DNA of 64,000 nucleotides, taken from a virus. The position numbers and the translations under genes are program-made. Below the pieces are notes generated by a model. The model had not been told where the DNA came from. It ran no database searches and saw only the letters and a program-made list of their open reading frames with translations. The DNA lies in IMG/VR virus record IMGVR_UViG_3300034374_011021, positions 1 through 64,000 of that record; one strand, written 5' to 3'. Of the stretch, positions 1 to 64,000 are shown piece by piece; within the stretch, counting starts at the first letter, position 1; each line of letters opens with the position of its first letter.

Positions 1-122
1 ACATCAGGTGAATTTAACAATGACCAAACACTATTTTCATAATTAGTTTCACGTTCAATATCAATATTATTTGACTCTAACACATTGAACAACTCTTGAA
101 ATATTTCTTTATTTTCTATCAT
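1..122 (-). CDS. Hypothetical protein, C-terminus cut by window edge
   Basis: An open frame begins at an ATG at 122 and runs without a stop off the left edge, giving 40 visible residues that start MIENKEIFQELFN. The ATG is preceded by the AAAGGTTATG-like context seen before other genes here. I do not recognise the protein. It follows the small gene ending at 136 and is probably the next gene of the same accessory run. Confidence 0.6.
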   Translation of the reverse strand, partial: MIENKEIFQELFNVLESNNIDIERETNYENSVWSLLNSPD

Positions 123-135
123 AACCTTTATTTAA

Positions 136-300
136 TTAACCTACTAACATTTCCATTACACAATCACATATCCAAACATTGTCTTTACCCCAATGCTTGA
201 TGGCAATAGCCTCCAATCGGATGGCCTCGCTCATTTCATTACCAGACCATATATTCTCAATCTGGCCATTACCGCAATTAACTTTCAAAATATATCTCAT
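136..300 (-). CDS. Hypothetical 54-residue protein
   Basis: The chosen start is the ATG at 300 (MRYILKVN), not the longer frame to 333, because a near-consensus promoter (317-348) lies upstream and AAAGGTTATG sits at this start. The protein is small and unrecognised, with a CDC motif near the C-terminus that could bind metal. It is the first gene after its own promoter, in a run of short accessory genes. Confidence 0.6.
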   Translation of the reverse strand: MRYILKVNCGNGQIENIWSGNEMSEAIRLEAIAIKHWGKDNVWICDCVMEMLVG

Positions 301-316
301 AACCTTTATTATAATA

Positions 317-348
317 TAAATATAATGAATCAATCTTGAGAGGCCAAA
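317..348 (-). promoter_or_regulatory. Bacteroidota-type promoter for the 54-residue gene
   Basis: On the minus strand: TTTG at 348-345, exactly 20 bases, then TATATTTA at 324-317. The gene starts at 300. The TTTG lies in the loop of a small AGAGG/CCTCT hairpin. Confidence 0.75.
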
Positions 349-470
349 CCTCTTTTAAAAGACTTTCTTGAGTAAACTTTTTTACTAGGCTTAATTTTAG
401 TAATCATATTACGCCTAATAATTTGTTTCACTTGTCCTTTACTCAAACCATTAAAATTATCCTCTTTCAT
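330..470 (-). CDS. Hypothetical basic 46-residue protein
   Basis: The start is placed at the ATG at 470 (MKEDNFNGLSKGQ) because the longer frame to 521 would translate straight through a promoter (478-509) and hairpin. The protein is rich in Lys and Arg after residue 20. I do not recognise a family. It ends inside the promoter of the next gene. Confidence 0.55.
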   Translation of the reverse strand: MKEDNFNGLSKGQVKQIIRRNMITKIKPSKKVYSRKSFKRGLASQD

Positions 471-477
471 TATGGTA

Positions 478-509
478 TAAATATATGAAAGGGATCCGGC
501 AAAGCCAAA
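478..509 (-). promoter_or_regulatory. Bacteroidota-type promoter overlapping a hairpin
   Basis: Minus strand TTTG at 509-506, a 20-base spacer and TATATTTA at 485-478, just 7 bases before the ATG at 470. The whole -33 box and spacer lie inside the hairpin at 488-516. Confidence 0.75.
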
Positions 510-516
510 TCCCTTT
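488..516 (-). terminator. Hairpin, probable terminator of the upstream gene
   Basis: Arms AAAGGGAT and ATCCCTTT enclose an inner GGC-TTT-GCC stem. It follows the gene ending at 543. No long T-run follows on the minus strand, so termination strength is uncertain. Confidence 0.45.
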
Positions 517-542
517 TTCATTTAGAATAATTCTAAATAATA

Positions 543-767
543 TTAATCTAAGATCATATCAAAGTAATTCAATAGGTCTTGTTTAGCAGGTATTTTCATT
601 TTAGGATTAGTCATAGGAGCACTTTTCCATTCAAACCAAGCCTTTTCAATCATTTTTACAGCGTCAGCAAATTCAGGACCCATCATTTGTACATACCCTT
701 CATCGGTGTATCTACCTTCGTTTAGTTTATTTTCTACTAAGTATTTTTTTAAATCAAAATTATCCAT
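543..767 (-). CDS. Hypothetical 74-residue protein
   Basis: The frame opens MDNFDLKKYLVENKLNEG. A KYLVENKL-type N-terminus is common in short phage proteins of unknown role. The product is acidic and predicted mainly helical. It sits 10 bases after the 158-residue gene and shares its transcription. No function is assigned. Confidence 0.6.
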   Translation of the reverse strand: MDNFDLKKYLVENKLNEGRYTDEGYVQMMGPEFADAVKMIEKAWFEWKSAPMTNPKMKIPAKQDLLNYFDMILD

Positions 768-777
768 TTTTATTTAT

Positions 778-1254
778 TTATTTTATAATACCAGCTTTAT
801 ACTTCATTTGATGAACAAATATTTCATCTAATTCAGTTTTAGCATCATCAGCTTCCATAGTTGGTTCTACTTTTCTAATTTGATCAAGTAAAGTGCTTAC
901 AAAGTATTGTCTGCCTTTATTTATTGGAAGAGTAATCCATTTATCTTCTAACCAAACATAAACATAATCAGCGGCGGCGCTATCTGAGTGGTCATAAAGA
1001 TTATTGAATAGACTTTCAGGTTCGTCTCCTTTAATTATTTTAGCTCCACCGTTATCAAAACGATCTACCATCCCATCATCATCAATAAATCCAATATCAT
1101 TACCACCCATTATTAAATTCTCAACTTCTGTATCTGTGTTATAGTGATTTTCTAATGCTTTACCTAAAGATTGAGGATAAGCATCATAATGATTGTAGAT
1201 TGAAAATATTGTATTTGGATCTGCTAAATAAGCTATTTGTCCTCTAGTTGCCAT
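778..1254 (-). CDS. Conserved phage protein beginning MATRGQIAYL
   Basis: This 158-residue protein starts with MATRGQIAYL and continues with IYNHYDAYPQSLG. The pattern resembles a family of small phage proteins with a MATRGxIA...Y.HWDGYP start, whose function is unknown to me. The ATG at 1254 is preceded after 3 bases by the second-class promoter motif, suggesting its own transcription start. It has no membrane segment and is strongly acidic. Confidence 0.6.
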   Translation of the reverse strand: MATRGQIAYLADPNTIFSIYNHYDAYPQSLGKALENHYNTDTEVENLIMGGNDIGFIDDDGMVDRFDNGGAKIIKGDEPESLFNNLYDHSDSAAADYVYVWLEDKWITLPINKGRQYFVSTLLDQIRKVEPTMEADDAKTELDEIFVHQMKYKAGIIK

Positions 1255-1257
1255 ATG

Positions 1258-1269
1258 TTATAAATATTA
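1258..1269 (-). promoter_or_regulatory. Second-class (TAATATTTATAA) start motif
   Basis: The minus strand reads TAATATTTATAA, then 3 bases, then ATG (1254). There is no TTTG at the -33 distance. The same motif precedes most virion genes in the window at a similar short distance, so a promoter giving a leaderless or nearly leaderless mRNA is inferred. Confidence 0.5.
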
Positions 1270-1491
1270 CAGTTTATATTTTAATTTATATTTTTCAATA
1301 AAACTTTCTCCTAAACCTACTTCAAGAAATACAGCTGTTTCTGGTATGCCTGGTAGTTTAATTTTAGGATCAATCACTTCATCAATGTTACGATTTTTAA
1401 ATGTTTTAATTTTTGTTTGAGCGTTTGACCTGTTAGAAGTTTTAAACACAACTGTTACAGGTTCATCTACATATAATTTTTGTCTAGCCAT
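1267..1491 (-). CDS. Hypothetical basic 74-residue protein
   Basis: The frame starts MARQKLYVDEPVTVVFKTSN and is rich in Lys. Its ATG overlaps the stop of the 71-residue gene by one base, indicating coupled translation. No family is recognised; beta-rich character is likely from alternating hydrophobic residues. Confidence 0.6.
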   Translation of the reverse strand: MARQKLYVDEPVTVVFKTSNRSNAQTKIKTFKNRNIDEVIDPKIKLPGIPETAVFLEVGLGESFIEKYKLKYKL

Positions 1492-1706
1492 TATCTATAT
1501 AATATTACAAAATCTCCAAAATGATAATCAAATGTTTGAACTAACCATTCATAATCAGCTTCAGTCATTTGTGTTTTTATTACTTTCCAATCTAAACCTA
1601 ATTGGGAACATAATTTTTTAGCAGTACCTAATAAGAAGTAAGCATTACCTTGTGGGCCTGTTAAATCAATTTCAATATGATTTGGTTGTTTTTTAGTTTT
1701 TATCAT
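1491..1706 (-). CDS. Conserved hypothetical 71-residue phage protein
   Basis: The product contains IDLTGPQGNAYFLLGTAKKL, a pattern seen in small phage proteins of unknown role. It overlaps the SWIM-finger gene (start region 1693-1706) by 14 bases and touches the next gene by one base, so the three are co-translated. Confidence 0.6.
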   Translation of the reverse strand: MIKTKKQPNHIEIDLTGPQGNAYFLLGTAKKLCSQLGLDWKVIKTQMTEADYEWLVQTFDYHFGDFVILYR

Positions 1707-2175
1707 TTTGAGATTGTTTTCTAGCTTCTTGAATATGTTTGCAACCTTTTAATTTATCTTTTACTCTAAAAAAACCACTACAATTACAAGTAAATTTTAA
1801 ACCAGTTTGACGAACAACATAAAAATGTCCTGGTTCACTTGATGATTCAAATTTCCAAGTACCTTTTTCAACTTTGTCCTCAACTTTTTTAGTTGGTCTA
1901 ATTACTTCAATATCTTTTAAAGTAGTTTTAGGATGAACTTTTTGCCAACTTGGAACAATAAATTTCTCACCTTTATTATTAGTAAACAAAGCGGGAGACA
2001 TATATTCATGTTCAAACTCATACTTAAATAAACTACCAGAACAACTGTACATGCTGGAAGTTGGTTTGAAGCTACGAATAGTACCTTCAGTGTAGGTAAT
2101 ATACTTATTTGTATATTTTATTTCTTGACCTAAAATGTTTACTTTGTGTTTTTCTATTACCTTATGTAATGCCAT
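1693..2175 (-). CDS. SWIM-type zinc-finger protein
   Basis: The C-terminal third (about residues 125-152) has CNCSGF followed by GCKHI, fitting the CxC...CxH pattern of SWIM fingers, which bind DNA or proteins. The N-terminal 120 residues are beta-rich and unrecognised. It is the first gene after a near-perfect promoter at 2191-2222, with AAAGGTTATG at its start. A role in nucleic-acid binding is inferred from the finger only. Confidence 0.6.
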   Translation of the reverse strand: MALHKVIEKHKVNILGQEIKYTNKYITYTEGTIRSFKPTSSMYSCSGSLFKYEFEHEYMSPALFTNNKGEKFIVPSWQKVHPKTTLKDIEVIRPTKKVEDKVEKGTWKFESSSEPGHFYVVRQTGLKFTCNCSGFFRVKDKLKGCKHIQEARKQSQNDKN

Positions 2176-2190
2176 AACCTTTATTATACC

Positions 2191-2222
2191 TAAATATAAG
2201 TAAAGGTATTTAGGAGGCCAAA
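2191..2222 (-). promoter_or_regulatory. Bacteroidota-type promoter for the SWIM gene
   Basis: TTTG at 2222-2219, 20 bases, TATATTTA at 2198-2191 on the minus strand. A short GGAGG/CCTCC inverted repeat flanks the TTTG box. Confidence 0.8.
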
Positions 2223-2407
2223 TTCTTTTTGACCTCCTTCAATCGTTCCTTAAAATATTCTTGTTCTTGCCTAAGCAATTCCAAATCTAAAGTAAGAGCA
2301 ACACACAATCTTTCTAAAGCTTCCCAATCATATTGAGCTATTTTTACTAATAATTCATCAGGGAGACTTTCAAAGAACTCTATAGTTGTTCCATTAATCT
2401 TCATCAT
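2210..2407 (-). CDS. Hypothetical coiled-coil 65-residue protein
   Basis: The product starts MMKINGTTIEFFESLPDEL and ends in an amphipathic helix rich in Glu, Arg and Lys from about residue 38 (LRQEQEYFKERLKEVKK), which should form a coiled coil. It overlaps the 48-residue gene by 14 bases, and its stop lies in the next promoter. Function unknown. Confidence 0.55.
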   Translation of the reverse strand: MMKINGTTIEFFESLPDELLVKIAQYDWEALERLCVALTLDLELLRQEQEYFKERLKEVKKNLAS

Positions 2408-2540
2408 CTAAGTCCTTAAGGGCTTGTGTAAGCCATTTAGGTTGTTTTTTCTGTTGTTTCCTGTACTTGTTGTTTTTCTTGTTGTCTTCCAACCATACAT
2501 TCAAAACTGATAGTTTTTGTTGATTACTTGATTTACTCAT
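2394..2540 (-). CDS. Hypothetical basic 48-residue protein
   Basis: The frame runs from the ATG at 2540 to a TAA at 2394-2396. It starts MSKSSNQQKLSVLNVWLED, has a very basic middle (KKNNKYRKQQKKQPK), and ends in acidic DLDDED. The overlap with the downstream gene and lack of a competing frame support it. Function unknown. Confidence 0.5.
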   Translation of the reverse strand: MSKSSNQQKLSVLNVWLEDNKKNNKYRKQQKKQPKWLTQALKDLDDED

Positions 2541-2569
2541 TACTTTTTAATTTTTATAAAACTTTACTA

Positions 2570-2722
2570 TTAACCTTGACCAACTGATAATTTAATATAA
2601 TTTTTACTAGTTTTTGTTTTACTGGTCTTAGTTTTAGCATGGATTCCTTTTCTTCTTCTCTTAGGTTTTTCTTTATAAGATAATGAAGCACTTATTGATG
2701 ATGTTTTTTTCTTAGCTGCCAT
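2570..2722 (-). CDS. Small, highly basic conserved phage protein (50 residues)
   Basis: The product begins MAAKKKTSSISASLSYKEK, contains KPKRRRKGIHAKTKTS, and ends SVGQG. A short Lys/Arg-rich protein with an H-A-K-T-K-T-S stretch and a GQG end resembles tiny proteins found in many large phages, whose role is not known to me. Charge suggests nucleic-acid or virion binding. It sits between a glucosaminidase gene and small accessory genes. Confidence 0.55.
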   Translation of the reverse strand: MAAKKKTSSISASLSYKEKPKRRRKGIHAKTKTSKTKTSKNYIKLSVGQG

Positions 2723-2739
2723 GCTAATACATACATGGC

Positions 2740-3312
2740 TTATTTTTTAAATTTATTTTTAACGTTTTCTCTATTAATTAAACTTTTTAATGCTTTTGAG
2801 TAACTACCTCCTACTTCAGCGTATGAAGCATCCAACGCGGCATAATATTCAGCCTCAGTATCGGCATTACTCATATAACGGCATTGATAAAAAGCATAGT
2901 CATAAACTGATTCTTTCCAATTATCGTAGTAGGCGTGATTAAGATTAGTTCCTCTAGCTGTATTAACTCGTACTCTAGCTTCTCTCATACCGAATAAATT
3001 TGAGTTTTGTTTGAAAACTGCTGATTTGAAATTACCAGATTCAATTCGGGCTTGTGCATAAACAATATGGGGAAATTTCATATTAAGTTCTTTAATTAGT
3101 TCAATAAATTTTTCCTCAGTGAATTTGTTTTTTTCTTTTTCTAGATTAAGTACAATTAATTGTTTCTCATACTTGTCTAATGCTTTGAATTGCATGTAAC
3201 GTCCTATAGCAAAAGTACATAGTAATAATACTATGAAGAACAATAAAATTTTGCTTAATTTTTTGTAGTCTTTTTTGAACACTAGTTGTTCTTTATCAAA
3301 CTTGTAAAACAT
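2740..3312 (-). CDS. Membrane-anchored glucosaminidase-type lysis enzyme
   Basis: Residues about 20-41 form a hydrophobic segment preceded by basic residues, a signal anchor that would place the rest in the periplasm. From about residue 85 the sequence QARIESGNF, then NSNLFGMREARVR and YDNWKESVYDYAFYQ, matches the GlcNAcase (LYZ2/GH73-like) fold that cuts the glycan strand of peptidoglycan; the Glu in ARIESG is the likely catalytic acid. The size (190 residues) suits a phage endolysin. It has its own promoter at 3330-3361. No holin was identified nearby. Confidence 0.75.
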   Translation of the reverse strand: MFYKFDKEQLVFKKDYKKLSKILLFFIVLLLCTFAIGRYMQFKALDKYEKQLIVLNLEKEKNKFTEEKFIELIKELNMKFPHIVYAQARIESGNFKSAVFKQNSNLFGMREARVRVNTARGTNLNHAYYDNWKESVYDYAFYQCRYMSNADTEAEYYAALDASYAEVGGSYSKALKSLINRENVKNKFKK

Positions 3313-3329
3313 AACTTTTATTTTTGTTA

Positions 3330-3361
3330 TTAAAATAACATCAATAAATTATGAGGCCAAA
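3330..3361 (-). promoter_or_regulatory. Bacteroidota-type promoter for the lysis enzyme
   Basis: TTTG at 3361-3358, 20 bases, TATTTTAA at 3337-3330 on the minus strand. The -7 box departs from TATATTTA at two or three positions. Confidence 0.6.
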
Positions 3362-3667
3362 TTAAGATTTTTTCTTTTTTAACTTATCTATAGCTTCTAC
3401 TATTTTTTGACATTCCTCATAACGTTCCTGTTCAATGAAATACCTTAAATTCTCTTCTAATGTGTCTGAAAAGAATTTTCTATCTAAGGTTAAATCATAA
3501 ATAGCACTATCTTCAACACAGGCTACTGTTAATATATGAACATTACGTTTTTTATTGTCCATGTTTTCTAGAATAGATTCAACAATTGCTTTAGCTATTC
3601 TAAAGTCTTTTCTGTCAATCATCTCTTGAAACTCATCTTGATTGTTGACTGTTATCTCGCCTGCCAT
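3362..3667 (-). CDS. Hypothetical acidic 101-residue protein
   Basis: The product starts MAGEITVNNQDEFQEMIDRKD and is mainly helical with a lysine-rich tail (KLKKKKS). No signal peptide or metal-binding motif is visible. It begins 2 bases after the 52-residue GTG gene. Function unknown. Confidence 0.55.
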   Translation of the reverse strand: MAGEITVNNQDEFQEMIDRKDFRIAKAIVESILENMDNKKRNVHILTVACVEDSAIYDLTLDRKFFSDTLEENLRYFIEQERYEECQKIVEAIDKLKKKKS

Positions 3668-3669
3668 AA

Positions 3670-3828
3670 TTAGAATAAATTTAAAAAATCTGTATCAATA
3701 TATTTTGTTCGTAAGTGGTCTATTTTATCTTGATCTTTTAACTTTTTAGTAGCTAATTTCTCAAGATGTTTCTCTTTCTGCTTGTCATAATCCTTGACCA
3801 ACTTATCATGTTTCTTCTTCTTACTCAC
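3670..3828 (-). CDS. Hypothetical 52-residue protein with GTG start
   Basis: Open frame from a GTG at 3828 to a TAA at 3670-3672. The product starts MSKKKKHDKLVKDYDKQKEK and is a charged coiled-coil-like helix ending FLNLF. The start is supported by a second-class motif ending 2 bases upstream of the GTG. Function unknown. Confidence 0.5.
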   Translation of the reverse strand: MSKKKKHDKLVKDYDKQKEKHLEKLATKKLKDQDKIDHLRTKYIDTDFLNLF

Positions 3829-3830
3829 TG

Positions 3831-3841
3831 TTATAAATATT
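3831..3841 (-). promoter_or_regulatory. Second-class start motif before the GTG gene
   Basis: The minus strand reads AATATTTATAA, then 2 bases, then GTG at 3828. It helps to fix this non-ATG start. Confidence 0.45.
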
Positions 3842-4482
3842 TAAAGTTTAGATACTAAATCATAAGGATCATCATCTGGTTTAGAATCATATAAACCTAA
3901 TTCTTTTAAACGTTGTTGAGTATAATCATCTACCTCCCAATCTGGTTCTTTTTCTTTACTTGGTACATGGTCTTCCATTATCTCAACTTGTTTATCAGTA
4001 AATAAATCTCCAACTGAAAGGTAATAGCAATTATAACATAGCATCTCTAAATTATCTAGTCTATAATGCTGCTTGTTACCATTTTTAAAATGGAGTATTA
4101 AAGGCATTTTATAATCTAATACTCTTCTTTCATGGAACCCACAAGAGTAACATTCTTCTTTTAAATAACCCCCTTCAATTAATCTATATTTTATTTTTTG
4201 AGGATTAAAATTAGATGGGTCTACTACTCCATTAACAATATCTAAAATAGCAGGTTCTTTTTTACCAAAGGGAGAATGACTTAAAAATTTAGGAATGCCT
4301 TTACCAGATTGGTTTTTATGTTCCTCAAATAGACTCTTACCATTACTACCCTCATATAACTTCATCCATTTTTTAAGATGTTGATAAGAACAGTTTAGAT
4401 ATCTAGCAGCGCTACGTACTGATTTTGTTTTAGACATAGCTGCTAGAATTTCCTCTTTAGTAAGTGGTCTAGCTTTAGGCAC
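3841..4482 (-). CDS. HTH plus HNH-like zinc protein, possibly a regulator
   Basis: Residues about 8-45 (LTKEEILAAMSKTKSVRSAARYL...) look like a helix-turn-helix. Residues about 108-150 have CYSCG, then LHFKNGNKQHYRLDNLEMLCYNCYYL, the layout of a phage HNH nuclease with two CxxC zinc pairs. The position normally taken by the last His is Tyr, so cleavage activity is doubtful. It could be a DNA-binding protein derived from an HNH enzyme. Its ATG overlaps the zinc-finger gene stop by one base. Confidence 0.6.
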   Translation of the reverse strand: MPKARPLTKEEILAAMSKTKSVRSAARYLNCSYQHLKKWMKLYEGSNGKSLFEEHKNQSGKGIPKFLSHSPFGKKEPAILDIVNGVVDPSNFNPQKIKYRLIEGGYLKEECYSCGFHERRVLDYKMPLILHFKNGNKQHYRLDNLEMLCYNCYYLSVGDLFTDKQVEIMEDHVPSKEKEPDWEVDDYTQQRLKELGLYDSKPDDDPYDLVSKL

Positions 4483-4778
4483 TATTCTTCTTTTTTTAAC
4501 TTTGTTTCATTAAAACCATATGGAACCCCTTTTTCATCATCTGATGGATCAAATGATGTTTGTCCTCCTTTACGAAGTTTATTTTCAGCTTCCATATATT
4601 TTCTATGCTCGTCATGTTCTAAATGAATAGTTTCAATCCAGGTGTGGTCACCCTCACCTTTCATTACTGTTACTACACCTTTCATTTTAACATTTGAACA
4701 AGTAATGCATGTTTTTGCTCCAGGCATTGCTTTTAATCTTCCTTCAGGAATGATCTCTCCACATTTAATACATTTCAT
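4482..4778 (-). CDS. TraR/DksA-type zinc-finger protein
   Basis: The first 30 residues carry CIKCG..I..GRLKAMPG...CITC, the four-cysteine finger of TraR/DksA proteins, which act on RNA polymerase. The coiled-coil arm of true DksA is absent; instead there is a 65-residue acidic C-terminal region. A transcriptional role is therefore only suggested. It overlaps the downstream HNH-like gene by one base. Confidence 0.65.
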   Translation of the reverse strand: MKCIKCGEIIPEGRLKAMPGAKTCITCSNVKMKGVVTVMKGEGDHTWIETIHLEHDEHRKYMEAENKLRKGGQTSFDPSDDEKGVPYGFNETKLKKEE

Positions 4779-4797
4779 AACTCTAAATATATAACTT

Positions 4798-5196
4798 TTA
4801 TTTTTTTCCTTTTTTGTCTATACGTTTAAATAGGTCATATAGTTCACCTGGTGTTTTTATAAAGACTTCTTCCTCTGTTTCAGTTTCAATATCTGTCAAA
4901 CTAAGAGGAAGTATTTCTCCATCTTCATCATAACGATCATAAGCGTACCACATAATTAATTCAGCCTTCCAATCCTCATAATTCAAGTAAAATAAACTTT
5001 CAATTAATATAAAGAAAGGTTCCTCATAACGTTCCATTATAATACCTGTTTCTTCTTCTAGATGGTAAGTACGCTGTACTAGTTGTTCAAAAGTTTCTAC
5101 TAGTTTGATAAATGTCTTTTTATTGTTACCAAAAGATTTATCTTCACTACGTAGTTTTAAATTTAAATTTTTTCCAAAACCTTTCATATTAATCAT
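4798..5196 (-). CDS. Hypothetical acidic 132-residue protein
   Basis: The frame starts at 5196 (MINMKGFGKN), four bases into the end of the 52-residue gene (ATGA overlap). The C-terminal half is strongly acidic (DIETETEEEVF). No known motif is visible. It lies at the 3' end of the sugar operon transcript but shows no link to sugar chemistry. Confidence 0.55.
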   Translation of the reverse strand: MINMKGFGKNLNLKLRSEDKSFGNNKKTFIKLVETFEQLVQRTYHLEEETGIIMERYEEPFFILIESLFYLNYEDWKAELIMWYAYDRYDEDGEILPLSLTDIETETEEEVFIKTPGELYDLFKRIDKKGKK

Positions 5197-5351
5197 ATTA
5201 TTGTTTTTACTCCAAATATTTTTAAAAATTCTTTTAAAGATAATTGTTTACGAGCAGCGAATTTTTTAGCTGCTTCTAATCTAGATGTTCCTACTGAGCG
5301 AGAAATGATTTCTTCCATTTTGTCGTTTCTGTTATAAAATCCGAATATCAT
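5193..5351 (-). CDS. Hypothetical 52-residue protein
   Basis: Open frame from an ATG at 5351 to a TGA at 5193-5195, with ATGA overlaps on both sides (glycosyltransferase upstream, acidic protein downstream). These double overlaps are strong support. The product starts MIFGFYNRNDKMEEIISRSV and includes the helical SLKEFLKIFGV. Function unknown. Confidence 0.6.
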   Translation of the reverse strand: MIFGFYNRNDKMEEIISRSVGTSRLEAAKKFAARKQLSLKEFLKIFGVKTII

Positions 5352-6262
5352 AATCTAATTAGTTTGTTCTGTTGTTCTTCTAAACTGTTTATTGTTATTT
5401 TAAGATTTCCAATTTGGAAAGTTCCTATTTCATTTGTTTCTTTTATAATATCATTTAGTTGAGTGATATAATTATAATCTTGATTAGTGAATGTATTTCC
5501 ATCAACTTCAACAATAATATCCTCTCCATCATTAAACCACCATTTTAAAGTTTCATCTAACTTACTATTAGTGTTTTTAATAACATATTTTTTATTATAC
5601 ACAACATTGTAATGAGATCTTCTAAAACCCCATTTTTTAACAAAATTATAATTTGATTGTTGTTCAATTTCTTGATAGTTTCCTACTCGAGATGATTTAC
5701 TAACAAAATGATAAACATGAGCTGAGCTAACTTTTTGTTCATAACCAGCTATGTTATGTCTTAAATGTAGATCATCATCTTCACAAAACAATTGAAAAGT
5801 AACTCCATCAATACCTAAGTAATCCTCTTTCATACAACCAAAAAACATTTGGGCACCACCATCAAGTAAAGTAGTGTCTTCAATTTTAAAATCTAAAAAC
5901 TTTTGATAATTAAAATTATCTAAATCAGTTCCACAATCCAAAATCATTTTACCAGGAAATGTATCTGGGTAGATAGGAGGTTCAATTCTGGTGTATGCTG
6001 TAATTCTACCTTTAGTGATGTCTTTATCCATTTGTTCTACAAAACCAGGTTTAATAACCATGTCGTTATGGAGTAGAATAATTTTTTCACCTTTAGCTTT
6101 AGCAACAGCATTATTATAATTTATTCCCATAGTCACTGTATCATCTTCAGATACAATTACTTCTACTTGATTTTCATCAGGATAAATTTCCCTAATATTA
6201 TTTACAAGGTATTTTGTATAATTAGAGTTAGTTTTATTAGTGGGTATAATTAATGATATCAT
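5348..6262 (-). CDS. Family 2 (GT-A) glycosyltransferase
   Basis: The N-terminus MISLIIPTNK is the first strand of a GT-A fold. About residue 66 there is LLHNDMVI, standing for the metal-binding D-x-D region, and about residue 165 CEDDDLHLRH matches the ED/catalytic region of GT2 enzymes. It would transfer a sugar from a nucleotide donor; the acceptor is unknown. The C-terminal 80 residues are an extra domain of unknown role. It is the last clear sugar gene of the operon. Confidence 0.75.
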   Translation of the reverse strand: MISLIIPTNKTNSNYTKYLVNNIREIYPDENQVEVIVSEDDTVTMGINYNNAVAKAKGEKIILLHNDMVIKPGFVEQMDKDITKGRITAYTRIEPPIYPDTFPGKMILDCGTDLDNFNYQKFLDFKIEDTTLLDGGAQMFFGCMKEDYLGIDGVTFQLFCEDDDLHLRHNIAGYEQKVSSAHVYHFVSKSSRVGNYQEIEQQSNYNFVKKWGFRRSHYNVVYNKKYVIKNTNSKLDETLKWWFNDGEDIIVEVDGNTFTNQDYNYITQLNDIIKETNEIGTFQIGNLKITINSLEEQQNKLIRL

Positions 6263-6263
6263 T

Positions 6264-6968
6264 TTAATAATTATATAAAGTTTTATCTGCTGAGTGGTTT
6301 AATATATTTTTCCAAAACGGTTCTTCATTACTTCGCTTTAACCAATCAATTTCTATATTATTATCTAAACATTCTTGAGCAAAGAAACTAATACCTGAAT
6401 TAATAAAATGGTCATAGTCAAAATTAAATTCTATATTTGATTGTGTTAAATAACTATAAGCAATTAATGCCTCAGGAGGAATAGGATTATTATCTTCAAC
6501 CTGGAAGTTAAAACATTTTTCTAACTCATCCAAACTACCATACAAAACTAAATCTCCTGGGAAGTCAAAACTTGTATGTTGGTAAACTAATTCATAATAT
6601 AAAGGTCTAATATTAGGTTTACATATAGATAAAAAAGATATTTTCTTTCCTTTTATTACTTCTAAAAGTAACTTAGGATTATTTATTTTCATATCTCCTC
6701 TTACTTTTAATCCCTCAGTTACTCCTTTATTTTTTAAATGGTTGATACCAAAATAAGTACTTAATGTTTGAAAATTAACATTTATATGTCCTGCAATAGT
6801 AGGTTTATCAATTTGTACTACTTCTATTCCTTTTGATTTAATTAATTCAATATTACTTAAAGGTTCATCTATCCAAGTTGACCAAACAACATTATCTATT
6901 CCCTCATATGAATCTACTATATGGGAAGCATAATCTGTTGGTCCTTGTATTATTATTCCTTGACTCAT
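6264..6968 (-). CDS. WavE-like LPS-synthesis protein
   Basis: The start MSQGIIIQGPTDY and NVVWSTWIDEP match WavE-type proteins, probable glycosyltransferases of LPS core synthesis (QGP and S-T-W motifs). Length, 234 residues, is a little below the usual 300. It overlaps the GDPD-like gene by four bases and ends one base before the GT2 gene. Donor and acceptor cannot be told. Confidence 0.6.
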   Translation of the reverse strand: MSQGIIIQGPTDYASHIVDSYEGIDNVVWSTWIDEPLSNIELIKSKGIEVVQIDKPTIAGHINVNFQTLSTYFGINHLKNKGVTEGLKVRGDMKINNPKLLLEVIKGKKISFLSICKPNIRPLYYELVYQHTSFDFPGDLVLYGSLDELEKCFNFQVEDNNPIPPEALIAYSYLTQSNIEFNFDYDHFINSGISFFAQECLDNNIEIDWLKRSNEEPFWKNILNHSADKTLYNY

Positions 6969-7393
6969 TTATAATTTTGAATATAATCAGAACAAATCCC
7001 TGCACATTGATTTACATCATCTAAATAAAGTTCAGGCATAACTGCTATACTATTTTTAATAGGTTGTTTGCCTGGGTAGGCCCAAATGTATTTTTGTGAA
7101 GTTAAAGCAACTGTATCATTTTCATGCCAAAAATAATTAATACCGGAATCAAATCTAAATTGATTCAATGCTTCTACATTTTTACAATGAACCCATAGAT
7201 GATTATTACTTAAAAATATTTTATTAGTTTTGTATTGAGGTTTATCATGTCCTAAATAAAATTCACCATTAACATACCAAACGTCAACTTCAACATCATA
7301 CCCTTCAGATAATGCTTTTATAATGTAGTCTGGATGGTTTTCCTTTTCAGGGTTAGGACCATTGGTATTTCCTCTATGGCTAATTAGTATCAT
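6965..7393 (-). CDS. GDPD-like phosphodiesterase superfamily protein
   Basis: MILISHRGN, then ENHPDYIIKAL, DVEVDVWY and LGHDKP follow the HRG...E.......E.D......HD pattern of glycerophosphodiester phosphodiesterases. At 142 residues it is about half the length of the usual enzyme, so it may be a minimal catalytic version. It overlaps genes on both sides by four bases. A role in trimming or moving a phosphodiester-linked sugar is inference. Confidence 0.65.
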   Translation of the reverse strand: MILISHRGNTNGPNPEKENHPDYIIKALSEGYDVEVDVWYVNGEFYLGHDKPQYKTNKIFLSNNHLWVHCKNVEALNQFRFDSGINYFWHENDTVALTSQKYIWAYPGKQPIKNSIAVMPELYLDDVNQCAGICSDYIQNYK

Positions 7394-8748
7394 TTGTAAT
7401 TTTCTAGATAATATTTTAAATCTTCAGGTGTTCCTAACCCCCACATTTTATCTATATTAAATGTTCTAATTTGTTTATTGTCTTGAATAGCTTCATTAAA
7501 TACAGGACAAACATAAAACTCATTATTTACTCTAATATTTTTATCAATCATCTGTTCAGCATATTTTACAAAGTCAGAACCATGTTTCCAATAATAATAA
7601 CCAACAGTAGCAATATTTGATATAGGATTTTTCTCAGCTACTTCAGTTACTAATCCTAATTCATTTACTTTAGCAAATGACCATTTAGGATGAGTGGCTT
7701 CAAATGTAACAATACCTCCATCAGTATTTGTTTCATTCATTTTATACATAAACTCATTTGAGTCCCATTCAACAAACTGGTCTGAATTGGCAAAGAATAA
7801 AGGAGCATCATTATTAATATATTCTTTAGCTAGTAATGCTGTACAAGCAGCCCCTTCAGTTAAACCATCAACCTCTACTATTTTACAACCTGGAGTAATT
7901 AGATTAAGTAGAGTATCTAGGTTGTATTTTTCTCTATGTTTCTTTTGAACAATATAAACGTAATTAGCTTTAATATTAAGGTTTTCAACTACCACTTGAA
8001 TCATAGGTTTATTCCTAACATCAATAAGCGGTTTAGGAAATGTATAACCAGCCTGTTCAAATCTAGAACCAGCACCAGCCATTGGTATAAGTATATTTAA
8101 TTTTTCATCTCTCCAAGCGGGTGATTTCATAATATATCCTTCTTTAATTGATTTAATTTTTTGAGCTATATTAATATAATTAACTTCTTTAGGGGATCCA
8201 ACTCTAAGTATATGAGCTTTACTTCTAGAAGCAGCTAACAATCCGTAAGGTGAATCTTCAATAATTAATGCTTCTTCAGGCAGACAACTCATTTTTGAGA
8301 TAGCCTTCCAATACATTTCTGGATGGGGTTTACTGTTTTGAACATCTTCATTTGATAATATCAAATCAAAAAACTCAATAATACCTAATTTAGATAATAC
8401 AGTTAATACTGTTTTACGAATACTATTAGAACAAACAGCTAATTTATATCCATCTGATGATAAATTTTGGATAGTTGAATATAAAGTATCATCTTTTTTT
8501 AAACTAGCTAATGCCTCTAGAGTATATTTTTGTTTATTATTCCATACTTCTTCAAATTTCTCTTTAGGTAAACCTTTATTCTTATGAAGCATTTCTAGTT
8601 TTTGATTTGTTTTCAAACCATCATAAGTAGATAAATGCTCGTTCCAATCAATAGCGTATTTACCTAAAGCTTTATTTAATGCTTCAAAATGGATATTTTT
8701 AGCCTCTACTAAAACTCCATCCAAATCAAATACAATTAATTTAATCAT
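7390..8748 (-). CDS. HAD phosphatase fused to sugar nucleotidyltransferase
   Basis: Residues 1-205 are a beta-phosphoglucomutase-type HAD domain: FDLDGVLVEAK (nucleophile Asp), VCSNS, and IIEDSPYGLLAA. Residues about 210-452 are a GT-A-type nucleotidyltransferase: ILIPMAGAGSRF, then FPKPLIDV, and FFANSDQFVEW. The fusion could link sugar-phosphate handling with activation to an NDP-sugar. The substrate is not visible. Four-base overlaps on both sides place it in the operon. Independent evidence for the fusion is the unbroken 452-codon frame. Confidence 0.8.
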   Translation of the reverse strand: MIKLIVFDLDGVLVEAKNIHFEALNKALGKYAIDWNEHLSTYDGLKTNQKLEMLHKNKGLPKEKFEEVWNNKQKYTLEALASLKKDDTLYSTIQNLSSDGYKLAVCSNSIRKTVLTVLSKLGIIEFFDLILSNEDVQNSKPHPEMYWKAISKMSCLPEEALIIEDSPYGLLAASRSKAHILRVGSPKEVNYINIAQKIKSIKEGYIMKSPAWRDEKLNILIPMAGAGSRFEQAGYTFPKPLIDVRNKPMIQVVVENLNIKANYVYIVQKKHREKYNLDTLLNLITPGCKIVEVDGLTEGAACTALLAKEYINNDAPLFFANSDQFVEWDSNEFMYKMNETNTDGGIVTFEATHPKWSFAKVNELGLVTEVAEKNPISNIATVGYYYWKHGSDFVKYAEQMIDKNIRVNNEFYVCPVFNEAIQDNKQIRTFNIDKMWGLGTPEDLKYYLENYK

Positions 8749-9659
8749 ATGATTCCTTTTTCTTTTAACATTAAAATACCTTTCTTGACATATTCTTCTA
8801 AATTAGCTTCAAAATTAGCTCTTTGGTCAGGTATATCTTTTTTAACTATTAAACTCTTATAGTAACCTGATAATCCATCTTTTTCTTTCCAATTACCTGT
8901 CCAATAGTCTCCTACTGTAAGTCCTCTTAAAACATACTGTTGAAAGTCAAGATTAAATTGTTTAGCATAATTTATTAAAATCATACTATACCAATCCCAA
9001 GGGCCATAACCACTCCAATCATCATGTATAGGAACTAAATCTTCATAAAATGCTTTACTATATAAATCACACCAACCAGCAAATTTAGGTGTGTGAACTG
9101 GTTCTACTGTTAAATCATTTTTTTGTTTACTATTATATCTTATATCAAAAATATTAACTTCATCACATTTTTCATAAGGTATATTTAAATAATCTTTATC
9201 AGTAGTTGGATCCCAACTATTATCAGTTAATTTTCTATGTTGGGGACTTAATACAAAATATTTATTTTTTATTTGTTTAGCTGATTCTATTAAATAATAA
9301 AGAGTATATTCACTAAAATAAACATCAGGACAAATACTCATATAATAATCTACTTCCTCTGATATTAGGTTTCTTTGTTGGTCTAAATGGCCATAAAGAA
9401 TATCTTCTTCATTGATTTTTGAATTGACTGAGTAGTCTTCTAATAGATAGAGAAGAGTATTGAATTTATCTATAAAATAATTTTTAGGTAATTTACTATT
9501 ATTCCAATCTACTAGATAATTAGATAAATTTAATTCAGGATTTAAAGTAATATTAACATCTTTTGGTATATAAGGAAATGATTTTTTTAATTGGGTAAAA
9601 GTTAATAAAGCATAATCTATATCCCAGGGCATTATATGACAAGATATTTTAATATTCAT
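8745..9659 (-). CDS. Glycosyltransferase-like protein, family uncertain
   Basis: This 304-residue protein begins MNIKISCHIMPWDIDYALLT and contains DILYGHLDQQRN and GYGPWDWYSMILI. The arrangement resembles a GT-A fold with a variant metal-binding site, as in putative viral glycosyltransferases, but I cannot assign a family. It overlaps the epimerase gene by 11 bases. Position in the operon supports a sugar-related role. Confidence 0.5.
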   Translation of the reverse strand: MNIKISCHIMPWDIDYALLTFTQLKKSFPYIPKDVNITLNPELNLSNYLVDWNNSKLPKNYFIDKFNTLLYLLEDYSVNSKINEEDILYGHLDQQRNLISEEVDYYMSICPDVYFSEYTLYYLIESAKQIKNKYFVLSPQHRKLTDNSWDPTTDKDYLNIPYEKCDEVNIFDIRYNSKQKNDLTVEPVHTPKFAGWCDLYSKAFYEDLVPIHDDWSGYGPWDWYSMILINYAKQFNLDFQQYVLRGLTVGDYWTGNWKEKDGLSGYYKSLIVKKDIPDQRANFEANLEEYVKKGILMLKEKGII

Positions 9660-10416
9660 TCTTTAAAATATTATATACATTTTTTATACCTTGTTCTAAA
9701 CCAATAAATTTTAAATTTAAATTAGTAAATTTTCCATTAAAGGGAGGAGCCATATTCCAATTTTTAAAATTTATATTGACCTTATAATCAGATAAATTAT
9801 TTATAATTTGAGCTATATCATATAATGTAGGAGAATAATCATAACAACAATCTATTACTTTAGGACCATCATTGTTAATATAATATCTAATTAAAGTAAC
9901 TAAGTCTTCCATATAAAAGAAATCCATAAACTTATTTTGAAAGATTTCTATATCTTGTTTATTTATGTATTTTTGAATGTTAGTTTTAATAAATTTATAA
10001 TCTAACTCATTTTCATCAAATACATTTAAAATTCTAATATTATAAAATTTATCTTTATCTTGAATTGAGTTATGAATTATTTTTTTACTCCATCCATAAA
10101 AACTTTCTTGTGATTCTGCTCCTGAACCGAAATGGATTAATTTATTAAAGTGATTTTCACATTCTAATAAATTGTAATACATTTTTAAATTGTCATCTAA
10201 TACAGAAGGAGTATCCTCATCTAATCTACCTCCCCCTACTATAGCACAATGTATTACAATATCAAAATATTTGTCTTGAAAAAAACTTTTAACTTGTTTT
10301 AAATTAGTTAAATCTGCTTCTTTTCGGGTTAAAAGAGATATATTATACTCAGTTTTAAAATAATTATAAAAAACTTTTCCAATATACCCCCCCGCCCCTG
10401 TAATTAAAATATTCAT
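9649..10416 (-). CDS. NAD(P)-dependent sugar epimerase/dehydratase
   Basis: The N-terminal glycine motif MNILITGAGGYIGKVF binds NAD(P). YGWSKK (about residue 108) is the catalytic Tyr-x-x-x-Lys of short-chain dehydrogenases of the extended type. With 255 residues it is shorter than the 310-340 usual for nucleotide-sugar epimerases. It probably reduces or epimerises a keto sugar made by the neighbouring enzymes, as GDP-fucose synthase does. Its ATG overlaps the PanB stop by one base. Confidence 0.75.
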   Translation of the reverse strand: MNILITGAGGYIGKVFYNYFKTEYNISLLTRKEADLTNLKQVKSFFQDKYFDIVIHCAIVGGGRLDEDTPSVLDDNLKMYYNLLECENHFNKLIHFGSGAESQESFYGWSKKIIHNSIQDKDKFYNIRILNVFDENELDYKFIKTNIQKYINKQDIEIFQNKFMDFFYMEDLVTLIRYYINNDGPKVIDCCYDYSPTLYDIAQIINNLSDYKVNINFKNWNMAPPFNGKFTNLNLKFIGLEQGIKNVYNILKNEY

Positions 10417-11351
10417 TAACGTTTTACTACTGTAGGATTATTAGTAATTGGAGTCACACTATGGTTATTATTGTTATAATAATCTTTATCTAACTCATAT
10501 TTCCATTTTTCATCTCCTAGTAATTTTTCAAGTTCTTCTTCTTTAATTTCATAGAAATTTTCTTGTGATGGGAATTGACCATTACGAACCTCATTAGCAT
10601 AATCTGTTAATGCTTGAGTCATAATTTGACCCGCTTCACAATAACGTTTAACAAATTTTGATTTGAATTCCCAAAATAGTCCCATTAGATCATGAAAAAT
10701 AACTAACTGACCATCTACTTCATCACCAGCGCCAATTCCATAAACGGGGATATCTAAAGCACGGGCAATCATTCCTGCTGGTTCTTTAGGCATTGCCTCA
10801 AGTAATAAGGCTGAACAACCTGCTTCTTGAAGAGCTAAAGCTTGTTTTAAAACAATTTCAGCTTGGGCTGCTGTTTTGCCTTGAACTTTATAACCACCTA
10901 ATTTAGCGCGAGTATGAGGTGTAAGACCTAAATGACTCATAACCATAATACCTGAGCTAGCAATGGCTTTAACTCGGTCAACCATAGCGCCTTCTACTTT
11001 AACCATATCACACCCAGCAACAATAAAACGACCTGCATTTTCAATTGCTACTTGATCTGATGGTTGGTAGGACATATAGGGCATATCACCAATTAAGAGA
11101 GCATTTTCATTACCTCTACTTACTGCTTCACACGAACGAATCATATCATCCATAGTTACAGGAATAGTTGTTTTGTGACCTAATGTAGTCATGCCTAATG
11201 AATCACCTACTAAAATACAATCAACCCCAGCGGCGTCTGCCATACGTGCTTGAGGGTAATCATACGCAGTGACTAATACAGTTTTGTTTCCTTTACTCTT
11301 ATTTTGATTAAGGGTAAGAATTGTTTTTTTAGTTTTACTATCTGCTGCCAT
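10416..11351 (-). CDS. panB: 3-methyl-2-oxobutanoate hydroxymethyltransferase (PanB)
   Basis: PanB moves a one-carbon unit from methylene-tetrahydrofolate to alpha-ketoisovalerate, giving ketopantoate for CoA synthesis. All landmark motifs are present in order: VTAYDYPQARMA, GDSLGM, GDMPYMSY, KVEG, SHLGLTP, LLEAMP and YGIGAGDEVDGQ. The catalytic Glu (LLEAMPKE) and metal-binding Asp residues are kept. At 311 residues it has a roughly 45-residue polar tail beyond the usual end. It lies 4 bases after a ThDP enzyme in a sugar operon, not beside panC or panD, so another acceptor is possible. Confidence 0.9.
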   Translation of the reverse strand: MAADSKTKKTILTLNQNKSKGNKTVLVTAYDYPQARMADAAGVDCILVGDSLGMTTLGHKTTIPVTMDDMIRSCEAVSRGNENALLIGDMPYMSYQPSDQVAIENAGRFIVAGCDMVKVEGAMVDRVKAIASSGIMVMSHLGLTPHTRAKLGGYKVQGKTAAQAEIVLKQALALQEAGCSALLLEAMPKEPAGMIARALDIPVYGIGAGDEVDGQLVIFHDLMGLFWEFKSKFVKRYCEAGQIMTQALTDYANEVRNGQFPSQENFYEIKEEELEKLLGDEKWKYELDKDYYNNNNHSVTPITNNPTVVKR

Positions 11352-11355
11352 AATT

Positions 11356-13134
11356 TTATTTTAATGTAACCCAACTTTTAATTTTTTCTTTTCTTGGAAT
11401 TTTATTTATAATCATATTTTTATTTAAAATATCTTCTTCTAGATAAGGAAACATATCTTCTAAAGGATTTCCAAATTCTAATTTTGGTAATAATTTTTGT
11501 TCTCTATCAATAATAACATTTACTAATATACTTCCTTCTTCTTGTAAAGCCAAATTTATTACTTCTTTAAAGTTATTTTTGTTAGCTTCTACTGCTTTAA
11601 TACCATATGCTTGAGCCACTTTAATAAAGTCAGGAACTGAATAATCTTTATTTTCAGTAGCTATATATCTGGAGTTGAAGACTAAATCTTGAAATTGTTT
11701 AATAATACCGTAACAATTATTATTCATTATAAAAATCTTAATAGGTAAATTATAATGTTTAACAGTTTGGAGTTCTTGAATATTCATTTGAAAACCTCCA
11801 TCTCCATCAATACAAATTACAGGTTTATCAGTCCCAATAGCTGCTCCTATCGCTGCTGGTAATCCATACCCCATTGATGAGTTTCCAAAATTAGAAAATA
11901 TTCTTTGTTTAAATTTTGTTTTTAAAGATTGCATAGCCCACACTAAATGACCTCCCTCATCAGGAATAATAACTGAGTCTTCAGGAAGATTATCATTTAG
12001 TTGTTCTAAAAATTCATAAGAAGTTAAAACATCTTCTTTTAAAGTTCTATTTTCTTTTATATTTTTATAATCTTGACATTTTTGGTTCCATTCTTTTTTA
12101 TCTTGAGGTTCACAAGAACCAAATAAATGATTAATAAAGATCTTAGCATCGCAAACTACTGGTAGGTTTATATTTAATCCTCTACCTTTTTTTATTTCAT
12201 TTTCATCTATATCAACCATAATTTTATATGATTCTCTTGAAAATGTTTTTAAATCACCTCCAGTTTGTCTTGTATCTAATCTAGAACCTATAGATAACAG
12301 TAAATCACAATTTTGGATGGCGAAGTTGCCTCCTCTACTTCCATAAACTCCTATGTCTCCTATAAATAAAGGATGATTATGAGGAATAGAATCAAAACCA
12401 CCCCAACTAACAACAAAAGGAATATTTAATTTATTTATCAACATTAATACTTCATCCATTGAATTAGATAATCTAACCCCATGACCTATTAATAAAAGTG
12501 GTCTTTTACTTTCTTTGATTTTTATATTAATATTCTTTATTTTATTTTCTAAATTTTCATCAATAATAGGACTATATGTATTAAATTTAATTAAAGAAGT
12601 ATCTTCTAATAGTCGATTTTGGATATCCATTGGGATATCTAATAGACTAGGACCAAACCTTCCAATAAAACAAGTTTCAATTGCTTGTTTTAAAGTTTGA
12701 TTAAAATCATTATTTGAAGTTAATTTTTTAATAAATTTAGTAAATGGTTTAAAAGATTCTACAACAGGCATTTCTTGAAAACCTAGTTGTCTTGGATTTG
12801 ATTCTATACAATCAATAGATTCATAAGTACTAACCTGACCTGTTATAAATAAGCAAGGAATTGATTCATACCAACATCCACAAATGCCATTCAATAAATT
12901 TTGAGCTCCTGGGCCGCTAGTACTTAGTACTACTCCTAATTTTCCTGATGTTCTGAAATATGTTTCAGCCGCCATAGCAGCTGATTGTTCATGTTGAAAA
13001 CAGTAATATTTAGTTTTTGGATGTTGTCCTATATAATCTACTATAGGAGCAATAGCACCTCCAGTAACTAGAAAAAAGGTATCTATATTATTATAAACTA
13101 AAGAGTCAACTAAATGTTCTAATGTTTTTTTCAC
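11356..13134 (-). CDS. ThDP-dependent acetolactate-synthase-like enzyme
   Basis: The 592-residue protein has the three-domain ThDP layout: PYR domain with catalytic Glu49 in QHEQSAAMAAE, a middle domain, and the PP domain with GDGGFQMNIQEL...IMNNNCYG (the GDG...NN ThDP-Mg motif). WYESIPCLFITGQV is typical of the acetolactate synthase group. In other bacteria such enzymes in sugar clusters (for example YerE) add a two-carbon unit to a keto sugar. Here it sits between PanB and a 3-dehydrase-like PLP enzyme, which makes that role attractive; straight acetolactate synthesis is the alternative. Confidence 0.85.
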   Translation of the reverse strand: MKKTLEHLVDSLVYNNIDTFFLVTGGAIAPIVDYIGQHPKTKYYCFQHEQSAAMAAETYFRTSGKLGVVLSTSGPGAQNLLNGICGCWYESIPCLFITGQVSTYESIDCIESNPRQLGFQEMPVVESFKPFTKFIKKLTSNNDFNQTLKQAIETCFIGRFGPSLLDIPMDIQNRLLEDTSLIKFNTYSPIIDENLENKIKNINIKIKESKRPLLLIGHGVRLSNSMDEVLMLINKLNIPFVVSWGGFDSIPHNHPLFIGDIGVYGSRGGNFAIQNCDLLLSIGSRLDTRQTGGDLKTFSRESYKIMVDIDENEIKKGRGLNINLPVVCDAKIFINHLFGSCEPQDKKEWNQKCQDYKNIKENRTLKEDVLTSYEFLEQLNDNLPEDSVIIPDEGGHLVWAMQSLKTKFKQRIFSNFGNSSMGYGLPAAIGAAIGTDKPVICIDGDGGFQMNIQELQTVKHYNLPIKIFIMNNNCYGIIKQFQDLVFNSRYIATENKDYSVPDFIKVAQAYGIKAVEANKNNFKEVINLALQEEGSILVNVIIDREQKLLPKLEFGNPLEDMFPYLEEDILNKNMIINKIPRKEKIKSWVTLK

Positions 13135-13137
13135 TAA

Positions 13138-14280
13138 TTATTTATTAAAAAATTCTTTGATTTTATCACAAACATAATCTACATCTTCAATAGTCATACC
13201 ATGATGTGCTCCTAATAAGAAACCATTTTTCATAATAAGATCTGAATTAGTGAATGGTTGGAGATATTCTCTGTAAACAGGGTGACGAGTTACGTTACCA
13301 GCAAATGTCACACGAGTTTGGATATTATTGTCTTCCAAGAAATTCAATAGTTCAAAACGTTTTTCAGTTTGTAAAGGAATTGCTAACCAATTTGGTTTAA
13401 TTGAATCATCAGGTAATACAATATCACCTACACCTTGAAGATTTTTAATATAACGCTCAATATTTGCTCTACGAATTTGTTCAAATTCTTTAAAACGATC
13501 CAATTGAACCAATCCAAAAGCAGCATTCATTTCAGATGATTTAAAGTTATAACCTAAAACACTATATAAGAATTTATGGTCATAAGCAATACCATCTACA
13601 TCATGGTTAAAACGATCAGACATAATTTCTGAGTCATTACCCATTCGTCCCCAATCTCGGAATTGTAAACAAACATTTACTAATTTCTTATCATTAAACA
13701 TTACCATACCACCTGAACCACCTGCTGTAATAACATGTGATGCATAAAAACTAGTAGTGGCGATATCTGATTCTGGAGTATGAGTGACTGTGTCTGCTGA
13801 GTCTTCAATCAAAATAATATCTTCGCGACCCATTGCTATTAAACCTTCTTTGATTTCTTTCCAATTTGGTTTATTACCAATCAAATTAGGCAACATGAGG
13901 ACTTTAACTTCATCATCAATAGCAGCTAACACTTCACCTACTTGGGCTACATAATCATTTACTCCAACATCAACAAATACTGGTTTGAGTCCTAATTGAA
14001 TAATAGGAGCTAATGTAGTTGAAAAGGTACATGCTGGTGTAACAATTTTAGTACCTTTAGGCAGTTGTAAACTAGCTAAAGCAAGTAAACAAGCTGATGA
14101 ACCTGAATTTACAAATACACCATACTTTTTACCAAAGTGTTTAGCTATTTTTTCTTCAAATTCAACAGATTTAGGTCCTTGTCCACCTAACCAACCTGAT
14201 CGGAGTGATTCTTCTACTGCTTTGATTTCTTCTTCCCCATAAGACTCAAACTTATAAGGGGCATACCATATTTTTTTCAT
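13138..14280 (-). CDS. DegT-family sugar 3-dehydrase-like PLP enzyme
   Basis: The fold is that of DegT/DnrJ aminotransferases (VNSGSSACLLAL, TPACTFSTTLAPI, IEDSADT with Asp160). In the segment TSFYASHVITAGGSGG, His182 stands where aminotransferases have the PLP-binding Lys. The same Lys-to-His change defines ColD and RfbH, which remove the 3-hydroxyl from 4-keto sugars. RDWGR and LGYNFKSSEMNAA also fit RfbH. The four iron-sulphur cysteines of RfbH are missing, so a ColD-like reaction is more likely. The gene overlaps its upstream neighbour by four bases. Confidence 0.8.
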   Translation of the reverse strand: MKKIWYAPYKFESYGEEEIKAVEESLRSGWLGGQGPKSVEFEEKIAKHFGKKYGVFVNSGSSACLLALASLQLPKGTKIVTPACTFSTTLAPIIQLGLKPVFVDVGVNDYVAQVGEVLAAIDDEVKVLMLPNLIGNKPNWKEIKEGLIAMGREDIILIEDSADTVTHTPESDIATTSFYASHVITAGGSGGMVMFNDKKLVNVCLQFRDWGRMGNDSEIMSDRFNHDVDGIAYDHKFLYSVLGYNFKSSEMNAAFGLVQLDRFKEFEQIRRANIERYIKNLQGVGDIVLPDDSIKPNWLAIPLQTEKRFELLNFLEDNNIQTRVTFAGNVTRHPVYREYLQPFTNSDLIMKNGFLLGAHHGMTIEDVDYVCDKIKEFFNK

Positions 14281-15089
14281 ATAAGATTATTGTGTTTAAA
14301 AATTTTAGTTATTGTATTAATTATGTTTTGTTCGTAATGTACATAATTTAAAGCTAATTGCCAATTTTTATTAATAGCTTCTTTTTTAGATTCATAAAAA
14401 TCTTCAGTTAAATTATTTGCTACATTAATTAAGTCATCAATGTTATTAATATTTATAATACCGTCTGTATCAAAATAATCCCATAGGTTTGAACAACCCC
14501 AATATAAAGGAATAGTTTTAAGTAAAAAACAATCTAATATTTTCTCAGTAAAATAACCTCTATGAGAAGTATTTTCAATTACTACTCCATACTGTGAATC
14601 ACTGAATATAAATTCTTTACCTAAACGAGCATCATCAATGTTGTTTCTATCTCCATAAGTTTCATAGAATTTAGTAGGTATTTTAAATTCATTTTCTCTA
14701 GCTGTTACTTCATGTCTTAAAGAATGACCGTATGTTTTAAGTAGTTTACCTTGTAAATGAGCTAATTTAAATTCTTTTTTATGTTCTTTTTCATATTGGT
14801 CTGGTTTTAGCCAGGTGTGTCCAAATGGTTGAAAAATAGCATTATCACATTGGTTTAATACTTTATCATCCCAAGTTAATATAACTGAAAATATATCTTT
14901 ATTTTTTATAACCCAATCATGTAAACCGAAGTATTCATTTGGTTCTTGAAAAGAAATAATATTAACAGAAGATAATTCCTCTTGACTTTCAGGAATGGCA
15001 TCTACAAATAAAGAAAAATCAATATGGGATAAATGTTGTAATTTATCTTCAAAAACTTTTTTATCAAAATGATTTACTTTTATTTTCAT
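14277..15089 (-). CDS. GT10 fucosyltransferase-like glycosyltransferase
   Basis: The C-terminal half has VVIENTSHRGYFTEKILDCF, then PLYWGC and DYFDTDGII, the donor-binding signature of alpha-1,3-fucosyltransferases (GT10) and relatives. The N-terminal half is divergent. It probably transfers a fucose-like or deoxy sugar from a nucleotide donor, consistent with the dehydrase and epimerase genes beside it. Four-base overlaps link it to both neighbours. Confidence 0.7.
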   Translation of the reverse strand: MKIKVNHFDKKVFEDKLQHLSHIDFSLFVDAIPESQEELSSVNIISFQEPNEYFGLHDWVIKNKDIFSVILTWDDKVLNQCDNAIFQPFGHTWLKPDQYEKEHKKEFKLAHLQGKLLKTYGHSLRHEVTARENEFKIPTKFYETYGDRNNIDDARLGKEFIFSDSQYGVVIENTSHRGYFTEKILDCFLLKTIPLYWGCSNLWDYFDTDGIININNIDDLINVANNLTEDFYESKKEAINKNWQLALNYVHYEQNIINTITKIFKHNNLI

Positions 15090-15694
15090 ATTGTATTATA
15101 AAACTGGTTTTGTTTTTCTTGGCGTTCAATTGTTTTTGGATGTAATAAACAAAATTCATCTTGAGCAGGTAAAGCAGCATAACCTTTATAACCTTCTAAC
15201 ACCTCATGAACTTTATTTTTCCATTTAATTGATTTATCATTTCGATAAATTCTCCATTGATAGTCAGGGAAATTTACTCTATCGTTTTCATATCTCCAGC
15301 CCCACTTGAGGATATGTTCCTCGGTGATACCACTTACAGTATTAATTCGAGGAACTAAGTATACATCCACTTCGGGATTGCTTTCTAATATGCTTGGGAG
15401 CATGTTAAGTAAATCTGCTGAGGGTAATTCGTCAGCATCGATTTGGAAGATATATTCTCCTTCACAGTGTTTTGCTAGCTCATTTTTATAACTAGCAAAG
15501 TCTTTATTTAATGGATAGAACCAATGTTTGATTCCCCTTCCAACAATAACACTAACAACATCATCAGTGTAATTGTCTTTATCAATTTGAATTACAACTT
15601 CATAATCAGGAAAGAGAGCTCTATCGGATAAATAATCCAATAGAGTCTCTAACTCTTTATGTTCGTTACAAACTGTAATTGCTAAACTAATCAT
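15086..15694 (-). CDS. Short GT2-type glycosyltransferase
   Basis: MISLAITVCNE is the first GT-A strand, and FQIDADELP holds the DxD-type metal site. At 202 residues it contains only the catalytic domain. VPRINTVSG and WRIYRNDKSIKW resemble WaaE/KdtX-type LPS glycosyltransferases. Four-base overlaps on both sides show it is translated with the operon. Confidence 0.7.
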   Translation of the reverse strand: MISLAITVCNEHKELETLLDYLSDRALFPDYEVVIQIDKDNYTDDVVSVIVGRGIKHWFYPLNKDFASYKNELAKHCEGEYIFQIDADELPSADLLNMLPSILESNPEVDVYLVPRINTVSGITEEHILKWGWRYENDRVNFPDYQWRIYRNDKSIKWKNKVHEVLEGYKGYAALPAQDEFCLLHPKTIERQEKQNQFYNTI

Positions 15695-16146
15695 TCGGGT
15701 AATACTCCAATGTAAGAAAGAGCATCCATATACTCACGTTCTGGGAAGTTTTTAAGTGTGGTCATATCCATTCTCCATTCATAGTATTGACCTTCCTTTC
15801 CTGGTATAGGGTATTTTTCTTTTTCTTCTTCTGTTACAGGAACTGCTTTAACAGCACTCCAATTCCAATCTCTGATATTGGCTCCATTAGCAAAAATCAT
15901 TCCTTGATTAGGAATATTTACTGCTGATGGCATCCAAATTTTTCCTTTTTTATCTTTACTAAATAAATCTTTATAAAGTTCTGGTAGAGTTTCTTTTTGT
16001 TGTTCTAAAAATTCTTCCCCTTCCATCATTAAAGAGTTAGTTTGAAAGCCACATCCATAGCAAAAGTAAGTTTTAATGTCTGCATTTACTTCAGATACAT
16101 AACAAGCATCTGATTGGCAACGGTCGCATGTTATTAAATTATCCAT
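15691..16146 (-). CDS. Hypothetical protein with N-terminal zinc ribbon
   Basis: The first 40 residues have CDRCQSDACYV and later CYGCGF, a CxxC...CxxC zinc ribbon. The remaining 110 residues carry VNIPNQGMIFANG and MDMTTLKNFPEREY and are unrecognised. It sits inside the glycosyltransferase operon (8-base overlap upstream, 4-base downstream), so a link to glycan assembly is possible but unproved. Confidence 0.55.
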   Translation of the reverse strand: MDNLITCDRCQSDACYVSEVNADIKTYFCYGCGFQTNSLMMEGEEFLEQQKETLPELYKDLFSKDKKGKIWMPSAVNIPNQGMIFANGANIRDWNWSAVKAVPVTEEEKEKYPIPGKEGQYYEWRMDMTTLKNFPEREYMDALSYIGVLPE

Positions 16147-17446
16147 CTATTTTTTCTAATTTAGGTAATTGAATTTTATTTAATTTAGGTATTTCTAATT
16201 TTATTTCTTTTGGAAATTCAGGAAGATGATTAGTTAAAATTTGATCTATTTTATCTTTCATCTTATCCCAACTAAATTCATTTTTAGTTTTTTCAGCTTG
16301 TTTTTTAGCTCCTTCAGTATATTTTTTATAGTTATCAAAAATATCTTTTAGGTAAAATCCTACTTCAGTATGATCAGGACTAAACCATTGAGAGTCAGAT
16401 AATAAGAATTGATTAGCTGCACTTGGATGAACATTAGTTAATTGTCCTTTAACTAAAGTAACGAATTTAGGATCAAGAAAATCCATATGACCAGACCATC
16501 CTGTAGTTAGTAATGGTTTTTTACTTAAAGTAAATTCAAGTAATGGACGACCAAAACCTTCACCCTTAGTTAAACTAACCATAGCTTTTACTTTAGGATG
16601 ATTATAAAGTTCATTCATTTCTTCATCACTTAATTCTCCATTTAAAACATAAACATTAGGTAAATTTTTAGAATTTACTGTTTTAGCTATTTTTTTAATT
16701 TTCTTAATTACTTCTTCTCTATCAAGATATGAAGAACCAACTTGAGATGTTTTTAAGATTAATGCTGGTCTATTGGTTTTATTTTTGAATACTTCAAAAA
16801 ATGCTTTAACTAACAAACCTACATTTTTTCTATCCTCTCCTAAGTCACCTTGAATCCAATGACCTACAAATAAGTAAGCGAATTTTTCTTTAATGTTTCT
16901 TAACTCAGATAAATTATCTTCATAAGTACCATAACTAAGATGTTTGTAAATGTCTAAATCTGCTCCTTCAAACAATACTTCCATTGGTTTTGACAATTCA
17001 ATCTCACCTTCTAAAGCATTAGTTTGTTTATTTCTTTTTTCAAATTTAGAGTTTTGGAAAACTTTTTTAGAATGTTCTGAAGAAACAATATTTAAATCCA
17101 TTCTATTGCATCCATCAATCCATTCCCCTGCACAAACAGTTGTTTCAATACCAGCTGTAAAACCAATATTAAATTTACCTACTCTTTGAAATTCATTAGG
17201 TACAGTAACTTGAGCCCAAATATCAGGCTGTCTAGTTAATTGATTACCTGGTAATGTTTTTTCTAAAAGAAATTCCCATTCTGGATTGTCTTTACAGAAT
17301 CCAAAAGGTGTATTGCCCCAACGCTGAGACATTAACATTACTTCGTATTTATCAGTTTCAATAATGGCTTTAACTAAATCTCTTGCTCTGGCGCCATAGC
17401 CACTATAGGTGTCAAAAGGAGAACTTATTACAAATAACGGTTTCAT
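16139..17446 (-). CDS. Family 4 (GT-B) glycosyltransferase
   Basis: The N-terminus SSPFDTYSGYGARARDLV is the glycine-rich first loop of GT-B enzymes. In the C-terminal domain, VSLTKGEGFGRPLLEF has the E-G-F-G-x-P-x-x-E motif that binds the nucleotide sugar. 435 residues is a normal length. A Pro/Lys-rich repeat ends the protein (IKLEIPKLNKIQLPKL). It overlaps the next GT4 gene by one base; the pair could add successive sugars. Confidence 0.8.
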   Translation of the reverse strand: MKPLFVISSPFDTYSGYGARARDLVKAIIETDKYEVMLMSQRWGNTPFGFCKDNPEWEFLLEKTLPGNQLTRQPDIWAQVTVPNEFQRVGKFNIGFTAGIETTVCAGEWIDGCNRMDLNIVSSEHSKKVFQNSKFEKRNKQTNALEGEIELSKPMEVLFEGADLDIYKHLSYGTYEDNLSELRNIKEKFAYLFVGHWIQGDLGEDRKNVGLLVKAFFEVFKNKTNRPALILKTSQVGSSYLDREEVIKKIKKIAKTVNSKNLPNVYVLNGELSDEEMNELYNHPKVKAMVSLTKGEGFGRPLLEFTLSKKPLLTTGWSGHMDFLDPKFVTLVKGQLTNVHPSAANQFLLSDSQWFSPDHTEVGFYLKDIFDNYKKYTEGAKKQAEKTKNEFSWDKMKDKIDQILTNHLPEFPKEIKLEIPKLNKIQLPKLEKIDG

Positions 17447-18882
17447 TAATATAACAATTTATGATTTATAACTCTATCAGGATAAGTATTTACATTTATT
17501 AATTCATATTTTTCTCTTGGTTCCCAAGTATTAAATAATTCATTTATAGAGTCCATCACTCTTTCAGCTTGATGATAAGAGGTAAAACCTGCTTCATCAC
17601 TTAAGGCCCATTCTCTACCTTTAAAACCTTTTGATTGTCTTTCTTCTTTAGTTAAAGAATAAACATTCATAATTTGTTCAGCAGCATCTTCTGGTCTACA
17701 AGTGTCGTCCCAAATATAAGGTGTTGGTGGTGAACCAACTAATGTTCTTGAGGTTGGATAAACTGGAAATGCCCACTCACCATGTTTTTTATATTTTCCA
17801 GTATGGTTTGATGGTACATCAGCACTTGGAGTAAACCAATTACCCTCCTCATCTTCAAATCTCATTTGATCTTGCATACCACCAGTTACATTAGCAATAA
17901 TTAAATTACCAGCTAAAATAGCTTCAGTAATACTCAAACCCCATCCTTCATTTGAAGTTAATAATATTTGAGCATCTGTACTATTATATAAGTAATTCAT
18001 TTGTTCTGGGTTGAATTTAGCATCTGTAAATTCTACATTATAATGATCTTCATTTAAAAGTAATTCAATCACTGCTTCCAAATCAGTACCATGCTCTAAT
18101 GATCTTTCAGTATGTAAAATCAAACAACATTTTTTAGCTTGTTCTTTAGGTAAGTTATCAATGAAATATCTATAAGCCAAAATAGTATCAGGAATTTGTT
18201 TACGCCTAATGTTTCTAGAATTAAACAATAAAGCGAAATCATATTCTTTACCTTTAAATAATTTGTTTTTAAACTCTAATAGTTTAGGATCTTTTTTATC
18301 TAAAGGTTTAAACACATTATGATTTAATCCATGAGGAATATATTTAAGAAGTTTTTTATCAGCTTTATCACCTAACACAAGTCTATTAATGTTTACTGTT
18401 TGTTTTGAAATACCCATTAATAAATCACAAGCTTCATAATATGGTTTATTATAAAGTGGAGCAGGATAATCATCCCAAATGTTTAAATAAACAATAGGAA
18501 TTTTTCTTCTAATTTCATTTTCCATTTGGAACAACCAAATATAATAACGAGGATCAGTGATCATCATTATAGCATCTGGTTTCTCAAATTCAATTAATTG
18601 TCTTAAAAAATCAGGATTACCATATCCACTAACGGGATACATTATAACTGATGAATCTTTTAAGCCATTTACTTCATTAGTTGATTGAGATAAATCTAAT
18701 CTTTTACCTTCCTCATTATGTTTAACAGCTCCTCCTACACTTACCCAATTAAAATGATGGGCTGTATGAATTACAATTTCTCTCGCTACAGTAGCAATTC
18801 CTGAGTGAACTCTTAAATCATCAGAGATAAAAACAATTTTTTTCCTCTTCTCAGGAGGAAGATATTCAAAACGTGATTCCAT
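17446..18882 (-). CDS. Family 4 (GT-B) glycosyltransferase
   Basis: FISDDLRVHSGIATVAREI is the N-terminal loop, and LLTSNEGWGLSITEAILAG in the C-terminal domain is the E-x7-E donor-binding motif of GT4 enzymes. 478 residues includes an insertion near DEEGNWFTPSADVP. It is the first large gene of the operon, 2 bases after the small RHH-like gene. Donor sugar cannot be told. Confidence 0.8.
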   Translation of the reverse strand: MESRFEYLPPEKRKKIVFISDDLRVHSGIATVAREIVIHTAHHFNWVSVGGAVKHNEEGKRLDLSQSTNEVNGLKDSSVIMYPVSGYGNPDFLRQLIEFEKPDAIMMITDPRYYIWLFQMENEIRRKIPIVYLNIWDDYPAPLYNKPYYEACDLLMGISKQTVNINRLVLGDKADKKLLKYIPHGLNHNVFKPLDKKDPKLLEFKNKLFKGKEYDFALLFNSRNIRRKQIPDTILAYRYFIDNLPKEQAKKCCLILHTERSLEHGTDLEAVIELLLNEDHYNVEFTDAKFNPEQMNYLYNSTDAQILLTSNEGWGLSITEAILAGNLIIANVTGGMQDQMRFEDEEGNWFTPSADVPSNHTGKYKKHGEWAFPVYPTSRTLVGSPPTPYIWDDTCRPEDAAEQIMNVYSLTKEERQSKGFKGREWALSDEAGFTSYHQAERVMDSINELFNTWEPREKYELINVNTYPDRVINHKLLY

Positions 18883-18884
18883 TT

Positions 18885-19076
18885 TTAATCTTTAATTTCT
18901 AAGTTGTTATGTGAGTGTACTTTTTTTCTAAAATCTTCATCTGTAAGATACAAATGAATAGTGCGGTCTGCAAGTTTTTGTAAAGAAAATTTGTACTTAA
19001 CACATGCAATCTTGAAATTGTCAAATAACTCACTCTGTACTTTAACAGAGGTTAATGTCATATCTTTTTTACTCAT
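18885..19076 (-). CDS. Small ribbon-helix-helix-like protein
   Basis: In this 63-residue protein, MTLTSVKVQSELFDNFKIA could be a ribbon strand and first helix, followed by FSLQKLADRTIHLYL as second helix, the shape of RHH DNA-binding proteins. It is the first gene of the glycan operon, directly after a candidate promoter, so it may regulate the operon. This is inference from shape and position. Confidence 0.55.
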   Translation of the reverse strand: MSKKDMTLTSVKVQSELFDNFKIACVKYKFSLQKLADRTIHLYLTDEDFRKKVHSHNNLEIKD

Positions 19077-19102
19077 AGCTTTTATTAATTTAATATCGTA
19101 TA

Positions 19103-19110
19103 TAAATATA
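19103..19110 (-). promoter_or_regulatory. Candidate promoter of the glycan operon
   Basis: The minus strand has TATATTTA at 19110-19103 within AATATATTTATATAC, 27 bases before the ATG at 19076. No TTTG lies 20 bases upstream, so it resembles the second promoter class. Confidence 0.4.
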
Positions 19111-19120
19111 TTGGGATCTA

Positions 19121-20074
19121 CTAAGATACGCCTTTATTACATAATTCTTTGCGATCTTTAAAAGGACAAAATCTACAATTCCAATCACTAGCATTTGGTT
19201 CATATTGTTTATTTTTATAAGAACCATCATTGTTAAATACTTCCTCTATAAATCCTTTAATTGTATTAGTTGCTTTATTAATCTTTACTTTACCACTTGC
19301 TGGTTTAAATTCTTGTACTCTAGATATAGGGTAAGGTGAATCTTCCCATACTTTTCTTTTGACAATAAAAAATTCAATATCAATATTATCTTCAGAAACA
19401 CCAAACTGTTGAGCAAAAAACTTTTTATATAAAATTAATTGCATTTGTTTGATCTCATCTTTTTTAGCATAATCATCCCAACCTTTAGTAGATGTTTTAA
19501 TATCTAAAATTTTAAATTTATTAGTTGGTTCATGATATAATACTACATCAAGATATCCTCTATAGAATACATTTTTATATTCTGAATGAGGATTTAATGA
19601 TATGGGAATTTCACATCCTACTAAATACCAGCCTCGTTTACCAAAATAACCACCTCTGTTTTTCTTGATGTAGTTTATAATAGCTAAACCATCTTCAAAA
19701 AACTCCCTCATTTCAAATGAGTTAGAGAAATGAACATTTTTATTAGACTTATAGTCTTTTAAATAAACTTCTCTAAAACGGTCTTCAAAATACTCTTCTA
19801 TGTTGATACGGTCAGCTTCAGCCCCACTAACCTCATATATAGTTGTTATATAATGCTGTAATGCTTCATGTAACGCAGTTCCAAAAGTCATATGGATAGA
19901 CGATTCAGAAACATAATAGCCGTCTTTATATTGAAGACTCCATTTATGTGGACAAGCATTAAACATTGACAACTGACTATAAGAAATCGACTTTTCAAAA
20001 GCGTAATTGATTTCTTTAAGAGTATGCTGTTTGATTTGCTTTACAATAGCTGGTATTTTTTTCTTTTTACCCAC
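19121..20074 (-). CDS. Cas4/RecB-like PD-(D/E)XK nuclease
   Basis: SYSQLSMFNACPHKW holds the first cysteine of a Cas4-type Fe-S site, and NCRFCPFKDRKELC near the C-terminus holds the other three. YRGYLDVVL...FKILDIKTS gives the D...DxK nuclease core, followed by QMQLILY (the QxxxY motif). Such proteins are 5'-3' or mixed DNA exonucleases. It follows the clamp-loader group and could process phage DNA ends. The full layout in 317 residues suggests an intact enzyme. Confidence 0.8.
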   Translation of the reverse strand: MGKKKKIPAIVKQIKQHTLKEINYAFEKSISYSQLSMFNACPHKWSLQYKDGYYVSESSIHMTFGTALHEALQHYITTIYEVSGAEADRINIEEYFEDRFREVYLKDYKSNKNVHFSNSFEMREFFEDGLAIINYIKKNRGGYFGKRGWYLVGCEIPISLNPHSEYKNVFYRGYLDVVLYHEPTNKFKILDIKTSTKGWDDYAKKDEIKQMQLILYKKFFAQQFGVSEDNIDIEFFIVKRKVWEDSPYPISRVQEFKPASGKVKINKATNTIKGFIEEVFNNDGSYKNKQYEPNASDWNCRFCPFKDRKELCNKGVS

Positions 20075-20351
20075 CTAGTGTTTTTTTCAACTTCTCAAGA
20101 TATAAAATTCCATCCATTAGTTCTTCTTGAGCATTCTCAATCCATTCTAATACTGTGAAATCATTTCTATCTAAAGTATTGTTGTATTTTTTATAACCCA
20201 TTTCAGCTCTAGTATGAAATTTATTCATAACAGACTGGACAATAGAGTCAGGAGTAAAAGTTGCTTCTTCATATTGTCGTTTAGATTTCTCTAAAGCTTC
20301 AATTAATGAATCACTATGTGTGACTCCATAAATATCACTATTTTTTGTCAT
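20067..20351 (-). CDS. Conserved phage protein, possible MazG-like NTP-PPase
   Basis: The stretch FHTRAEMGYKKYNNTLDR followed by EWIENAQEELMDGILYLEKL resembles small phage proteins with an E-E-x-x-D-x-x-Y helix, as in all-alpha NTP pyrophosphohydrolases. A complete set of metal-binding residues is not evident, so activity is uncertain. The ATG is in the AAGTTATG context. It overlaps the nuclease gene by eight bases. Confidence 0.5.
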   Translation of the reverse strand: MTKNSDIYGVTHSDSLIEALEKSKRQYEEATFTPDSIVQSVMNKFHTRAEMGYKKYNNTLDRNDFTVLEWIENAQEELMDGILYLEKLKKTLGG

Positions 20352-20354
20352 AAC

Positions 20355-20558
20355 TTATCTTGGAAAATACTTATTAATAATATCTAATTGATCTTGATAT
20401 TTAGCTACTTGTTCTAATTCCATTTCAATAGCTTCAATAATGTCTGGATGTTCTCCTACCCCAACTGGGTTAGAAAGATAGACTTCAATATTGGCTAAAT
20501 GTTTGTCAACATGACCTTGAGCATGTGATTTTACAGCGTCAATAATTTTTCCTCTCAT
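20355..20558 (-). CDS. Conserved hypothetical 67-residue phage protein
   Basis: The product MRGKIIDAVKSHAQGHVDKH...NPVGVGEHPDI is of a kind found repeatedly in myophages beside replication genes; its function is not known to me. It is helical with a conserved-looking NPVGxGEH loop. Four-base overlap with the gp62-like gene points to shared translation. Confidence 0.6.
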   Translation of the reverse strand: MRGKIIDAVKSHAQGHVDKHLANIEVYLSNPVGVGEHPDIIEAIEMELEQVAKYQDQLDIINKYFPR

Positions 20559-20974
20559 TTTATTTCTTTTAATAACTTTTTAATTTCTTTTTCATTAACT
20601 CCTGATTTTTCAAGAACATGTTCTATCCCTTCTCGTTTTAGAAGATAAATATAATCTTCAGCTTCTCCAAGTGAAACAACATAATAATCAGCTATGTATT
20701 TTAATAAATCAATATTAGGTCTCTTCTTAGATGATTTAATATATTTTAGGAACACATTCTTTTTAGGTAACATAGTACAGTAATATTTATAAGTTTTTTC
20801 TTTTTCAGGATAAGGGATTCTTTGGCCGTAATTTGCAACCTCAGTGTATCCTTCATACATACTTACAAATCTATGAACCATGTAAGAATTAAATGATTCT
20901 CGCTGGCCTTCTGTAAAAGATGACCAAGGTTTTTTATCTGTTGTGATTTGTTTTAACCAATCAAAGATTGTCAT
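20555..20974 (-). CDS. Clamp-loader small subunit, gp62-like
   Basis: The 139-residue protein starts MTIFDWLKQITTDKKPWSSF and continues with FNSYMVHRFVSM. This FDWL...PW..F...FN.YM.NRF.SM layout is that of T4 gp62-type subunits of cyanophage and other T4-like viruses. It would join the ATPase subunit (21390-22331) to load the sliding clamp. Position near that gene supports the call; two small genes lie between them. Confidence 0.75.
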   Translation of the reverse strand: MTIFDWLKQITTDKKPWSSFTEGQRESFNSYMVHRFVSMYEGYTEVANYGQRIPYPEKEKTYKYYCTMLPKKNVFLKYIKSSKKRPNIDLLKYIADYYVVSLGEAEDYIYLLKREGIEHVLEKSGVNEKEIKKLLKEIK

Positions 20975-21206
20975 TTGAATATTCTTCCCTTAATTCTTTA
21001 GGTAAAGTTTCAGTCAAAATTTCTCCTGTTTCAGCATCATAAAATACTGGGATAGGTACTAAAGCATCTTCTTCAGCTCCTACTATAAATTTAGATACTT
21101 TACGAATAATAATTCCTTGACTCCATACTTTTTTACCAGTTGAAGTTTCTACTGATGTTGTCTTAGACAAATCAATGTTAATGTTCATTTGTTGTTGATT
21201 TTTCAT
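20961..21206 (-). CDS. Hypothetical 81-residue protein
   Basis: Begins MKNQQQMNINIDLSKTTSVE and contains FYDAETGEILTETLPKELRE. It is predicted beta-rich at the N-terminus with an acidic tail. It overlaps the gp62-like gene by 14 bases and the membrane-protein gene by 29. No family is recognised. Confidence 0.55.
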   Translation of the reverse strand: MKNQQQMNINIDLSKTTSVETSTGKKVWSQGIIIRKVSKFIVGAEEDALVPIPVFYDAETGEILTETLPKELREEYSNDNL

Positions 21207-21393
21207 TTTGTTTTTGTTGTTTATAATCTAAAATAAATCCTATTAATACTATAATGTTCATACCCATACTCATAATAATTTCATGTATATCTTGATAAAT
21301 TGTTGTCATTAAATGAACATGACCTACCATCCAGAAAGGTATTGCTAAGTTTTGACTAATCCAAATTAATAGGAACTTTAGGAATTGTCTCAT
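21178..21393 (-). CDS. Small membrane protein, 71 residues
   Basis: Two hydrophobic segments (about residues 4-25 and 39-56, including MNIIVLIGFIL) would cross the membrane, followed by a charged Q/K/E tail. It is placed between the two clamp-loader genes with overlaps at both ends. A true coding gene is likely because of the spacing; its job is unknown. Confidence 0.55.
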   Translation of the reverse strand: MRQFLKFLLIWISQNLAIPFWMVGHVHLMTTIYQDIHEIIMSMGMNIIVLIGFILDYKQQKQNEKSTTNEH

Positions 21394-22331
21394 AATACTC
21401 TTTTTTCAATAACAGCTAATATTCGAGAAATTAAAGCCATTACATTTATCTCTTTATCAATTCTAAAATTAGAATGATATTGATACTCTTCAATATAAAT
21501 AATTACTTCACCAGCATTAGTAGAAGCATATTTATCTATATTATCAAATAAAAATCTAAATAAGTCCTCATAATCATTAACTCCAGAGTCAGCTATAATT
21601 TGTCTAATGTTATTAAACGACTTAGAACTTGGTTTACATAATTCCATGAGGACTTTATTTTTGTAGTTACTAGACACTAATATGTCTTTATCAATGGATA
21701 TTTCACCATTATTAACACTCATTTGTAATGTATTTAACATTTTACGAATGTCAGGATAAAATTGATTAACTACTAGTTTTAAATCATCTAAACCAATTTC
21801 AACTTCTTCTTGTTTAAGAATATCACTAACATGTGAAGCTACTTCTGATTTAGATGGAGGAACAATTTTTAAAACTTGACAACGAGACTGGAGCGGATCA
21901 ATAATACGCTCAATATAATTACAAGTTAAAATAAATCGAGTTGTTCTTGAAAATGTCTCAATAATGTTTCTTAACGACGCCTGAGCCTGTATAGTAAGGA
22001 AATCAGCCTCATCCAAGATGACAACTTTGAGCGGCTTAAAAGACGCCACAGACGAGAAACCCTGGACCTTATCCCTAATAGTATCAATACCACGTTCATC
22101 GGAAGCATTAATATAGAGATAATCGCAATTAAGATTGTTAACAATAAGTTTAGCAAGAGTAGTTTTACCAGTACCGGCTGTGCCGTAGAAAATAAAATTT
22201 TGAATATCATTTTGTTCTAGATACTTAGAAATAGTACCTTTAATTTGTTCGTTTCCTACATATGTAGAAAGATCTTGAGAACGATACTTTTCAACCCATA
22301 GGGTATGTTGTTTAGAGCTGGTAGTCACCAT
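21390..22331 (-). CDS. Clamp-loader ATPase subunit, gp44-like
   Basis: An AAA+ protein of 313 residues. EKYRSQDLSTYVGNE is the usual RFC/gp44 opening, FYGTAGTGKTTLAKLI the Walker A, ILDEADFLT the Walker B and LQSRCQVLKI contains the SRC arginine-finger motif. It opens the sliding clamp (25728-26468) and loads it on primed DNA with the gp62-like partner. Its ATG overlaps the following small gene's end by 20 bases. Confidence 0.9.
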   Translation of the reverse strand: MVTTSSKQHTLWVEKYRSQDLSTYVGNEQIKGTISKYLEQNDIQNFIFYGTAGTGKTTLAKLIVNNLNCDYLYINASDERGIDTIRDKVQGFSSVASFKPLKVVILDEADFLTIQAQASLRNIIETFSRTTRFILTCNYIERIIDPLQSRCQVLKIVPPSKSEVASHVSDILKQEEVEIGLDDLKLVVNQFYPDIRKMLNTLQMSVNNGEISIDKDILVSSNYKNKVLMELCKPSSKSFNNIRQIIADSGVNDYEDLFRFLFDNIDKYASTNAGEVIIYIEEYQYHSNFRIDKEINVMALISRILAVIEKRVL

Positions 22332-22575
22332 ATATTGAATATTTTTTAGGTTCAGGTTCTTTAATTTCTACTTCATCTGTAAAGATAGCATAAAGTTTTC
22401 CTTGAGCCAAATCTAAACGAAAAGCAATAGGTTTATTATTCGCCACTTGATAAAACGCTTCTAAAGCGTCAGTTAAGGTGGGTTGAATTGCTTCAACCCC
22501 CTTTACTTTCCATCTATCACCTGGTGGCATTCGGTCTGCAATCTCTATTAGGTTTTCTATAACTTCTTTTTTCAT
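22312..22575 (-). CDS. Hypothetical 87-residue protein
   Basis: MKKEVIENLIEIADRMPPGDRWKVKG leads into a beta-rich half (FRLDLAQGKLYAIF). The N-terminal pattern is reminiscent of small phage proteins near clamp loaders. Start context is TTAAGTTATG. It overlaps neighbours on both sides (20 and 4 bases). Function unknown. Confidence 0.55.
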   Translation of the reverse strand: MKKEVIENLIEIADRMPPGDRWKVKGVEAIQPTLTDALEAFYQVANNKPIAFRLDLAQGKLYAIFTDEVEIKEPEPKKYSIYGDYQL

Positions 22576-22772
22576 AACTTAATTTGTGTTTTAAAGTAAG
22601 GCAGTATCACATCATAAGAATAATTTATAATACCTTTATCTGTTGTTTTAAGACTAAAGTAGATATTATGTTTAGGGTGAGTAGCTTGTGGTACAAAATG
22701 TACTCCTTTTATTTCAAAAAGTTCTTCTCCTATTGTTAATTTTTTTCCTATGAGTGATACTGCGTCTTGCAT
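22572..22772 (-). CDS. Hypothetical 66-residue protein
   Basis: MQDAVSLIGKKLTIGEELFEIKGVHFVPQ is followed by beta strands. It starts 6 bases after the GroEL stop, so it is the third gene of the GroES/GroEL transcript. Nothing in the sequence shows a function. Confidence 0.55.
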   Translation of the reverse strand: MQDAVSLIGKKLTIGEELFEIKGVHFVPQATHPKHNIYFSLKTTDKGIINYSYDVILPYFKTQIKL

Positions 22773-22778
22773 ACTTTA

Positions 22779-24392
22779 TTACATCATTCCCATCATGTCT
22801 CCAAACCCAGCATCATCTTTTTTATCCTCAGGTTTGTCAACAACAACTGCTTCTGTCAATAAGATAGTACCAGCTACTGAAGCTGCGTTCTCAAGAGCTG
22901 TACGAGTTACTTTAGCTGGATCAATTACTCCAATTTCTCTCATATCACAGAAATCTTCATCATTCAAATTAAATCCATACCAATAATCACCTCCTGTTGC
23001 TCCTGATAAGGCATTATATATATCTTCTTGTTCATAACCAGCATTGGCTAAAATTTTCTTAAATGGTTCAGCACAGGCATTATAAACAATTCGACCACCA
23101 ATAGTATTAAAATCACTAATACCATTTCGAGAGTGTAGCAAAGCCATTCCACCACCAGGTACAATACCTTCTTCAAGAGCGGCTTTAGTAGCTTGTAAAG
23201 CATCATCTACTCGGTCTTTCTTTTCTTTCATTTCAGCTTCTGTAAATCCACCTACATGAACAACAGCAACACCACCAATAAACTTAGCTAAACGTTCTTG
23301 TAATTTTTCTTTTTCATATGGAGAAACAGATTTATCAATTTGTGTTTGAAGTTCTTCAATACGTTCAGCAATTTTATCAGCATCACCTTTACCATCTACA
23401 ATAGTAGTTTCATCTTTACCTACAGTAACTACTCGAGCTTGACCAAACCAATCCCAACTAAATTTATCTAATTTCATACCTTTTTCAGTACTGAATACTT
23501 GGCCACCTGTCATGGTAGCAATGTCTTCAAGAATCAATTTACGACGGTCACCAAAGTCAGGGGCTTTAACTGCTACAACTTTTAAAATACCTCTTGCTTT
23601 GTTTACAATTAAAGTAGCTAATGCTTCACCATCAATATCTTCAGCAATCAATACTAAAGGTTTATTTTGGTTAGATACAGCTTCTAAAATAGGCAACAAC
23701 TCTTTTACTTGAGTAAAACGCTTATCGGCAATCAAAATCAAAGCATCATTTAAAGTAGTACTCATTGAGTTATTATCAGTCACAAAATAAGGTGATTTAT
23801 AACCTCTGTCAAACTGCATACCTTCTACTGTTTCAAGATATGTTTCACCATTTTTAGACTCTTCAATGAATACAACTCCCTCACGACCTACTTTTTGCAT
23901 TGCTGTAGCAATTAATTCTCCTACTTCAGAATCATTATTAGCTGAAATTGTTGCAATTTGTTTAAGTTGTTCCTCATCTGAAATATCTTCTTTAATTTCA
24001 TGACGTAGATGTTCAACTACTTCTTTTACTGCTTTATCAATACTACGTTTAATTTCAACAGCATTTTCTCCATGGTTAAGATACTTAAGACCTTGTTTAG
24101 CCATTTCACGAGCCAACAAAGTTGAAGTTGTAGTACCATCACCAGCATTATCAGCAGTCTTAATAGCTGCTTGTTTAACTAATTGTACACCCAATTCTTC
24201 AATTGGATCTTCTAAGGTAATTGATTTAGCTACTGTTACACCATCTTTAGTTGATTGTGGAATACCTCCGTTTGCAATAACTACATTTCGTCCATTAGGA
24301 CCAAGTGTTGATGTTACAGCATTAGCTAGTTTATCAATACCATTAATCATTTTTTCCCTTGCATCGGGACCAAATTCTATAATTTTACTCAT
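22779..24392 (-). CDS. groEL: Chaperonin GroEL
   Basis: A full-length 537-residue chaperonin. [34 protein letters not shown] (with the ATP-contacting Asp of GDGTT) and [23 protein letters not shown] are all present; the C-terminus ends GFGDMMGMM, a short version of the GGM tail. It would form the folding cage with the phage GroES encoded 1 base upstream. Phage chaperonins usually serve capsid or tail protein folding. Confidence 0.95.
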
Positions 24393-24393
24393 A

Positions 24394-24681
24394 TTACTTA
24401 TTTATTTTTGCTAAAACTTGATTTTCAGGACCCAACCAATACTCTTCACCTTCATACTCCATTTTACTAAAACCCATAGTAGGTAATACTACTGTATCTC
24501 CTACTTTAAGTACAGTTTCAACTAAAGTACCATTAGCTGAATAGTAACCAGGTCCAACTGCTACTACTTCTGCTAATTTATTTTTTTCATTCCCTAGGTC
24601 AGGGACAATAATTCCACCATATGAGGTTTCTTCTTCCTCAACAGGTTTTACAATAACTGCATTATAAATTGCTTCTAACAT
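24394..24681 (-). CDS. groES: Co-chaperonin GroES
   Basis: The 95-residue length is that of GroES. VIVKPVEEEETSYGGIIVPD spans the mobile loop that docks on GroEL, and VGPGYY...LKVGDTVVLP is the typical core. It stands between a 97-residue gene and groEL, with one base between the two chaperonin genes. The promoter for all of them is probably at 24983-25014. Confidence 0.95.
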   Translation of the reverse strand: MLEAIYNAVIVKPVEEEETSYGGIIVPDLGNEKNKLAEVVAVGPGYYSANGTLVETVLKVGDTVVLPTMGFSKMEYEGEEYWLGPENQVLAKINK

Positions 24682-24684
24682 ATT

Positions 24685-24978
24685 TTAAAAATTTAATATT
24701 TTATTTAGTTTTTCAGTAACAGTATTATACTCATCCATATAGTCTCTTAAAGACTCATATGATTGACTATTTACTTTTTCATTAATAACTGTTTTTAAAG
24801 CTGTACTTACTCTACTATAATGACCTATAGTTTTTACATACTCTGTAGTAGAGTCAGTGTAACGAGCATCAGGCGTAACTTTAACATTAACAGTAACATT
24901 GTTGTCATCAACTGAAAGGAAATAAGGTTCCATTTCAGGGTCAGTGATAGTACGTGTGTATTCTTTTTCTTTAGCCAT
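24685..24978 (-). CDS. Hypothetical 97-residue protein leading the chaperonin operon
   Basis: Starts MAKEKEYTRTITDPEMEPYF, with beta-rich DDNNVTVNVKVTPD and a helical C-terminus. It is the first gene after a near-consensus promoter and precedes groES by 3 bases. It could be a client-specific adaptor, but nothing in the sequence proves this. Confidence 0.6.
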   Translation of the reverse strand: MAKEKEYTRTITDPEMEPYFLSVDDNNVTVNVKVTPDARYTDSTTEYVKTIGHYSRVSTALKTVINEKVNSQSYESLRDYMDEYNTVTEKLNKILNF

Positions 24979-24982
24979 AACT

Positions 24983-25014
24983 ATAATTTAACATAATTTT
25001 TTTAATTGTCCAAA
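24983..25014 (-). promoter_or_regulatory. Promoter of the groES-groEL operon
   Basis: TTTG at 25014-25011, 20 bases, TAAATTAT at 24990-24983 on the minus strand, 5 bases before the ATG at 24978. The -33 box lies in the 3' end of the preceding 65-residue gene. Confidence 0.6.
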
Positions 25015-25199
25015 CTTTCCTCAATTATTTGAGCTTCTTCTATTAATCTAACAAACCAATACATTCCATCTTTTCTAAATACATCTGTACAATGATGTTT
25101 AATTCTCATCTTTTCAGTGTCAATTTGTTTTGTTTCAGGTTCTTGATGAATTACCTGATAAAGAATATCATTATTAGTTTTGATTAAATGCATTTTCAT
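25002..25199 (-). CDS. Hypothetical 65-residue protein
   Basis: MKMHLIKTNNDILYQVIHQEPE opens a small beta-rich protein (MYWFVRLIEEAQII). Its ATG follows within 6 bases one arm of the inverted repeat around the HSP20 gene. Function unknown. Confidence 0.55.
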   Translation of the reverse strand: MKMHLIKTNNDILYQVIHQEPETKQIDTEKMRIKHHCTDVFRKDGMYWFVRLIEEAQIIEESLDN

Positions 25200-25204
25200 A
25201 ACTT

Positions 25205-25218
25205 AGTGAAACCTTAGG
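25205..25218. repeat. 14-bp inverted repeat, downstream arm
   Basis: AGTGAAACCTTAGG on the plus strand, the exact reverse complement of 25695-25708. The pair brackets the HSP20 gene at distances of 9 and 32 bases, so the mRNA ends could pair. Confidence 0.7.
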
Positions 25219-25227
25219 AGAACGGTT

Positions 25228-25662
25228 TTACTTAATTTTTAATGTTTTTGGTTTTGCTTCTTCAGCAAATGGAATAGAAATTTTTAATAAGCCATTATTC
25301 ATCTCAGCCTCAGCTTTTGACAAATCAAACTTGTTTACGATTTTATAACCTAAATTAAAGGACCTACGAGCAATACCTTTTTTGATATAGTTGCAATCAT
25401 TAACATCACAACATTTATCTTCTTCTTTTTTGTCGTAAGCAATTTTTAAGACATCACCTTCTAAACTTAGGTCAATATCTTCTTTAGTTAGACCAGTACA
25501 AGCAACTTCAAAATGAAGTCCATTCTTGTTTTCATAAATGTCTACCGGATGGGGAAATTTAGCCTCAATGGCTGGTTGGAAGTTTAATTCTGATTTGAAG
25601 AAATCCTTAAATAGGATGTCAAACGGTGTAATTGAATTTTCAAAAATTTTTAAATGTGTCAT
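25228..25662 (-). CDS. Small heat-shock protein HSP20
   Basis: 144 residues with an alpha-crystallin domain: VDIYENKNGLHFEVACTGL, then KEDIDLSLEGDVLKIAY, and near the end NNGLLKISIPFAEE with the usual end motif (G-L-L-x-I). A Cys-rich insertion (DKCCDVNDCNYI) lies in the loop before beta 6, which is unusual. An AGGAG sequence lies 9-13 bases before the ATG, one of the few clear Shine-Dalgarno-like sites here. It would hold unfolded proteins for GroEL. Confidence 0.9.
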   Translation of the reverse strand: MTHLKIFENSITPFDILFKDFFKSELNFQPAIEAKFPHPVDIYENKNGLHFEVACTGLTKEDIDLSLEGDVLKIAYDKKEEDKCCDVNDCNYIKKGIARRSFNLGYKIVNKFDLSKAEAEMNNGLLKISIPFAEEAKPKTLKIK

Positions 25663-25694
25663 AATTTTAATCTCCTAAGATGATTTTAGTGTTC

Positions 25695-25708
25695 CCTAAG
25701 GTTTCACT
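25695..25708. repeat. 14-bp inverted repeat, upstream arm
   Basis: CCTAAGGTTTCACT on the plus strand, pairing perfectly with 25205-25218. It lies in the leader of the HSP20 mRNA, just after a TATATTTATAA promoter-like box near 25715-25725. Confidence 0.7.
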
Positions 25709-25727
25709 TTGTTATAAATATACATAA

Positions 25728-26468
25728 TTAGATTTCCTTTGCAACAATATAATACTCACTTTTAACTTTATCATTATCAAATGAAAGTTTCATAATTCCA
25801 TCTAAATTGATTTCCATAGTTCCTGTTGGAACATCTTTATTACAATACATAATTTCTTTAATTAAATTAGAATTATAATTGACTTTAAAATCAACAGGTA
25901 AATTATTAGTTGTAATGTCTGGTATGTAAAATGATACTTTATTTGAGTATTCAATATTACCTCCAAATTCCATTTCTAACTGTAAATCACCATCATCGTT
26001 AGTAAACGGCTTAAATACAACTGTATCAGTATCTGCGAGTGCTGATTTTGCTCGTACTATAGCGCTTATACTTTCGTTATCTAACAAAGCTTCAATATTG
26101 TATTTACCATCACCAACATATTCTCCTGCTTTAGGAATAATCATAGTATCAGCTAAAGCATAATTTAGAGTAAATTGATTGTCTGCTATAATAAGTTTAG
26201 TAATTAGTTTATGTTGTTTTTGATACTCTAAAGTTAAATAACCATTTGTAATAGCAAGTAACTTATTTAATTGAGTAGTATTACTAATACCAATGTCTGA
26301 ATCTTCTAAATTAAAATCATCACAAGTTACAACTCCAATCATTGTTTTATCAGGAGCAGTAAACTTAATAGTTAATTTGTTATTTTTAATTTCCCATTTA
26401 ACGGCTTCAATCATACCATTTAGGTAGTATTTTGAGATGATTGATACTAAGTCTAATTTTTCTATCAC
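25728..26468 (-). CDS. DNA polymerase sliding clamp, gp45-like
   Basis: A 246-residue protein in the size range of T4 gp45 (228). MIEKLDLVSIISKYYLNGMIEAVKWEI opens the first clamp domain and VVTCDDFNLEDSDIGISNTT matches the V...D.......IGI pattern of T4-type clamps. Residues LPVDFKVNYNSNLIKEIM resemble the last domain. Presence of the gp44/gp62 genes supports it. It ties the family B polymerase to DNA. A terminator lies just upstream. Confidence 0.8.
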   Translation of the reverse strand: MIEKLDLVSIISKYYLNGMIEAVKWEIKNNKLTIKFTAPDKTMIGVVTCDDFNLEDSDIGISNTTQLNKLLAITNGYLTLEYQKQHKLITKLIIADNQFTLNYALADTMIIPKAGEYVGDGKYNIEALLDNESISAIVRAKSALADTDTVVFKPFTNDDGDLQLEMEFGGNIEYSNKVSFYIPDITTNNLPVDFKVNYNSNLIKEIMYCNKDVPTGTMEINLDGIMKLSFDNDKVKSEYYIVAKEI

Positions 26469-26481
26469 ATTATTAACATAA

Positions 26482-26507
26482 TAAAAAAAGCTTGGTTTCC
26501 CAAGCTT
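26482..26507 (-). terminator. Rho-independent terminator after the lectin-like gene
   Basis: On the minus strand a perfect 8-bp stem AAGCTTGG/CCAAGCTT with a 4-base loop is followed by TTTTTTATT. It lies between the virion-type gene (stop 26533) and the sliding clamp. Confidence 0.85.
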
Positions 26508-26532
26508 AATTTAAAAATATAAAAATTAATTT

Positions 26533-27516
26533 TTAAGACAATTTACCAATATAACCAGTTACAGTTGTTATAATATTCGTTATTTCATAGTCACTTAAAG
26601 AACTACCCCAAAAATCTGCTTTAAATTCTACACTACTAGGAGCATAATATTCAGTACCAGAAACTGATCGTTGCATAATTCTCATAGGATCATCACTTAT
26701 ATTTCCACCTGATTTGGAGGTTACAAATGCTTTAAAACCTTGCCATACTTTGAATAATGATGAGTTAAAGGTTACAGCTCTAAAAGAGGTAAAATTATTT
26801 TGTTGAGTTGAATCTGATAATCCGTTTAGTTGGCTATAATTTGTAAAATTACTTAATTGATATGATATAAAATTATAAGTACCACTTCCTCCTTGCCCAT
26901 GATATCCTATATTACCTGTAGCATTTCCACCTCGATGAGAATTTGTGAAAACACCATGGGAAGCATTATTAGCTGTGAAATTTGATCCTGAAGTTGCTGC
27001 CCATTCTGAATCTAGATATTGGTCTGTTCCATTGCCTGTAAATCCAATATTGGAAGTAAATGTTGGGCTATTAGTAGGAATTAATTTAAAGGTTGATGGA
27101 GCTTTCCAGTTTAATGTAGCAAAATCCTCATCTCCATCAGTAGCAAATACATAAAATAAATCTAATTTATTCCAGATACCAAATTGTTTTAACTGCTGAA
27201 CCATATAATTTTGGTCAAATTGTTGAGCATCTGTAGGGAGTGTATAACCTTGAGTGTTAGCGTAATTTAATAAAGCTTGATAATCTGGATCAAAATTTGA
27301 AGGTGGAGAGTATGAAGGAGTAGCAGGTGCTGGGAGTCCTCCATCTGCTGCTTCATTTACACCTCTAGCTTCTGGGTTAGCATAGGAACTTGGAGTACGA
27401 GGAGCAGTTAATGTACTTGATTGATAACCCTGGATTAATCCTTTTGAAGGATCTCCAGATTGGTATTTTTTAGGTTTGAAAGGTGTAAATAAACTTTCTT
27501 GATCTACGAGGGCCAT
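26533..27516 (-). CDS. Virion protein with lectin/LamG-like domain
   Basis: Residues 1-90 are Pro/Ser-rich linker-like (TPSYSPPSNFDP). From about 115 the sequence is beta-rich with GFTGNGTDQYLDSEW and SHGVFTNSHRGGN, the look of concanavalin-like domains found in phage fibres and decoration proteins, where they bind glycans. It has a second-class start motif 5 bases before the ATG and a terminator after it, so it is a separate transcription unit inside replication genes. Glycan binding is inference. Confidence 0.6.
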   Translation of the reverse strand: MALVDQESLFTPFKPKKYQSGDPSKGLIQGYQSSTLTAPRTPSSYANPEARGVNEAADGGLPAPATPSYSPPSNFDPDYQALLNYANTQGYTLPTDAQQFDQNYMVQQLKQFGIWNKLDLFYVFATDGDEDFATLNWKAPSTFKLIPTNSPTFTSNIGFTGNGTDQYLDSEWAATSGSNFTANNASHGVFTNSHRGGNATGNIGYHGQGGSGTYNFISYQLSNFTNYSQLNGLSDSTQQNNFTSFRAVTFNSSLFKVWQGFKAFVTSKSGGNISDDPMRIMQRSVSGTEYYAPSSVEFKADFWGSSLSDYEITNIITTVTGYIGKLS

Positions 27517-27521
27517 ATCAT

Positions 27522-27533
27522 GAATAAATATGG
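27522..27533 (-). promoter_or_regulatory. Second-class start motif, variant
   Basis: The minus strand reads CCATATTTATTC, then 5 bases, then ATG at 27516. A weaker form of TAATATTTATAA; its location before a virion-type gene agrees with the class. Confidence 0.4.
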
Positions 27534-27541
27534 TTAAAAAA

Positions 27542-30148
27542 CTAGAAACTAAAGAATTTATTGATATTTTGATTAAGTACTACTGCACCCCATCCTAAAT
27601 CTGAATATAAGGATTCTAGTTTATTTTTTAATACAGAATCAAATAACCCATCTCTGTCTATATATTTTTCAATTAATTCCATAATTTCAGGAGGATCATT
27701 AAAACCATTAAATCCGATAACATCAACTCGGTAAGGGTTAGCTTTCAAATAAGCAATATACATTTTATCACCAATTTGAAACGTTGGGTATTTTTTATCT
27801 AATTTTTTAAATCTTAAAATGTCATTATATATAATAGCTGCTTTAGTATTGATAGGACATTTTAAACCTAACTTAGAAAATATTTCCCCAGAACGAGGAG
27901 GAGCAGCTAAATATTCACTCATTTTCTTTAAACCAGTAGGTTTAAGAATTTTCCTCCAATCAATAGTTCTTAATTCAGTTCTAAAGTCTAATATTTGTTT
28001 ATCAATATCAACTTTAGGTTTACCAAACATAATTTCATTAATAAGATGTTCTCCAAACTTCCTAAACAAAGGTGGAAAGTTTGATTTCATCAAATCTAAT
28101 CCTTTAACATCTAGCTCATCTGTTGGTACACCTTCTTTATTAACAATATGTTGGGCGTATCTCCTCTTACCTGCAAAATAACCTCTATCAAGTACAACTT
28201 CTTGTTTCAACTCAAAATAATGAGGTTCGTCAGGATATTTAACATTAAACAATTCTTGAACTAGAACATGTAGGTTTTCATTTGCTACTCTTTGAACCTC
28301 AGTAGCTACTTGTAGTACTTCTTTTACAATTGTTTCTCTATCAGCACCTTCTAACTCTGGTTTACGTTGTAGAATTAGATCTTTTACTTGAATAAAAAGT
28401 GAGTCAGTATCTGAAGTAACAATATAGTCTTTATCTTCTGTACCTAGTTGTTCATTCATCCATTTATTAACAAACTTAATACTTTCTTGAGTCAAACGCT
28501 GACCTGTTAAAGTAATTGCTTTACTAATAAATTTATTACCATCAGTGTATCTCCAACCATTAATAGCAAATACACCATAAACATCATTCAGCTTAATTTT
28601 ATAAGCATGTTGTCGTTTATTATAAAATTCTCCCATAACAGGGTCATTATCTTCCTTATATGCTTTTTTCATGAGTTTTTTATACTCTTGTCTTTTAGCA
28701 AACCAGTCAGTTAAAATTTCACAAACAACACTTGATTTATCTTTTCTGAATATTACTCCTGGTGCTGAAATAATTAAATCATTTTCTTCAATAATAGAAA
28801 TTAAATCAGCTACAGTAATTTCAGAGGTGGATATTGACCTGTCTTTTTTAATTTTTTCAATTCTAAGTACTTGGTCTTGATTCATTTCTTTGAGTTCTCT
28901 CAAAGACCATTGATTATCAAATTTTCCTCTATTAACAACACGTCCAACCAAAGTTTCAATACCCATGTTTAAAGAACGTATAATGGAGGGATACAATGAA
29001 GTAAAGTCCAAATCAATAACCCATTCATACAAACCAGGTACAGGATCTTTTAAATAACCACCAGCATATTCTTCCTCTATTGTTCTTAGTAAAGGATTAT
29101 AAGTAGTAGGTTTATTAGGTGAAACTATACCTTTTCGTTTCAAATAAGTTAAAATAGCACCTTCATTTAGCATAGTTGAAAAATAAATGTTTTCATATTC
29201 AACATGACATAAATGACAAATGGTGACTGTTAACTCAATAAATTTAAGTTTATTCTCTAGTTCAACAATAATCTCTACATCTCGTAAGTTGTATTCAATA
29301 AACTTCTGAATGTCTTCTTTAAATAATTTATCAAGTGAACCTTCATACTCAATCTTTTCTAGTTTAGCATATTTTTTACCTATGTCACCTAAACGATAAG
29401 ATGGTTCCTGTTTCATAATATACTTTTTAAATAAAAGCATATAGTCTAGGTGATTAATACCTCCTAAATTAACAGGTTGGTCAGGAAATTGAGGTGTAAT
29501 TTTTACTTTACCAATAGGAGATAATGTTTGGGCGACTGATTCTCCTAGTACTTTAGAAATTCTATGATAAAGATAAGGTATATCAAAGAAACCACTATTC
29601 CAACCTGTAATAATAGTTGGGTCTAATTCATACCATTTATCTAGAAAACCATGTAATAATTCTTTTTCACTACCAAATGGAATAACTTCTTTATCTTTTT
29701 CAGTTATGCTTTTAAGTGTTTGGCTTTCATCTAAAAGTAAACAATAGTACTTTTTAGAGTTAGCATCATATAAAGCAACAGCTGTTATTTTACCTTTTGG
29801 ATCACTGATATTTTCAGGTGTTAATGCTCCCGCTACCTCACACTCAATATCTAAATAAACTGTGTTATGATATTTAGGAGTTTCATCTGATTCATAATAA
29901 TGGTCTACTAAAAAACGAGTGATTTTATCTACATCCTTTTCAAAATATTTAGGATCTTTCCAATCATGCATCTTTCTAGTAGGTGAAACTCTAGTACCTT
30001 CTAATGTTTCATATTCACCATCTGGGTCCGGTTGATAGAAAGTAGGCCAATATTGAAGTGTTTTAAAGTTTTTACTTCTATCATCTCTCAGATAATATTG
30101 TCTTTCTTCTTTATCGTAGTATAAAGCCTGATACATTAGCGTTAACAT
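27542..30148 (-). CDS. Family B DNA polymerase, gp43-like
   Basis: Proofreading motifs: YLDIECEVAG (Exo I), TGWNSGFFDIPYL (Exo II), YNLRDVEIIVEL (Exo III). Polymerase motifs: DLDFTSLYPSIIRSL (A), KLNDVYGVFAINGW (B), VTSDTDSLFIQV (C), plus AGKRRYAQHI. All catalytic Asp residues are intact. The start is put at 30148 (MLTLMYQ); the longer frame to 30172 would run through a terminator hairpin, and 30136 is an alternative. It works with the gp44/62 and gp45-like proteins encoded downstream. Confidence 0.95.
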   Translation of the reverse strand: MLTLMYQALYYDKEERQYYLRDDRSKNFKTLQYWPTFYQPDPDGEYETLEGTRVSPTRKMHDWKDPKYFEKDVDKITRFLVDHYYESDETPKYHNTVYLDIECEVAGALTPENISDPKGKITAVALYDANSKKYYCLLLDESQTLKSITEKDKEVIPFGSEKELLHGFLDKWYELDPTIITGWNSGFFDIPYLYHRISKVLGESVAQTLSPIGKVKITPQFPDQPVNLGGINHLDYMLLFKKYIMKQEPSYRLGDIGKKYAKLEKIEYEGSLDKLFKEDIQKFIEYNLRDVEIIVELENKLKFIELTVTICHLCHVEYENIYFSTMLNEGAILTYLKRKGIVSPNKPTTYNPLLRTIEEEYAGGYLKDPVPGLYEWVIDLDFTSLYPSIIRSLNMGIETLVGRVVNRGKFDNQWSLRELKEMNQDQVLRIEKIKKDRSISTSEITVADLISIIEENDLIISAPGVIFRKDKSSVVCEILTDWFAKRQEYKKLMKKAYKEDNDPVMGEFYNKRQHAYKIKLNDVYGVFAINGWRYTDGNKFISKAITLTGQRLTQESIKFVNKWMNEQLGTEDKDYIVTSDTDSLFIQVKDLILQRKPELEGADRETIVKEVLQVATEVQRVANENLHVLVQELFNVKYPDEPHYFELKQEVVLDRGYFAGKRRYAQHIVNKEGVPTDELDVKGLDLMKSNFPPLFRKFGEHLINEIMFGKPKVDIDKQILDFRTELRTIDWRKILKPTGLKKMSEYLAAPPRSGEIFSKLGLKCPINTKAAIIYNDILRFKKLDKKYPTFQIGDKMYIAYLKANPYRVDVIGFNGFNDPPEIMELIEKYIDRDGLFDSVLKNKLESLYSDLGWGAVVLNQNINKFFSF

Positions 30149-30151
30149 AAC

Positions 30152-30176
30152 AAAAAAGGCTTGGTTGCCCAAGCCT
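30152..30176 (-). terminator. Rho-independent terminator after the secreted-protein gene
   Basis: Minus-strand stem AGGCTTGG/CCAAGCCT with a TTGC-complement loop, followed by a T-run of six. Same GCTTGG-type stem as the terminators at 26482 and 59722. Confidence 0.85.
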
Positions 30177-30199
30177 AATTTATTTGTAGTTAAAAATAA

Positions 30200-30664
30200 T
30201 TACTTACCTAATTTATAAAAAGATACATTGTATCCAGTACGTGCATCACCTCTAAAAGTAATTTGAGCATCTACACTCTGTCCACCAGCATCACGCTTTA
30301 AAACATTTAACATTACATCAGCCATAAAGAAACAAGCTTTAAATTCTGGTTTCTCTAAGAACTTGATATCCACTTGAGAAAATCCTCTTGGTGGACGACA
30401 AGGTGCTTGAACTGCTACTGGTCCTACAGGTCCAATTGTTCCTGGAGTTAAAGCTGTTGCTGGACCATTTAATGGAGCTGGTGCTATTGCTCCTGTTGCT
30501 ACAGACATTTGAGATGTCATATCAACTTGAACGTTTTTAAGAGTTACTTTACGTCCGTTAAAACGTACTGCATTGTCTGCAAATACTGCACCTGGGATTG
30601 CCATTTGAGCTACACTTGATCCAATCATTCCGATTGCTAACAAGCTAAATAATAATTTTTTCAT
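30200..30664 (-). CDS. Small secreted protein with signal peptide
   Basis: MKKLLFSLLAIGMIGSSVAQ is a clean signal peptide, with cleavage likely after SVAQ. The mature part (about 134 residues) has a Pro/Ala/Gly-rich linker (PAPLNGPATALTPGTIGPVG) and a beta-rich end with two Cys (APCRPP and KACFF) that could form a disulphide in the periplasm. It has its own near-perfect promoter and terminator, so it is a strong monocistronic unit. Roles such as blocking superinfection or remodelling the envelope are possible; none is proved. Confidence 0.7.
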   Translation of the reverse strand: MKKLLFSLLAIGMIGSSVAQMAIPGAVFADNAVRFNGRKVTLKNVQVDMTSQMSVATGAIAPAPLNGPATALTPGTIGPVGPVAVQAPCRPPRGFSQVDIKFLEKPEFKACFFMADVMLNVLKRDAGGQSVDAQITFRGDARTGYNVSFYKLGK

Positions 30665-30698
30665 CTTTTGTTTAATTAATTGATTGATTTGATGGTAA

Positions 30699-30730
30699 TA
30701 AATATAATAAAAATATATACAAGGGCCAAA
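30699..30730 (-). promoter_or_regulatory. Bacteroidota-type promoter for the secreted protein
   Basis: TTTG at 30730-30727, 20 bases, TATATTTA at 30706-30699 on the minus strand. The leader before the ATG at 30664 is about 30 bases. It lies right after the hairpin repeats at 30732-30805. Confidence 0.85.
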
Positions 30731-30731
30731 C

Positions 30732-30805
30732 TTTGGGGAACCAATTTTTTAAAGATTCCCCAAAATGGGGAACATAATATTATTTATGTACCCAAAATGG
30801 GGAAC
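30732..30805. repeat. Cluster of GTTCCCC palindromic repeats
   Basis: Minus strand carries three copies of GTTCCCCA: at 30741-30734, within the palindrome at 30772-30756 (TTCCCC-ATTTT-GGGGAA) and at 30805-30798. TTTGGGGAA (30732-30740) can also pair with 30756-30764. Between the copies is an ACATAA/TTATGT inverted repeat (30772-30789). A terminator of the zinc-ribbon gene, an operator for the adjacent promoter, or both. Confidence 0.6.
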
Positions 30806-30835
30806 TTATATAGATTAAGTCTAAAATATAGGGAC

Positions 30836-31012
30836 TTATTTTTTTCTTTTTTTTCTTCGAATTTGATCTTTTTCTAATAAAGAAACATACCTATCTATAG
30901 CTTCACCATCTAAACAGTATTTGCATTTTTCAGTACGTCCATCTTTATTAAGAACATTTCTATAAAATTCATGAAGTGGTTTTTCTGTATTACAACTAAT
31001 ACAAAACTTCAT
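30836..31012 (-). CDS. Small zinc-ribbon protein, 58 residues
   Basis: Open frame from an ATG at 31012 to a TAA at 30836-30838. The product begins MKFCISCNTEKPLHEFY and has CKYC 23 residues on, so CxxC...CxxC, as in small phage zinc ribbons related to HNH recognition domains. It ends in a Lys/Arg cluster (IRRKKRKK) suited to nucleic-acid binding. Its ATG overlaps the dCTP deaminase stop by one base. Confidence 0.65.
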   Translation of the reverse strand: MKFCISCNTEKPLHEFYRNVLNKDGRTEKCKYCLDGEAIDRYVSLLEKDQIRRKKRKK

Positions 31013-31509
31013 TATTTTTTATAAGCTGTATTAAGACCTTGCCACTGTCCATTATACTGCTCACCTACTTCTTCAACACGCCAAAAAGCAATTTGAGCAA
31101 CTCGAGCATTTTTTTCAATGATAATAATGCTGTTTACTATCATTGTTGTATTCATTTGTTCGCAATGAAAACCTGGGTCCCACCAAGGTGATTCAATAAT
31201 TGTTCCTGTACGATATAAGGAAGAACGGTGAGTAATTTTAGCAGCACAATCAGCTGGTACTTTAATTCCTTCATTAAAAGTAACTGAGTAAATACCTTTT
31301 TCTAGGCGCCAACATTCTTTACCATCAATACTCCAAGTAGGCATTTCTACATAACCTGTAGGATCAATATGAGTTTTATCTGTGTAAACAGAAGAACCTA
31401 CATCAATACGTTCAATTTTTGCTGCTGATAAGTCAATACCAATTTGAGCTCGTTTTGAAAAATCTGACTCAATGATATAATTTGAAATTTGATTTGAATT
31501 TAATAACAT
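31012..31509 (-). CDS. dCTP deaminase/dUTPase superfamily protein
   Basis: QIGIDLSAAKIERI opens the double-psi-like barrel, and AKITHRSSLYRTG is the R-S-S motif that contacts the nucleotide phosphates. WDPGFHCE replaces the usual D-x-G-Y-x-G motif and NARVAQIAFWRVEE fits the C-terminal strand. It would produce or clean up dUMP precursors, supplying thymidylate and keeping uracil out of DNA. Which of the two activities it has cannot be told by eye. Confidence 0.8.
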   Translation of the reverse strand: MLLNSNQISNYIIESDFSKRAQIGIDLSAAKIERIDVGSSVYTDKTHIDPTGYVEMPTWSIDGKECWRLEKGIYSVTFNEGIKVPADCAAKITHRSSLYRTGTIIESPWWDPGFHCEQMNTTMIVNSIIIIEKNARVAQIAFWRVEEVGEQYNGQWQGLNTAYKK

Positions 31510-31510
31510 A

Positions 31511-31681
31511 TTATTTTAATTTATTTAAAACTTTATCCCAAAACAAGTCTAGTTTGTCTTTTCTTGCTTTACAACCACAATCATCATAGCCCATTTTTTT
31601 AGCTATGAATAAAGCAATTCGATGGCCTTGTCCAAAGGTAATTATTTTAATTAACAATTCAACAAAACCACCTAGTTTCAT
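31511..31681 (-). CDS. Hypothetical 56-residue protein with CGC motif
   Basis: Frame from an ATG at 31681 to a TAA at 31511-31513. The product MKLGGFVELLIKIITFGQGHRIA...DDCGCKARKDKLD has a conserved-looking C-G-C-x-x-R-K. Such a motif occurs in small phage proteins of unknown role. One-base overlap with folE supports expression. Confidence 0.6.
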   Translation of the reverse strand: MKLGGFVELLIKIITFGQGHRIALFIAKKMGYDDCGCKARKDKLDLFWDKVLNKLK

Positions 31682-32370
31682 TAGATTTGATGACCTCCGT
31701 TATTGATTTTCAAGCTGTCAAAGAATTCCTTACGTGCTTGGTTTTCATTATTTAAGAACACACCTGATGCTTTAGTAGTTACCATTGAAGCTCCTTGATG
31801 TTTAACACCTCTACATGAAACACAATTGTGAGTAGCAACTATAGTAACAATAACACCTTTATTGTTTTCACAAATTTTATCTACAGCTTGATGAATAGCT
31901 GAAGTAAGTTGTTCTTGAATAGCTCCACGACGGCCAAAATGTTCCACAATACGATTCAATTTAGACAACCCAATTACTGAACCGTTTTCACCTACTACAT
32001 AACCAATATGAACTACTCCTCCAATTGTTTGGTGGTGATGTGAACACATTGAGGTAAGAGGAATGTTTCGTTCAATTACAATACCATCATAGCCATCACT
32101 TGGAAATGAGGTAATGTCTGTAGGAGCATCATAACGACCTTTCCACAAATCAAAAACATATGCTTTAGCTACACGACGAGGTGTATCTGAGCTATTGGGA
32201 TCATTTCTCCAATCACATCCTAAAGCATCTAAAAACTTACCATATGCTTCAGCTGCTTCATCTACCATTGACCATTTTTCTTTTTCAGTTAATGGAAAAC
32301 CAGGAGCTATACCATTAGCATAACCTGTTTTTACTACTTCTAAATCTAGTTTAAATGTCTTATTATTCAT
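31681..32370 (-). CDS. folE: GTP cyclohydrolase I (FolE)
   Basis: Makes dihydroneopterin triphosphate from GTP, the first step to preQ0. Zinc ligands are present in MCSHHHQTI and HNCVSCRGVKHQG, with IGLSKLNRIVEHFGRR in the core. 229 residues is normal. It starts a separate transcript (promoter 32381-32412), the next gene after hpt. With queC, queD, queE and dpdA nearby, the product is more likely meant for DNA modification than folate. Confidence 0.93.
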   Translation of the reverse strand: MNNKTFKLDLEVVKTGYANGIAPGFPLTEKEKWSMVDEAAEAYGKFLDALGCDWRNDPNSSDTPRRVAKAYVFDLWKGRYDAPTDITSFPSDGYDGIVIERNIPLTSMCSHHHQTIGGVVHIGYVVGENGSVIGLSKLNRIVEHFGRRGAIQEQLTSAIHQAVDKICENNKGVIVTIVATHNCVSCRGVKHQGASMVTTKASGVFLNNENQARKEFFDSLKINNGGHQI

Positions 32371-32380
32371 AACTTATACT

Positions 32381-32412
32381 TTAATATAATAACTAATTTT
32401 AAAAGAACCAAA
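32381..32412 (-). promoter_or_regulatory. Bacteroidota-type promoter for folE
   Basis: TTTG at 32412-32409, 20 bases, TATATTAA at 32388-32381 on the minus strand; ATG at 32370 in the AAGTTATG context. Confidence 0.75.
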
Positions 32413-32417
32413 TTAAA

Positions 32418-32918
32418 TTAATCATCACTCATTAATCCAGTAATGTATTTTTGATTGCGTTTTAAATCACCTACTCCATCTAAACCATAACCTACTAAAA
32501 AGTATTCATTTTCTAAATTAAACCCATAAATTAAATCATCATTTTCAGCAGTGTGTCTTTTAAACAATGTTACTGGAGTGATTGATTTTGGATTACCATA
32601 ACTAACATGTTTAACTAGGCGGTTCATAGTATTACCTGAATCATAAATGTCGTCAATAATGTAAACATCTTTTCCAGTAATATCCATTTCGATTTGTTTT
32701 GTGATATAGATTTCGCCCTGTGTAGTATCATTGTAGGATTTCGCACGTATAAAGTCTATATAGCAGTCATCCATATGTTTCACTAAATCTGTGAAAAACA
32801 TAAAAGCGCCGTTTAAAACACAAATAAGTACAGGAGGTTGTTCGTGATATCTTTTTTTAATCATGTAGGCAATTTCACCTACTTTGTTTTTAATTTCTGT
32901 TTCGTTAAAGAGAACCAT
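32418..32918 (-). CDS. hpt: Hypoxanthine/guanine phosphoribosyltransferase
   Basis: 166 residues. VYIIDDIYDSGNTMNRL is the PRPP-binding motif, VLICVLNGAFMFFTDL the N-terminal loop, and EYFLVGYGLD the base-binding region of HGPRTs. It turns guanine or hypoxanthine plus PRPP into the monophosphate. In this setting it could rescue guanine released by the DpdA-like base exchange. It overlaps the thioredoxin-like gene by 14 bases. Confidence 0.9.
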   Translation of the reverse strand: MVLFNETEIKNKVGEIAYMIKKRYHEQPPVLICVLNGAFMFFTDLVKHMDDCYIDFIRAKSYNDTTQGEIYITKQIEMDITGKDVYIIDDIYDSGNTMNRLVKHVSYGNPKSITPVTLFKRHTAENDDLIYGFNLENEYFLVGYGLDGVGDLKRNQKYITGLMSDD

Positions 32919-33162
32919 TTGATGCTTTTGTTAAAAAATCTTCTATTGCTTTTGGACTTTCAAATTTCCAAGTATTACCTTCATGTTCCATAACTAAGGT
33001 TGGATACCAATCAATCTTATAACTTTCCATTAAAAGATCATTTTCATCTCCATTTATCATCTCTATGTTTAATTCTTCTTTAAACTGAGAGATAAAAGGT
33101 TTTAACTGTTTACAAGCATCACATCCTGTACTGTAAAAATACTTAAATTTTAAACTCATCAT
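32905..33162 (-). CDS. Thioredoxin/glutaredoxin-like protein (CDAC)
   Basis: 85 residues with FYSTGCDACKQLKPF, a CxxC active site at the start of the first helix, and YPTLVM with the cis-Pro. It could reduce ribonucleotide reductase or other phage enzymes. It is preceded after 4 bases by a second-class start motif, so may have its own promoter within the queE end. Confidence 0.75.
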   Translation of the reverse strand: MMSLKFKYFYSTGCDACKQLKPFISQFKEELNIEMINGDENDLLMESYKIDWYPTLVMEHEGNTWKFESPKAIEDFLTKASNGSL

Positions 33163-33166
33163 ATTA

Positions 33167-33178
33167 TTATAAATATTA
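33167..33178 (-). promoter_or_regulatory. Second-class start motif before the CDAC gene
   Basis: The minus strand reads TAATATTTATAA, 4 bases before the ATG at 33162. It overlaps the last codons of queE, which makes chance composition from intergenic AT bias less likely. Confidence 0.45.
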
Positions 33179-33988
33179 AACAGCTCGTTTAGTATCGTAA
33201 CTGATAATATGATCCCTACCAGTCCAGTTATAACCTACTTCCATACATTTTTCAATTGAGATAGGATACATTTCAATTAATGTCTCTCTAGTATCACCAG
33301 CAGGCATTAACCAAGTTTTCCATTTTGGAATATCCATTTTAACTCTAAATGCTTCAATTTCAGCTAAATTTTCTTCAGTACCATCCCATACTGGTTTGAA
33401 ATGATAATCACCATGTTGATCTAACATCATTCTCATAGCATCATAATTCAAACGGAATTTATTATGTTGGTCAATCATTTTTTGGTCAACTAATTTACCC
33501 ATAGGAGTATTAACATCGATTTTAGGAATTGAATTACTAAACTTAGGTGATAAACTAATCAAACCAATTGGGTAATCAGTTTTAATAAAATGAGATCCTT
33601 CAGTTTCAATTGTAATAAAAATACCTCTTTGATAAGCAAAATGAGTTAATTCATTTACTAAGGCAGGTTGCATTGTTGGTGAACCTCCTGTTAACATCAT
33701 CTCTCTAATATGAGGATTTTCATCATATGCTTTAACAATATCATTAAATGTATAAACACCTTTCTCAGGATGAATACTTGTGTACCAAGAGTCACACCAA
33801 CCACCAGCACCAAACCAACATCTATGAGTACAACCTGTTACTCGAACAGCTATTGTAGGTCTACCTTGTCTTGAACCTTCTGATTGAACACAAGGGTAAA
33901 TTTCTAATACAGGAATCCTTTTATCATAATCTGTGATACGACCTGGTTCCTGAATGTTCCATTGTTTTTCTGTTACTTTACTATCCAT
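33176..33988 (-). CDS. queE: 7-carboxy-7-deazaguanine synthase (QueE), radical SAM
   Basis: Converts carboxy-tetrahydropterin to 7-carboxy-7-deazaguanine. EIYPCVQSEGSRQG and GRPTIAVRVTGC open the TIM-like barrel, then C-x3-C-x7-C (GCTHRCWFGAGGWCD) supplies the 4Fe-4S cluster; the usual spacing is Cx3Cx2C, so there is a 5-residue insertion in the last gap. MMLTGGSPTMQP is the SAM-binding GGE-type motif in variant form. 270 residues. It lies 2 bases after queD. Confidence 0.85.
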   Translation of the reverse strand: MDSKVTEKQWNIQEPGRITDYDKRIPVLEIYPCVQSEGSRQGRPTIAVRVTGCTHRCWFGAGGWCDSWYTSIHPEKGVYTFNDIVKAYDENPHIREMMLTGGSPTMQPALVNELTHFAYQRGIFITIETEGSHFIKTDYPIGLISLSPKFSNSIPKIDVNTPMGKLVDQKMIDQHNKFRLNYDAMRMMLDQHGDYHFKPVWDGTEENLAEIEAFRVKMDIPKWKTWLMPAGDTRETLIEMYPISIEKCMEVGYNWTGRDHIISYDTKRAV

Positions 33989-33990
33989 AA

Positions 33991-34455
33991 TTAACCTTTA
34001 TAAAATGCTGTATTTTTTTCATGTTCACGGAATTCAACTTGAACTACTTTAACACGACCATTAGTTTCTGCTTGTATAAAATCGTTTAGCTTATTATAAA
34101 AATATTCAGCAAAACGTTCTGCTCCTGTAGCTGGAATAACTCGTAATTGAATTACACTGTCTGCTTCCATTTGTTTAAATACTGGGAGATAGGGATCATC
34201 CTCTGCTACAATTGTAGTGTGATCAAGCATATAATCTAACCATGCTTTAGGATTCATACCATCAATAGTACCTTTAGCACGTTTCATACCTCCAAAGTCC
34301 CAAACCCAATTACGTTCATCAAGTTCACCTTCAAACCATACTTTTAAACTTACTCCATAACCATGTAAGAATCTACAATGTGTTCCCTCAGCTTTCCATT
34401 GACGAAACACTGTAGAGTAACCATCAAATACTTTTGTTGATCTAAAACTACCCAT
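33991..34455 (-). CDS. queD: 6-carboxy-tetrahydropterin synthase-like (QueD)
   Basis: 154 residues of the PTPS/QueD fold. Catalytic Cys in THCRFLHGYG, the Asp-His pair in MLDHTTI and the Glu in VEFREHEKN are in place. However, the first zinc His (usually F-x-A-x-H) is absent (VFRQWKA) and HGH reads HGY, so two of three zinc ligands are missing. The same HGY form appears, as I recall, in other phage homologues. It overlaps the thioredoxin gene by eight bases. Confidence 0.8.
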   Translation of the reverse strand: MGSFRSTKVFDGYSTVFRQWKAEGTHCRFLHGYGVSLKVWFEGELDERNWVWDFGGMKRAKGTIDGMNPKAWLDYMLDHTTIVAEDDPYLPVFKQMEADSVIQLRVIPATGAERFAEYFYNKLNDFIQAETNGRVKVVQVEFREHEKNTAFYKG

Positions 34456-34693
34456 TGATAAAATTCATTATGTCTTGATAACTTCTGTTTCCTACAAATC
34501 GACGAACTTCTTGTCCATTTTCTACTAATATTACTGTAGGAACACTCATAACATTAGCTGCTTTAGCCCTATCAATTTCATAATCAATATTGATTTTTTC
34601 TACTGGTGTATCTTGGGCTACTCTTTCCATAGTAGGACTTAACATTTTGCATGGTCCACACCATGGAGCTGTAAAATAAAATAATTTCTTCAT
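34448..34693 (-). CDS. Thioredoxin (CGPC)
   Basis: 81 residues with YFTAPWCGPCKMLSPTM, the classical W-C-G-P-C active site, and SVPTVILVENG with the cis-Pro. It is shorter than host thioredoxin (about 105). It probably serves the B12-type ribonucleotide reductase or the QueE/QueC route. Overlaps with both neighbours (8 bases with queD, 4 with the membrane-protein gene). Confidence 0.88.
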   Translation of the reverse strand: MKKLFYFTAPWCGPCKMLSPTMERVAQDTPVEKINIDYEIDRAKAANVMSVPTVILVENGQEVRRFVGNRSYQDIMNFING

Positions 34694-34845
34694 ACTAATT
34701 CTTCTATAATTCCGATTAATTCACTTAATATAAGTACAATAGTTGCTGTTACCAAACTAAATGGAATAAGTCCATAACCAACTATTCTAATAGCTGATTT
34801 TACAAAACTAATAATTTGATGTTTTTTTGGATCTGGGTGTTTCAT
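34690..34845 (-). CDS. Small single-span membrane protein, 51 residues
   Basis: Frame from an ATG at 34845 to a TGA at 34690-34692, with ATGA overlaps on both sides. The product MKHPDPKKHQIISFVKSAIR is followed by a hydrophobic span of about 20 residues (PFSLVTATIVLILSELIGI). Function unknown; the context gives no holin-like neighbours. Confidence 0.6.
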   Translation of the reverse strand: MKHPDPKKHQIISFVKSAIRIVGYGLIPFSLVTATIVLILSELIGIIEELV

Positions 34846-35054
34846 AATTCTTTTTCATTAATTAACTCGGCTCCTGGGTTATGTTTCAGGAGCCAAGTTG
34901 TTGATTCTTTAAATAGAGGTTTTGCTTCAGACCAGTTATAAGACCAATTAATATTACCTCTTATTAAACCAGTGTAAACTTCACCTTCTTTATTAATCAC
35001 CACATACATTGATGGGTATGGTTTTGATTTTTTATACTGTCTTCGCGTAATCAT
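34842..35054 (-). CDS. Hypothetical 70-residue protein
   Basis: MITRRQYKKSKPYPSMYVV starts a small protein with W-S-Y-N-W-S in the middle. It overlaps the 3' end of queC by 23 bases, so it is coupled to it. I do not recognise the family. Confidence 0.5.
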   Translation of the reverse strand: MITRRQYKKSKPYPSMYVVINKEGEVYTGLIRGNINWSYNWSEAKPLFKESTTWLLKHNPGAELINEKEL

Positions 35055-35883
35055 CTAATACTGAAGATACATACTCTTTTACAAAATCCCAAGTTACTGG
35101 TCCAAATTCATCTGCATAACTTACAGGATCAGGTTTACCTAATTTAATAAAAGCTTCTACTCGTTCTACAGATGATGCTGACTTATAATCACTAAACCAC
35201 TCAGGAGATGGATTATCGTACTGGTCATAAACAATATGTTGAATTGGTTTATATGACGTATTAGTGCGTTTATAAACAGCATTAAAATCAATATTTAACT
35301 GGTTGCAACATTTCTCACCATCTTCTAAAATAGTAAACTTATCACCATCTAAATAAGGAGTATACATTTCTACTCTTTCTGATTCCCAGTTACCTGATTT
35401 AAATGCTTCAAAATCAATATCCCTAAATTCTTGTCTACAATCAGGATAAATTGCATGGTCACCACTATGTATCCCCATTGCTATTGCACAAGTTGTATCT
35501 TTTTGAGTAGCAATTGATAAAGCAACTGATTGGATAATAGATGAAAAGATTTTGTTTCGATTAGGTACAACTGTTGCTTTCATATTTTCTTCAGCATAGT
35601 GACCTTCAGGAACTTCATCTCCACCAGTTACAAGTGCTGAGTTTAGTAATTGAGATAATCCATCTAATTTAATTACTTGATAATTAATTTTAGAGTAACC
35701 TTGTGGTCTAAGTTCTTGATTTAAGTAATCAACTAAAGACTTAGCTCGCTCTAATTCAACAGAGTGTTTTTGACCGTAGTCAAAAGACAGTGCTGTCACT
35801 TCATAGCCCTCGGCAAGTAGATGAAGCAACAATGTGGAGCTGTCCATACCTCCACTTAGTGACAATACTGCTTGTTTATTCAT
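35032..35883 (-). CDS. queC: QueC-like 7-cyano-7-deazaguanine synthase, zinc site lost
   Basis: LSLSGGMDSSTLLLHL is the ATP PP-loop, FDYGQKHSVE, VVPNRNKIF and YPDCRQEFRD follow as in QueC, which turns carboxy-deazaguanine into preQ0 through an amide intermediate. At 283 residues it is about 60 longer than usual. The C-terminal zinc motif (C-G-x-C-x-x-C and an upstream Cys) is replaced by DYKSASS and NTSYKP: none of the four Cys remains, though VERVEAFIKLG and DPVSY align well. The zinc loss may alter the end product. Confidence 0.85.
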   Translation of the reverse strand: MNKQAVLSLSGGMDSSTLLLHLLAEGYEVTALSFDYGQKHSVELERAKSLVDYLNQELRPQGYSKINYQVIKLDGLSQLLNSALVTGGDEVPEGHYAEENMKATVVPNRNKIFSSIIQSVALSIATQKDTTCAIAMGIHSGDHAIYPDCRQEFRDIDFEAFKSGNWESERVEMYTPYLDGDKFTILEDGEKCCNQLNIDFNAVYKRTNTSYKPIQHIVYDQYDNPSPEWFSDYKSASSVERVEAFIKLGKPDPVSYADEFGPVTWDFVKEYVSSVLDDYAKTV

Positions 35884-36016
35884 TTTCTTTTTTATTTGAT
35901 AATTTAACTAACTCTTGGTAATCTTCCAAGGTAAGGAAAGCACAATTTTTAAGAATTTCATCTAGAACTTCTTTAAACATCTTTTCCCATGCTGGGTTTG
36001 TATCTACATTGCTCAT
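35876..36016 (-). CDS. Hypothetical 46-residue helical protein
   Basis: Frame from an ATG at 36016 to a TAA at 35876-35878, overlapping the queC start by eight bases. MSNVDTNPAWEKMFKEVLDE suggests a short helical, acidic protein. Function unknown. Confidence 0.55.
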   Translation of the reverse strand: MSNVDTNPAWEKMFKEVLDEILKNCAFLTLEDYQELVKLSNKKENE

Positions 36017-36017
36017 A

Positions 36018-36233
36018 TTAAAAGGGCAATTCATCTACTTGTGAAACTTTAAAGTATTTATCTAGCCACTCTTTAGGATACATTAAAATTTCTCCTGAGT
36101 ATTTAGGGTTTGATACATACTTAGCGCTTATTTTAATTTTTTCAGCTGTAGCTGCTTTAGCTACTTCTTCACCTAAGTCAGGACCAGCTGCTCGTCCTAG
36201 GTAATCATAAAGTGATAACATTTCTTTTTCCAT
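36018..36233 (-). CDS. Hypothetical 71-residue protein
   Basis: MEKEMLSLYDYLGRAAGPDLGEEVAKAA opens with a helix pattern seen in small phage proteins (LYDYLGRAAG). The stop lies 1 base before the next ATG. No function is assigned. Confidence 0.6.
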   Translation of the reverse strand: MEKEMLSLYDYLGRAAGPDLGEEVAKAATAEKIKISAKYVSNPKYSGEILMYPKEWLDKYFKVSQVDELPF

Positions 36234-36236
36234 GGG

Positions 36237-36722
36237 TTATTTATTTAAATATATTCTTTCTTTTGTTCCTACTGTTTGGTCATACCATTGTTTTTTATCC
36301 ATATCATACCATCTGTAAGGTAATTCAGGATCATCATTCCAACCATGGGCTCCATAATAATTAGCGTCTTTTCTTAACAAATTTGCTCTATGTGACTTAT
36401 GAAATTCTTCATCTCCAAACCAAAAAGGCATAGTAATTTCCTCATTGATTTCTTCTTTTTTCATAGTATTATTTTTGCCTCTTTCAACCCAAACGTCTAT
36501 AGACACATTTAAATAGTGCTTTAACGCTGGTATATTATCTCTAAACATCTTACTTATAGGATGGTTTACTCGACCTTTAGAATAAGGTTTTCCAGTCAAT
36601 GTTGGTCGACCTTCTAAACCAGCAATAAGTTGATATGTTTCAACACGTTGCTTACCTAGACGTTTATCGTCTAAAGATTCTAATGACTTTTTAAAGTCTG
36701 GGTATGGTAAAAATACTTGCAT
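36237..36722 (-). CDS. MSMEG_6728-like/pyrimidine-dimer-glycosylase-like protein
   Basis: MQVFLPYPDFKKSLESLDDKRLGKQRVE and later FHKSHRANLLRKDANYYGAHGW match a family annotated as MSMEG_6728-like or pyrimidine-dimer DNA glycosylase-type, related in annotation to T4 endonuclease V. The length (161) fits. It starts exactly at the DpdA-like stop (one-base overlap), so its role may be tied to modified DNA bases. Activity is not certain. Confidence 0.65.
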   Translation of the reverse strand: MQVFLPYPDFKKSLESLDDKRLGKQRVETYQLIAGLEGRPTLTGKPYSKGRVNHPISKMFRDNIPALKHYLNVSIDVWVERGKNNTMKKEEINEEITMPFWFGDEEFHKSHRANLLRKDANYYGAHGWNDDPELPYRWYDMDKKQWYDQTVGTKERIYLNK

Positions 36723-37510
36723 TAATATTTTTTTAATAATTCTCTAAATTTATCAAGATTCCACATCAATAAATCAAAATCCATATCTTCAGCAGCCATA
36801 TAAAAATGATCATTCATATTTGCTTTTGGTTTTTCTGTTAAACCAATAGGACTATAAGGCATATCATCAATAGTAGCCATAATAGGATTTGATGTATCAA
36901 TAGTTTCAATAAAAGGCATATCTAAATACCAACTAAACTCTTGTGGTACTTGACAACCTAACAAATGTACTCTATCTGTATGATTAATAATATTAGAATT
37001 ATACAAACGACTTACAATCTCAATTCGACCTAATGCTTTAGCTAGATTTTTATTTGGATGTGACGAATGATCTAAATAATAATTAGCACCATATGAGAAA
37101 GCAATCTTTTTATATCCTAAATCTCTATACGTCTGATAGCAGGTAATTGCTTCTCTAACACTTTTAGCTTGTACAACCGCTACTTTAGTAACTTCATCAG
37201 GTAATTCAATTTGAGTCCATTTTCTAGCATTAACTATAGACTGAGTGCAATCTTCCCAAACATCAGGAACAATAAATTCATTAGGACGAATTTTATCAAT
37301 CCAATGTAATAAACCTGAGTCATTGTATGCTGTTCCTAGTTCATGAAGTGAATTATCTAAAATAATATAGCGACCTTCTTGTTTAGCTTTAATAAAATAA
37401 TTAGCATAGTCTTGGTCTGAATCTAGTAAATGAACTAGAGCATAATCATAGTCATTAAATTTTTGACTATCTTCTAATAGGAATAAAGGTACTTCATGTG
37501 ATATTTTCAT
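36722..37510 (-). CDS. dpdA: DpdA-like DNA-guanine transglycosylase
   Basis: The 262-residue protein follows the short phage form of DpdA, a TGT relative that replaces guanine in DNA with a deazaguanine base. YIILDNSLHELG (Asp52), FIVPDVWEDCTQSI (Asp83), VHLLGCQVPQEF and ETIDTSNPI (Asp205, the likely nucleophile) are the family landmarks I recognise. It lies between a nucleic-acid-binding AT-hook-like gene (4-base overlap) and the glycosylase-like gene. The queC-queD-queE-folE genes on the same strand provide the base. Confidence 0.8.
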   Translation of the reverse strand: MKISHEVPLFLLEDSQKFNDYDYALVHLLDSDQDYANYFIKAKQEGRYIILDNSLHELGTAYNDSGLLHWIDKIRPNEFIVPDVWEDCTQSIVNARKWTQIELPDEVTKVAVVQAKSVREAITCYQTYRDLGYKKIAFSYGANYYLDHSSHPNKNLAKALGRIEIVSRLYNSNIINHTDRVHLLGCQVPQEFSWYLDMPFIETIDTSNPIMATIDDMPYSPIGLTEKPKANMNDHFYMAAEDMDFDLLMWNLDKFRELLKKY

Positions 37511-37998
37511 ATAACTATTTTTTTAGGGCGTCCACGTTTTTTAGGTGCTACTCTACGCACTGTATATTTTTTACAAGCATAATTATAATAAGCAGATACA
37601 GACTTGCCAAACTTTTTTATCTCCTCTTCTGCATCTGATTTTTTAATTTCAAAATAATCATAAATAGCATCAATAAAACTATCTAATCTCTCAGTATCAT
37701 CAACTTCAAAATCATGCATTAGTCTTTCATACTTAGCTAAAAGTAAACCACCACGTTTTGCTCTTTGAAATGGTTCAAGATTTAATTGGTCTAGATCATG
37801 TTTTTCCCAAAGTGCTTCTTGAGCCATCCAAAAATAAGGAGATGGTTCAAAATCTCCATTCTGAATTCTTTTCTCAATATGAACTGATTTAGGGAGAGAT
37901 GGAGGAACTTGATATGTCCTCCACCATCGAAACTGACTGTATTTAAGAGGTTTAAGTTTTTTGAGTTTTTTAGTAACTGTTTCTCTTGAATGCATCAA
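37507..37998 (-). CDS. Hypothetical protein with C-terminal AT-hook
   Basis: A 163-residue protein with WWRTYQVPPSLPKSVHIEKRI at the N-terminus and the tail APKKRGRPKKIVI, which holds the K-R-G-R-P-K AT-hook for minor-groove DNA binding. The middle is helical (DFEVDDTERLDSFIDAIYD). It overlaps dpdA by four bases and may steer it to DNA; this is inference. Confidence 0.6.
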   Translation of the reverse strand: MMHSRETVTKKLKKLKPLKYSQFRWWRTYQVPPSLPKSVHIEKRIQNGDFEPSPYFWMAQEALWEKHDLDQLNLEPFQRAKRGGLLLAKYERLMHDFEVDDTERLDSFIDAIYDYFEIKKSDAEEEIKKFGKSVSAYYNYACKKYTVRRVAPKKRGRPKKIVI

Positions 37999-38002
37999 TT
38001 TC

Positions 38003-38278
38003 TTATTTATCTAATGTATTCCCTAATTCAATATCTTCAAATTTGATCTTGTTGGTTATTTTTTTACCTAAAATATCAAATGAATACAACATCAATCCTT
38101 GCTTTGTAGCTGAACTGACATTCATGCTTTGGCCAAACAAACTTAATTCACGAACTGAACCTGGACCGTATTTTTTATTCTCTGATGGGAAAAATTCAAA
38201 TACTTTTTTACCTCTAAATCCACCTAAATTAACAGTAAATTCAAATACTTCTGTTGCTGTTTCAAATTGTTTTTGCAT
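38003..38278 (-). CDS. Hypothetical 91-residue protein
   Basis: The start is the ATG at 38278 (MQKQFETATEVFEFTVNLGG), not the longer frame to 38362, because the extra codons lie in a promoter (38310-38341). The protein is beta-rich with KKVFEFFPSENKKYGPGSV. It begins the run leading to dpdA and queC. Function unknown. Confidence 0.6.
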   Translation of the reverse strand: MQKQFETATEVFEFTVNLGGFRGKKVFEFFPSENKKYGPGSVRELSLFGQSMNVSSATKQGLMLYSFDILGKKITNKIKFEDIELGNTLDK

Positions 38279-38322
38279 AACCTTTATTTCTTGTTTCTTT
38301 ATTATGATATAAATATAACATA
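38271..38322. repeat. 52-bp direct repeat, copy 1
   Basis: Identical to 39217-39268. It spans the first codons, start site, leader and -7 box of the gene at 38278. Confidence 0.85.
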
Positions 38323-38341
38323 GGTATTTGAATAAGCCAAA
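38310..38341 (-). promoter_or_regulatory. Bacteroidota-type promoter of the deazaguanine run
   Basis: TTTG at 38341-38338, 20 bases, TATATTTA at 38317-38310 on the minus strand. The TTTG forms part of the 3' arm of the hairpin at 38338-38371. Confidence 0.85.
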
Positions 38342-38371
38342 CAAGAAGGTGAATTTCTTCACCCTTGTTTG
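38338..38371 (-). terminator. Hairpin after the RadA-like gene
   Basis: Plus-strand arms CAAACAAG (38338-38345) and CTTGTTTG (38364-38371) with an inner GGTGAA/TTCACC stem and a small loop. It follows the RadA-like gene; no T-run follows, as the promoter begins in its last arm. Confidence 0.6.
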
Positions 38372-38411
38372 CCTTCGTAGCTCTAGTCCATTTTAAGGTT
38401 GGACAACCTTA

Positions 38412-39224
38412 TTAAGCCTTAACAGTGGTTCCGTAACGGATAACACTGTTTGACAATTCAAAGTACATTTTAACGTCAACCAAACCGTTACGGTTCTTGT
38501 TAAAATTGATAAATGTTCCACCACCATCACGCTCTGATTCGCGGCGCATCTCTCCCATTGCATCAACTAAATGCTTCAATTTGTTTGAACCTGCGAATAC
38601 ACCTGCTTTGGTAACTTGTTGAATCAACATAAACGAAGTGAAACTTTTGGTTTTGTTCTCACCTTTGTTGTTCTTTACACAAACATCAACCAACCAGCTT
38701 TCAGCCATTTTACGATCCCAATTATTATCATCACGTACACCATCAATAATTTCAGCAGCACTGTCAACCAAAACTAAATCATAACCACGGTCCAAAACTT
38801 GTTCAATTACATCTTTAGTGTTATACTCTAAAAAATCTTGCATAAACAATGTTTCGATATTTCCAAACTGTGGAAAACGTTGTGTGTATTTAAACATTTG
38901 CTTTTTACCCATCTCACCTGAGATGAATAAACATTTGTTACCTTTATTTTGAGCGGCACTCAAAACATCCAACAACACAGTGGTTTTACCAACACCTGGG
39001 TCACCAATCATCATAATGTTAGTTGCGGCCGGAATACCACCTTCATGTGAAATCAATTTATCAACAGCCAAACCTGTTTTCATAGTGGACATCATTTTGG
39101 GATCAATGTCCAAATTGTCTAATTTGGTAACTTTACTAAAATCAATAAGTGAGGGAACGAAAGTTGCGTTTTGAACGTTTTTGTTACTTGGACGACCTCT
39201 TTTTACTACTTTGATGTTTTGCAT
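38412..39224 (-). CDS. RadA/RecA-like ATPase
   Basis: MMIGDPGVGKTTVLLDVL is the Walker A, and YDLVLVDSAAEII the Walker B. CLFISGEMGKKQMFKYTQRF is close to RadA/Sms and DnaB-type ATPases. It has no lon-like or zinc domain, so at 270 residues it is the bare ATPase core plus a short basic N-terminus (KVVKRGRPSNKNV, AT-hook like). It probably acts in DNA repair or recombination beside UvsX. Own promoter and 3' hairpin make it monocistronic. Confidence 0.75.
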   Translation of the reverse strand: MQNIKVVKRGRPSNKNVQNATFVPSLIDFSKVTKLDNLDIDPKMMSTMKTGLAVDKLISHEGGIPAATNIMMIGDPGVGKTTVLLDVLSAAQNKGNKCLFISGEMGKKQMFKYTQRFPQFGNIETLFMQDFLEYNTKDVIEQVLDRGYDLVLVDSAAEIIDGVRDDNNWDRKMAESWLVDVCVKNNKGENKTKSFTSFMLIQQVTKAGVFAGSNKLKHLVDAMGEMRRESERDGGGTFINFNKNRNGLVDVKMYFELSNSVIRYGTTVKA

Positions 39225-39268
39225 AACCTTTATTTCTTGTTTCTTTATTATGATATAAATATAACATA
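39217..39268. repeat. 52-bp direct repeat, copy 2
   Basis: Identical to 38271-38322, covering the same parts of the RadA-like gene's 5' end. The copies lie 946 bases apart. Confidence 0.85.
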
Positions 39269-39287
39269 TATGTTCGGATGAGCCAAA
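39256..39287 (-). promoter_or_regulatory. Bacteroidota-type promoter of the RadA-like gene
   Basis: TTTG at 39287-39284, 20 bases, TATATTTA at 39263-39256 on the minus strand. The -33 half differs in flanking bases from copy 1 while the -7 half and leader are identical. Confidence 0.85.
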
Positions 39288-39314
39288 CCCCTTGTAACCC
39301 TTTCCAAAAAGATT

Positions 39315-40643
39315 TTAAAATACAGTTATAGTATCATCATCATCCTTTTTTTTATTTAATTGGCTTAAGATTTGCTGTTTTAAAAATGCTATTTCTGTTC
39401 TTAAACCTAAAGTACCAGGATCAGATAATAAGGTACTTCCTAATAAAGACTTAAGTCTATTTATTTGATCAATAAGTTCAGGATCTATACCTGCTTTTTT
39501 AGCTTCTTCTAAATCTATGTCTCCGCTATTATCTGAATCTATATTATTGATATAGTTTATTAATTCTTCCTCACTTATTTTTCCATCACCATCAGTATCT
39601 ATAACTTCTTGAATTTCTTCATCTGTCATATCTTCAACCATAGCATTTAAAACCATATCTTGAGCATGATCCTCGTCCCCTTCTTCTTCAGGTTCTTCAT
39701 AATAAAGTTTACCTGATTTAGGGTCCATAAATACAGGAATTGGTTTTTCTTGTTCTTCTTGTTCTAGAATTTGAAGATCTACTAAACTAGCTTCTTCTAA
39801 TTCTTCATCATTTTCTAAAGGTTTAGGTGTATCTTTTTTCTTTAATTGAGCAAAGGCAAAGTTTGCTGCTACTACTAAAGCAATAGCTAAAGGATCAAAT
39901 ACAAAAATAATTACTAATAAGAACCAGTTAATGATTCTATCCATAGTAACTCCTGTTAAATTAGCTAAATATTTTAAAGGACCTAATTCAGCTGCTACTT
40001 CTGAATTATTTTGGGTTTTAACAATTCGGGTCTCTAAATTGATTATCGAGTCGTTGTACGTTTGTACTTTTGTTGTAAGTTGTTCATCTTTTTGGATAGC
40101 CACTTCCAGCTGTTTCTCAAAAGATTTTCTGTTTGCTGAGGAAGAATAACTAATGACATTGCCATTATTATCCACATAAGACTGATTATTGTTTCCAAGA
40201 GCATTTCTTAATGAAGTTATATTTTGTGTTATTGATTGTTTTTCTACCTCATATTGTCCTTTGATTTTTTCAAATGAGGTCTTTTTAGTTTCTAATAATT
40301 TGATTTGGTTCTCTACTATACCTGCTTTATTAGCAGTAGCTTGATAAGCAGCAGATAAGAAACCATAAATACCTGCTGATGTAATTAAAATAAGAATAAA
40401 CGCTGCTATTGTGAGGTATGTTCTTAATACTTTATTTAGTTTTTCCCAATATTGATATAATAAAGATGCTGTTACTAATTTAGCTATCTCTAAAGAAGAA
40501 GCCATTATAATTACAGCGAAACTGGCCCCAGCAAATAATAAACTAAGACCAGTAACACTATAAAAAGCCGCTGATGCACTTACAGATAATGCGGAAAGTG
40601 CTATAATAAATGGGAAAATTCTTTCTCTTATACTATTCCACAT
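39315..40643 (-). CDS. Membrane protein with coiled coil and paired EF-hands
   Basis: Hydrophobic spans lie at about residues 11-30, 33-52, 76-98 and 238-266. Between the last two is a long Gln/Lys/Glu coiled coil (110-215). The soluble C-terminus contains two perfect 12-residue calcium loops: residues 349-360 (D-T-D-G-D-G-K-I-S-E-E-E) and 369-380 (D-S-D-N-S-G-D-I-D-L-E-E). Calcium binding in the cytoplasm or periplasm is inferred; topology is uncertain. A second-class motif is 3 bases before the ATG, suggesting late expression. Confidence 0.7.
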   Translation of the reverse strand: MWNSIRERIFPFIIALSALSVSASAAFYSVTGLSLLFAGASFAVIIMASSLEIAKLVTASLLYQYWEKLNKVLRTYLTIAAFILILITSAGIYGFLSAAYQATANKAGIVENQIKLLETKKTSFEKIKGQYEVEKQSITQNITSLRNALGNNNQSYVDNNGNVISYSSSANRKSFEKQLEVAIQKDEQLTTKVQTYNDSIINLETRIVKTQNNSEVAAELGPLKYLANLTGVTMDRIINWFLLVIIFVFDPLAIALVVAANFAFAQLKKKDTPKPLENDEELEEASLVDLQILEQEEQEKPIPVFMDPKSGKLYYEEPEEEGDEDHAQDMVLNAMVEDMTDEEIQEVIDTDGDGKISEEELINYINNIDSDNSGDIDLEEAKKAGIDPELIDQINRLKSLLGSTLLSDPGTLGLRTEIAFLKQQILSQLNKKKDDDDTITVF

Positions 40644-40646
40644 ATC

Positions 40647-40658
40647 TAATAAATATTA
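40647..40658 (-). promoter_or_regulatory. Second-class start motif before the EF-hand gene
   Basis: The minus strand reads TAATATTTATTA, then 3 bases, then ATG at 40643. It overlaps the ribonucleotide reductase stop region (40656). Confidence 0.45.
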
Positions 40659-42512
40659 TACTATTTCACAAGCTCCACCAGCGCAAGCTGCTTGATCCAT
40701 TAATGCTGTATTATCCGTTACTTCAATAACTTTAGATAAATCTACAGCATGTAATGATTCTACAGCTTTTTCAAACTCTTCTTTTGTAATGGTTTCAAAA
40801 GGAGCTTGTTTATAAGTACCTAAATCTTCAGGTAAGAAAGATAAAGCAGTAAAGTATTCTTTATTTTCATACAACCACTCACCTACTGTATCCCACTCAT
40901 CTTGTTTAATAGTTACTGTAGCAGATACATTATGCATGTTTGAACCTTTTCTATGACCTGGCTTAATCCAATTTTTATTAATTGTTTTAATACGCTCTAA
41001 CAAATCCATAGCTGATTCTTTACGTGTAATAGCACCTTCAGGAGATTGTTGTGGTACAGATACTACTGCTTGAATTTCTGGTTTGAAGAAATCATCTTCC
41101 AACATTTCAGGATGATAAACAGCTAAATATTGATACAACGCTTCATTTTTACCTAAACGAATACGACGCATATAATAATCATCATGCCAAGCATGAATAC
41201 CTGAACTTGTACCTAATACTAATGAAGTAGTACCTGATGGTTTAACTGTGGTAACACGAGCTGCTTTTCTAATACCTAAAATTTCAGCTACTCTTTCATT
41301 TTCATCACAAGCTACTTTAGCTGCTTCTTTCATATTTAATTTAAAGATAGCTCCTGAAGCGATACCTGTCATTCCGATACCTAATAATGCTTCTTTTTCA
41401 GTTGTTTTTCTCCAAACATCTCTTAAATAATGGAAGTCAGTATAACTAGCTTGTAATGTACCAATAAATGCTGCTGCTTTAGCTCTCGCATTATATTCTT
41501 CTTGTGTTTCAATATCTGAAGCATTGATCTCACACAAATTACAGAATTGGTTTGGTTTCAAATTAATTTCGGCACATGGGTTAGTCCCAGCATCTTTATC
41601 ATTTGTAAATAAGAAACCTGGTTCTCCGCTATTTGATGCTTCAATTTTCTTCCATAAATCCAAGAATGTTTCTTTATCGATTTTGCTACGAAGCAATACT
41701 GCTGAGTTATTTGCTCTACCTCGTTGTGGATTATTTTCCCACCAACTTCCAAATTTACAAGTTAACATATCATTGTCATGTAAATTAAATAAAGCAATAA
41801 GAGCAGCTCTACGAATCCCCCCAGACAAAACAGCATCCGCTAAGTGACAAATAATGTCATGTGCTTCTAAAGTTGTTAATCTTTCACCATCTTGTTTACG
41901 GTCTAAAATAGCTTGTACTTGTACTAAAGCAATTTTCAATGGTTCAGGACCAGGTGCTTTACCTCCAACAGTAATAAGTGAAGCTCCTTTTGGACGAATA
42001 TCTCTAAAGTCAAAAATAGGACCAGTAGAAGTATAACCAAAATAAGCTTTAGTTAACATACGAACAGCATCAGCCCATCCCTCAATAGAATCACCTACTA
42101 GATAACGTTTCCACTTAAGTGGTTTTCTAATTTCAGGTAAATTTTCTACATGGTGGGTTTGTACTGAATAACCTACTCCGCATCCTGAAAGTAATAAGAA
42201 CATAATTTCCGAAAATGCTCTATAATCATCAATAGGCAAATAGGAACAGTTAAAAATACGAGCATTGTTTATGTCAATAGGCTTACCAGCAAATTGCATT
42301 GAACGCATTGATGGTAGTACCTTTTTATCATAAACGTACTTGTAGGCGGACTCAATTTCCTCAGCCAAATGAGGGAATTTTTCAATGTGCATTTCCTTGT
42401 TTCGGGTAACCAACTCATCCCAAGTTTCGCGTCTGTTTTTTTCAGGCACGTATTTGGCATACTTAAGATGGGTAGTAATTTCCGACAAAATTTGTGATTC
42501 TGTTGTTAACAT
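40656..42512 (-). CDS. nrdJ: B12-dependent (class II) ribonucleotide triphosphate reductase
   Basis: A 618-residue monomer-type class II enzyme. NCSYLPIDD carries the first redox Cys, NPCAEI the NxCxE active-site motif, and ACAGGACEIV the C-terminal Cys pair (C-x4-C) that thioredoxin reduces. CGVGYSVQ and VKPSGTTSLVLGTSSGIH are the catalytic barrel motifs. It needs adenosylcobalamin, not an iron centre, so works without oxygen. The two thioredoxin-like genes may supply electrons. Confidence 0.92.
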   Translation of the reverse strand: MLTTESQILSEITTHLKYAKYVPEKNRRETWDELVTRNKEMHIEKFPHLAEEIESAYKYVYDKKVLPSMRSMQFAGKPIDINNARIFNCSYLPIDDYRAFSEIMFLLLSGCGVGYSVQTHHVENLPEIRKPLKWKRYLVGDSIEGWADAVRMLTKAYFGYTSTGPIFDFRDIRPKGASLITVGGKAPGPEPLKIALVQVQAILDRKQDGERLTTLEAHDIICHLADAVLSGGIRRAALIALFNLHDNDMLTCKFGSWWENNPQRGRANNSAVLLRSKIDKETFLDLWKKIEASNSGEPGFLFTNDKDAGTNPCAEINLKPNQFCNLCEINASDIETQEEYNARAKAAAFIGTLQASYTDFHYLRDVWRKTTEKEALLGIGMTGIASGAIFKLNMKEAAKVACDENERVAEILGIRKAARVTTVKPSGTTSLVLGTSSGIHAWHDDYYMRRIRLGKNEALYQYLAVYHPEMLEDDFFKPEIQAVVSVPQQSPEGAITRKESAMDLLERIKTINKNWIKPGHRKGSNMHNVSATVTIKQDEWDTVGEWLYENKEYFTALSFLPEDLGTYKQAPFETITKEEFEKAVESLHAVDLSKVIEVTDNTALMDQAACAGGACEIV

Positions 42513-42526
42513 TTTTTAATAATAAT

Positions 42527-43894
42527 TTAGTCTGTTTGTAATTCGAAAAATTTGTTTCTAATAAGGGCTTTGTCTACTGAGTCAATTCCACCAAAATTAG
42601 TGCTGTTGGATTGATTTGTTGGTTCCTCATCATCGTCTATAACATGGGTCGACACTTCAAAATGACCAGTTGAAGTATCTGCTTTCACAGAGAACGTTAG
42701 GCCGTCCATACCGTATCTGTTTTTCATAATGTGAAATCTTCCTGTCCCATTTACTTTATCTTGACGTTTCCTTGATAAGGATATTGCAACATCAGTAATC
42801 ATGATTTTGTCATAAGAACCGGCTGCTTTATCACCTTCAATAATATCATCCTTTGCACCAGCACGATTAACTTGAGATACACTCCAAATAGGAATATTTA
42901 ACTCTCTAGCAAGTCCCTTAGTGCTAATATAAATATCATCAATCTCATCCTTACGCTCACGATTCTTTCTTTTTGAACGAAGAAGATCAACATAGTCAAT
43001 AATAATTAAATCTGGTTTAAAATCTAAATCAATACACTTTTTAATATGTGTTTCAATAGTTGAAATAGATGCCTTACCTGTTGGATATTCTTTGATAATT
43101 AACTGTCCTTCTAATTGAGGTACTAATTCTTCAACTTTTGTTTTATGTTGTAAAATTTTATTTACAGGAATATTAGTAAAGAAAGCGTCATAACGACGTC
43201 CTACATAATCAGCACCTAACTCAAGAGTATAGTGGATAACATTATAACCTAACTTAACAGCATAGCCACCTAAAGCAACTAGTGACCAAGATTTACCACC
43301 ACCTGGATTACCAAATATAAGACCAAAATCGCCTCCTCCTAGACCTCCCATTAGTAAATCATTAAATGGTTCCCAAGGTGTAGGTACAGCTAATCTTTGA
43401 TCTTCTCTATATCTAGACTCAGTATCTTTATTATACTCATGGCCTAAATTTTTGTCTTGACCCGCTTTTAAGGCGTTATCAATCATCATTCTTATAGAGT
43501 CATAATCTCCGGCATTAAGAAAGTCTACACTTGTTAACAACGCTTTTTTAAGCTGTTGGTTTTTACAAAAGTTAGAAAATTCTTCTTCAACATACTTTAA
43601 ATCTTCATCGGATGCTTTATAAGCTTCACGAAGTTGTTCTTTAATTGAGACCTGAAGTACTTCATTATCAATCTTTTTTAACTCTACTTTCAAAACATCC
43701 ATACTAGGACAAGCATGATATTTTTGGAAGTAATCTAGGATATGTTTAATAATCCATTTATGTGCTTGATTATCAAAATATTCTTCACTCAAAACGTCTT
43801 GAATGTTGAGTAAAAATTCCTTGTGAGTTAGCAAGGAAGATAATACTTTGATCTGGAACCCAATACCATATTGGGACAAATTATTTAATGTCAT
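42527..43894 (-). CDS. Replicative DnaB/gp41-like helicase
   Basis: The first 170 residues are the helical DnaB N-terminal region. FGLIFGNPGGGKSWSLVALGG is the Walker A, LIIIDYVDLLR the Walker B, and IWSVSQVNRAG the H-Q/V-type motif of SF4 helicases. 455 residues is typical. It unwinds the fork 5'-3' for the family B polymerase. A phage primase is not in this window. The gene overlaps none but sits 5 bases after the nuclease gene. Confidence 0.9.
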   Translation of the reverse strand: MTLNNLSQYGIGFQIKVLSSLLTHKEFLLNIQDVLSEEYFDNQAHKWIIKHILDYFQKYHACPSMDVLKVELKKIDNEVLQVSIKEQLREAYKASDEDLKYVEEEFSNFCKNQQLKKALLTSVDFLNAGDYDSIRMMIDNALKAGQDKNLGHEYNKDTESRYREDQRLAVPTPWEPFNDLLMGGLGGGDFGLIFGNPGGGKSWSLVALGGYAVKLGYNVIHYTLELGADYVGRRYDAFFTNIPVNKILQHKTKVEELVPQLEGQLIIKEYPTGKASISTIETHIKKCIDLDFKPDLIIIDYVDLLRSKRKNRERKDEIDDIYISTKGLARELNIPIWSVSQVNRAGAKDDIIEGDKAAGSYDKIMITDVAISLSRKRQDKVNGTGRFHIMKNRYGMDGLTFSVKADTSTGHFEVSTHVIDDDEEPTNQSNSTNFGGIDSVDKALIRNKFFELQTD

Positions 43895-43899
43895 ATAAC

Positions 43900-44934
43900 T
43901 TATTTTCTATAACTGTTTAATACTTTAAAAGATTCATTTATCACATATTCAGTGTTCAAAATTGTTTTCCCTAAACCATCTTCATTATATAAACGCATAA
44001 ATGCTTTTAAATTCAATTCAGGGGCTAGTTCATCAATAAATTCATCCAAATATCCTTCATCATTTTCTCCTATAATAGGATTACTTAAATCCATAATCTT
44101 ATAGTTTTTTTCTAATCTATCAGCCTCAAAAACAATTTTAGAGTAAGTAACATTCTCTTTATATTTTGAAGCACATAAATTAATTAAATCACTAAAAGAC
44201 ATAGGACGCTCAGCTAATTCAGGAAACTTTTTTCTTAATCCTTTCTCACCTAATCCTTTTACACCTTCAATTTTATCTGAATTATCACCCATTAATGTCT
44301 TGTATAAGATAAAATTCTCAACTAGTACTCCAAAATTTTCCTTAACAGCTTTTTTATCAAAGAATTCTTTTTCAGCTGGGCGATAAAGAATAACTTTATC
44401 ATTTACCAGTTGCATAAAGTCTCTATCATTAGAAACAATAAACACTTGGGAGTTATGTTTTTCAGGTAACTTTTTACTCAAGTAAGCAATAATATCATCT
44501 GCTTCTGCTTTATCAATACTAACAGTTTTAACAGGTAGACATTTTAGATAATGAATTAATCTAACTAACTGGTCAACTTTAGAGTCATGTTCATCTTCTA
44601 ATGACTCAAAAATATCCCAATTAGTAACTCGAGTCAAATTACGACCTGATTTGTATTCCGGAAGTAGATTCTTCCTGTTAGTGGAAGAACCTACCCCATC
44701 GAATACAACATATAATGATGTGGGTTGAATTTGTTTAATAAGGAAATTAAGTGAGCGAATAAAACCTCCTAAACCACCAACGTGAGCACCTGCCTCATTA
44801 ACATACTTAATAGTTGTAAAGTTTCTAAAGAATAAATTTAAGCCATCTATCAATAGAACTCTATCATGTTTATTTGAGACAGGTGTCTCTTGTTCCATGG
44901 TTTCAAGAAGTTGTAATAGTTCTTTTCTGTTCAT
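43900..44934 (-). CDS. RNase H-like 5'-3' exonuclease (FEN family)
   Basis: The start is the ATG at 44934 (MNRKELLQLLETM), not 44970, since the longer form would begin in the promoter at 44940-44971. VLLIDGLNLFFRNF with its Asp, YVVFDGVGS, and KAEADDIIAYL with VSNDRDFMQLV give the metal-binding acidic cluster of T4 RNase H/FEN nucleases. It removes RNA primers and trims flaps. 344 residues. Confidence 0.85.
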   Translation of the reverse strand: MNRKELLQLLETMEQETPVSNKHDRVLLIDGLNLFFRNFTTIKYVNEAGAHVGGLGGFIRSLNFLIKQIQPTSLYVVFDGVGSSTNRKNLLPEYKSGRNLTRVTNWDIFESLEDEHDSKVDQLVRLIHYLKCLPVKTVSIDKAEADDIIAYLSKKLPEKHNSQVFIVSNDRDFMQLVNDKVILYRPAEKEFFDKKAVKENFGVLVENFILYKTLMGDNSDKIEGVKGLGEKGLRKKFPELAERPMSFSDLINLCASKYKENVTYSKIVFEADRLEKNYKIMDLSNPIIGENDEGYLDEFIDELAPELNLKAFMRLYNEDGLGKTILNTEYVINESFKVLNSYRK

Positions 44935-44939
44935 TACTA

Positions 44940-44971
44940 TGAATATAACAAAGATTTTGTTAATAGCCAAA
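44940..44971 (-). promoter_or_regulatory. Bacteroidota-type promoter of the FEN-like gene
   Basis: TTTG at 44971-44968, 20 bases, TATATTCA at 44947-44940 on the minus strand. It decides the start of the gene at 44934. Confidence 0.75.
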
Positions 44972-44973
44972 TA

Positions 44974-46056
44974 TTAATCTGGCTCATTCTCAAATACATT
45001 CATAGTTTCAAAAGTTTCATCTTCTTCAAAAATGTCGAAGTCCATGCTTCCTAGAACTTTCATCCACTCATTGGCGTGGGCATCCTTATAGGCTTTAACT
45101 TCTTTATCATTGTCATTAATAAAGCCATGAGGAGTCATAATAATCTTACCTCTGGTTGTAACACCATTAATGTGGTTTTTATCAATCTGAATATTAGTAC
45201 GTTTAGCAAATTCAACTTGCTTTCCGTCTTTAATAGCTTTGATTTTACTTGTACCAGCATTAGCAATGTTACCAAAAGTAATTACAAATGTAGCATCAAA
45301 CCACATTGCAAAACCTCCTTTGTTCATAAGTTTTGGTTGACCCATAGGTACTTCAGCTTTAGCTGTCCAAACCTTATTTACACACAATAAAGTGTTTGTG
45401 TAAGGAGATGATTCTTTCCTGGAAAGTGTGATTTTTTGGTTTACATTGTTTCCAAATTGGGTACTCATTGCACCAGCGTTCCATTCATTGTTATTTTTAT
45501 TAGATTTAACAGACATTTCACAAGGTACAGAGCCTATTGAGTCCCAAAGGAACAACAAATCATAAGGCAAACTTCCTTTTTTCTGTTCATCTAACATATC
45601 TAAAATAAATGCTGCTACATCTTCAATAGTATGCAAACTTTCTCGGTCAACATAAAGGAAGAAACCGCCGTAATTTAATACTTCACCTGTTTCTTCATCT
45701 ACCTCCATGTCTACTTGGAGACCCATTTGCATAGCATGTTCCCAATTCCATTTCATCTCAGTAACAATGAATACAGGCAAAACACCCATCTTTTGAGCAG
45801 CTACAGCTGCTTCAATCAAGGCAGTAGTTTTACCTGTATCACTGTGACCTCGAAGAAGTACAATATGTCCCTGAGGAATACCAGGAACTGATGTAACATC
45901 TTGAAACGCCTGGCTAAGAGGAATCCATTTTTGTTCTTTAAACTTAACATTACTGTTAAGCATTTTTTTCTCCTTGAACTTATCAAGGTTAAAATTGGCT
46001 TTAATCTCCGCAGAGACTGCTGCCGTTAGTGATTCACTTTTCTTAGGTCTAGGCAT
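44974..46056 (-). CDS. UvsX-like RecA recombinase
   Basis: IVLLRGHSDTGKTTALIEAA is the Walker A, YDLLFLWDSIG the Walker B. MSTQFGNNVNQKI and NTLLCVNKVW match T4 UvsX more than bacterial RecA. The C-terminus is strongly acidic (EEDETFETMNVFENEPD). It promotes strand exchange with the SSB encoded upstream. Length 360 is close to UvsX (391). It shares a transcript with the SSB gene. Confidence 0.85.
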   Translation of the reverse strand: MPRPKKSESLTAAVSAEIKANFNLDKFKEKKMLNSNVKFKEQKWIPLSQAFQDVTSVPGIPQGHIVLLRGHSDTGKTTALIEAAVAAQKMGVLPVFIVTEMKWNWEHAMQMGLQVDMEVDEETGEVLNYGGFFLYVDRESLHTIEDVAAFILDMLDEQKKGSLPYDLLFLWDSIGSVPCEMSVKSNKNNNEWNAGAMSTQFGNNVNQKITLSRKESSPYTNTLLCVNKVWTAKAEVPMGQPKLMNKGGFAMWFDATFVITFGNIANAGTSKIKAIKDGKQVEFAKRTNIQIDKNHINGVTTRGKIIMTPHGFINDNDKEVKAYKDAHANEWMKVLGSMDFDIFEEDETFETMNVFENEPD

Positions 46057-46067
46057 AAATGTTTAAA

Positions 46068-46898
46068 TTAAAATGGCAAATCACTTTCTTCTTCGTCAAA
46101 CAAAGAATCAAATTTTTCAGCCTTGCTCACTTTAGGAGCAGTTGGAGTCTTAAGAGCGTAGTTTTTAGTAGGAGCTACTGGTTCAGTTTCTGGTTCATCT
46201 TCATCATCAATAATATCTCCTTCTTCTGGTTCGTCAGGAGTCAACCATTTCTGAAGTGCTTCTTTCATCTCATCATAAGAATATTTTTTAAACACATCAA
46301 CTGGATTTGGTTGATTATCTAACCAGCTTTGAACCTCACTAGCGTCACTACTCAAAGGAGTTTCTTTAACCTTTGGCATAATGGTTGTTTTGTTGTAGCT
46401 AGTTCCAGTAACTTCAGGACCTACAGTAGTCAAACTAATGTCTCGACCTGTAGTAATATCAGTAAAGTCACCAACATCCTCATTATCTGCCAAATTCAAG
46501 AAATCCATATACAGCTCTTTACCAAATTGCCATAATTTAACTCCTTCAGCTTCTTCACCACGAACAATAACAGGAGCGAAAATACGCATTTTAGCATCTA
46601 ACTTTTTAGCCAAACGCCAATTTTCCTTATCATTTGTTCCACGAAGTTGCTTCACAAACTCAACAATAGGATCTTTTTCACCCCAGTTGATTGGAGAGAT
46701 CATTACTCGGTTAGTAATGTCATAATGGAAATAAACCTCTGAAAATGGGTTATTTTTGTTAAACTTAGATGGTACAATTCGTACTACCTGCTTACCTACA
46801 CTTGGTTTCCAAAAAATGTTCTTTTTGTCACCTCCGCCTTTTGAAGCAGATTTACTCTGCATGGCGTTTAATCGATTTTTGATTTCATTCAAATCCAT
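46068..46898 (-). CDS. gp32-like single-stranded DNA-binding protein
   Basis: The N-terminal region (LNEIKNRLNAMQSK) is the self-assembly domain, then an OB fold with NIFWKPSVGKQVVRIVP and NRVMISPINWGEKDPIVEF. The usual C-P-I-C zinc pair reads D-P-I-V, so the zinc finger is lost. After a Glu/Asp/Pro-rich linker the chain ends EEESDLPF, which resembles bacterial SSB tips (DDDIPF-type) rather than T4 gp32. It would coat ssDNA and recruit partners. Confidence 0.85.
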   Translation of the reverse strand: MDLNEIKNRLNAMQSKSASKGGGDKKNIFWKPSVGKQVVRIVPSKFNKNNPFSEVYFHYDITNRVMISPINWGEKDPIVEFVKQLRGTNDKENWRLAKKLDAKMRIFAPVIVRGEEAEGVKLWQFGKELYMDFLNLADNEDVGDFTDITTGRDISLTTVGPEVTGTSYNKTTIMPKVKETPLSSDASEVQSWLDNQPNPVDVFKKYSYDEMKEALQKWLTPDEPEEGDIIDDEDEPETEPVAPTKNYALKTPTAPKVSKAEKFDSLFDEEESDLPF

Positions 46899-46919
46899 AA
46901 CTTATACATTGTTTATAAC

Positions 46920-46951
46920 TTAATTTAATAAAACGGGACTAATGAGCCAAA
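46920..46951 (-). promoter_or_regulatory. Bacteroidota-type promoter of the SSB-UvsX genes
   Basis: TTTG at 46951-46948, 20 bases, TAAATTAA at 46927-46920 on the minus strand. ATG at 46898 is in the AAGTTATG context. Confidence 0.65.
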
Positions 46952-47416
46952 TTAAAGCTCAACAATCTTATAAATCTTTGTATTTAATTGTTTTAACTCA
47001 TTATGGTTAGTCAATAAAATACAATTTCTATAGTGTTGCCAACTCACCATATACTTAGGGTCAACTACTCCCCCATTTAGTTTTTTTATAAGCTCATTTA
47101 AAGCATTAATAGTATATAGTGTATTAGTGTCTTTTTTTCTATGTACTAAAATAGTATTTTCAGGAATGTCACTAACATTGCCTTGCTCAACATTATATGT
47201 AACAACATATTCGTCTGTACTTTTTACATACAAAACAAACATTTTCTTGTACATTATGGAGTATGCGCTTGTAATTTCGTTTACTAGAGAATCTAAATTT
47301 TCCAAGCTAGTAAAAGTACAAAATAACTTATTATTCACGTCACGTATATTAATTGGATCAAAATCGTATCCGGTATACATATATTCGGGTTTATGCAAAA
47401 TCGTATGTGTCTCCAT
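46952..47416 (-). CDS. Hypothetical 154-residue protein
   Basis: The product METHTILHKPEYMYTGYDFDPI... ends in TLYTINALNELIKKLNGG and SWQHYRNCILLT. It overlaps the polymerase-like gene by 26 bases. The C-terminal pattern resembles small phage proteins of unknown role. It may act with the polymerase-like protein since they are co-translated. Confidence 0.55.
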   Translation of the reverse strand: METHTILHKPEYMYTGYDFDPINIRDVNNKLFCTFTSLENLDSLVNEITSAYSIMYKKMFVLYVKSTDEYVVTYNVEQGNVSDIPENTILVHRKKDTNTLYTINALNELIKKLNGGVVDPKYMVSWQHYRNCILLTNHNELKQLNTKIYKIVEL

Positions 47417-48674
47417 AACTAGTTTTTGTTTGTAACTTATATTTTTTAAATATTTTATTTATTTCAATTTCTATATCTTTTTCATCTTCTCCAAGCTCAA
47501 ATAAAAAGCTGTCATAAGTATATAAAACTATTTTAGTTTTACGCCCTCTCAATAATTTATGAATGTCTATCAGTATATACGTGTTGACAGCACTTTCCAC
47601 ATTTTGTAACATATAGTTAAACAATTTTTGTGGATTCATATTTTCCAACTTGTCTTTATAAAAAAAGTATCCAGATATTGGAACTTCTACCTTGCCTTGC
47701 TCTTCAAACTCTTGCCACTTCTCTTCAATAAACTTATTTACTTTTTGAAAAAATTCCAAATGCGCGTACTCTTTAAATACGCCACCATAGAGTTGTTTGA
47801 ACGTAAGCTCTTTTGCTTCTTTATACGAGACTCCGTATAGGTTTGCGAACGTTTGATGGACGTCTTGCCCATTGAAATCCATGGCAACCAAACGAGCAGC
47901 AAGATGAGGATGGTATGCGCTAATATCGAACTCCACAAACCCATACTTCGATATGTAGCTTCTCCTTGAGCCATTTTCTTTATTTAAAGCGGCAAAATTA
48001 ATGCCATTAAAAGAGTTACTTGGTCTACGAGTTGTTGTAGATAAGTTGTAACTGGTAAATACCCTATTGTCTTTGACTGAATAAAATTCTTTAGTGGGTT
48101 CATAGTATTTATCAAATTCATTTTTGTTTATGTTTATACCATTCTTTTCAATTCCGAAGAAAGCCAATGCTACTTTGTTGTTATAAAAGTCAAAGTATGG
48201 GGGTAACTCTTGAGGAATAGTACTACGAACTTGTATATAAATATGTTCGTATTTCTCATAGAGTTTAGCTACTGGGATAAGTTTGTTTGGTTTTAGATAA
48301 TCCGTATTTTGGGAGTAAATGTGTGTATGTACTGCTTGCTCTTCTTGTATATACGTAGGGTTAAGTATGGATAGGTCAAACAAGCTTTTGATTGGTAAGT
48401 AATATAGTGTTTGTTTTTTATCTCGGACCCATATACGTTCTATACTTTGTAGTACACTGTCTATAACCGTTTTATTAAGCGAAAAAGTCTCACTATGGTC
48501 AATACATAATATATAACCTTTAGTGTCATTAAACGGTCTAATATAAATTAATGAAATGTCATTTAAAGCAGGATGAACATTATCATGATATGGGATTACT
48601 TCAACAAATGCATCTTGTATAGGATGTTGTTTTAAATAATCTAATTGTTCCTCTGTCTCTATTAACCAAAACAT
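47391..48674 (-). CDS. Divergent family A DNA polymerase-like protein
   Basis: A 427-residue protein. About residues 212-250, STTTRRPSNSFNGINF followed by SRRSYISKYG matches the PolA TGRLSS...NLQNIP...R region. Motif A: FVEFDISAYHPHLAARL (Asp kept). Motif B-like: AKELTFKQLYGG (K...YG). Motif C-like: LYTYDSFLFEL (Asp kept; the usual H-D-E reads Y-D-S). The 5' exonuclease is absent, and the N-terminal 200 residues show no clear proofreading motifs. It may be a repair, primer-extension or lesion polymerase. Own promoter at 48690-48721. Confidence 0.65.
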   Translation of the reverse strand: MFWLIETEEQLDYLKQHPIQDAFVEVIPYHDNVHPALNDISLIYIRPFNDTKGYILCIDHSETFSLNKTVIDSVLQSIERIWVRDKKQTLYYLPIKSLFDLSILNPTYIQEEQAVHTHIYSQNTDYLKPNKLIPVAKLYEKYEHIYIQVRSTIPQELPPYFDFYNNKVALAFFGIEKNGININKNEFDKYYEPTKEFYSVKDNRVFTSYNLSTTTRRPSNSFNGINFAALNKENGSRRSYISKYGFVEFDISAYHPHLAARLVAMDFNGQDVHQTFANLYGVSYKEAKELTFKQLYGGVFKEYAHLEFFQKVNKFIEEKWQEFEEQGKVEVPISGYFFYKDKLENMNPQKLFNYMLQNVESAVNTYILIDIHKLLRGRKTKIVLYTYDSFLFELGEDEKDIEIEINKIFKKYKLQTKTSYGDTYDFA

Positions 48675-48689
48675 AACCTTGATTTGCTA

Positions 48690-48721
48690 TTAATATAGTA
48701 TCAAGATTTTACAAAGACAAA
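48690..48721 (-). promoter_or_regulatory. Bacteroidota-type promoter of the PolA-like gene
   Basis: TTTG at 48721-48718, 20 bases, TATATTAA at 48697-48690 on the minus strand; ATG at 48674 with AAGGTTATG context. Confidence 0.75.
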
Positions 48722-49324
48722 TTAAAAATAGAATTTATCATAACCCCCATGTGCTTCTATATATTTAGTTAAACCATAAAGTTGGAGGGATTGTTCTTTT
48801 CTTGTTACATTGATTCTATTAGTTTGTACTACTTTTTCATAGTCACCTGCTATTAACCAATATATTTGAAAAGGAATATATAGTTGAACCCAATTTTGGT
48901 TTTTATTATATAAAGCTGTATATGTTGAATTATTAATTTCTATAAAAACAGGTTCATTAACTTTTCTACAAAAATATCTTACAAATTGTCCTATACCATA
49001 ATCTGTTTGTTGTGGAGACCTAAAAACAGGGGTTGGTACATTTTGTTTTTGACCAGTTGAAATAATAGTAGCATATGATTCTGTTTTTCCACTTGGGCCA
49101 AAATCATCTATTAAACGAATATCTGTTTTAATTGATTGATCACTATCAAGAAGAGAAATTTCTATTATTTCTCGATTTCCTTTAGTTGGAGATTTACCTT
49201 CATAAAACTTTCCATTGTATAAAGCATAATAATATCCTGTAAAAGAAGATTTATTATCAGCGTAAATGTATTCTCCTCCATTAGTATAAAGACCTGTTTT
49301 TATTTTGTTTTTAGGATAGTACAT
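48722..49324 (-). CDS. Hypothetical virion-associated protein
   Basis: A 200-residue, Tyr-rich protein (MYYPKNKIKTGLYTNGGEYIY). It lies after the hub gene at the 3' end of the tail module and is preceded by a second-class motif 3 bases before the ATG, as the tail genes are. It is probably a baseplate or fibre-connected protein. No family recognised. Confidence 0.55.
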   Translation of the reverse strand: MYYPKNKIKTGLYTNGGEYIYADNKSSFTGYYYALYNGKFYEGKSPTKGNREIIEISLLDSDQSIKTDIRLIDDFGPSGKTESYATIISTGQKQNVPTPVFRSPQQTDYGIGQFVRYFCRKVNEPVFIEINNSTYTALYNKNQNWVQLYIPFQIYWLIAGDYEKVVQTNRINVTRKEQSLQLYGLTKYIEAHGGYDKFYF

Positions 49325-49327
49325 TTA

Positions 49328-49338
49328 TTATAAATATA
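49328..49338 (-). promoter_or_regulatory. Second-class start motif, tail-region gene
   Basis: The minus strand reads TATATTTATAA, then 3 bases, then ATG at 49324. Confidence 0.45.
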
Positions 49339-49344
49339 TTTTTA

Positions 49345-52300
49345 TTATACATTTGGTACTTCATTGACTGGGATTGATGATGGGAGAGTTGAATAAAATT
49401 TAACTGCTTTACATAATCCTTCTACAAAGATCTTACCTGTTTCAGCACTTCCCCAACCTGCATTTGCTTTAATCATATATTTTATAGTGGCTTCGGGATC
49501 ATTTTTAACTCCTTCAAAAGTACTTTTATGTCTATTTATAGCTTTTTGGAAATATAAACCAGCTACCCAAGCCGCTATTTTGTATATTCCATCTGAATCT
49601 TTTTTATTTAAATCCTCTGGATTTTTTACTAGGTCAACTTGGCCTGCTGGGCTTCCAAGTTCTCTATATAATCTATTATAACCAGCATATCCATCACCGC
49701 TTTTTTCACTTCCTAAAAATGTTACACCATTATATCCCCTACCAATATATCTCCACGCTTGTCCTTTTGGATTTCCATATAAACCACCATAAAATAACTC
49801 CCAAAAATCTTTATCAGCTTGTATATGTTTAGGACAAGAACCATCAGCATAACATCCTGAGCTATAGTCACTAGCACCATCTGCTAAAAGTTTTAATACT
49901 TTATTTCTTAAAGGAGGGTTTTGTACTTTTGGCCATACTTCAATAATTCTTTTTATTTTAGTATTACCATTAACATAACTTATTTCATCTACCGGTTTAA
50001 AGTTTGATTCTTTAGAACTAACAGATACAATTGCTCTGGCTTGACTTTCTGTAAAATTAAATTTAGAAGATTTAAGAAGTTTATATAAATAAATAGCATT
50101 TTTTCTTTTTTCGCTAGAAAGATTACTAAAAGGTGTTACCTTTTTAAGAATTTCTGGGTCGCAACTTCCTAGTCCTTGGAAGGTTACACCACCGCCACCA
50201 CCATTATTAGTAACTACTCTTATATATTTTTCAACATTTTCAGAAACAGGAATAACCTCATTATTTTTAGATTTATTTACTATTTGACTTTCTAAAGTTG
50301 TAGTCCATTTATTGTTTGTTATAGTATGAGATATAGCTTTAGCAATAAAGTTATAAGATCTATTATCATACATTGGAGGTAATATTTTATCATCAACCTC
50401 AAAAGTTTCAAATATTTTCATTCCTGAAAGGCCCATCATTGTTAGTGATAAGTTATAAGGAATAACTATAGGGTTAGGTATTAATCCGTTTTTTACAGAG
50501 TTATTAATTTCGTAGTTGGCTAAGTCTCTATTAGCAGACATAAAAGCATCTACCTCACCTCTGTTTATACTTAATTGTCCCCAAATATCTTGAGCAAAAG
50601 TTTTAGCGGTATTATAAAGATTATTAAGGTCTTTAACTGTTGTACCCCCAGATGTTGATCCTATTTCTGCTGCTGATTTCTTTTGGGATATAATTCTATC
50701 AACTAGTCCTTCATTATATTTAGATAATCCTGTATAATCCATACCTAATACATTAGTATCAGATTGGGCAGCGATAGTTATCATATTAACAAAGTCATTA
50801 GTTAATTGGGAAGTGAAGTTCACATCATATATAAAAGAACCATAATTAAACCTACCTATAGGTTTAAAACCAAAAAGATTAAAAAATGCAGGAGCATTTG
50901 ATTTTTCTTTTAACCCCCCATAATTTAAAATTTTATAATCATATATTTTTACATAATTAGTTTCCCTATCATAAATTACTTGAAAGTCATGACAATAACC
51001 TAAAGCAGCGTTTATACCTGTTAGTAATTGATTTAAAAAGGAAATTAAAGATAAATTACCTTGTTTATCTATATTATTATTAGCTACTGTTGCTATATAT
51101 TCTAGATTAACATGAATATCCATTAACCTTCCAATAAAATTATTTACAATAAAGTCTGTATTTAGATCTTGTGATGTTAACCCCGATTCGATATCATCAG
51201 CATTTCTAGTTTTAGTTAAATTAGGAGTTGTACTTTTATCTTTATCTGGTATTCTTTTAAATTTTCCATCTTTAATAGTCCAAGAACCTTGTTCTGTTAA
51301 ATTAGTAGGTTCATTATCTTTTTTTCCAAACTGAAAGTATCTACTTCTAGTTATATATCTAATGGAATTTGGAAAATTAATAGTATAAGCCTCAACTTCT
51401 TTTGGTGCTCCTTTGATAGTTATTGTTTCTGGTCCTGTAAAACCAGCTGAGCCTGAGAATACTACTGGTATATTTTCAAATACTCTTCCAAGATTTTCTT
51501 CTTGTATTACTTCATCTCTACTTGTTGTTCCCCCACCAGCATTTGATTGAAATGTAGAAGGTAAACCTCCATAAAAAGGATGACCAGAAGCATCTGTTGA
51601 CCCAGAGGCTGCTTTATTTTCAGATGTTAAGTCAGTAGAAATACTTTTTAAATATTGTTGAGCGGCTGTGAGGGCTTGTTCAGCGGCTGTTGGTTCTTTA
51701 ATAACATCAAGAAAACCAGCGGGTTCAGTAGTTTCTGTATTTGGTTTAGTGACTTCAAAAGGATTAAATACTCTTTCACCAGGAGTAGTAGGAGAAAAAT
51801 CTATTGTTCCTATATTTTCAATTGATTGATTTATTTCAAGAACATCCTGAGCAAGTTCAACATTCTTTTGTTGTTGTTGTAGTTTTCTTTGTAGTTCAGC
51901 TATTTTTTCTGGTCTTTCTCTAACTTTTTTATAAGATTCAGGAACAGCAATTTTTCCATCTCTTACAGGAATCATACAAATTTCAGGGTCAGCTGAAATA
52001 TGTTTACTAAAATGGAAACAATAATTGTTATTATTTGTATCTATTCTAAAATAAGGGTTACTTTTGCTAGTACTATATAATAAAAGATTATTTTGAATAA
52101 AATCTAGCAGATTACCTAACTTCATAAAATATAGAAAATCATTAGCAGTATCTGTAGTTTCAATTATTAAACCTTCTTCATTTACTGTTTTTGTTTTTTC
52201 TATTTTTTCTACTTTCATAGATAAAATATCTTGAGAAGCACCCCCGGTATTTCCTTGCAGATAATCTCTAACACGTTTTAATTCTAAATGTATCCTTGAT

Positions 52301-53493
52301 TTATTAGCTAATCTATCTACAACATTTGTAGCTTCTATATCTTCTCCAGTAAGAGTTATAATTTCATTTCTTATTTCAGTTGGTCTACCTTTTAAATCAT
52401 TAACTTCTTTTCTTAATTCTTCAATAGTAGGTACAGAAGCAGCAACTACTTCTTTATATTTAGGTGTATTTATAAGTAGTACATTTTTTCGTTTATATTC
52501 CTCAAACGCTGTTTCAAGAGCTTGTAGTTCTTTAGCTTTTTCTGCTATTTTACTTTCATTAAGAGCTAACTCAGCTTTAAGGTCTTCAACTGTTTTATTT
52601 CTTTGATCTTGGTCTAAAAGCTGTTGTTTAGCCCCTAAAGCCCCTTCTCCTGGAGATACTGTGTTTATTTTTAAATTTTCAAGTAAATCTCCTTGAGTTA
52701 CAGCATATACTGTTATTTTATAAGTACCATTAGGTTGAAATGTAAACTTAAAATTTTTAACAATTAAGTATAAGGCATCATAATTGCCTGATTGTTTTTG
52801 TTTTTCTTTTTTTATTTCATTGTATATAGTATATTGAGTGCTTTTTTTAGATAATATTGATTTAAAAGGATCAGTTATTAAACTAGTTGGATCATTATGA
52901 ATAACAGTCGCTGTATCATTATCAATATATCTTGTCCATCCCCATTCTAATAAGAAACTATAACCAGGATGTAAAAATAAAGTATCAATTATATTTAGTT
53001 GTTCTTTATTAAAAGCAATTATATCGATTTCTGCATTAGCTAAAGCTCCTTTATTTACATAACTTACTCTTACAGATTCAATACCAGGCATTGGTCTTAG
53101 TCCTTGATCTAATCCAGCAAAACCATAAGAATTAGTTATAGAAAAATCACTATTAGCAGCAAAATAATCTTGATTGTTTGTAGAAGGATTAAAAGATAAA
53201 CTATCTCCTGAACCTGTTACTGAAGATACTCCATTATATAAAATAAAATTTTTAGCTAAGTTTTCACTTGCATAATCTGCTCCTAAATTTAATGAAACTA
53301 ATCTTTCAGCCGCTCTTGGTCCTCTAATATCAATACCAGATATCATTCTAGTCCAAGCTGAATTGTTATGTAACCATTGGTTAACACTATCATTAATAGT
53401 ATTACCCTCTTGTGAATAACCTAAAAGAGTTTGTCTAGCTTCTACTTGTTGTGTTACAAATCTATCAAAAACTTCACCTATAATATTTGCCAT
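49345..53493 (-). CDS. Baseplate hub protein with GH19-like lysozyme domain
   Basis: 1382 residues. The N-terminal part (ESVRVSYVNKGALANAEI, GYSFLLEWGWTRYID) resembles hub proteins of large myophages. About residues 280-400 and 540-560 are coiled coil. From about 1130, FTESQARAIVSVSSKESNFKP, then AWRYIGRGYNGVTFLG and IKYMIKANAGWG match GH19 chitinase/lysozyme domains, with the Glu of SSKESN as a likely catalytic acid. It would sit at the tail tip and cut peptidoglycan on entry, like T4 gp5 joined to gp27. Confidence 0.75.
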   Translation of the reverse strand: MANIIGEVFDRFVTQQVEARQTLLGYSQEGNTINDSVNQWLHNNSAWTRMISGIDIRGPRAAERLVSLNLGADYASENLAKNFILYNGVSSVTGSGDSLSFNPSTNNQDYFAANSDFSITNSYGFAGLDQGLRPMPGIESVRVSYVNKGALANAEIDIIAFNKEQLNIIDTLFLHPGYSFLLEWGWTRYIDNDTATVIHNDPTSLITDPFKSILSKKSTQYTIYNEIKKEKQKQSGNYDALYLIVKNFKFTFQPNGTYKITVYAVTQGDLLENLKINTVSPGEGALGAKQQLLDQDQRNKTVEDLKAELALNESKIAEKAKELQALETAFEEYKRKNVLLINTPKYKEVVAASVPTIEELRKEVNDLKGRPTEIRNEIITLTGEDIEATNVVDRLANKSRIHLELKRVRDYLQGNTGGASQDILSMKVEKIEKTKTVNEEGLIIETTDTANDFLYFMKLGNLLDFIQNNLLLYSTSKSNPYFRIDTNNNNYCFHFSKHISADPEICMIPVRDGKIAVPESYKKVRERPEKIAELQRKLQQQQKNVELAQDVLEINQSIENIGTIDFSPTTPGERVFNPFEVTKPNTETTEPAGFLDVIKEPTAAEQALTAAQQYLKSISTDLTSENKAASGSTDASGHPFYGGLPSTFQSNAGGGTTSRDEVIQEENLGRVFENIPVVFSGSAGFTGPETITIKGAPKEVEAYTINFPNSIRYITRSRYFQFGKKDNEPTNLTEQGSWTIKDGKFKRIPDKDKSTTPNLTKTRNADDIESGLTSQDLNTDFIVNNFIGRLMDIHVNLEYIATVANNNIDKQGNLSLISFLNQLLTGINAALGYCHDFQVIYDRETNYVKIYDYKILNYGGLKEKSNAPAFFNLFGFKPIGRFNYGSFIYDVNFTSQLTNDFVNMITIAAQSDTNVLGMDYTGLSKYNEGLVDRIISQKKSAAEIGSTSGGTTVKDLNNLYNTAKTFAQDIWGQLSINRGEVDAFMSANRDLANYEINNSVKNGLIPNPIVIPYNLSLTMMGLSGMKIFETFEVDDKILPPMYDNRSYNFIAKAISHTITNNKWTTTLESQIVNKSKNNEVIPVSENVEKYIRVVTNNGGGGGVTFQGLGSCDPEILKKVTPFSNLSSEKRKNAIYLYKLLKSSKFNFTESQARAIVSVSSKESNFKPVDEISYVNGNTKIKRIIEVWPKVQNPPLRNKVLKLLADGASDYSSGCYADGSCPKHIQADKDFWELFYGGLYGNPKGQAWRYIGRGYNGVTFLGSEKSGDGYAGYNRLYRELGSPAGQVDLVKNPEDLNKKDSDGIYKIAAWVAGLYFQKAINRHKSTFEGVKNDPEATIKYMIKANAGWGSAETGKIFVEGLCKAVKFYSTLPSSIPVNEVPNV

Positions 53494-53494
53494 A

Positions 53495-53806
53495 TCACTG
53501 ATTATTTAATAACTGAAAATTTAAAATAATATTACTTAAATTTCCTGGAATTCTAATTTGAGTACCTTCAGGTACATAAAGAGAACCCATACCTAAGTCA
53601 GGATTAGCTACAGATATTACCCAATAATATTCTGATGAGCCATAAAACTGTTTAGCTAAATTATCTAAACGGTCTCCTGCTGTTGTATAAACATAAATAT
53701 CTCCAGAAGTATAAGGAATGTCAGGATATTTAACTCCAACAAAAGAAACAATTGTTCCTTCAGTATTTGTTGTGTTTTGTCCTATTGTATTTCTATATCT
53801 ATTCAT
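53495..53806 (-). CDS. LysM-like baseplate wedge protein, gp53-like
   Basis: 103 residues with TAGDRLDNLAKQFYGSSEYYWVISVANPD, a LysM-type fold, then VPEGTQIRIP, as in T4 gp53 baseplate wedge proteins and phage LysM connectors. It lies between the 628-residue baseplate protein and the hub gene, with 1 and 5 base gaps, the usual place for this family. Confidence 0.75.
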   Translation of the reverse strand: MNRYRNTIGQNTTNTEGTIVSFVGVKYPDIPYTSGDIYVYTTAGDRLDNLAKQFYGSSEYYWVISVANPDLGMGSLYVPEGTQIRIPGNLSNIILNFQLLNNQ

Positions 53807-53811
53807 AACTT

Positions 53812-55698
53812 TTAAGCATTAGGTAAACCATCAGGAATAGCTCTACTAAATAAAGATTGATTTTTAAGTCGAACATCTGTAGGAGTTGAAGCATTTAATG
53901 GTCCTGAAATTCTTCTTTGGCTAGTAGGTTCTAAAACAAATGGTTTTTGGAGTTTATTTGGTATATTTATTTGTCCAGGGTTTGTTGGTTTTGGTATTGG
54001 AGCAGATTTTAATGTTGTTCCACTTATATTATCAACTTTAGATCCAAACCTTTCAGCGGCTTCTCTATTAACAATATAGGCTGCTTTGTTAAATTTATCT
54101 TCATTACCTACAAAATTTCCATTTGTTTTAGGAACAAAATTATGAACAGGAGTAAAGGTCATACTAACATTAATCACCATCGGTAATATTTGAGTTCCAT
54201 TATCTAAAAGATTACCATTATTGTCTCTAGCTATATCCCAAGGGACATTATTTGCTACTGAGTAATTTATACTATTAATAAATCCAGGAGTTTGTGTCAA
54301 ATAATCTCCTACAGTTAATTTAACAAAATTACCTCTCATAAATCCGGTTGAGTTAGAATAATCAGGAGCAGTTAATGAGGCTAAATAACTTATTTTTTTA
54401 TATTGAGGTTGTTGTTCGAGTCTTGATTCAATAGCTATAGTAAATCCTAAACTAATTGACCTATTAAAGCTATCATAAATATGAAAATTCTCACCTCTAC
54501 CAGAATATTTAAATGATTGCCAATTTCCTGTAAAACTATCTCCAAAATTGTCTATATAAGCTCTAAAATGAACAAAAGTATAATTTGAAGGGTCATCATT
54601 ATTAACTACTTGAAAATAAAAAGGTATTAAATCTGATTCTGAATAATCTGTATCTACTTTGTTTGAACTATATAAAGAAACAGTATTGATTTTATCAGTA
54701 GACTGGTTTGAAGATAAAGCAGTTATATCAGAAACGTCTTTAAAACGAGTTCCTGGGTCAGACATTCCAAAAGTATCTTGTCTGTTGTTTTCAGAATAAT
54801 TTCCTTTAGCTAAAAAGCTTTTAAATTTATATCCACCTCCTGCTTCAGCACCACCATCATAAGTTCTACTTCTAAAATCATTAAGGTAAGGAGTAGAAAT
54901 TGGATCTGATTTAAAAGGTCCGGAATTGCTTAGTTTTTCACTGGTCCAAGATGAATAATTAGATTCAAAAGTATTATCTAGTTTTTGTATAGTAAGAGTT
55001 GTATCAGTTACTCTTCTATAACTAGATAAAGCATCATTTATAATAAAATCATTATCATTAAACTTGATACTAAAACCTTTAGATACTTTTAAGTCTGGTG
55101 AGTCTGGAAGTTGAGATATTTTAGATTTGTATAGTAAAGTTAAACGGTTAGTATTTTCTGTATTATATTGTTTATCTGTTTTAACTAGATATGAGTTTTC
55201 ACCTTGACCATGAGGTATATCAAAGTAAAATGGATTTAAACCAGATTTATTTATATGGGTACCAATAGGATTACCTGCTAATTGAGCTAGAGTATTTAAA
55301 GGACTATAAATTTCTCTTGGATAAATATCATTTGGTAATTTTGGTTTAAATGTTTTTTCTAATAAGTTTTGTTGAGCAATCCAAAGTAAACCTTGTGATG
55401 AAGCTAAAAATTTTCCAATTCTTATTTCATCTTCTTTAACATGTTTAGCAACAGATACTCCTCCTCTAATAAATAAATCATTATTTAAACCAGTGCTACC
55501 TAATTGGTCTACAGATAAGTCAAAACTATTTTGTTTACTAACAGTTACAAAAGGTTGACCACTATTTCCTCCACCAGGACGGTCATATCCATAAGGTATG
55601 CTTTTTTGCCCAAAAGAATTAGGCGTTGACACATACCCACGACCACCTGAGTAGTATTTAAAGTTACCTAGATCTGTTAGTAAATCTACTAAAGGCAT
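53812..55698 (-). CDS. Probable baseplate structural protein
   Basis: A 628-residue, Asn/Ser/Gly-rich protein without membrane spans. DLLTDLGNFKYYSGGRGYVSTPN opens it and NVSMTFTPVHNFVPKTNG lies near the end. Such proteins, placed between tape measure and hub in large marine phages, are baseplate components. The exact T4 counterpart is not recognised. Confidence 0.6.
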   Translation of the reverse strand: MPLVDLLTDLGNFKYYSGGRGYVSTPNSFGQKSIPYGYDRPGGGNSGQPFVTVSKQNSFDLSVDQLGSTGLNNDLFIRGGVSVAKHVKEDEIRIGKFLASSQGLLWIAQQNLLEKTFKPKLPNDIYPREIYSPLNTLAQLAGNPIGTHINKSGLNPFYFDIPHGQGENSYLVKTDKQYNTENTNRLTLLYKSKISQLPDSPDLKVSKGFSIKFNDNDFIINDALSSYRRVTDTTLTIQKLDNTFESNYSSWTSEKLSNSGPFKSDPISTPYLNDFRSRTYDGGAEAGGGYKFKSFLAKGNYSENNRQDTFGMSDPGTRFKDVSDITALSSNQSTDKINTVSLYSSNKVDTDYSESDLIPFYFQVVNNDDPSNYTFVHFRAYIDNFGDSFTGNWQSFKYSGRGENFHIYDSFNRSISLGFTIAIESRLEQQPQYKKISYLASLTAPDYSNSTGFMRGNFVKLTVGDYLTQTPGFINSINYSVANNVPWDIARDNNGNLLDNGTQILPMVINVSMTFTPVHNFVPKTNGNFVGNEDKFNKAAYIVNREAAERFGSKVDNISGTTLKSAPIPKPTNPGQINIPNKLQKPFVLEPTSQRRISGPLNASTPTDVRLKNQSLFSRAIPDGLPNA

Positions 55699-55701
55699 TT
55701 A

Positions 55702-55983
55702 TTATCCTGGTAAAGTATTTAGATATTTTTTATTATCAGGTACACTACCGTTGTTTCTATCTAAGATAGAAGGTTGAGGTAATTGATTGTTAGTACCATC
55801 TAAATATTCTTGATATGCAGAATTTACTTCATTTTTGTTAGCTCCACTAACTGAGTAACTAGGTTGGTCTCCATCAGCGTGTAATTTAGAAGATTTAGTA
55901 GCACCTGGGTTTGGTAATGGAGTTGTACCATTATAGCTTGAGTATGCTGATCCTTTTGTTTTTAATAAATCTAGAATTCCCAT
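55702..55983 (-). CDS. Hypothetical 93-residue tail-region protein
   Basis: MGILDLLKTKGSAYSSYNGT begins a Ser/Asn/Pro-rich, low-complexity protein ending NTLPG. It lies directly after the tape measure gene, 3 bases before the 628-residue gene. The first residues resemble short N-terminal docking helices. Probably a minor tail protein. Confidence 0.5.
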   Translation of the reverse strand: MGILDLLKTKGSAYSSYNGTTPLPNPGATKSSKLHADGDQPSYSVSGANKNEVNSAYQEYLDGTNNQLPQPSILDRNNGSVPDNKKYLNTLPG

Positions 55984-55998
55984 AATTTTATTGTTTTA

Positions 55999-56010
55999 TT
56001 ATAAATATTA
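55999..56010 (-). promoter_or_regulatory. Second-class start motif before the 93-residue gene
   Basis: TAATATTTATAA on the minus strand, 15 bases before the ATG at 55983. Confidence 0.45.
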
Positions 56011-56016
56011 AAAAAA

Positions 56017-58632
56017 TTAACCTTGTTGGTAATTTCCTGTAGCTACAGCTGTACCTACTTTATTTCCTGACATTACAATCTCACGTTGTTCTGAAAGTTG
56101 TCCTGATATTGTTTTTAGTAATGAATTTGTTTCTTCTACACCTCCATTTCCACCAGCTCCTGAAATAGCTGAATAACGGGCCATTTCAGCGTCTGTTTCA
56201 GCCATATTACCATATATTCTAGCTGCTCTTCTTTGGGCTGCTGTTTTTGGTTGTAATGATTCGGTAAATTCTTGTTCTTTTTTTAGTCTTTGTTTTTCTT
56301 TACTTATATCATTTAAACCCATAGCTAAACCAACAACACCACCAATTGCTGCTCCTATAGGACCAGCTATAGCTCCCATAGCAGCCATTGAGCCTGCTGA
56401 AGATAATACTCCTCCTGCTTGTCCACCAATAGCTTGACCAGCCATCATTGCCCCCATACCTAACATTCCTGCTCCCATTCCTGTAAGACCTCTACCTACA
56501 GGTTTTTGACCAGACATGTTTCTAATCATTCTTCCTTGAGGAGAGTTAGCAGCATATGTTTGTCCTGATTTTGAAGTTACAGTTCCTTGATTAAATAAAG
56601 AACCCATTAATCCTCCTCCACCACCAGCACCTCCCATTGGACCTTGTCCTACAATTCTAACAGGAAGTCCTCCTACTAACATTTTAAGGGCTCCAAGTCC
56701 AGCTAATAAACCTAAGACTTTTCCTATTGGTCCAGTTAATACTTTACCTATAGAAAGAAAAACACTACCAATGTTTTTTGCAGTTTCTACTATTTTCTCA
56801 ATACCTCCACCTTTAATAAATTCATCAAACTTACCTAAAAACTTTGTGAACATTGGTTCAAGTTTTTGGATAAAAAGATCTTTGAATTTTTCAGTTAAAG
56901 CATTGATTTTTTCTTGGAATGTTAAGTTTGAAGCTTGAGCTTTTAATCTTTCATCTCCTATTTGAGCTAAAAATGCTTCTTTATCTGCTGCTTCACCATA
57001 CGCTTTGGCTATGCTTTCTACATCTTTAAAACCAGCTTTATTAGCAGCATTTAACATTTCTTGTTTTTCCAACATACCTGCTACTTGGTCAGCAGACATA
57101 CCAAAAGCTTTTGCTAATGATTCCTGTTGGATAACATTCATTTTAGTAAATTCTTCAGCACTACCTAATTGTGCTTTTAATTCTTTAGCTAAGGTAACTT
57201 GGTCACCATTTAAAGCAGCTGTTCTTGCTCTTTCAAGATTTAAATTTCTACCAGTTAATAATTCAGCTTCTAACTCAGCACCAATTGAATTTTCAAATTG
57301 TAATAAACTGTTAGCGGCTGAATTTAAATCACTAAACTCTGCACCTAATTTTTTAGCCTCAATAACTGAGTCAATTAATCCTTGGGTACCTCCTTTAATG
57401 TTTAATCTTTGTTGAGCTGATAATTGAGTTATAGACTCATATATTGCTTTATCACTTAAAGCTACTCCTGATTGTTCTCTTCTTAAAGCTAATTGACCTG
57501 ATAATTCGTTTGTAAATTTATCAAATTCTTTACCTTGTAAGACAGAAAACTTATATATTCCTTGAGCAGCTCCTTCACTTAAATGTAATCCTTTAGTTAA
57601 GTTATTATACGTTTCAACAGATGCTTGACCAAAATTAGCAAATGTACCTGCTACAGCGTTTAGTCCTGAAAATGCTTCGGATAAATTACCGGTTGTTGAT
57701 AACAGATTATTTGAACTAGCTGATATTTGTCTAAACTCATGGGCTAATTCTCTACCCGCTTTTGGTGTAGCACCAAAGTTTCTAGATATGTCAACCGCTT
57801 TTTTATCAAAATCAAGAAAAGCATTTTTAATAAAACCAAATATGCTCTTAACTGCTTTACCGACTAAAGCTAATTTAGTAACTGGATCTGATAATGAGTC
57901 TCCTATTCCTTTGAATATACCACTCATACCAGCGCTTAAAGCTTTCCATTTACCTCCTTCTTTAGCTGCTTCTCTTATGTTTTTCTTAATATCATCAAAA
58001 TGCTCACTTTCAATACCTATCTTTTTTAAAGAACCAGCTATACCATCAAATATTTTTCCAGTAATACCAATAGTTTTTTGGAGGTCTTTTTCAGCTTGTA
58101 CTTCTTTTGCTGTTTGTTCATTAATATCAGATAAATAACCTGTTTTTTTCTTTAAAGATTCATTTATTTCATTAAGAGCCGATATTTCATCATCACTAGC
58201 TTTACCACTTCTTTTTTTAGCTTCTAATTCTTTTTGAAGAATTCCAAGATTTTCAACTTCTAAAGCTATTTTTCTAGAAGTATCTTTTAATTGCTTAATT
58301 GTTAAAACATTTTCACCTTTTTTATGTTCTGATATTTTTCTGGTTAAGCCTTCTATTTTACCAAAGGAACTAAGAGATTCTTTATTTAGGTTTCTAACTC
58401 CTTTTAAATCATTTACTACATTTTTTAATGTTGTAGATATACCACCAAAAATATTTTTTAAATCATCAGCGTCTTTTTGCAAAGATTGTAATACCTTTCT
58501 AGATCCATCAAGACCACCACCCATTGCTTTAATAGCAGCGTTAATGTCTTTAAACCCTTCACCTCCTAAAGATTGTACTTCTTTTTGGAGTTGTTGTATT
58601 TGTTTATAAAGAGCTTGTAGGTTATCAGCCAT
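56017..58632 (-). CDS. Tail tape measure protein
   Basis: 871 residues with long helical and coiled-coil stretches (1-200), helical middle repeats and hydrophobic Gly/Ala-rich segments near 645-690 and 735-800 (GAMMAGQAIGGQAGGV), as in tape measure proteins that fix tail length and form a channel. It follows the two tail-assembly chaperone frames. Its ATG is 3 bases after a second-class motif. Confidence 0.85.
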   Translation of the reverse strand: MADNLQALYKQIQQLQKEVQSLGGEGFKDINAAIKAMGGGLDGSRKVLQSLQKDADDLKNIFGGISTTLKNVVNDLKGVRNLNKESLSSFGKIEGLTRKISEHKKGENVLTIKQLKDTSRKIALEVENLGILQKELEAKKRSGKASDDEISALNEINESLKKKTGYLSDINEQTAKEVQAEKDLQKTIGITGKIFDGIAGSLKKIGIESEHFDDIKKNIREAAKEGGKWKALSAGMSGIFKGIGDSLSDPVTKLALVGKAVKSIFGFIKNAFLDFDKKAVDISRNFGATPKAGRELAHEFRQISASSNNLLSTTGNLSEAFSGLNAVAGTFANFGQASVETYNNLTKGLHLSEGAAQGIYKFSVLQGKEFDKFTNELSGQLALRREQSGVALSDKAIYESITQLSAQQRLNIKGGTQGLIDSVIEAKKLGAEFSDLNSAANSLLQFENSIGAELEAELLTGRNLNLERARTAALNGDQVTLAKELKAQLGSAEEFTKMNVIQQESLAKAFGMSADQVAGMLEKQEMLNAANKAGFKDVESIAKAYGEAADKEAFLAQIGDERLKAQASNLTFQEKINALTEKFKDLFIQKLEPMFTKFLGKFDEFIKGGGIEKIVETAKNIGSVFLSIGKVLTGPIGKVLGLLAGLGALKMLVGGLPVRIVGQGPMGGAGGGGGLMGSLFNQGTVTSKSGQTYAANSPQGRMIRNMSGQKPVGRGLTGMGAGMLGMGAMMAGQAIGGQAGGVLSSAGSMAAMGAIAGPIGAAIGGVVGLAMGLNDISKEKQRLKKEQEFTESLQPKTAAQRRAARIYGNMAETDAEMARYSAISGAGGNGGVEETNSLLKTISGQLSEQREIVMSGNKVGTAVATGNYQQG

Positions 58633-58635
58633 ATA

Positions 58636-58647
58636 TTATAAATATTA
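58636..58647 (-). promoter_or_regulatory. Second-class start motif before the tape measure
   Basis: TAATATTTATAA on the minus strand, 3 bases before the ATG at 58632, directly after a strong hairpin. Confidence 0.5.
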
Positions 58648-58673
58648 AGGGACATCATTTTTTAGATGTCCCT
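58648..58673 (-). terminator. Hairpin between chaperone frame and tape measure
   Basis: Perfect 9-bp arms AGGGACATC and GATGTCCCT with an 8-base loop. It covers the stop of the 112-codon frame. No T-run follows, so it may be an attenuator or mRNA processing structure. Confidence 0.6.
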
Positions 58674-58993
58674 GATTTATAAAGTAATTTTTGGTTAGGT
58701 CGTTGTTGTATTTCTTGTTTTTGGTTTTGGAATTGTTTTAAATTCTGCAAAGTGGTTTGCATGTTAGCATCATCACTGTTGTTTTCTTTATCGTAATGCT
58801 TTTTAAGTTGGTTTAAAATAAACTTTCTTAACCAAATAGGCAAATTATAAACAGTTTCAAAGTTATAACCTCCTTGACCCCAAAAACAAATATCATGTAT
58901 TTGTAAAAACAAATCTGCTCTTACAACAGGAGCATTATCAAGACTCAGGCCAAAAAAAGCTAAGTCCAATAGGCACATCGATCTCCTCCTCAA
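58655..58993 (-). CDS. Tail-assembly chaperone, second frame (possible frameshift product)
   Basis: The frame (58655-58993) overlaps the end of the upstream chaperone by 56 bases. LFLQIHDICFWGQGGYNFETVYNLPIWLRKFI resembles the second tail-assembly chaperone (T4 gp51-like) of myophages. A run of seven T on the minus strand (58958-58952) lies in the overlap, so it may be made by a +1 or -2 shift from the gene before it. Independent starts at 58993 or 58978 are possible, but neither has a clear start signal. Confidence 0.6.
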   Translation of the reverse strand: MRRRSMCLLDLAFFGLSLDNAPVVRADLFLQIHDICFWGQGGYNFETVYNLPIWLRKFILNQLKKHYDKENNSDDANMQTTLQNLKQFQNQKQEIQQRPNQKLLYKSGTSKK

Positions 58994-59678
58994 GACCGTC
59001 TAGACCTGTTATTGTCACTTTTGTATTAATGTCTGGTTGGAATGTTGTAATGTATTTTCTAAATTCTCTAGAATCTCTAGCTAAGAAAGCATTGTCTACA
59101 AAATCACGAATAATTTTTTTATCTTCATTTCCATCAACAGCTAAAATCATTTGTTTAAATCTAGTTGTTAATTCAGGTAACCCATCTTTACTTATTTTCT
59201 TATATCCTTCTAATTCAGCATCAACTGCTCTATCATCTTTACCAGTCATTAATTTAAAAGTTAAAGTAATTTTAGAGGCTGGAAGTAGATAAGTGAATTT
59301 GTTTTGGCCTTTTGTAAATAAAGATTCATCAATTTCCTTATTTTCTAGAACACTCAAATCAACAGTATGTTCTTCTCCTAAGTAACTAAATTTATACTCA
59401 GAACCATAACCTAAAATACGAGCAGCAATCAAAAGAGCATTTTTATCACCTACAATCAAATCATCTACCTTAATTGTTTTATCAACAATCAAAGATTGTA
59501 GCAATTTATCAAAAACTACTCCTTTAGAAATGTATGCTTGGTTGGTTAAAATATCCTCTTCTTTAGCTGTCATGTATTTCATTTCAACTTGACCTGATGA
59601 AAGGGGATGTGATTCTGGATAAACAAGACCTTTTGAAGGTAAGTCTACAACCTCAGTTGGGAAATTAAATTCGCTCAT
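58938..59678 (-). CDS. Tail-assembly chaperone/gp26-like protein
   Basis: 246 residues starting MSEFNFPTEVVDLPSKGLVYP, with MKYMTAKEEDILTNQAYI; the LPS-x-G-x-x-Y and T-x-x-E-E-D-I-L-T motifs match T4 gp26-like baseplate/tail-assembly proteins. It lies between the tail tube and tape measure, where tail-assembly chaperones sit. It ends 4 codons after the T7 slippery run. Preceded by a second-class motif. Confidence 0.7.
   Translation of the reverse strand: MSEFNFPTEVVDLPSKGLVYPESHPLSSGQVEMKYMTAKEEDILTNQAYISKGVVFDKLLQSLIVDKTIKVDDLIVGDKNALLIAARILGYGSEYKFSYLGEEHTVDLSVLENKEIDESLFTKGQNKFTYLLPASKITLTFKLMTGKDDRAVDAELEGYKKISKDGLPELTTRFKQMILAVDGNEDKKIIRDFVDNAFLARDSREFRKYITTFQPDINTKVTITGLDGLEEEIDVPIGLSFFWPES
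58952..58958 (-). promoter_or_regulatory. Candidate slippery site (T7)
   Basis: Minus-strand AGC TTT TTT TGG in the gp26-like frame. A P-site Phe-tRNA can re-pair on TTT after +1 or -2 slipping, both landing in the 112-codon frame. Confidence 0.5.
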
Positions 59679-59705
59679 AATCTATTTTTTAATAACTATT
59701 ATCTA

Positions 59706-59717
59706 TGATAAATATTA
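59706..59717 (-). promoter_or_regulatory. Second-class start motif before the gp26-like gene
   Basis: The minus strand reads TAATATTTATCA, 27 bases before the ATG at 59678, directly after a terminator, so it probably starts a new transcript. Confidence 0.55.
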
Positions 59718-59721
59718 AGAT

Positions 59722-59750
59722 AAAAAAAGAGCTTGACATAGCCAAGCTCT
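59722..59750 (-). terminator. Rho-independent terminator after the tail tube
   Basis: Minus-strand stem AGAGCTTG/CAAGCTCT with a 7-base loop, followed by a T-run of seven. It lies between the tube gene (stop 59776) and the chaperone gene. Confidence 0.85.
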
Positions 59751-59775
59751 CTTTAATAAAAAGTATATTCTTTTT

Positions 59776-60264
59776 TTAGAAGTTCAATACGCAGTAATCC
59801 ATACCAACTGTTAAGGTAATGTTAACAGCAGCATCAGCAGTATCGTAGTTGTAATCACCGAAGTTAGCTTCTTTAATAAAGGCTCCTTTAATTACCCATT
59901 CTGATACTACATCACCTACAGGACCTAAAATATCAATAGTTAAGTCTTTCTTATAGAAATCACTGTAACCATCTCTACCTGTTACTGATTCGTGGTGTAA
60001 ACGTACCCATTCCATTACTGCCTGAGCACCTGATGGGGTAATAGGGTCGAATAATGTCATCTGAATATCGCCCCAAGTAGCTCTACCTTTAACCTTTCTA
60101 TAAACGTTTATATGGTTAAGCATAATTTCAGGTTGGCTTAATGTAACAGCGTTAACACCCTTGATTAAATACGATGGTATACCCTCTAGATACATTATAA
60201 ATCTATTAGGGGTTTTAGGTTCGAACGCTGTGAAAAATATTTCGTTTGGATTTAATACTGCCAT
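59776..60264 (-). CDS. Tail tube protein, gp19-like
   Basis: 162 residues, the size of T4 gp19 (163). NRFIMYLEGIPSYLIKGVN and KGRATWGDIQMTLFDPITPSGAQAVMEWVR match tail tube proteins of large T4-like phages. It forms the inner tube under the sheath encoded just upstream and may share its transcript. A terminator follows. Confidence 0.85.
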   Translation of the reverse strand: MAVLNPNEIFFTAFEPKTPNRFIMYLEGIPSYLIKGVNAVTLSQPEIMLNHINVYRKVKGRATWGDIQMTLFDPITPSGAQAVMEWVRLHHESVTGRDGYSDFYKKDLTIDILGPVGDVVSEWVIKGAFIKEANFGDYNYDTADAAVNITLTVGMDYCVLNF

Positions 60265-60276
60265 TTTATTATTTTG

Positions 60277-60287
60277 TTATAAATATT
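60277..60287 (-). promoter_or_regulatory. Second-class start motif before the tail tube
   Basis: AATATTTATAA on the minus strand, 12 bases before the ATG at 60264. It would let tube be made in excess of sheath. Confidence 0.45.
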
Positions 60288-60301
60288 CTACTTTTAAAAA
60301 A

Positions 60302-62080
60302 TTATGCTGGGAATTCTACTCCAGTTGGTAAGATGTTGAAGTTCAAGTAAATGAATTCAGCAGTCTTAGTTGGTTGGATATAAATCTGACCTACTAACTG
60401 GTTTCTGTCAATTACATCAGCGGTGTTGTTTGTGTCATCCATAATTACTCTGAAAGCATATAAACCTTGTTTCTGCTGTACTGAGGTTAAATATGGGTTA
60501 ACTTGAGCTAAGAAACTGTTTCTAGTAGCTGCTGTATTTTGTTCAAATACTAAGTTATTAGCTACTTGAGAAATATATGATTTCAATGCAATTAACAATC
60601 TTCTAACATTTACTCTATCTAAAGCAGAAGCTCTAGTTTGTAATGTTTTCTGACCGTATACTACAACTCCAGTTCCTGGGAATGTAGCGATTGGATTTAC
60701 TTTTCCTACATATAAAGAATCTCTATTAGTTTGAGATAATTTTTGTTCTGCTCTAATTACAGTCGTTAAACCACCTCTGTTAATACCAGCTGGTGCAAAC
60801 CAAGGCTCACTTACACTATCATTATAAGCATAAACACCTGGAATCATTGTTGAAGCTGGAACCCATACTCTAGCTCCTGTATCTGGATCAATGGTTTGTA
60901 ACCAAGGCCAGTAAGCAGCAGCATATGAAGTGTTTCTAGCAGCGGCTTGAGTAATTACTGTAGCTTGAGCTGTACCGTAGTAAGCTAAGTCAACTACAAA
61001 AATATTATCTCCTCTGTTTTGGGTGTTGTTAATAATGTTAGTGATCTGTCCGTTATGTGTACCGATGTTATTGAACAAACCAGGAGTTACTAATAAGTTA
61101 AATTGGTAATCATCTTGGTTTGATAATAAAGCAATCATATTAGTATAATCACTACCTGATAAACCTTGAGTGTTGTTACCTGTGATTTCGTTATAATATT
61201 TATTAGCTCCATTAGGTACATTAACACCTACACCCGCAATAAATGAACCACTACCTGCTGCTGGAATAGATCCAGTAAATTCTGGTTTTGCAGTACCTGA
61301 GTTATTAAAGTAATCTGGTGTTTTCTGATCAACTGATTTAACTCTTACATATCTTGAAGCGTTTGGATATTCACCACCAATTGTTATTTGTGGGTTTGCA
61401 ACTTCTCCATTAAATGAAGCTGACTGGTCACCAATAATTTTAGAAATATAATTATCAGCTTTAGGGTCTAATGATAAGTTAGTCCAAGTTTCTAAAACAC
61501 TTTGGTTATTATTATCGTCACTAGCTTGTCTAATGATTAATGAGAAAGTACCGTTAGCTGTGTCTGGATTTGAAATTACCCACCTTAAGTTATCAGTTGA
61601 ACCAGAATCTAAAACTCCATTTGATCCAGTTGTACCAACACTATTCATAATCGCACCCATAGAAATAGTTTCTAAGGCAAATGATTGTGAGAATGAAGCA
61701 GAGTTCATAATTGAGACTGGAGCACCTACAGCATCTTGAACACCATTAGTTCCTGTTACAGAACCAGTATCTGTTGTTGCTGAAGCCCAAGAATCAGAAG
61801 CTGATACTACTCTAGCTACTAACAAACTTTCACCACCATTTGCAAAATAGTTATAAGCTGCAATTGAAGTGAAGTAAGTGTAAACACTACTTGCGCTAGT
61901 AAATGTTGTACCGAATAAGTTTTGATACTGTGAGTATGAAGTTACTACAGTAGGAATTTCAACAGGACCTTTCACAGTTGGGCCGATAATTGCAGCTCCT
62001 ACAGTTACTGGCTGTTGGGTGAGAAACGACTGATCGTTTTCAATAGCGAGTACGCCAGGGGATATTAATGTTGATGCCAT
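60302..62080 (-). CDS. Tail sheath protein, gp18-like
   Basis: 592 residues. MASTLISPGVLAIENDQSF is the typical N-terminal start (S-P-G-V...E), GPTVKGPVEIPTVV follows, and the C-terminal third NRDSLYVGKVNPIATFPGTGVVVYGQKTL, then RVNVRRLLIALKSYI and TAEFIYLNFNI is highly typical of contractile sheath proteins. It contracts to drive the tube through the envelope. Confidence 0.93.
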   Translation of the reverse strand: MASTLISPGVLAIENDQSFLTQQPVTVGAAIIGPTVKGPVEIPTVVTSYSQYQNLFGTTFTSASSVYTYFTSIAAYNYFANGGESLLVARVVSASDSWASATTDTGSVTGTNGVQDAVGAPVSIMNSASFSQSFALETISMGAIMNSVGTTGSNGVLDSGSTDNLRWVISNPDTANGTFSLIIRQASDDNNNQSVLETWTNLSLDPKADNYISKIIGDQSASFNGEVANPQITIGGEYPNASRYVRVKSVDQKTPDYFNNSGTAKPEFTGSIPAAGSGSFIAGVGVNVPNGANKYYNEITGNNTQGLSGSDYTNMIALLSNQDDYQFNLLVTPGLFNNIGTHNGQITNIINNTQNRGDNIFVVDLAYYGTAQATVITQAAARNTSYAAAYWPWLQTIDPDTGARVWVPASTMIPGVYAYNDSVSEPWFAPAGINRGGLTTVIRAEQKLSQTNRDSLYVGKVNPIATFPGTGVVVYGQKTLQTRASALDRVNVRRLLIALKSYISQVANNLVFEQNTAATRNSFLAQVNPYLTSVQQKQGLYAFRVIMDDTNNTADVIDRNQLVGQIYIQPTKTAEFIYLNFNILPTGVEFPA

Positions 62081-62101
62081 TTTTTATTAATGTTTATTTG
62101 A

Positions 62102-62112
62102 TAATAAATATT
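62102..62112 (-). promoter_or_regulatory. Second-class start motif before the tail sheath
   Basis: AATATTTATTA on the minus strand, 21 bases before the ATG at 62080. Confidence 0.5.
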
Positions 62113-62129
62113 GGCAAAGGAGTCAAAAA

Positions 62130-62381
62130 TTAATTTGCTTTTGTAAACTCTCCGGTATTAATATTAATTGATCCTTCGCCGTATTTTTCTTGTATTTTTT
62201 GACCAAATTGAATTTCTTGAGTTTTTAATTTACTCAAAGCTTCAATTACTTGTTCTTTTTGCAACTCTAACTCTTGAATTCTAAGTTCTACAACTCCAAA
62301 ATCAGTAGTAATATCTTGTCTTTGTTGTTGTAACTGGGTGAGTTCTGTTAACTCTTCTTGTGTTAAAACTATTTTTTCCAT
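62130..62381 (-). CDS. Coiled-coil protein, 83 residues
   Basis: MEKIVLTQEELTELTQLQQQR leads a Gln/Glu/Leu-rich heptad pattern for about 60 residues (VELRIQELELQKEQVIEAL), then a short end NINTGEFTKAN. The shape is prefoldin-like. It lies before the sheath gene, so is probably a virion or assembly protein; no family recognised. Confidence 0.6.
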   Translation of the reverse strand: MEKIVLTQEELTELTQLQQQRQDITTDFGVVELRIQELELQKEQVIEALSKLKTQEIQFGQKIQEKYGEGSININTGEFTKAN

Positions 62382-62384
62382 ATG

Positions 62385-62396
62385 TTATAAATATTA
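62385..62396 (-). promoter_or_regulatory. Second-class start motif before the coiled-coil gene
   Basis: TAATATTTATAA on the minus strand, 3 bases before the ATG at 62381. Confidence 0.5.
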
Positions 62397-63215
62397 AGAT
62401 CTTCTAATAAAATACCAACCTTGAGCCATACCTGTAGCTCCTCCACCGTCTAACCATTGGAAATCAAAACTAGCCATATTATTAATACCTGTTAAATTTT
62501 GTAATGTGTCATCATTACCTGCTCCTATACTATTATTATTTAAACCAAAAATGCTAACCCCTGAAGAAGTAACATAGACAAAATTTGTTTCTAAATCGCT
62601 TTTTTCAAAGAAAATATTAAAAGTAATTATTTTACCATCTTTACCAGTTAATGGAGAAAAACTTAATCCTAACTCATTATTATTACTTTGAGCATTAATA
62701 CCTGATTGGGAAATATAAATTAATGAAGGAACAGAATCATTAATTACATATGGTGTAGATGAAGTATAAGCTACATCATCAATTTTTACATAATTTGGAT
62801 TATATGAAGTTGGTGTACCTAATGGAGCATAAGAAGCAGATATAGCTTGTGAAGCTGAAGTAGCATAAGAAGAAGTAGTAAATAAATAATTAGTTACAGG
62901 ATTGTATTCTAAATAAGTTTCACCTCCTGATTCTTGACCTTTAGTATAATATAAAGTGGCTGTAGAAGATGTGGCCGCTAAATAAGGAATTGAATATCCT
63001 TTATTACTAACTACATTTGAAGGTCTAACTTGGTCAGTAGTTAAAGAACTAGCAAAGTAACCACTACCTGTTGTTCCAACAAGAGTAAAGGAACCAGAAA
63101 CTGTTAAAGCATATCCTACAGTTCCAGTTAAAGCATCTATAGATTGAGTAACATGATAGTCTTGGACTGTTTGTCCGTTAACTATACCTGTTTTTGATAA
63201 TGTTTCTAAAGCCAT
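62394..63215 (-). CDS. Fibre-like virion structural protein
   Basis: 273 residues, Ser/Thr/Asn-rich and beta-rich. LFTTSSYATSASQAISASYA is a repeat pattern known from large-phage fibre and neck proteins. The C-terminal domain ends GGGATGMAQGWYFIRRS. It lies at the start of the tail module with a second-class motif 3 bases before the ATG. Exact role unknown. Confidence 0.55.
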   Translation of the reverse strand: MALETLSKTGIVNGQTVQDYHVTQSIDALTGTVGYALTVSGSFTLVGTTGSGYFASSLTTDQVRPSNVVSNKGYSIPYLAATSSTATLYYTKGQESGGETYLEYNPVTNYLFTTSSYATSASQAISASYAPLGTPTSYNPNYVKIDDVAYTSSTPYVINDSVPSLIYISQSGINAQSNNNELGLSFSPLTGKDGKIITFNIFFEKSDLETNFVYVTSSGVSIFGLNNNSIGAGNDDTLQNLTGINNMASFDFQWLDGGGATGMAQGWYFIRRS

Positions 63216-63218
63216 TTA

Positions 63219-63230
63219 TGATAAATATTA
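63219..63230 (-). promoter_or_regulatory. Second-class start motif before the fibre-like gene
   Basis: The minus strand reads TAATATTTATCA, 3 bases before the ATG at 63215. Confidence 0.45.
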
Positions 63231-63245
63231 TTATTTTTAAGGAAA

Positions 63246-63905
63246 TTAACGATTATCTATATGAATTATAACTTCATTATAATACTCTATAAAATGTTCA
63301 TTCCATAAATCCCATTTGATATTAACACCGTCTACAGAATAAACTTCAAAATTATTAAATTTAATTAAGTAGTTATCCCTAAAATTTCTAAATTTTTCTT
63401 TTAATTCAGGAGTGCTTCAATGCCATTCTCCTGATATTTTTCTAATGTTGTTTAAAACATACTCTATATTTTCTTCTGTGAAGATGCTATACTCACCTCC
63501 TTCACAATCTGTTTTTAAAAAATCAATATATTTAATATTATTTTCTTTTATAAATTTTTTAAAAGTTAAACTTCTACATTCACTAGCTAACCCATCCCAT
63601 TGTACTTCTGTTGTTTCTTCTTGACTAAGAAAAGCTTTAATAAAAGAAACAGAATAACCTAATAAATTTTCTTGTAAAATATCAAAATATGAATTTAAAG
63701 GTTCAACAACCCAACAATGTTTTGGTTTTTTATCCTTAATAGACCAGATAAAGTCTCCTATAGAGGCTCCAAAGTCAACTACTATATCTCCTTCTTCAAC
63801 AGGAAAATATTTTTCATAAATGTTTTCTTCAAACATTTCTCTAGTAAGTTGATCTTTATACCATTCTGATGTTGGGCCCCAATTAAAATTTTCTAAGTTT
63901 ATCAT
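63246..63905 (-). pseudogene. FkbM-type methyltransferase broken by in-frame TGA
   Basis: Residues 1-162 show an FkbM-like SAM methyltransferase: VVDFGASIGDFIWS (SAM loop), WVVEPLNSYFDIL and IDFLKTDCEGGEYSIF. A TGA at 63419-63417 stops the frame after ISGEWH, but the same frame then runs another 56 codons (STPELKEKFRNFRDNYL ... DLWNEHFIEYYNEVIIH) to a TAA at 63246. That tail looks like the normal end of the family. A single base change (TTA or TGG to TGA), a read-through, or a sequence error are possible. TGA is a working stop elsewhere in the window. Confidence 0.7.
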
Positions 63906-64000
63906 AAAGGTAATAAATTAAATACAGTTAATGGTGAGATTGATTTTTCACAAATATGTTGTTTATCTGTTCCTTCCCATATTGGGCACCAATCCCAATT
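63902..64000 (-). CDS. Hypothetical protein, N-terminus cut by window edge
   Basis: The frame enters at the right edge (NWDWCPIWEGTDKQHICEK) and stops with a TGA at 63902-63904, overlapping the methyltransferase ATG by four bases (ATGA). The overlap supports it as real. Too little is visible to name it; a sugar-related role is possible given its partner. Confidence 0.5.
   Translation of the reverse strand, partial: NWDWCPIWEGTDKQHICEKSISPLTVFNLLPL

Follow-up and report, generated by a model that had tools for sequence, protein, structure and literature searches.

A phage PanB beside a YerE-like ThDP enzyme in a putative branched-deoxy-sugar operon

Why would a tailed phage keep PanB, an enzyme family named for pantothenate synthesis, in a sugar operon next to a ThDP enzyme and a DegT-fold protein? 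Earlier work took viral pantoate transferase for an aid to vitamin B5 supply (in the portion of PMC8940887 drawn on here). The window analysed here is a stretch of 64,000 nucleotides (positions 1–64,000 of IMG/VR record IMGVR_UViG_3300034374_011021) from an uncultured tailed phage. From its sequence, an original prediction had proposed that the three enzymes make a branched deoxy sugar, with PanB adding a one-carbon unit instead of feeding coenzyme A synthesis. After comparison with sister loci, we hold it to be probable, with some reserve, that the trio is central to an erwiniose-type pathway, carried by the phage, for a branched 3-deoxy sugar, in which PanB would supply the donor 2-oxo acid.

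Organization of the operon

The window's open reading frames place PanB, the ThDP enzyme and a His-type DegT protein in one minus-strand sugar operon (Table 1). As originally described, the three genes stand side by side, with gaps of 4 bases between PanB and the ThDP gene and 3 bases between the ThDP and DegT genes. At the outer edges, the gene for the short-chain dehydrogenase/reductase (SDR) shares one base with PanB and the putative glycosyltransferase gene overlaps DegT by 4 bases. These flanks had been called a sugar epimerase and a GT10-like transferase: an SDR of the NAD-dependent epimerase/dehydratase family does lie beside PanB, but the GT10-like label is weak, its score falling under the Pfam cut-off. 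SDR genes recurrently adjoin PanB in the sister loci, and the one in the window is a candidate branch-ketone reductase or epimerase. Pfam and NCBIfam profile searches with the 304-aa protein returned no match. A 4,6-dehydratase was sought across the window's record, by a family search and with a positive control, and none was found, which counts against the proposed pathway and means that the 4-keto sugar would have to originate in the host or in missing sequence.

Table 1 Features of the sugar operon in the window
Feature	Position	Strand	Details
HAD phosphatase fused to sugar-1-phosphate nucleotidylyltransferase-like domain	7390–8748	−	PF13419 and PF00483 over cut-off
Protein of unknown function	8745–9659	−	304 aa; recurs in several sister loci, L006, L013 and L269 among them
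SDR, NAD-dependent epimerase/dehydratase family	9649–10416	−	255 aa; PF01370, 62.4 bits
PanB	10416–11351	−	311 aa; TIGR00222 over cut-off; catalytic residues kept; distinct clade; ThDP neighbour in 71/71 contigs
ThDP enzyme, YerE-like/AHAS-like ligase	11356–13134	−	592 aa; GTG start; best PDB match JanthE 8rph
DegT-fold His-type sugar 3-dehydratase, without RfbH Fe–S cysteines	13138–14280	−	380 aa; aligned to RfbH 3bcx
GT10-like putative glycosyltransferase	14277–15089	−	PF00852, 20.9 bits (under the Pfam cut-off of 23.9)

The DegT protein and the deoxy-sugar backbone

The window DegT protein aligned with RfbH 3bcx (E 6e-60). The Lys-to-His exchange noted in the original prediction is real, because this alignment places the H of SFYASHVIT opposite the H of SFYPAHHIT in 3bcx, at the catalytic position that is K in chain 3bb8. 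Across the PanB loci and related loci, 48 of 50 distinct DegT rows, belonging to three sequence types, carry this His of 3-dehydratases. The RfbH-type cysteines, which we take to be Fe–S cluster ligands, are present in the RfbH-type sister rows of the alignment and absent from the window DegT stretch. Since the protein also scores under the cut-off of the PRK15407 RfbH model (260.2 bits against 423), we file it as RfbH/ColD-like and not as RfbH.

RfbH exceeds its curated cut-off in three sister loci (L005, L055 and L093), and dTDP-glucose-4,6-dehydratase-like genes occur in L005, L055 and L016. These dehydratases score 294–308 of 365 for the dTDP type versus 56–79 of 278 for the CDP type, and the nucleotide of the pathway may be dTDP. 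With the YerE-like ThDP enzymes described below, the His-type 3-dehydratases, RfbH and 4,6-dehydratases of the sister loci support the branched deoxy-sugar pathway that had been predicted.

The ThDP enzyme resembles ketone-accepting ligases

All three TPP domains are present in the window ThDP enzyme (Pfam). Among the 25 matches listed, it lies below the cut-off of every acetolactate-synthase model, the best being TIGR00118 (402 of 538). Its leading PDB match is JanthE 8rph (321.5 bits), followed by 5ahk (300.3 bits; entry name acetolactate synthase II), which we take to be YerE of P. protegens, and by the best plant acetohydroxyacid synthase (AHAS; 244.9 bits). JanthE was the best match in 3/3 ThDP queries; the entry 8rph is identified as JanthE in the part of PMC12188165 used here. 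The activating Glu (E48) and the GDG motif (G444–D445–G446) are invariant across nine aligned ThDP relatives, the window enzyme included. By sequence, the enzyme is closer to YerE-like ligases than to AHAS, with the YerE-like, ketone-accepting JanthE nearest. The Arg in its RLDTRQTG stretch, which we presume may bind a 2-oxo acid acceptor, is common to AHAS and 5ahk, and Pro stands there in JanthE and in the L055 enzyme. We propose that the window enzyme attaches an acyl branch to a keto sugar, although this Arg speaks against it.

A distinct PanB clade linked to the ThDP gene

The window PanB passes the curated cut-off of TIGR00222 (279.9 bits against 207.55) and scores 329.1 bits with Pfam Pantoate_transf. 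D45, S46, D84, K112, E114, H136 and the E at column 180, presumably the metal-binding and catalytic residues of PanB, are identical in 82/82 phage PanB rows of the alignment. The original term 'canonical' therefore fits the active site but not the protein as a whole, which belongs to a distinct clade in the tree, with about 30 characteristic columns in the alignment. PanB of L016–L019 is placed outside the main clade; the deeper branches of the tree are weak, and for this reason we claim neither a separate recruitment in these loci nor two origins.

When the same neighbourhood was sought elsewhere, a ThDP gene proved to be the direct neighbour of PanB in all 71 viral contigs with this PanB and a usable gene call, which makes the linkage more than chance. 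Two gene orders occur, with PanB after the ThDP gene in 50 of the loci and before it in 21. A few loci weigh against the proposal: in L200 an SDR separates the two genes, the loci L088 and L092 carry a clade PanB but no ThDP gene, and in L014 a related ThDP gene is present and PanB is not. A plasmid search gave at most 33.3% identity among the 12 matches listed of 1,664 records.

DegT was undetected in 17 of the 71 PanB loci, and 32 had no ORF for which the 4,6-dehydratase query was the best match; contig ends cut some of these loci. Such gaps, together with the AHAS-type Arg kept in the window ThDP enzyme, would suit an arrangement in which PanB and the ThDP enzyme yield a hydroxylated acyl group or acyloin that another enzyme attaches to a glycan or lipid, with no C-branched sugar formed. 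Absences are weak evidence because viral records are often fragments, and where DegT rows were found they are almost all His-type; the consistent best match to a ketone-accepting ligase likewise argues against this alternative, which we regard as unlikely. Given that many uncultured phages pair PanB with a proposed sugar-branching enzyme, PanB probably makes a side-chain building block and not a vitamin.

The pantothenate and valine routes

A pantothenate route through panC, named in the original prediction as the opposing case, was sought in 51 viral records, which are often fragments. Matches over cut-off to panC, ilvC and ilvD numbered 0, 0 and 0, with one sub-threshold ilvC match in the record of L072, and we rejected this route as the main reading. 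In agreement with the prediction that PanB does not feed coenzyme A synthesis, two bacterial genomes with a clade PanB also carry a separate panC-linked panB.

It is thus very unlikely, in our estimate, that the set is a coenzyme A and valine helper, with the ThDP enzyme acting as acetolactate synthase, PanB making ketopantoate for host pantothenate and the sugar genes being mere neighbours. The family names of both enzymes and the published vitamin B5 reading (in the portion of PMC8940887 noted above) speak for it; the lack of panC, ilvC and ilvD matches over cut-off in the 51 records, the separate panC-linked panB of two bacterial genomes, the greater closeness of the ThDP enzymes to JanthE than to AHAS and the His-type DegT partners all speak against it.

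Two further comparisons were set aside. Microcystis phage MaAM05 has panB and panC; its stretch, on which suf genes, pxpA and a gluconeogenesis factor also lie, may be bacterial, and we did not retain it as a phage example. We also fetched 74 bacterial loci (L094–L167) through peptide patterns of the window PanB. Neither panC nor ThDP matches accompany any of the 82 PanB ORFs in these loci, which marks the set as biased, and it was rejected as a housekeeping control for linkage to panC. Loci L168, L169, L170 and L171 are the references with panC linkage.

Aldolases instead of PanB in some sister loci

PanB is present in 53 of 80 ThDP loci compared. A DmpG-like aldolase (4-hydroxy-2-oxovalerate aldolase group) occurs in 2 loci, one of which also encodes acetaldehyde dehydrogenase, and an HpcH-like aldolase in 7, all without PanB; neither aldolase was found in any PanB locus of the 80. 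At the level of records, HpcH/HpaI was found in 0/48 PanB records versus 3/3 positive records. The locus L269 is close to the window: its DegT is 84% identical, its ThDP enzyme is different (36%), an HpcH-like gene is present, and a search of its record for PanB found none. Another sister locus, L256, unites a 4,6-dehydratase, a 3-dehydratase, a YerE-like enzyme and an aldolase/dehydrogenase set. The donor-maker reading does not hold for all loci, because 10/80 carry DJ-1/PfpI and cupin-like genes, which are not obvious producers of 2-oxo acids; a further 8/80 have neither these genes nor PanB or an aldolase.

The occurrence of 4-hydroxy-2-oxovalerate or HpcH/HpaI-like aldolases instead of PanB suggests that PanB acts ahead of the ThDP enzyme and makes its donor, a free 2-oxo acid. 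The original prediction had named a keto-acid or acetyl side chain as the one-carbon target; we revise this to an unattached 2-oxo acid, since PanB more likely acts earlier than the ThDP enzyme than later. In the reverse order, the ThDP enzyme would first place a pyruvate-derived acetyl group on the keto sugar, as for yersiniose, and PanB would then hydroxymethylate the sugar-bound acetyl group. That order uses the identical gene set, starts from the YerE substrate pyruvate (according to part of PMC12247030) and echoes the prevalent gene order, although PanB precedes the ThDP gene in the other 21 loci. We consider it improbable, since the aldolases found instead of PanB in sister loci act on free 2-oxo acids and since PanB has kept its 2-oxo-acid-enzyme catalytic residues in every phage row.

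Proposed pathway and implications

With PanB acting on the free acid, the DegT enzyme would, judging from its family and conserved His, remove the C3 hydroxyl of an NDP-4-keto-6-deoxyhexose, formed by an encoded 4,6-dehydratase in many sister loci and drawn from the host or missing sequence in the window. With methylene-THF as the source of the hydroxymethyl group, PanB would convert pyruvate into 4-hydroxy-2-oxobutanoate, 2-oxobutyrate into the 3-methyl form of that acid, or 2-oxoisovalerate into ketopantoate. By analogy with ErwE, the YerE-like enzyme would decarboxylate this product and add the hydroxyacyl unit to the keto carbon of the sugar, producing a tertiary alcohol whose branch bears the hydroxymethyl group. 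The SDR would reduce the branch ketone, and the glycosyltransferase would place the sugar on a surface glycan.

More tentatively, and at odds we put a little short of even, the loci would represent an exchangeable phage module, in which a YerE-like ThDP ligase and a matched donor-acid maker (PanB, a 4-hydroxy-2-oxovalerate aldolase or an HpcH/HpaI-like enzyme) plug into a constant 3-deoxy-sugar backbone. The PanB version would put folate-derived carbon, possibly as a quaternary hydroxypivaloyl-type group, into the sugar branch, a new sugar chemistry by which phages could diversify surface glycans. If so, PanB would have a second job, making branched-sugar building blocks from folate one-carbon units, and the vitamin B5 helper reading would be wrong for this clade. 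The loci would then be a natural collection of interchangeable donor-making enzymes, each paired with its ketone-accepting ThDP ligase, and could let phages alter surface glycans; such ligases are a class wanted for tertiary-alcohol synthesis (as stated in part of PMC12247030).

Comparison with known systems

Like RfbH and ColD, the window DegT has the fold of these 3-dehydratases with His replacing the PLP lysine; unlike RfbH, it lacks the RfbH cysteines and stays under the RfbH cut-off, which sister loci exceed. Phage PanB belongs to the same family as PanB of pantothenate synthesis, has the same active site and is expected to use the same methylene-THF chemistry, but differs in its distinct clade and characteristic columns, its ThDP neighbour and the lack of panC in the viral records tested. 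The yersiniose A pathway similarly combines a 3-dehydratase, a ThDP ligase and an SDR in one cluster and uses a ketone acceptor, as predicted here, whereas YerE takes pyruvate, no PanB accompanies it in the part of the review PMC12247030 used here, and the nucleotide in the phage loci may be dTDP. The erwiniose and caryophyllose pathways, whose ThDP enzymes are of the ErwE type, resemble the proposed one in that a YerE-like enzyme adds a unit derived from a hydroxy-2-oxo acid to a 3,6-dideoxy-4-keto sugar. ErwE prefers hydroxy 2-oxo acids such as 4-hydroxy-2-oxobutanoate, and the cyclic ketone dihydro-2H-pyran-3(4H)-one has served as an analogue with it (in the same portion of PMC12247030). 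The phage system differs from these in its setting and in its proposed donor maker, the folate-dependent hydroxymethyltransferase PanB.

The trio and its phage

The virus record is 65,555 bases long, and the window, which covers almost all of it, carries the tailed-phage genes for a tail sheath, DNA polymerase, DnaB-like helicase and ribonucleotide reductase. Its DNA polymerase matched 2,580 phage records, every one below 60% identity, with Microcystis phage Mel-JY01 (33.8%) the top row among the matches listed. Matches in the phage collection were likewise all below 60% for the window PanB (13 records), ThDP enzyme (53) and DegT-family protein (78), and for the ThDP enzyme of a second viral locus, L055 (57). 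The window yielded neither a tRNA nor an Rfam family above threshold. The phage also encodes GroEL, GTP cyclohydrolase and a nucleotidylyltransferase-like domain fused to a HAD phosphatase; homologues of the fusion, 79–81% identical, lie near the sugar genes of viral loci L003 and L015.

Positions of the trio and of other features mentioned in the text
Feature	Record	Position	Strand
Nucleotidylyltransferase-like–HAD phosphatase fusion	window	7390-8748	
SDR	window	9649-10416	minus
PanB	window	10416-11351	minus
ThDP enzyme	window	11356-13134	minus
DegT	window	13138-14280	minus
GroEL	window	22779-24392	
GTP cyclohydrolase	window	31681-32370	
B12-binding radical SAM gene	L044	4456-5994	
PanB, ThDP enzyme, split transketolase genes	L090	258-4633	
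DJ-1/PfpI and cupin-like genes	L257	4406-6001	

The genes for DegT, the ThDP enzyme, PanB and the SDR are separated, in that order, by a 3-base gap, a 4-base gap and a one-base overlap. The window PanB exceeds the cut-off of its NCBI model. Residues with metal-binding and catalytic roles in PanB (D45, S46, D84, K112, E114, H136 and, in column 180, Glu) are invariant in 82/82 phage PanB rows (overlapping loci counted). The nearest relative of the window DegT is RfbH (3bcx); at the position of Lys in chain 3bb8 the window protein carries His, and in the alignment the cysteines found after FRDWGR in RfbH are missing from it. The ThDP enzyme falls below the cut-offs of all acetolactate-synthase models among those listed, and its top solved relatives, scoring above the AHAS chains listed from plants, bacteria and fungi, are 8rph and 5ahk, the latter presumably YerE of Pseudomonas protegens. 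The former is JanthE, a YerE-like ligase according to PMC12188165. The ThDP enzymes of L055 and L060 score 460.8 and 281.9 bits to JanthE, versus 248.3 and 227.3 to the best plant AHAS.

Linkage of PanB and the ThDP enzyme

Viral loci were drawn with the window PanB (68) and the window ThDP enzyme (19). Taking one locus per PanB contig gave 72 contigs (L007 and L016–L086), 71 with a usable gene call. The three-gene neighbourhood of the original prediction proved real and far wider than the window: a same-strand ThDP gene directly adjoins PanB in all 71 (order ThDP–PanB in 50, PanB–ThDP in 21), and a DegT gene is present in 54, many loci being cut by a contig edge. By stop-to-stop count, the 72nd contig, L046, also has the ThDP gene, and a same-strand ThDP gene lies within 1,500 bases of PanB in 86/86 rows (the window and 85 loci, duplicates counted); these redundant rows reduce to 55, 47, 35 and 21 at identities of 99%, 95%, 90% and 85%, respectively. 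An ORF with a 4,6-dehydratase query as best match occurs in 39/71 loci, some at low identity; here too, many loci reach a contig edge. A B12-binding radical SAM gene is found in 13/71, 12 of them with the PanB–ThDP order (for example, L044).

The ThDP gene also adjoins PanB in bacterial contigs L089, L090, L091 and L093. Exceptions are L014, where a related ThDP gene occurs without PanB, and bacterial contigs L088 and L092, whose loci contain a PanB of the same clade without any ThDP gene. L088, a Marinimicrobia single-cell contig, carries a PanB 74% identical to that of the window amid glycan-type genes, with no ThDP match in the locus or its assembly. In L090, a Prochlorococcus single-cell contig that could be host or phage, split transketolase genes follow the pair.

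A PanB clade probably apart from pantothenate synthesis

The original prediction had set PanB apart from CoA synthesis, against which panC and panD forming a pantothenate route elsewhere in the genome would have counted. No panC, ilvD or ilvC exceeded its cut-off in 51 viral records, the window's included and many of them fragments (the search was for these three genes); one ilvC match was sub-threshold. On this three-gene search of often fragmentary records, a vitamin route for the window-type PanB was judged unlikely and set aside as the leading reading.

PanBs 56–75% identical to the window's occur on 6 of 80 bacterial contigs kept. Five of these six genomes have a second PanB, and in two of them that copy has panC 74 or 258 bases away; the clade copy is not panC-linked there. 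In the PanB tree, 16 phage and 5 bacterial rows form one group of 21 (SH-aLRT 97), and 30 alignment columns set the clade apart from the other PanBs compared, including 135, 142 and 182, which in sequence lie close to catalytic residues.

In the record of Microcystis phage MaAM05 (L169, MW495066.1), panB and panC occur alongside pxpA and suf genes; although deposited as phage, the sequence could in part or in full be a bacterial contig. Among bacterial PanB paralogues outside these types (L094–L167), many sit in loci lacking a panC match and, judged by opening sequences, have varied neighbours, which suggests that the PanB family may have additional roles.

PanB as a probable donor maker

DegT proteins from the window, L001–L086 and L088–L093 gave 50 distinct strings (70 rows before dereplication). 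The catalytic residue is His in 48 of them: 33 belong to the RfbH type and carry a cysteine-rich stretch (one is bacterial), 10 are ColD-like (one bacterial) and 5 are of window type. It is Lys in the DegT of L088, a locus without a ThDP gene, and in a second L093 DegT, which lies beside PseB. The RfbH cut-off of 423 is exceeded in L005 (469.8), L055 (480.2) and L093 (644.5); the ColD-like proteins of L044 and L091 fall under it (204.7 and 222.1). The 4,6-dehydratases of L005, L055 and L016 score 294–308 against a dTDP-type cut-off of 365, and 56–79 against a CDP-type cut-off of 278. These DegT and dehydratase partners indicate the kind of chemistry in PanB–ThDP loci.

PanB chemistry on 2-oxoisovalerate yields ketopantoate; a PanB-type reaction on pyruvate, a possible substrate here, would yield 4-hydroxy-2-oxobutanoate. 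According to the review PMC12247030, the YerE-like enzyme ErwE favours hydroxy-2-oxo acids, 4-hydroxy-2-oxobutanoate among them. A phage locus, L256, carries an aldolase of the family that makes the pentanoate homologue of this acid, and JanthE takes 4-hydroxy-2-oxovalerate with benzaldehyde, according to PMC12188165. Taken together, these points argue that PanB most likely makes a donor acid for the ThDP ligase. Counting against this model, the window ThDP enzyme retains an Arg absent from JanthE and L055, and no 4,6-dehydratase was found in the window record (PF16363, 0/1; BLAST, none at E 0.01). That PanB and the ThDP enzyme make an acyl unit and no C-branched sugar is, in our judgement, unlikely.

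Exchange of the proposed donor gene

A scan with the ThDP alignment returned 308 relatives; the 80 best were taken. PanB is present in 53 of these 80 loci and adjoins the ThDP gene in 51 of 52 compared, the exception being L200, with an intervening SDR. Of the 27 loci without PanB, 10 carry DJ-1/PfpI and cupin-like genes, 7 an HpcH-like gene and 2 a DmpG-like gene (accompanied once by MhpF); the 8 with none of these include L220, L226 and L263, where the locus ends with the ThDP gene. None of these alternatives occurs in any PanB locus examined. Whole-record searches covered L238, where PanB was found, and 21 of the 27 (all but L220, L226, L247, L254, L263 and L267), where it was not; HpcH/HpaI was detected in 0/48 PanB records versus 3/3 positive records.

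L256 encodes an RfbH (670.5, cut-off 423), CDP-glucose 4,6-dehydratase (459, cut-off 278), 4-hydroxy-2-oxovalerate aldolase (382.7, cut-off 286) and acetylating acetaldehyde dehydrogenase (358.4, cut-off 282), with glucose-1-phosphate cytidylyltransferase marginally below cut-off (296.9 of 300). The L249 protein is a distant relative of 4-hydroxy-2-oxovalerate aldolase (100.6 of 286) and HMGL-like above the Pfam cut-off, and HpcH_HpaI weakly exceeds its Pfam cut-off of 25 in L269 (35.9) and L264 (35.7). DJ-1/PfpI and cupin-like genes accompany YerE-like ThDP genes without PanB in L257, where an ORF that is HAD-like by its opening sequence follows the pair, and in L239, L251, L252, L254, L255, L259, L261, L262 and L268. 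Judged by family, this group does not fit a donor-making role.

L269 amounts to a natural swap. Its proteins are close to those of the window (DegT, 84% identical; GT10-like and a 151-aa protein, 77% each; glycosyltransferases, 70–79%; SDR, 67%; a 304-aa protein, 54%), except that its ThDP enzyme is just 36% identical, an HpcH-like gene is present and no PanB was found in its 23.5 kb record. Ligase and donor gene thus change jointly while the sugar-backbone genes stay constant. Across the ThDP tree the donor label changes 11 times versus a shuffled mean of 21.5, with 0/200 shuffles as low (the L046 label is wrong, and shuffles ignore relatedness).

Judged by title and abstract, and in a library with few subscription papers, none of the literature matches listed had PanB as part of a branched-sugar pathway. 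Pathways of this type are already known; as far as these searches go, the proposed donor-making enzyme, the phage setting and the exchange for aldolases are new.

Follow-up and report, generated by a model that had tools for sequence, protein, structure and literature searches.

Why would a T4-like phage that possesses its own replicative polymerase and primase keep a second polymerase devoid of proofreading? This puzzle is posed by a gene within positions 1 to 64,000 of the viral record IMGVR_UViG_3300034374_011021 (65.6 kb; this 64,000-nucleotide stretch is termed the window), whose protein family is found in hundreds of aquatic phage contigs. An earlier note on this DNA had described the open reading frame at 47391-48674 as a divergent family A polymerase beside a complete family B replisome, and had proposed for it a role in repair, lesion bypass or primer-making, perhaps on modified guanine templates.

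Identity, fold and active site of the polymerase

The open reading frame lies at exactly these positions on the minus strand, starts with ATG, encodes 427 residues and contains every motif that had been quoted for it. Profile match, structure model and residue alignment identify the product as divPolA1, an exonuclease-dead family A DNA polymerase. Searched as a single sequence, it matched Pfam DNA_pol_A (PF00476) with E=0.0018, its 17.7 bits not passing the curated cut-off of 34.3, and PHROG 17 ('DNA polymerase') with E=7.5e-6; a phmmer search of the PDB sequences found no relative. The proposed HMM comparison with PolA thus gave a weak answer for the window protein alone, but a clear one for its family: a profile of 37 divPolA1 sequences retrieved the E. 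coli Klenow fragment as top PDB match (E=2.4e-4) with motifs A, B and C clearly in register, other members match DNA_pol_A at up to 7e-13, and the relatives of the immuto clade exceed the curated cut-off, indicating that the window protein falls below it because it is divergent.

Structure prediction yielded the palm-fingers-thumb fold, so that the outcome named in the earlier note as speaking against a polymerase did not occur. The AlphaFold2 model (pLDDT 91.8, pTM 0.90) is Klenow-like, and its best PDB matches in Foldseek were Pol I/Klenow structures with E values of 3e-17 to 1e-15 and TMq values of 0.72-0.75 for the leading matches. The protein is a small and much reduced relative of bacterial DNA polymerase I with a Klenow-type fold. 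For structure modelling, three alignment rows derived from named phage records were left out. The gene is under purifying selection, with dN of 0.08-0.11, dS of 0.64-0.91 and dN/dS of about 0.12.

The family was named divPolA1 in 2024 (Virol J, PMC11348598) for 14 phages of 155-190 kb, each also encoding a regular DNAP of family A, B or C, and was described as retaining the palm, with a truncated thumb and an inactivated exonuclease, and as probably replication-related (PMC11348598). The central claim of the earlier note, that a family B replisome is accompanied by a divergent family A polymerase, is hence borne out and had already been published under this name. Membership of the window protein follows from its homology to divPolA1 of Flavobacterium phage immuto (MW353176, gene 1; tblastn, 36.1% identity over 92% of the length, E 5e-70), which is annotated 'DNA polymerase family A', from its presence in addition to a regular DNAP (PolB), from the replication genes downstream and from the loss of the exonuclease acids. 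Compared with the immuto protein (PMC11348598), with which it shares the family, the gene cluster, the position as second polymerase beside a regular DNAP, the inactive exonuclease and the retained palm, it shows no difference in kind.

Searching 50,697 phage records by tblastn gave six hits, comprising four Flavobacterium phage immuto records, Microcystis phage Mel-JY01 and the 484-kb LR756508, and in IMG/VR 97, 312 and 109 divPolA1 stretches, possibly overlapping, were confirmed for three query clades. Among 84,980 bacterial and archaeal genomes, matches were confined to 9 MAG contigs. These contigs (L330-L338), labelled Winogradskyella, Flavobacteriales, Rickettsiaceae, Nitrosopelagicus and Aliivibrio, also carry the partner gene P154 described below in eight of nine cases, the ninth ending right after the polymerase. 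We therefore rejected a cellular origin of the family, as these contigs are probably of phage origin and were binned together with bacterial or archaeal genomes.

The alignment with Pol I, given in ORF numbering with the initiator Met counted, equates R217 with R668, D250 of motif A with D705, K288 with K758, F292 with F762, Y296 with Y766, Q357 with Q849 and D388 of motif C with D882. The equivalents of these residues were invariant wherever aligned among 244 divPolA1 sequences, and in a second, partly overlapping set the same catalytic residues hold, save one Lys at the Q849 position. Likewise, the catalytic Asp residues of motifs A and C and the motif B pattern K-x3-F-x3-YG were found in all sequences aligned there, the core catalytic residues thus being invariant across ~25-30% identity. 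While bacterial DNA polymerase I gives the best fold and profile match and has the same catalytic core, identity to it is only about 14%, and divPolA1 departs from it at characteristic positions. The steric gate E710 is replaced by His (H255) in 242 of 242 aligned sequences and in 81 of 81 of the second set, R754 by Tyr (Y284) in 242 of 242 and 77 of 82, respectively, and E883 by Ser or Ala across the family (S389 in the window protein), motif C reading YDS/YDA and not HDE.

In Pol I, E710 is the residue that blocks ribonucleotides (PMC9324360). The family A polymerase of phage Tt72, which has Ser at the E883 position, is active, its two Asp being the critical residues (PMC9324360), and on this basis catalysis is expected for divPolA1 as well. 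As judged from the alignments, the fixed His at the steric gate appears to be a distinctive property of divPolA1, as CcPol and divPolA2 keep Glu. The replacement suggests tolerance of ribonucleotides or RNA primer ends, and the invariant H255 and Y284 could point to an unexpected substrate.

Regarding proofreading, no exonuclease motifs had been noticed previously. The catalytic acids are indeed absent, as published (PMC11348598), but an exonuclease-like N-terminal domain is still there with invariant residues of its own. The presumed exo I positions, V24/V26, have no fixed acids, and K86 and K87 are fixed near exo II (register from sequence only); together with H34, H60 and D100, these two lysines are the invariant residues of the domain. 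Their fixation in a dead exonuclease domain indicates that the domain is kept for another use, perhaps for docking.

The partner gene P154 and the replication cluster

Directly downstream of the polymerase gene, and overlapping it by 26 bp, lies P154 (46952-47416, minus strand), a gene for a 154-residue protein characterized by its gene pairing and its model. Searches of Pfam, PHROGs and the PDB sequences gave no significant match. P154 is present in exactly the six phage records that carry divPolA1, and it is located downstream of divPolA1 in 198 of 198 loci with room for it. The reverse approach, seeded with P154, found divPolA1 upstream in all 63 loci with enough upstream sequence. P154 is accordingly an obligate partner gene of divPolA1, and this pairing suggests contact between the two proteins. 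Between the window and immuto, P154 is more conserved (58%) than the polymerase (36%). At two loci (L084, L336) another gene separates the pair. Free-standing homing-endonuclease-like ORFs, recognized by inspection, were also observed between the two genes, HNH-like at L021 (9287-9972) and L031 (9284-9972) and GIY-YIG-like at L150 (9323-10210).

The structure model of P154 is confident from residue 28 on and adopts an alpha+beta arrangement, residues 1-27 being predicted to be disordered. Compared with the PDB structures it gave no significant match, with no OB-fold or SSB among the matches listed, and its sole significant match among viral proteins was one uncharacterised phage protein of 37% identity. 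P154 as an OB-fold SSB, analogous to the MP partner of CcPol, is thus supported neither by the model, which is alpha+beta, nor by the fold searches.

The order of transcription is divPolA1, P154, gp32, UvsX, 5'-3' exonuclease and DnaB. All four genes following P154 are on the minus strand: a gp32-like single-strand DNA-binding protein as the next gene (46068-46898; Pfam gp32 4e-11, PHROG 1192 1.1e-18), a 360-residue UvsX/RecA-like recombinase (44974-46056) with 67.96% identity to the product of an immuto gene annotated as recombinase, a 5'-3' exonuclease of the FEN/T4 RNase H type (43900-44970; Pfam 5_3_exonuc_N 7.3e-35) and a DnaB-like replicative helicase without primase domain (42527-43894; Pfam DnaB_C 2.6e-18, PHROG 19 9.4e-81). 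Among the 98 loci with room, the order P154-gp32-UvsX-exonuclease-DnaB was found in 68, with one extra gene in a further 6 and without detected UvsX in 21. The cluster order is the same in immuto and largely the same in Mel-JY01. Furthermore, the pairwise distances of divPolA1 track those of gp32, exonuclease and DnaB with r of 0.95-0.96, indicating that divPolA1 is inherited as part of the replication core.

Beyond the cluster, the minus strand of the window encodes a short ribonucleotide reductase (40656-42512; 618 aa) with a partial match to the B12-dependent class II insertion domain. The reductase gene is separated from that of a RecA/Sak4-like ATPase (38412-39224) by a further minus-strand gene, whose 442-residue product (39315-40643) matches EF-hand but no PHROG. 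The main replicative polymerase is a gp43-like family B enzyme (27542-30172, minus strand; PHROG 262 1.3e-163, Pfam DNA_pol_B 1.4e-32), and clamp loader subunits are encoded at 21390-22331 and 20555-20974. The minus-strand stretch 22779-25662, near the family B polymerase, encodes a GroEL-like chaperonin (22779-24392) and an Hsp20-like protein (25228-25662). The replisome described as complete is therefore only partly seen: PolB, clamp loader subunits, DnaB, gp32 and UvsX/RecA are there, but primase and sliding clamp were not identified in the window fragment. The main polymerase also varies by clade, being PolB in the window and Mel-JY01 clades and a full-length PolA in the immuto clade.

These observations bear on two earlier arguments. 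That a phage with gp43 would not need the enzyme for replication was the weak part of the reasoning, as all relatives amenable to checking have kept divPolA1 and P154 together. As to repair, the fixed place within the P154-gp32-(UvsX)-exonuclease-DnaB cluster favours a role in replication over a stand-alone repair function.

Primase, deazaguanine and loader genes in divPolA1 carriers

A gp61-like primase ORF of ~310-333 residues with DnaG_N/Toprim domains was detected in 12 of 15 long divPolA1 records, namely in the complete phages immuto, Mel-JY01 and LR756508 and in nine IMG/VR records, the three negative records being possibly incomplete contigs of 115-126 kb. The 65.6-kb record from which the window is taken, a fragment, gave no match to Toprim_4. 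A missing primase as the reason for keeping divPolA1 is ruled out by the gp61-like primase of the complete relatives; primer-making, one of the roles suggested earlier, may still occur but is thereby not required.

The window also encodes a deazaguanine pathway on the minus strand (31681-35883), consisting of GTP cyclohydrolase (31681-32370), QueE (33176-33988), QueD (33991-34455) and QueC (35032-35883), and activity on deazaguanine templates had been considered for the polymerase. QueC was not found in the divPolA1 carriers Mel-JY01 (190 kb) and LR756508 (484 kb), nor in three contigs of 166, 162 and 157 kb. With several complete or long divPolA1 genomes devoid of QueC, a role on such templates is not supported.

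Pfam searches for gp59 and UvsY detected neither in 11 divPolA1 records including Mel-JY01, LR756508 and immuto, the T4 and P-SSM2 controls being strongly positive; this absence rests on one HMM each, and divergent versions are possible. P154 takes the position that gene 59 has in T4, upstream of gene 32; in T4 a gene for a homing endonuclease (SegG, of the GIY-YIG type) lies between genes 59 and 32. The T4-like phages carrying divPolA1 may thus load DnaB and UvsX in another way.

Possible roles and relation to known systems

The explanation we favour, with about even confidence, is that divPolA1 is an active, proofreading-less accessory polymerase of the replisome, working with P154 on gp32-coated DNA in short gap-filling or primer extension. 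It would be a catalytically competent family A enzyme that lost proofreading and kept the exonuclease-like domain as a scaffold. P154 would bind it and dock it on gp32-coated single strands, either recruiting or modulating the polymerase, and the pair would carry out short syntheses, such as extending primer ends and filling gaps, at Okazaki fragments as well as at recombination intermediates. The 5'-3' exonuclease encoded nearby, a separate gene here unlike in bacterial DNA polymerase I, would provide the nuclease part of what amounts to a split Pol I. This explanation draws on the Klenow-like model, the invariant catalytic residues, the low dN/dS, the pairing with P154 and the cluster order, as well as on the retention of divPolA1 with either PolB or full-length PolA, on distances tracking the core genes and on the separate primase of the relatives. 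Gap-filling in particular is suggested by gene position. T4 manages Okazaki maturation with gp43, and the need for divPolA1 in this process is therefore not obvious, which counts against our explanation.

The main rival is priming in the manner of CcPol-MP, the PolA-SSB primases of SCCmec and Bacillota elements (PMC7581432, PMC10061031), where divPolA1 with P154 would start strands without a primer, perhaps at special sites or in re-priming beside gp61. The plan is the same in that a truncated family A polymerase is paired with a small, obligate partner encoded close to helicase and replication genes (PMC7581432, PMC10061031), and the altered sugar gate would fit. We nevertheless consider this unlikely, if worth taking seriously, because most long divPolA1 records encode a gp61-like primase, P154 is alpha+beta in its model whereas the partner of CcPol has an OB fold (PMC10061031), and CcPol keeps Glu at E710 (PMC7581432), so that the His is not a shared mark of primases. 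In addition, primase, gp32 and DnaB are all encoded by the divPolA1 phages themselves, and priming is a trait of CcPol-MP with none known for divPolA1. A bolder variant, which we put forward tentatively and with low probability, makes divPolA1 and P154 an obligate two-subunit enzyme whose sugar-tolerant active site with the His gate starts or extends RNA-DNA primers beside gp61 in T4-like phages; this would be a new kind of primase-polymerase in phages, with a partner lacking the OB fold, and might also replace the undetected loading functions of gp59 and UvsY.

Lesion bypass or repair, possibly on deazaguanine-modified templates as in the earlier note, would agree with the missing proofreading and with QueC, QueD, QueE and GTP cyclohydrolase in the window phage, but is rather improbable given that divPolA1 is retained in genomes without QueC and is fixed in the replication cluster, always paired with P154. 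Still less probable is that divPolA1, like T7 RNA polymerase, is a family A derivative that makes RNA or uses ribonucleotides. The universal His for the steric-gate Glu and the YDS/YDA of motif C in place of HDE are in line with such an enzyme; the F762 equivalent, however, is kept in all sequences, the best fold matches are DNA polymerases, a promoter-binding N-terminal domain is lacking, and the His itself may act as a gate. We regard it as equally improbable that polymerisation has been lost and that divPolA1 is a structural part of the replisome, for instance standing in with P154 for the T4 helicase loader gp59. The negative searches for gp59 and UvsY and the location of P154 directly upstream of gp32 would suit this, yet a pure scaffold would not need core catalytic residues that stay unchanged however far the members of the family have diverged.

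Two further groups of divergent family A polymerases can be compared with divPolA1. TV-Pols, predicted to be prim-pols, are likewise minimal and divergent members of family A from mobile elements and viruses, but they occur with D5 helicases and integrases/transposases (or resolvase) and never with nucleases (PMC2579912), whereas divPolA1 is accompanied by DnaB, gp32 and a 5'-3' exonuclease. No profile link was found to the TV-Pol of phage Ma-LMM01, in a weak search without positive control. Similarly, divPolA2 of barbaviruses and vibriophages (PMC11348598) is a divergent PolA that occurs in addition to a regular phage DNAP, but its representative AUR84708 keeps the steric-gate Glu (motif DFKAFE) and its neighbourhoods are variable. 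It gave no significant match to the divPolA1 profile, a weak result as hhalign against a single sequence also misses the full-length PolA of immuto.

The divPolA1 family has been known since 2024. What is added here, relative to the text consulted of its description (PMC11348598), are the obligate partner gene, the invariant His of the sugar gate with the nearly invariant Tyr, and control searches for primase, for QueC of the deazaguanine pathway, and for gp59 and UvsY, of which the fixed partner and the never-varying active-site change appear to be new. The obligate P154 and the single invariant exchange of Glu to His make the role of divPolA1 specifically and cheaply testable. Should divPolA1 turn out to tolerate ribonucleotides or to prime, phage replication would gain a further type of enzyme; gap-filling alone would still make it a split-Pol I solution to Okazaki maturation.
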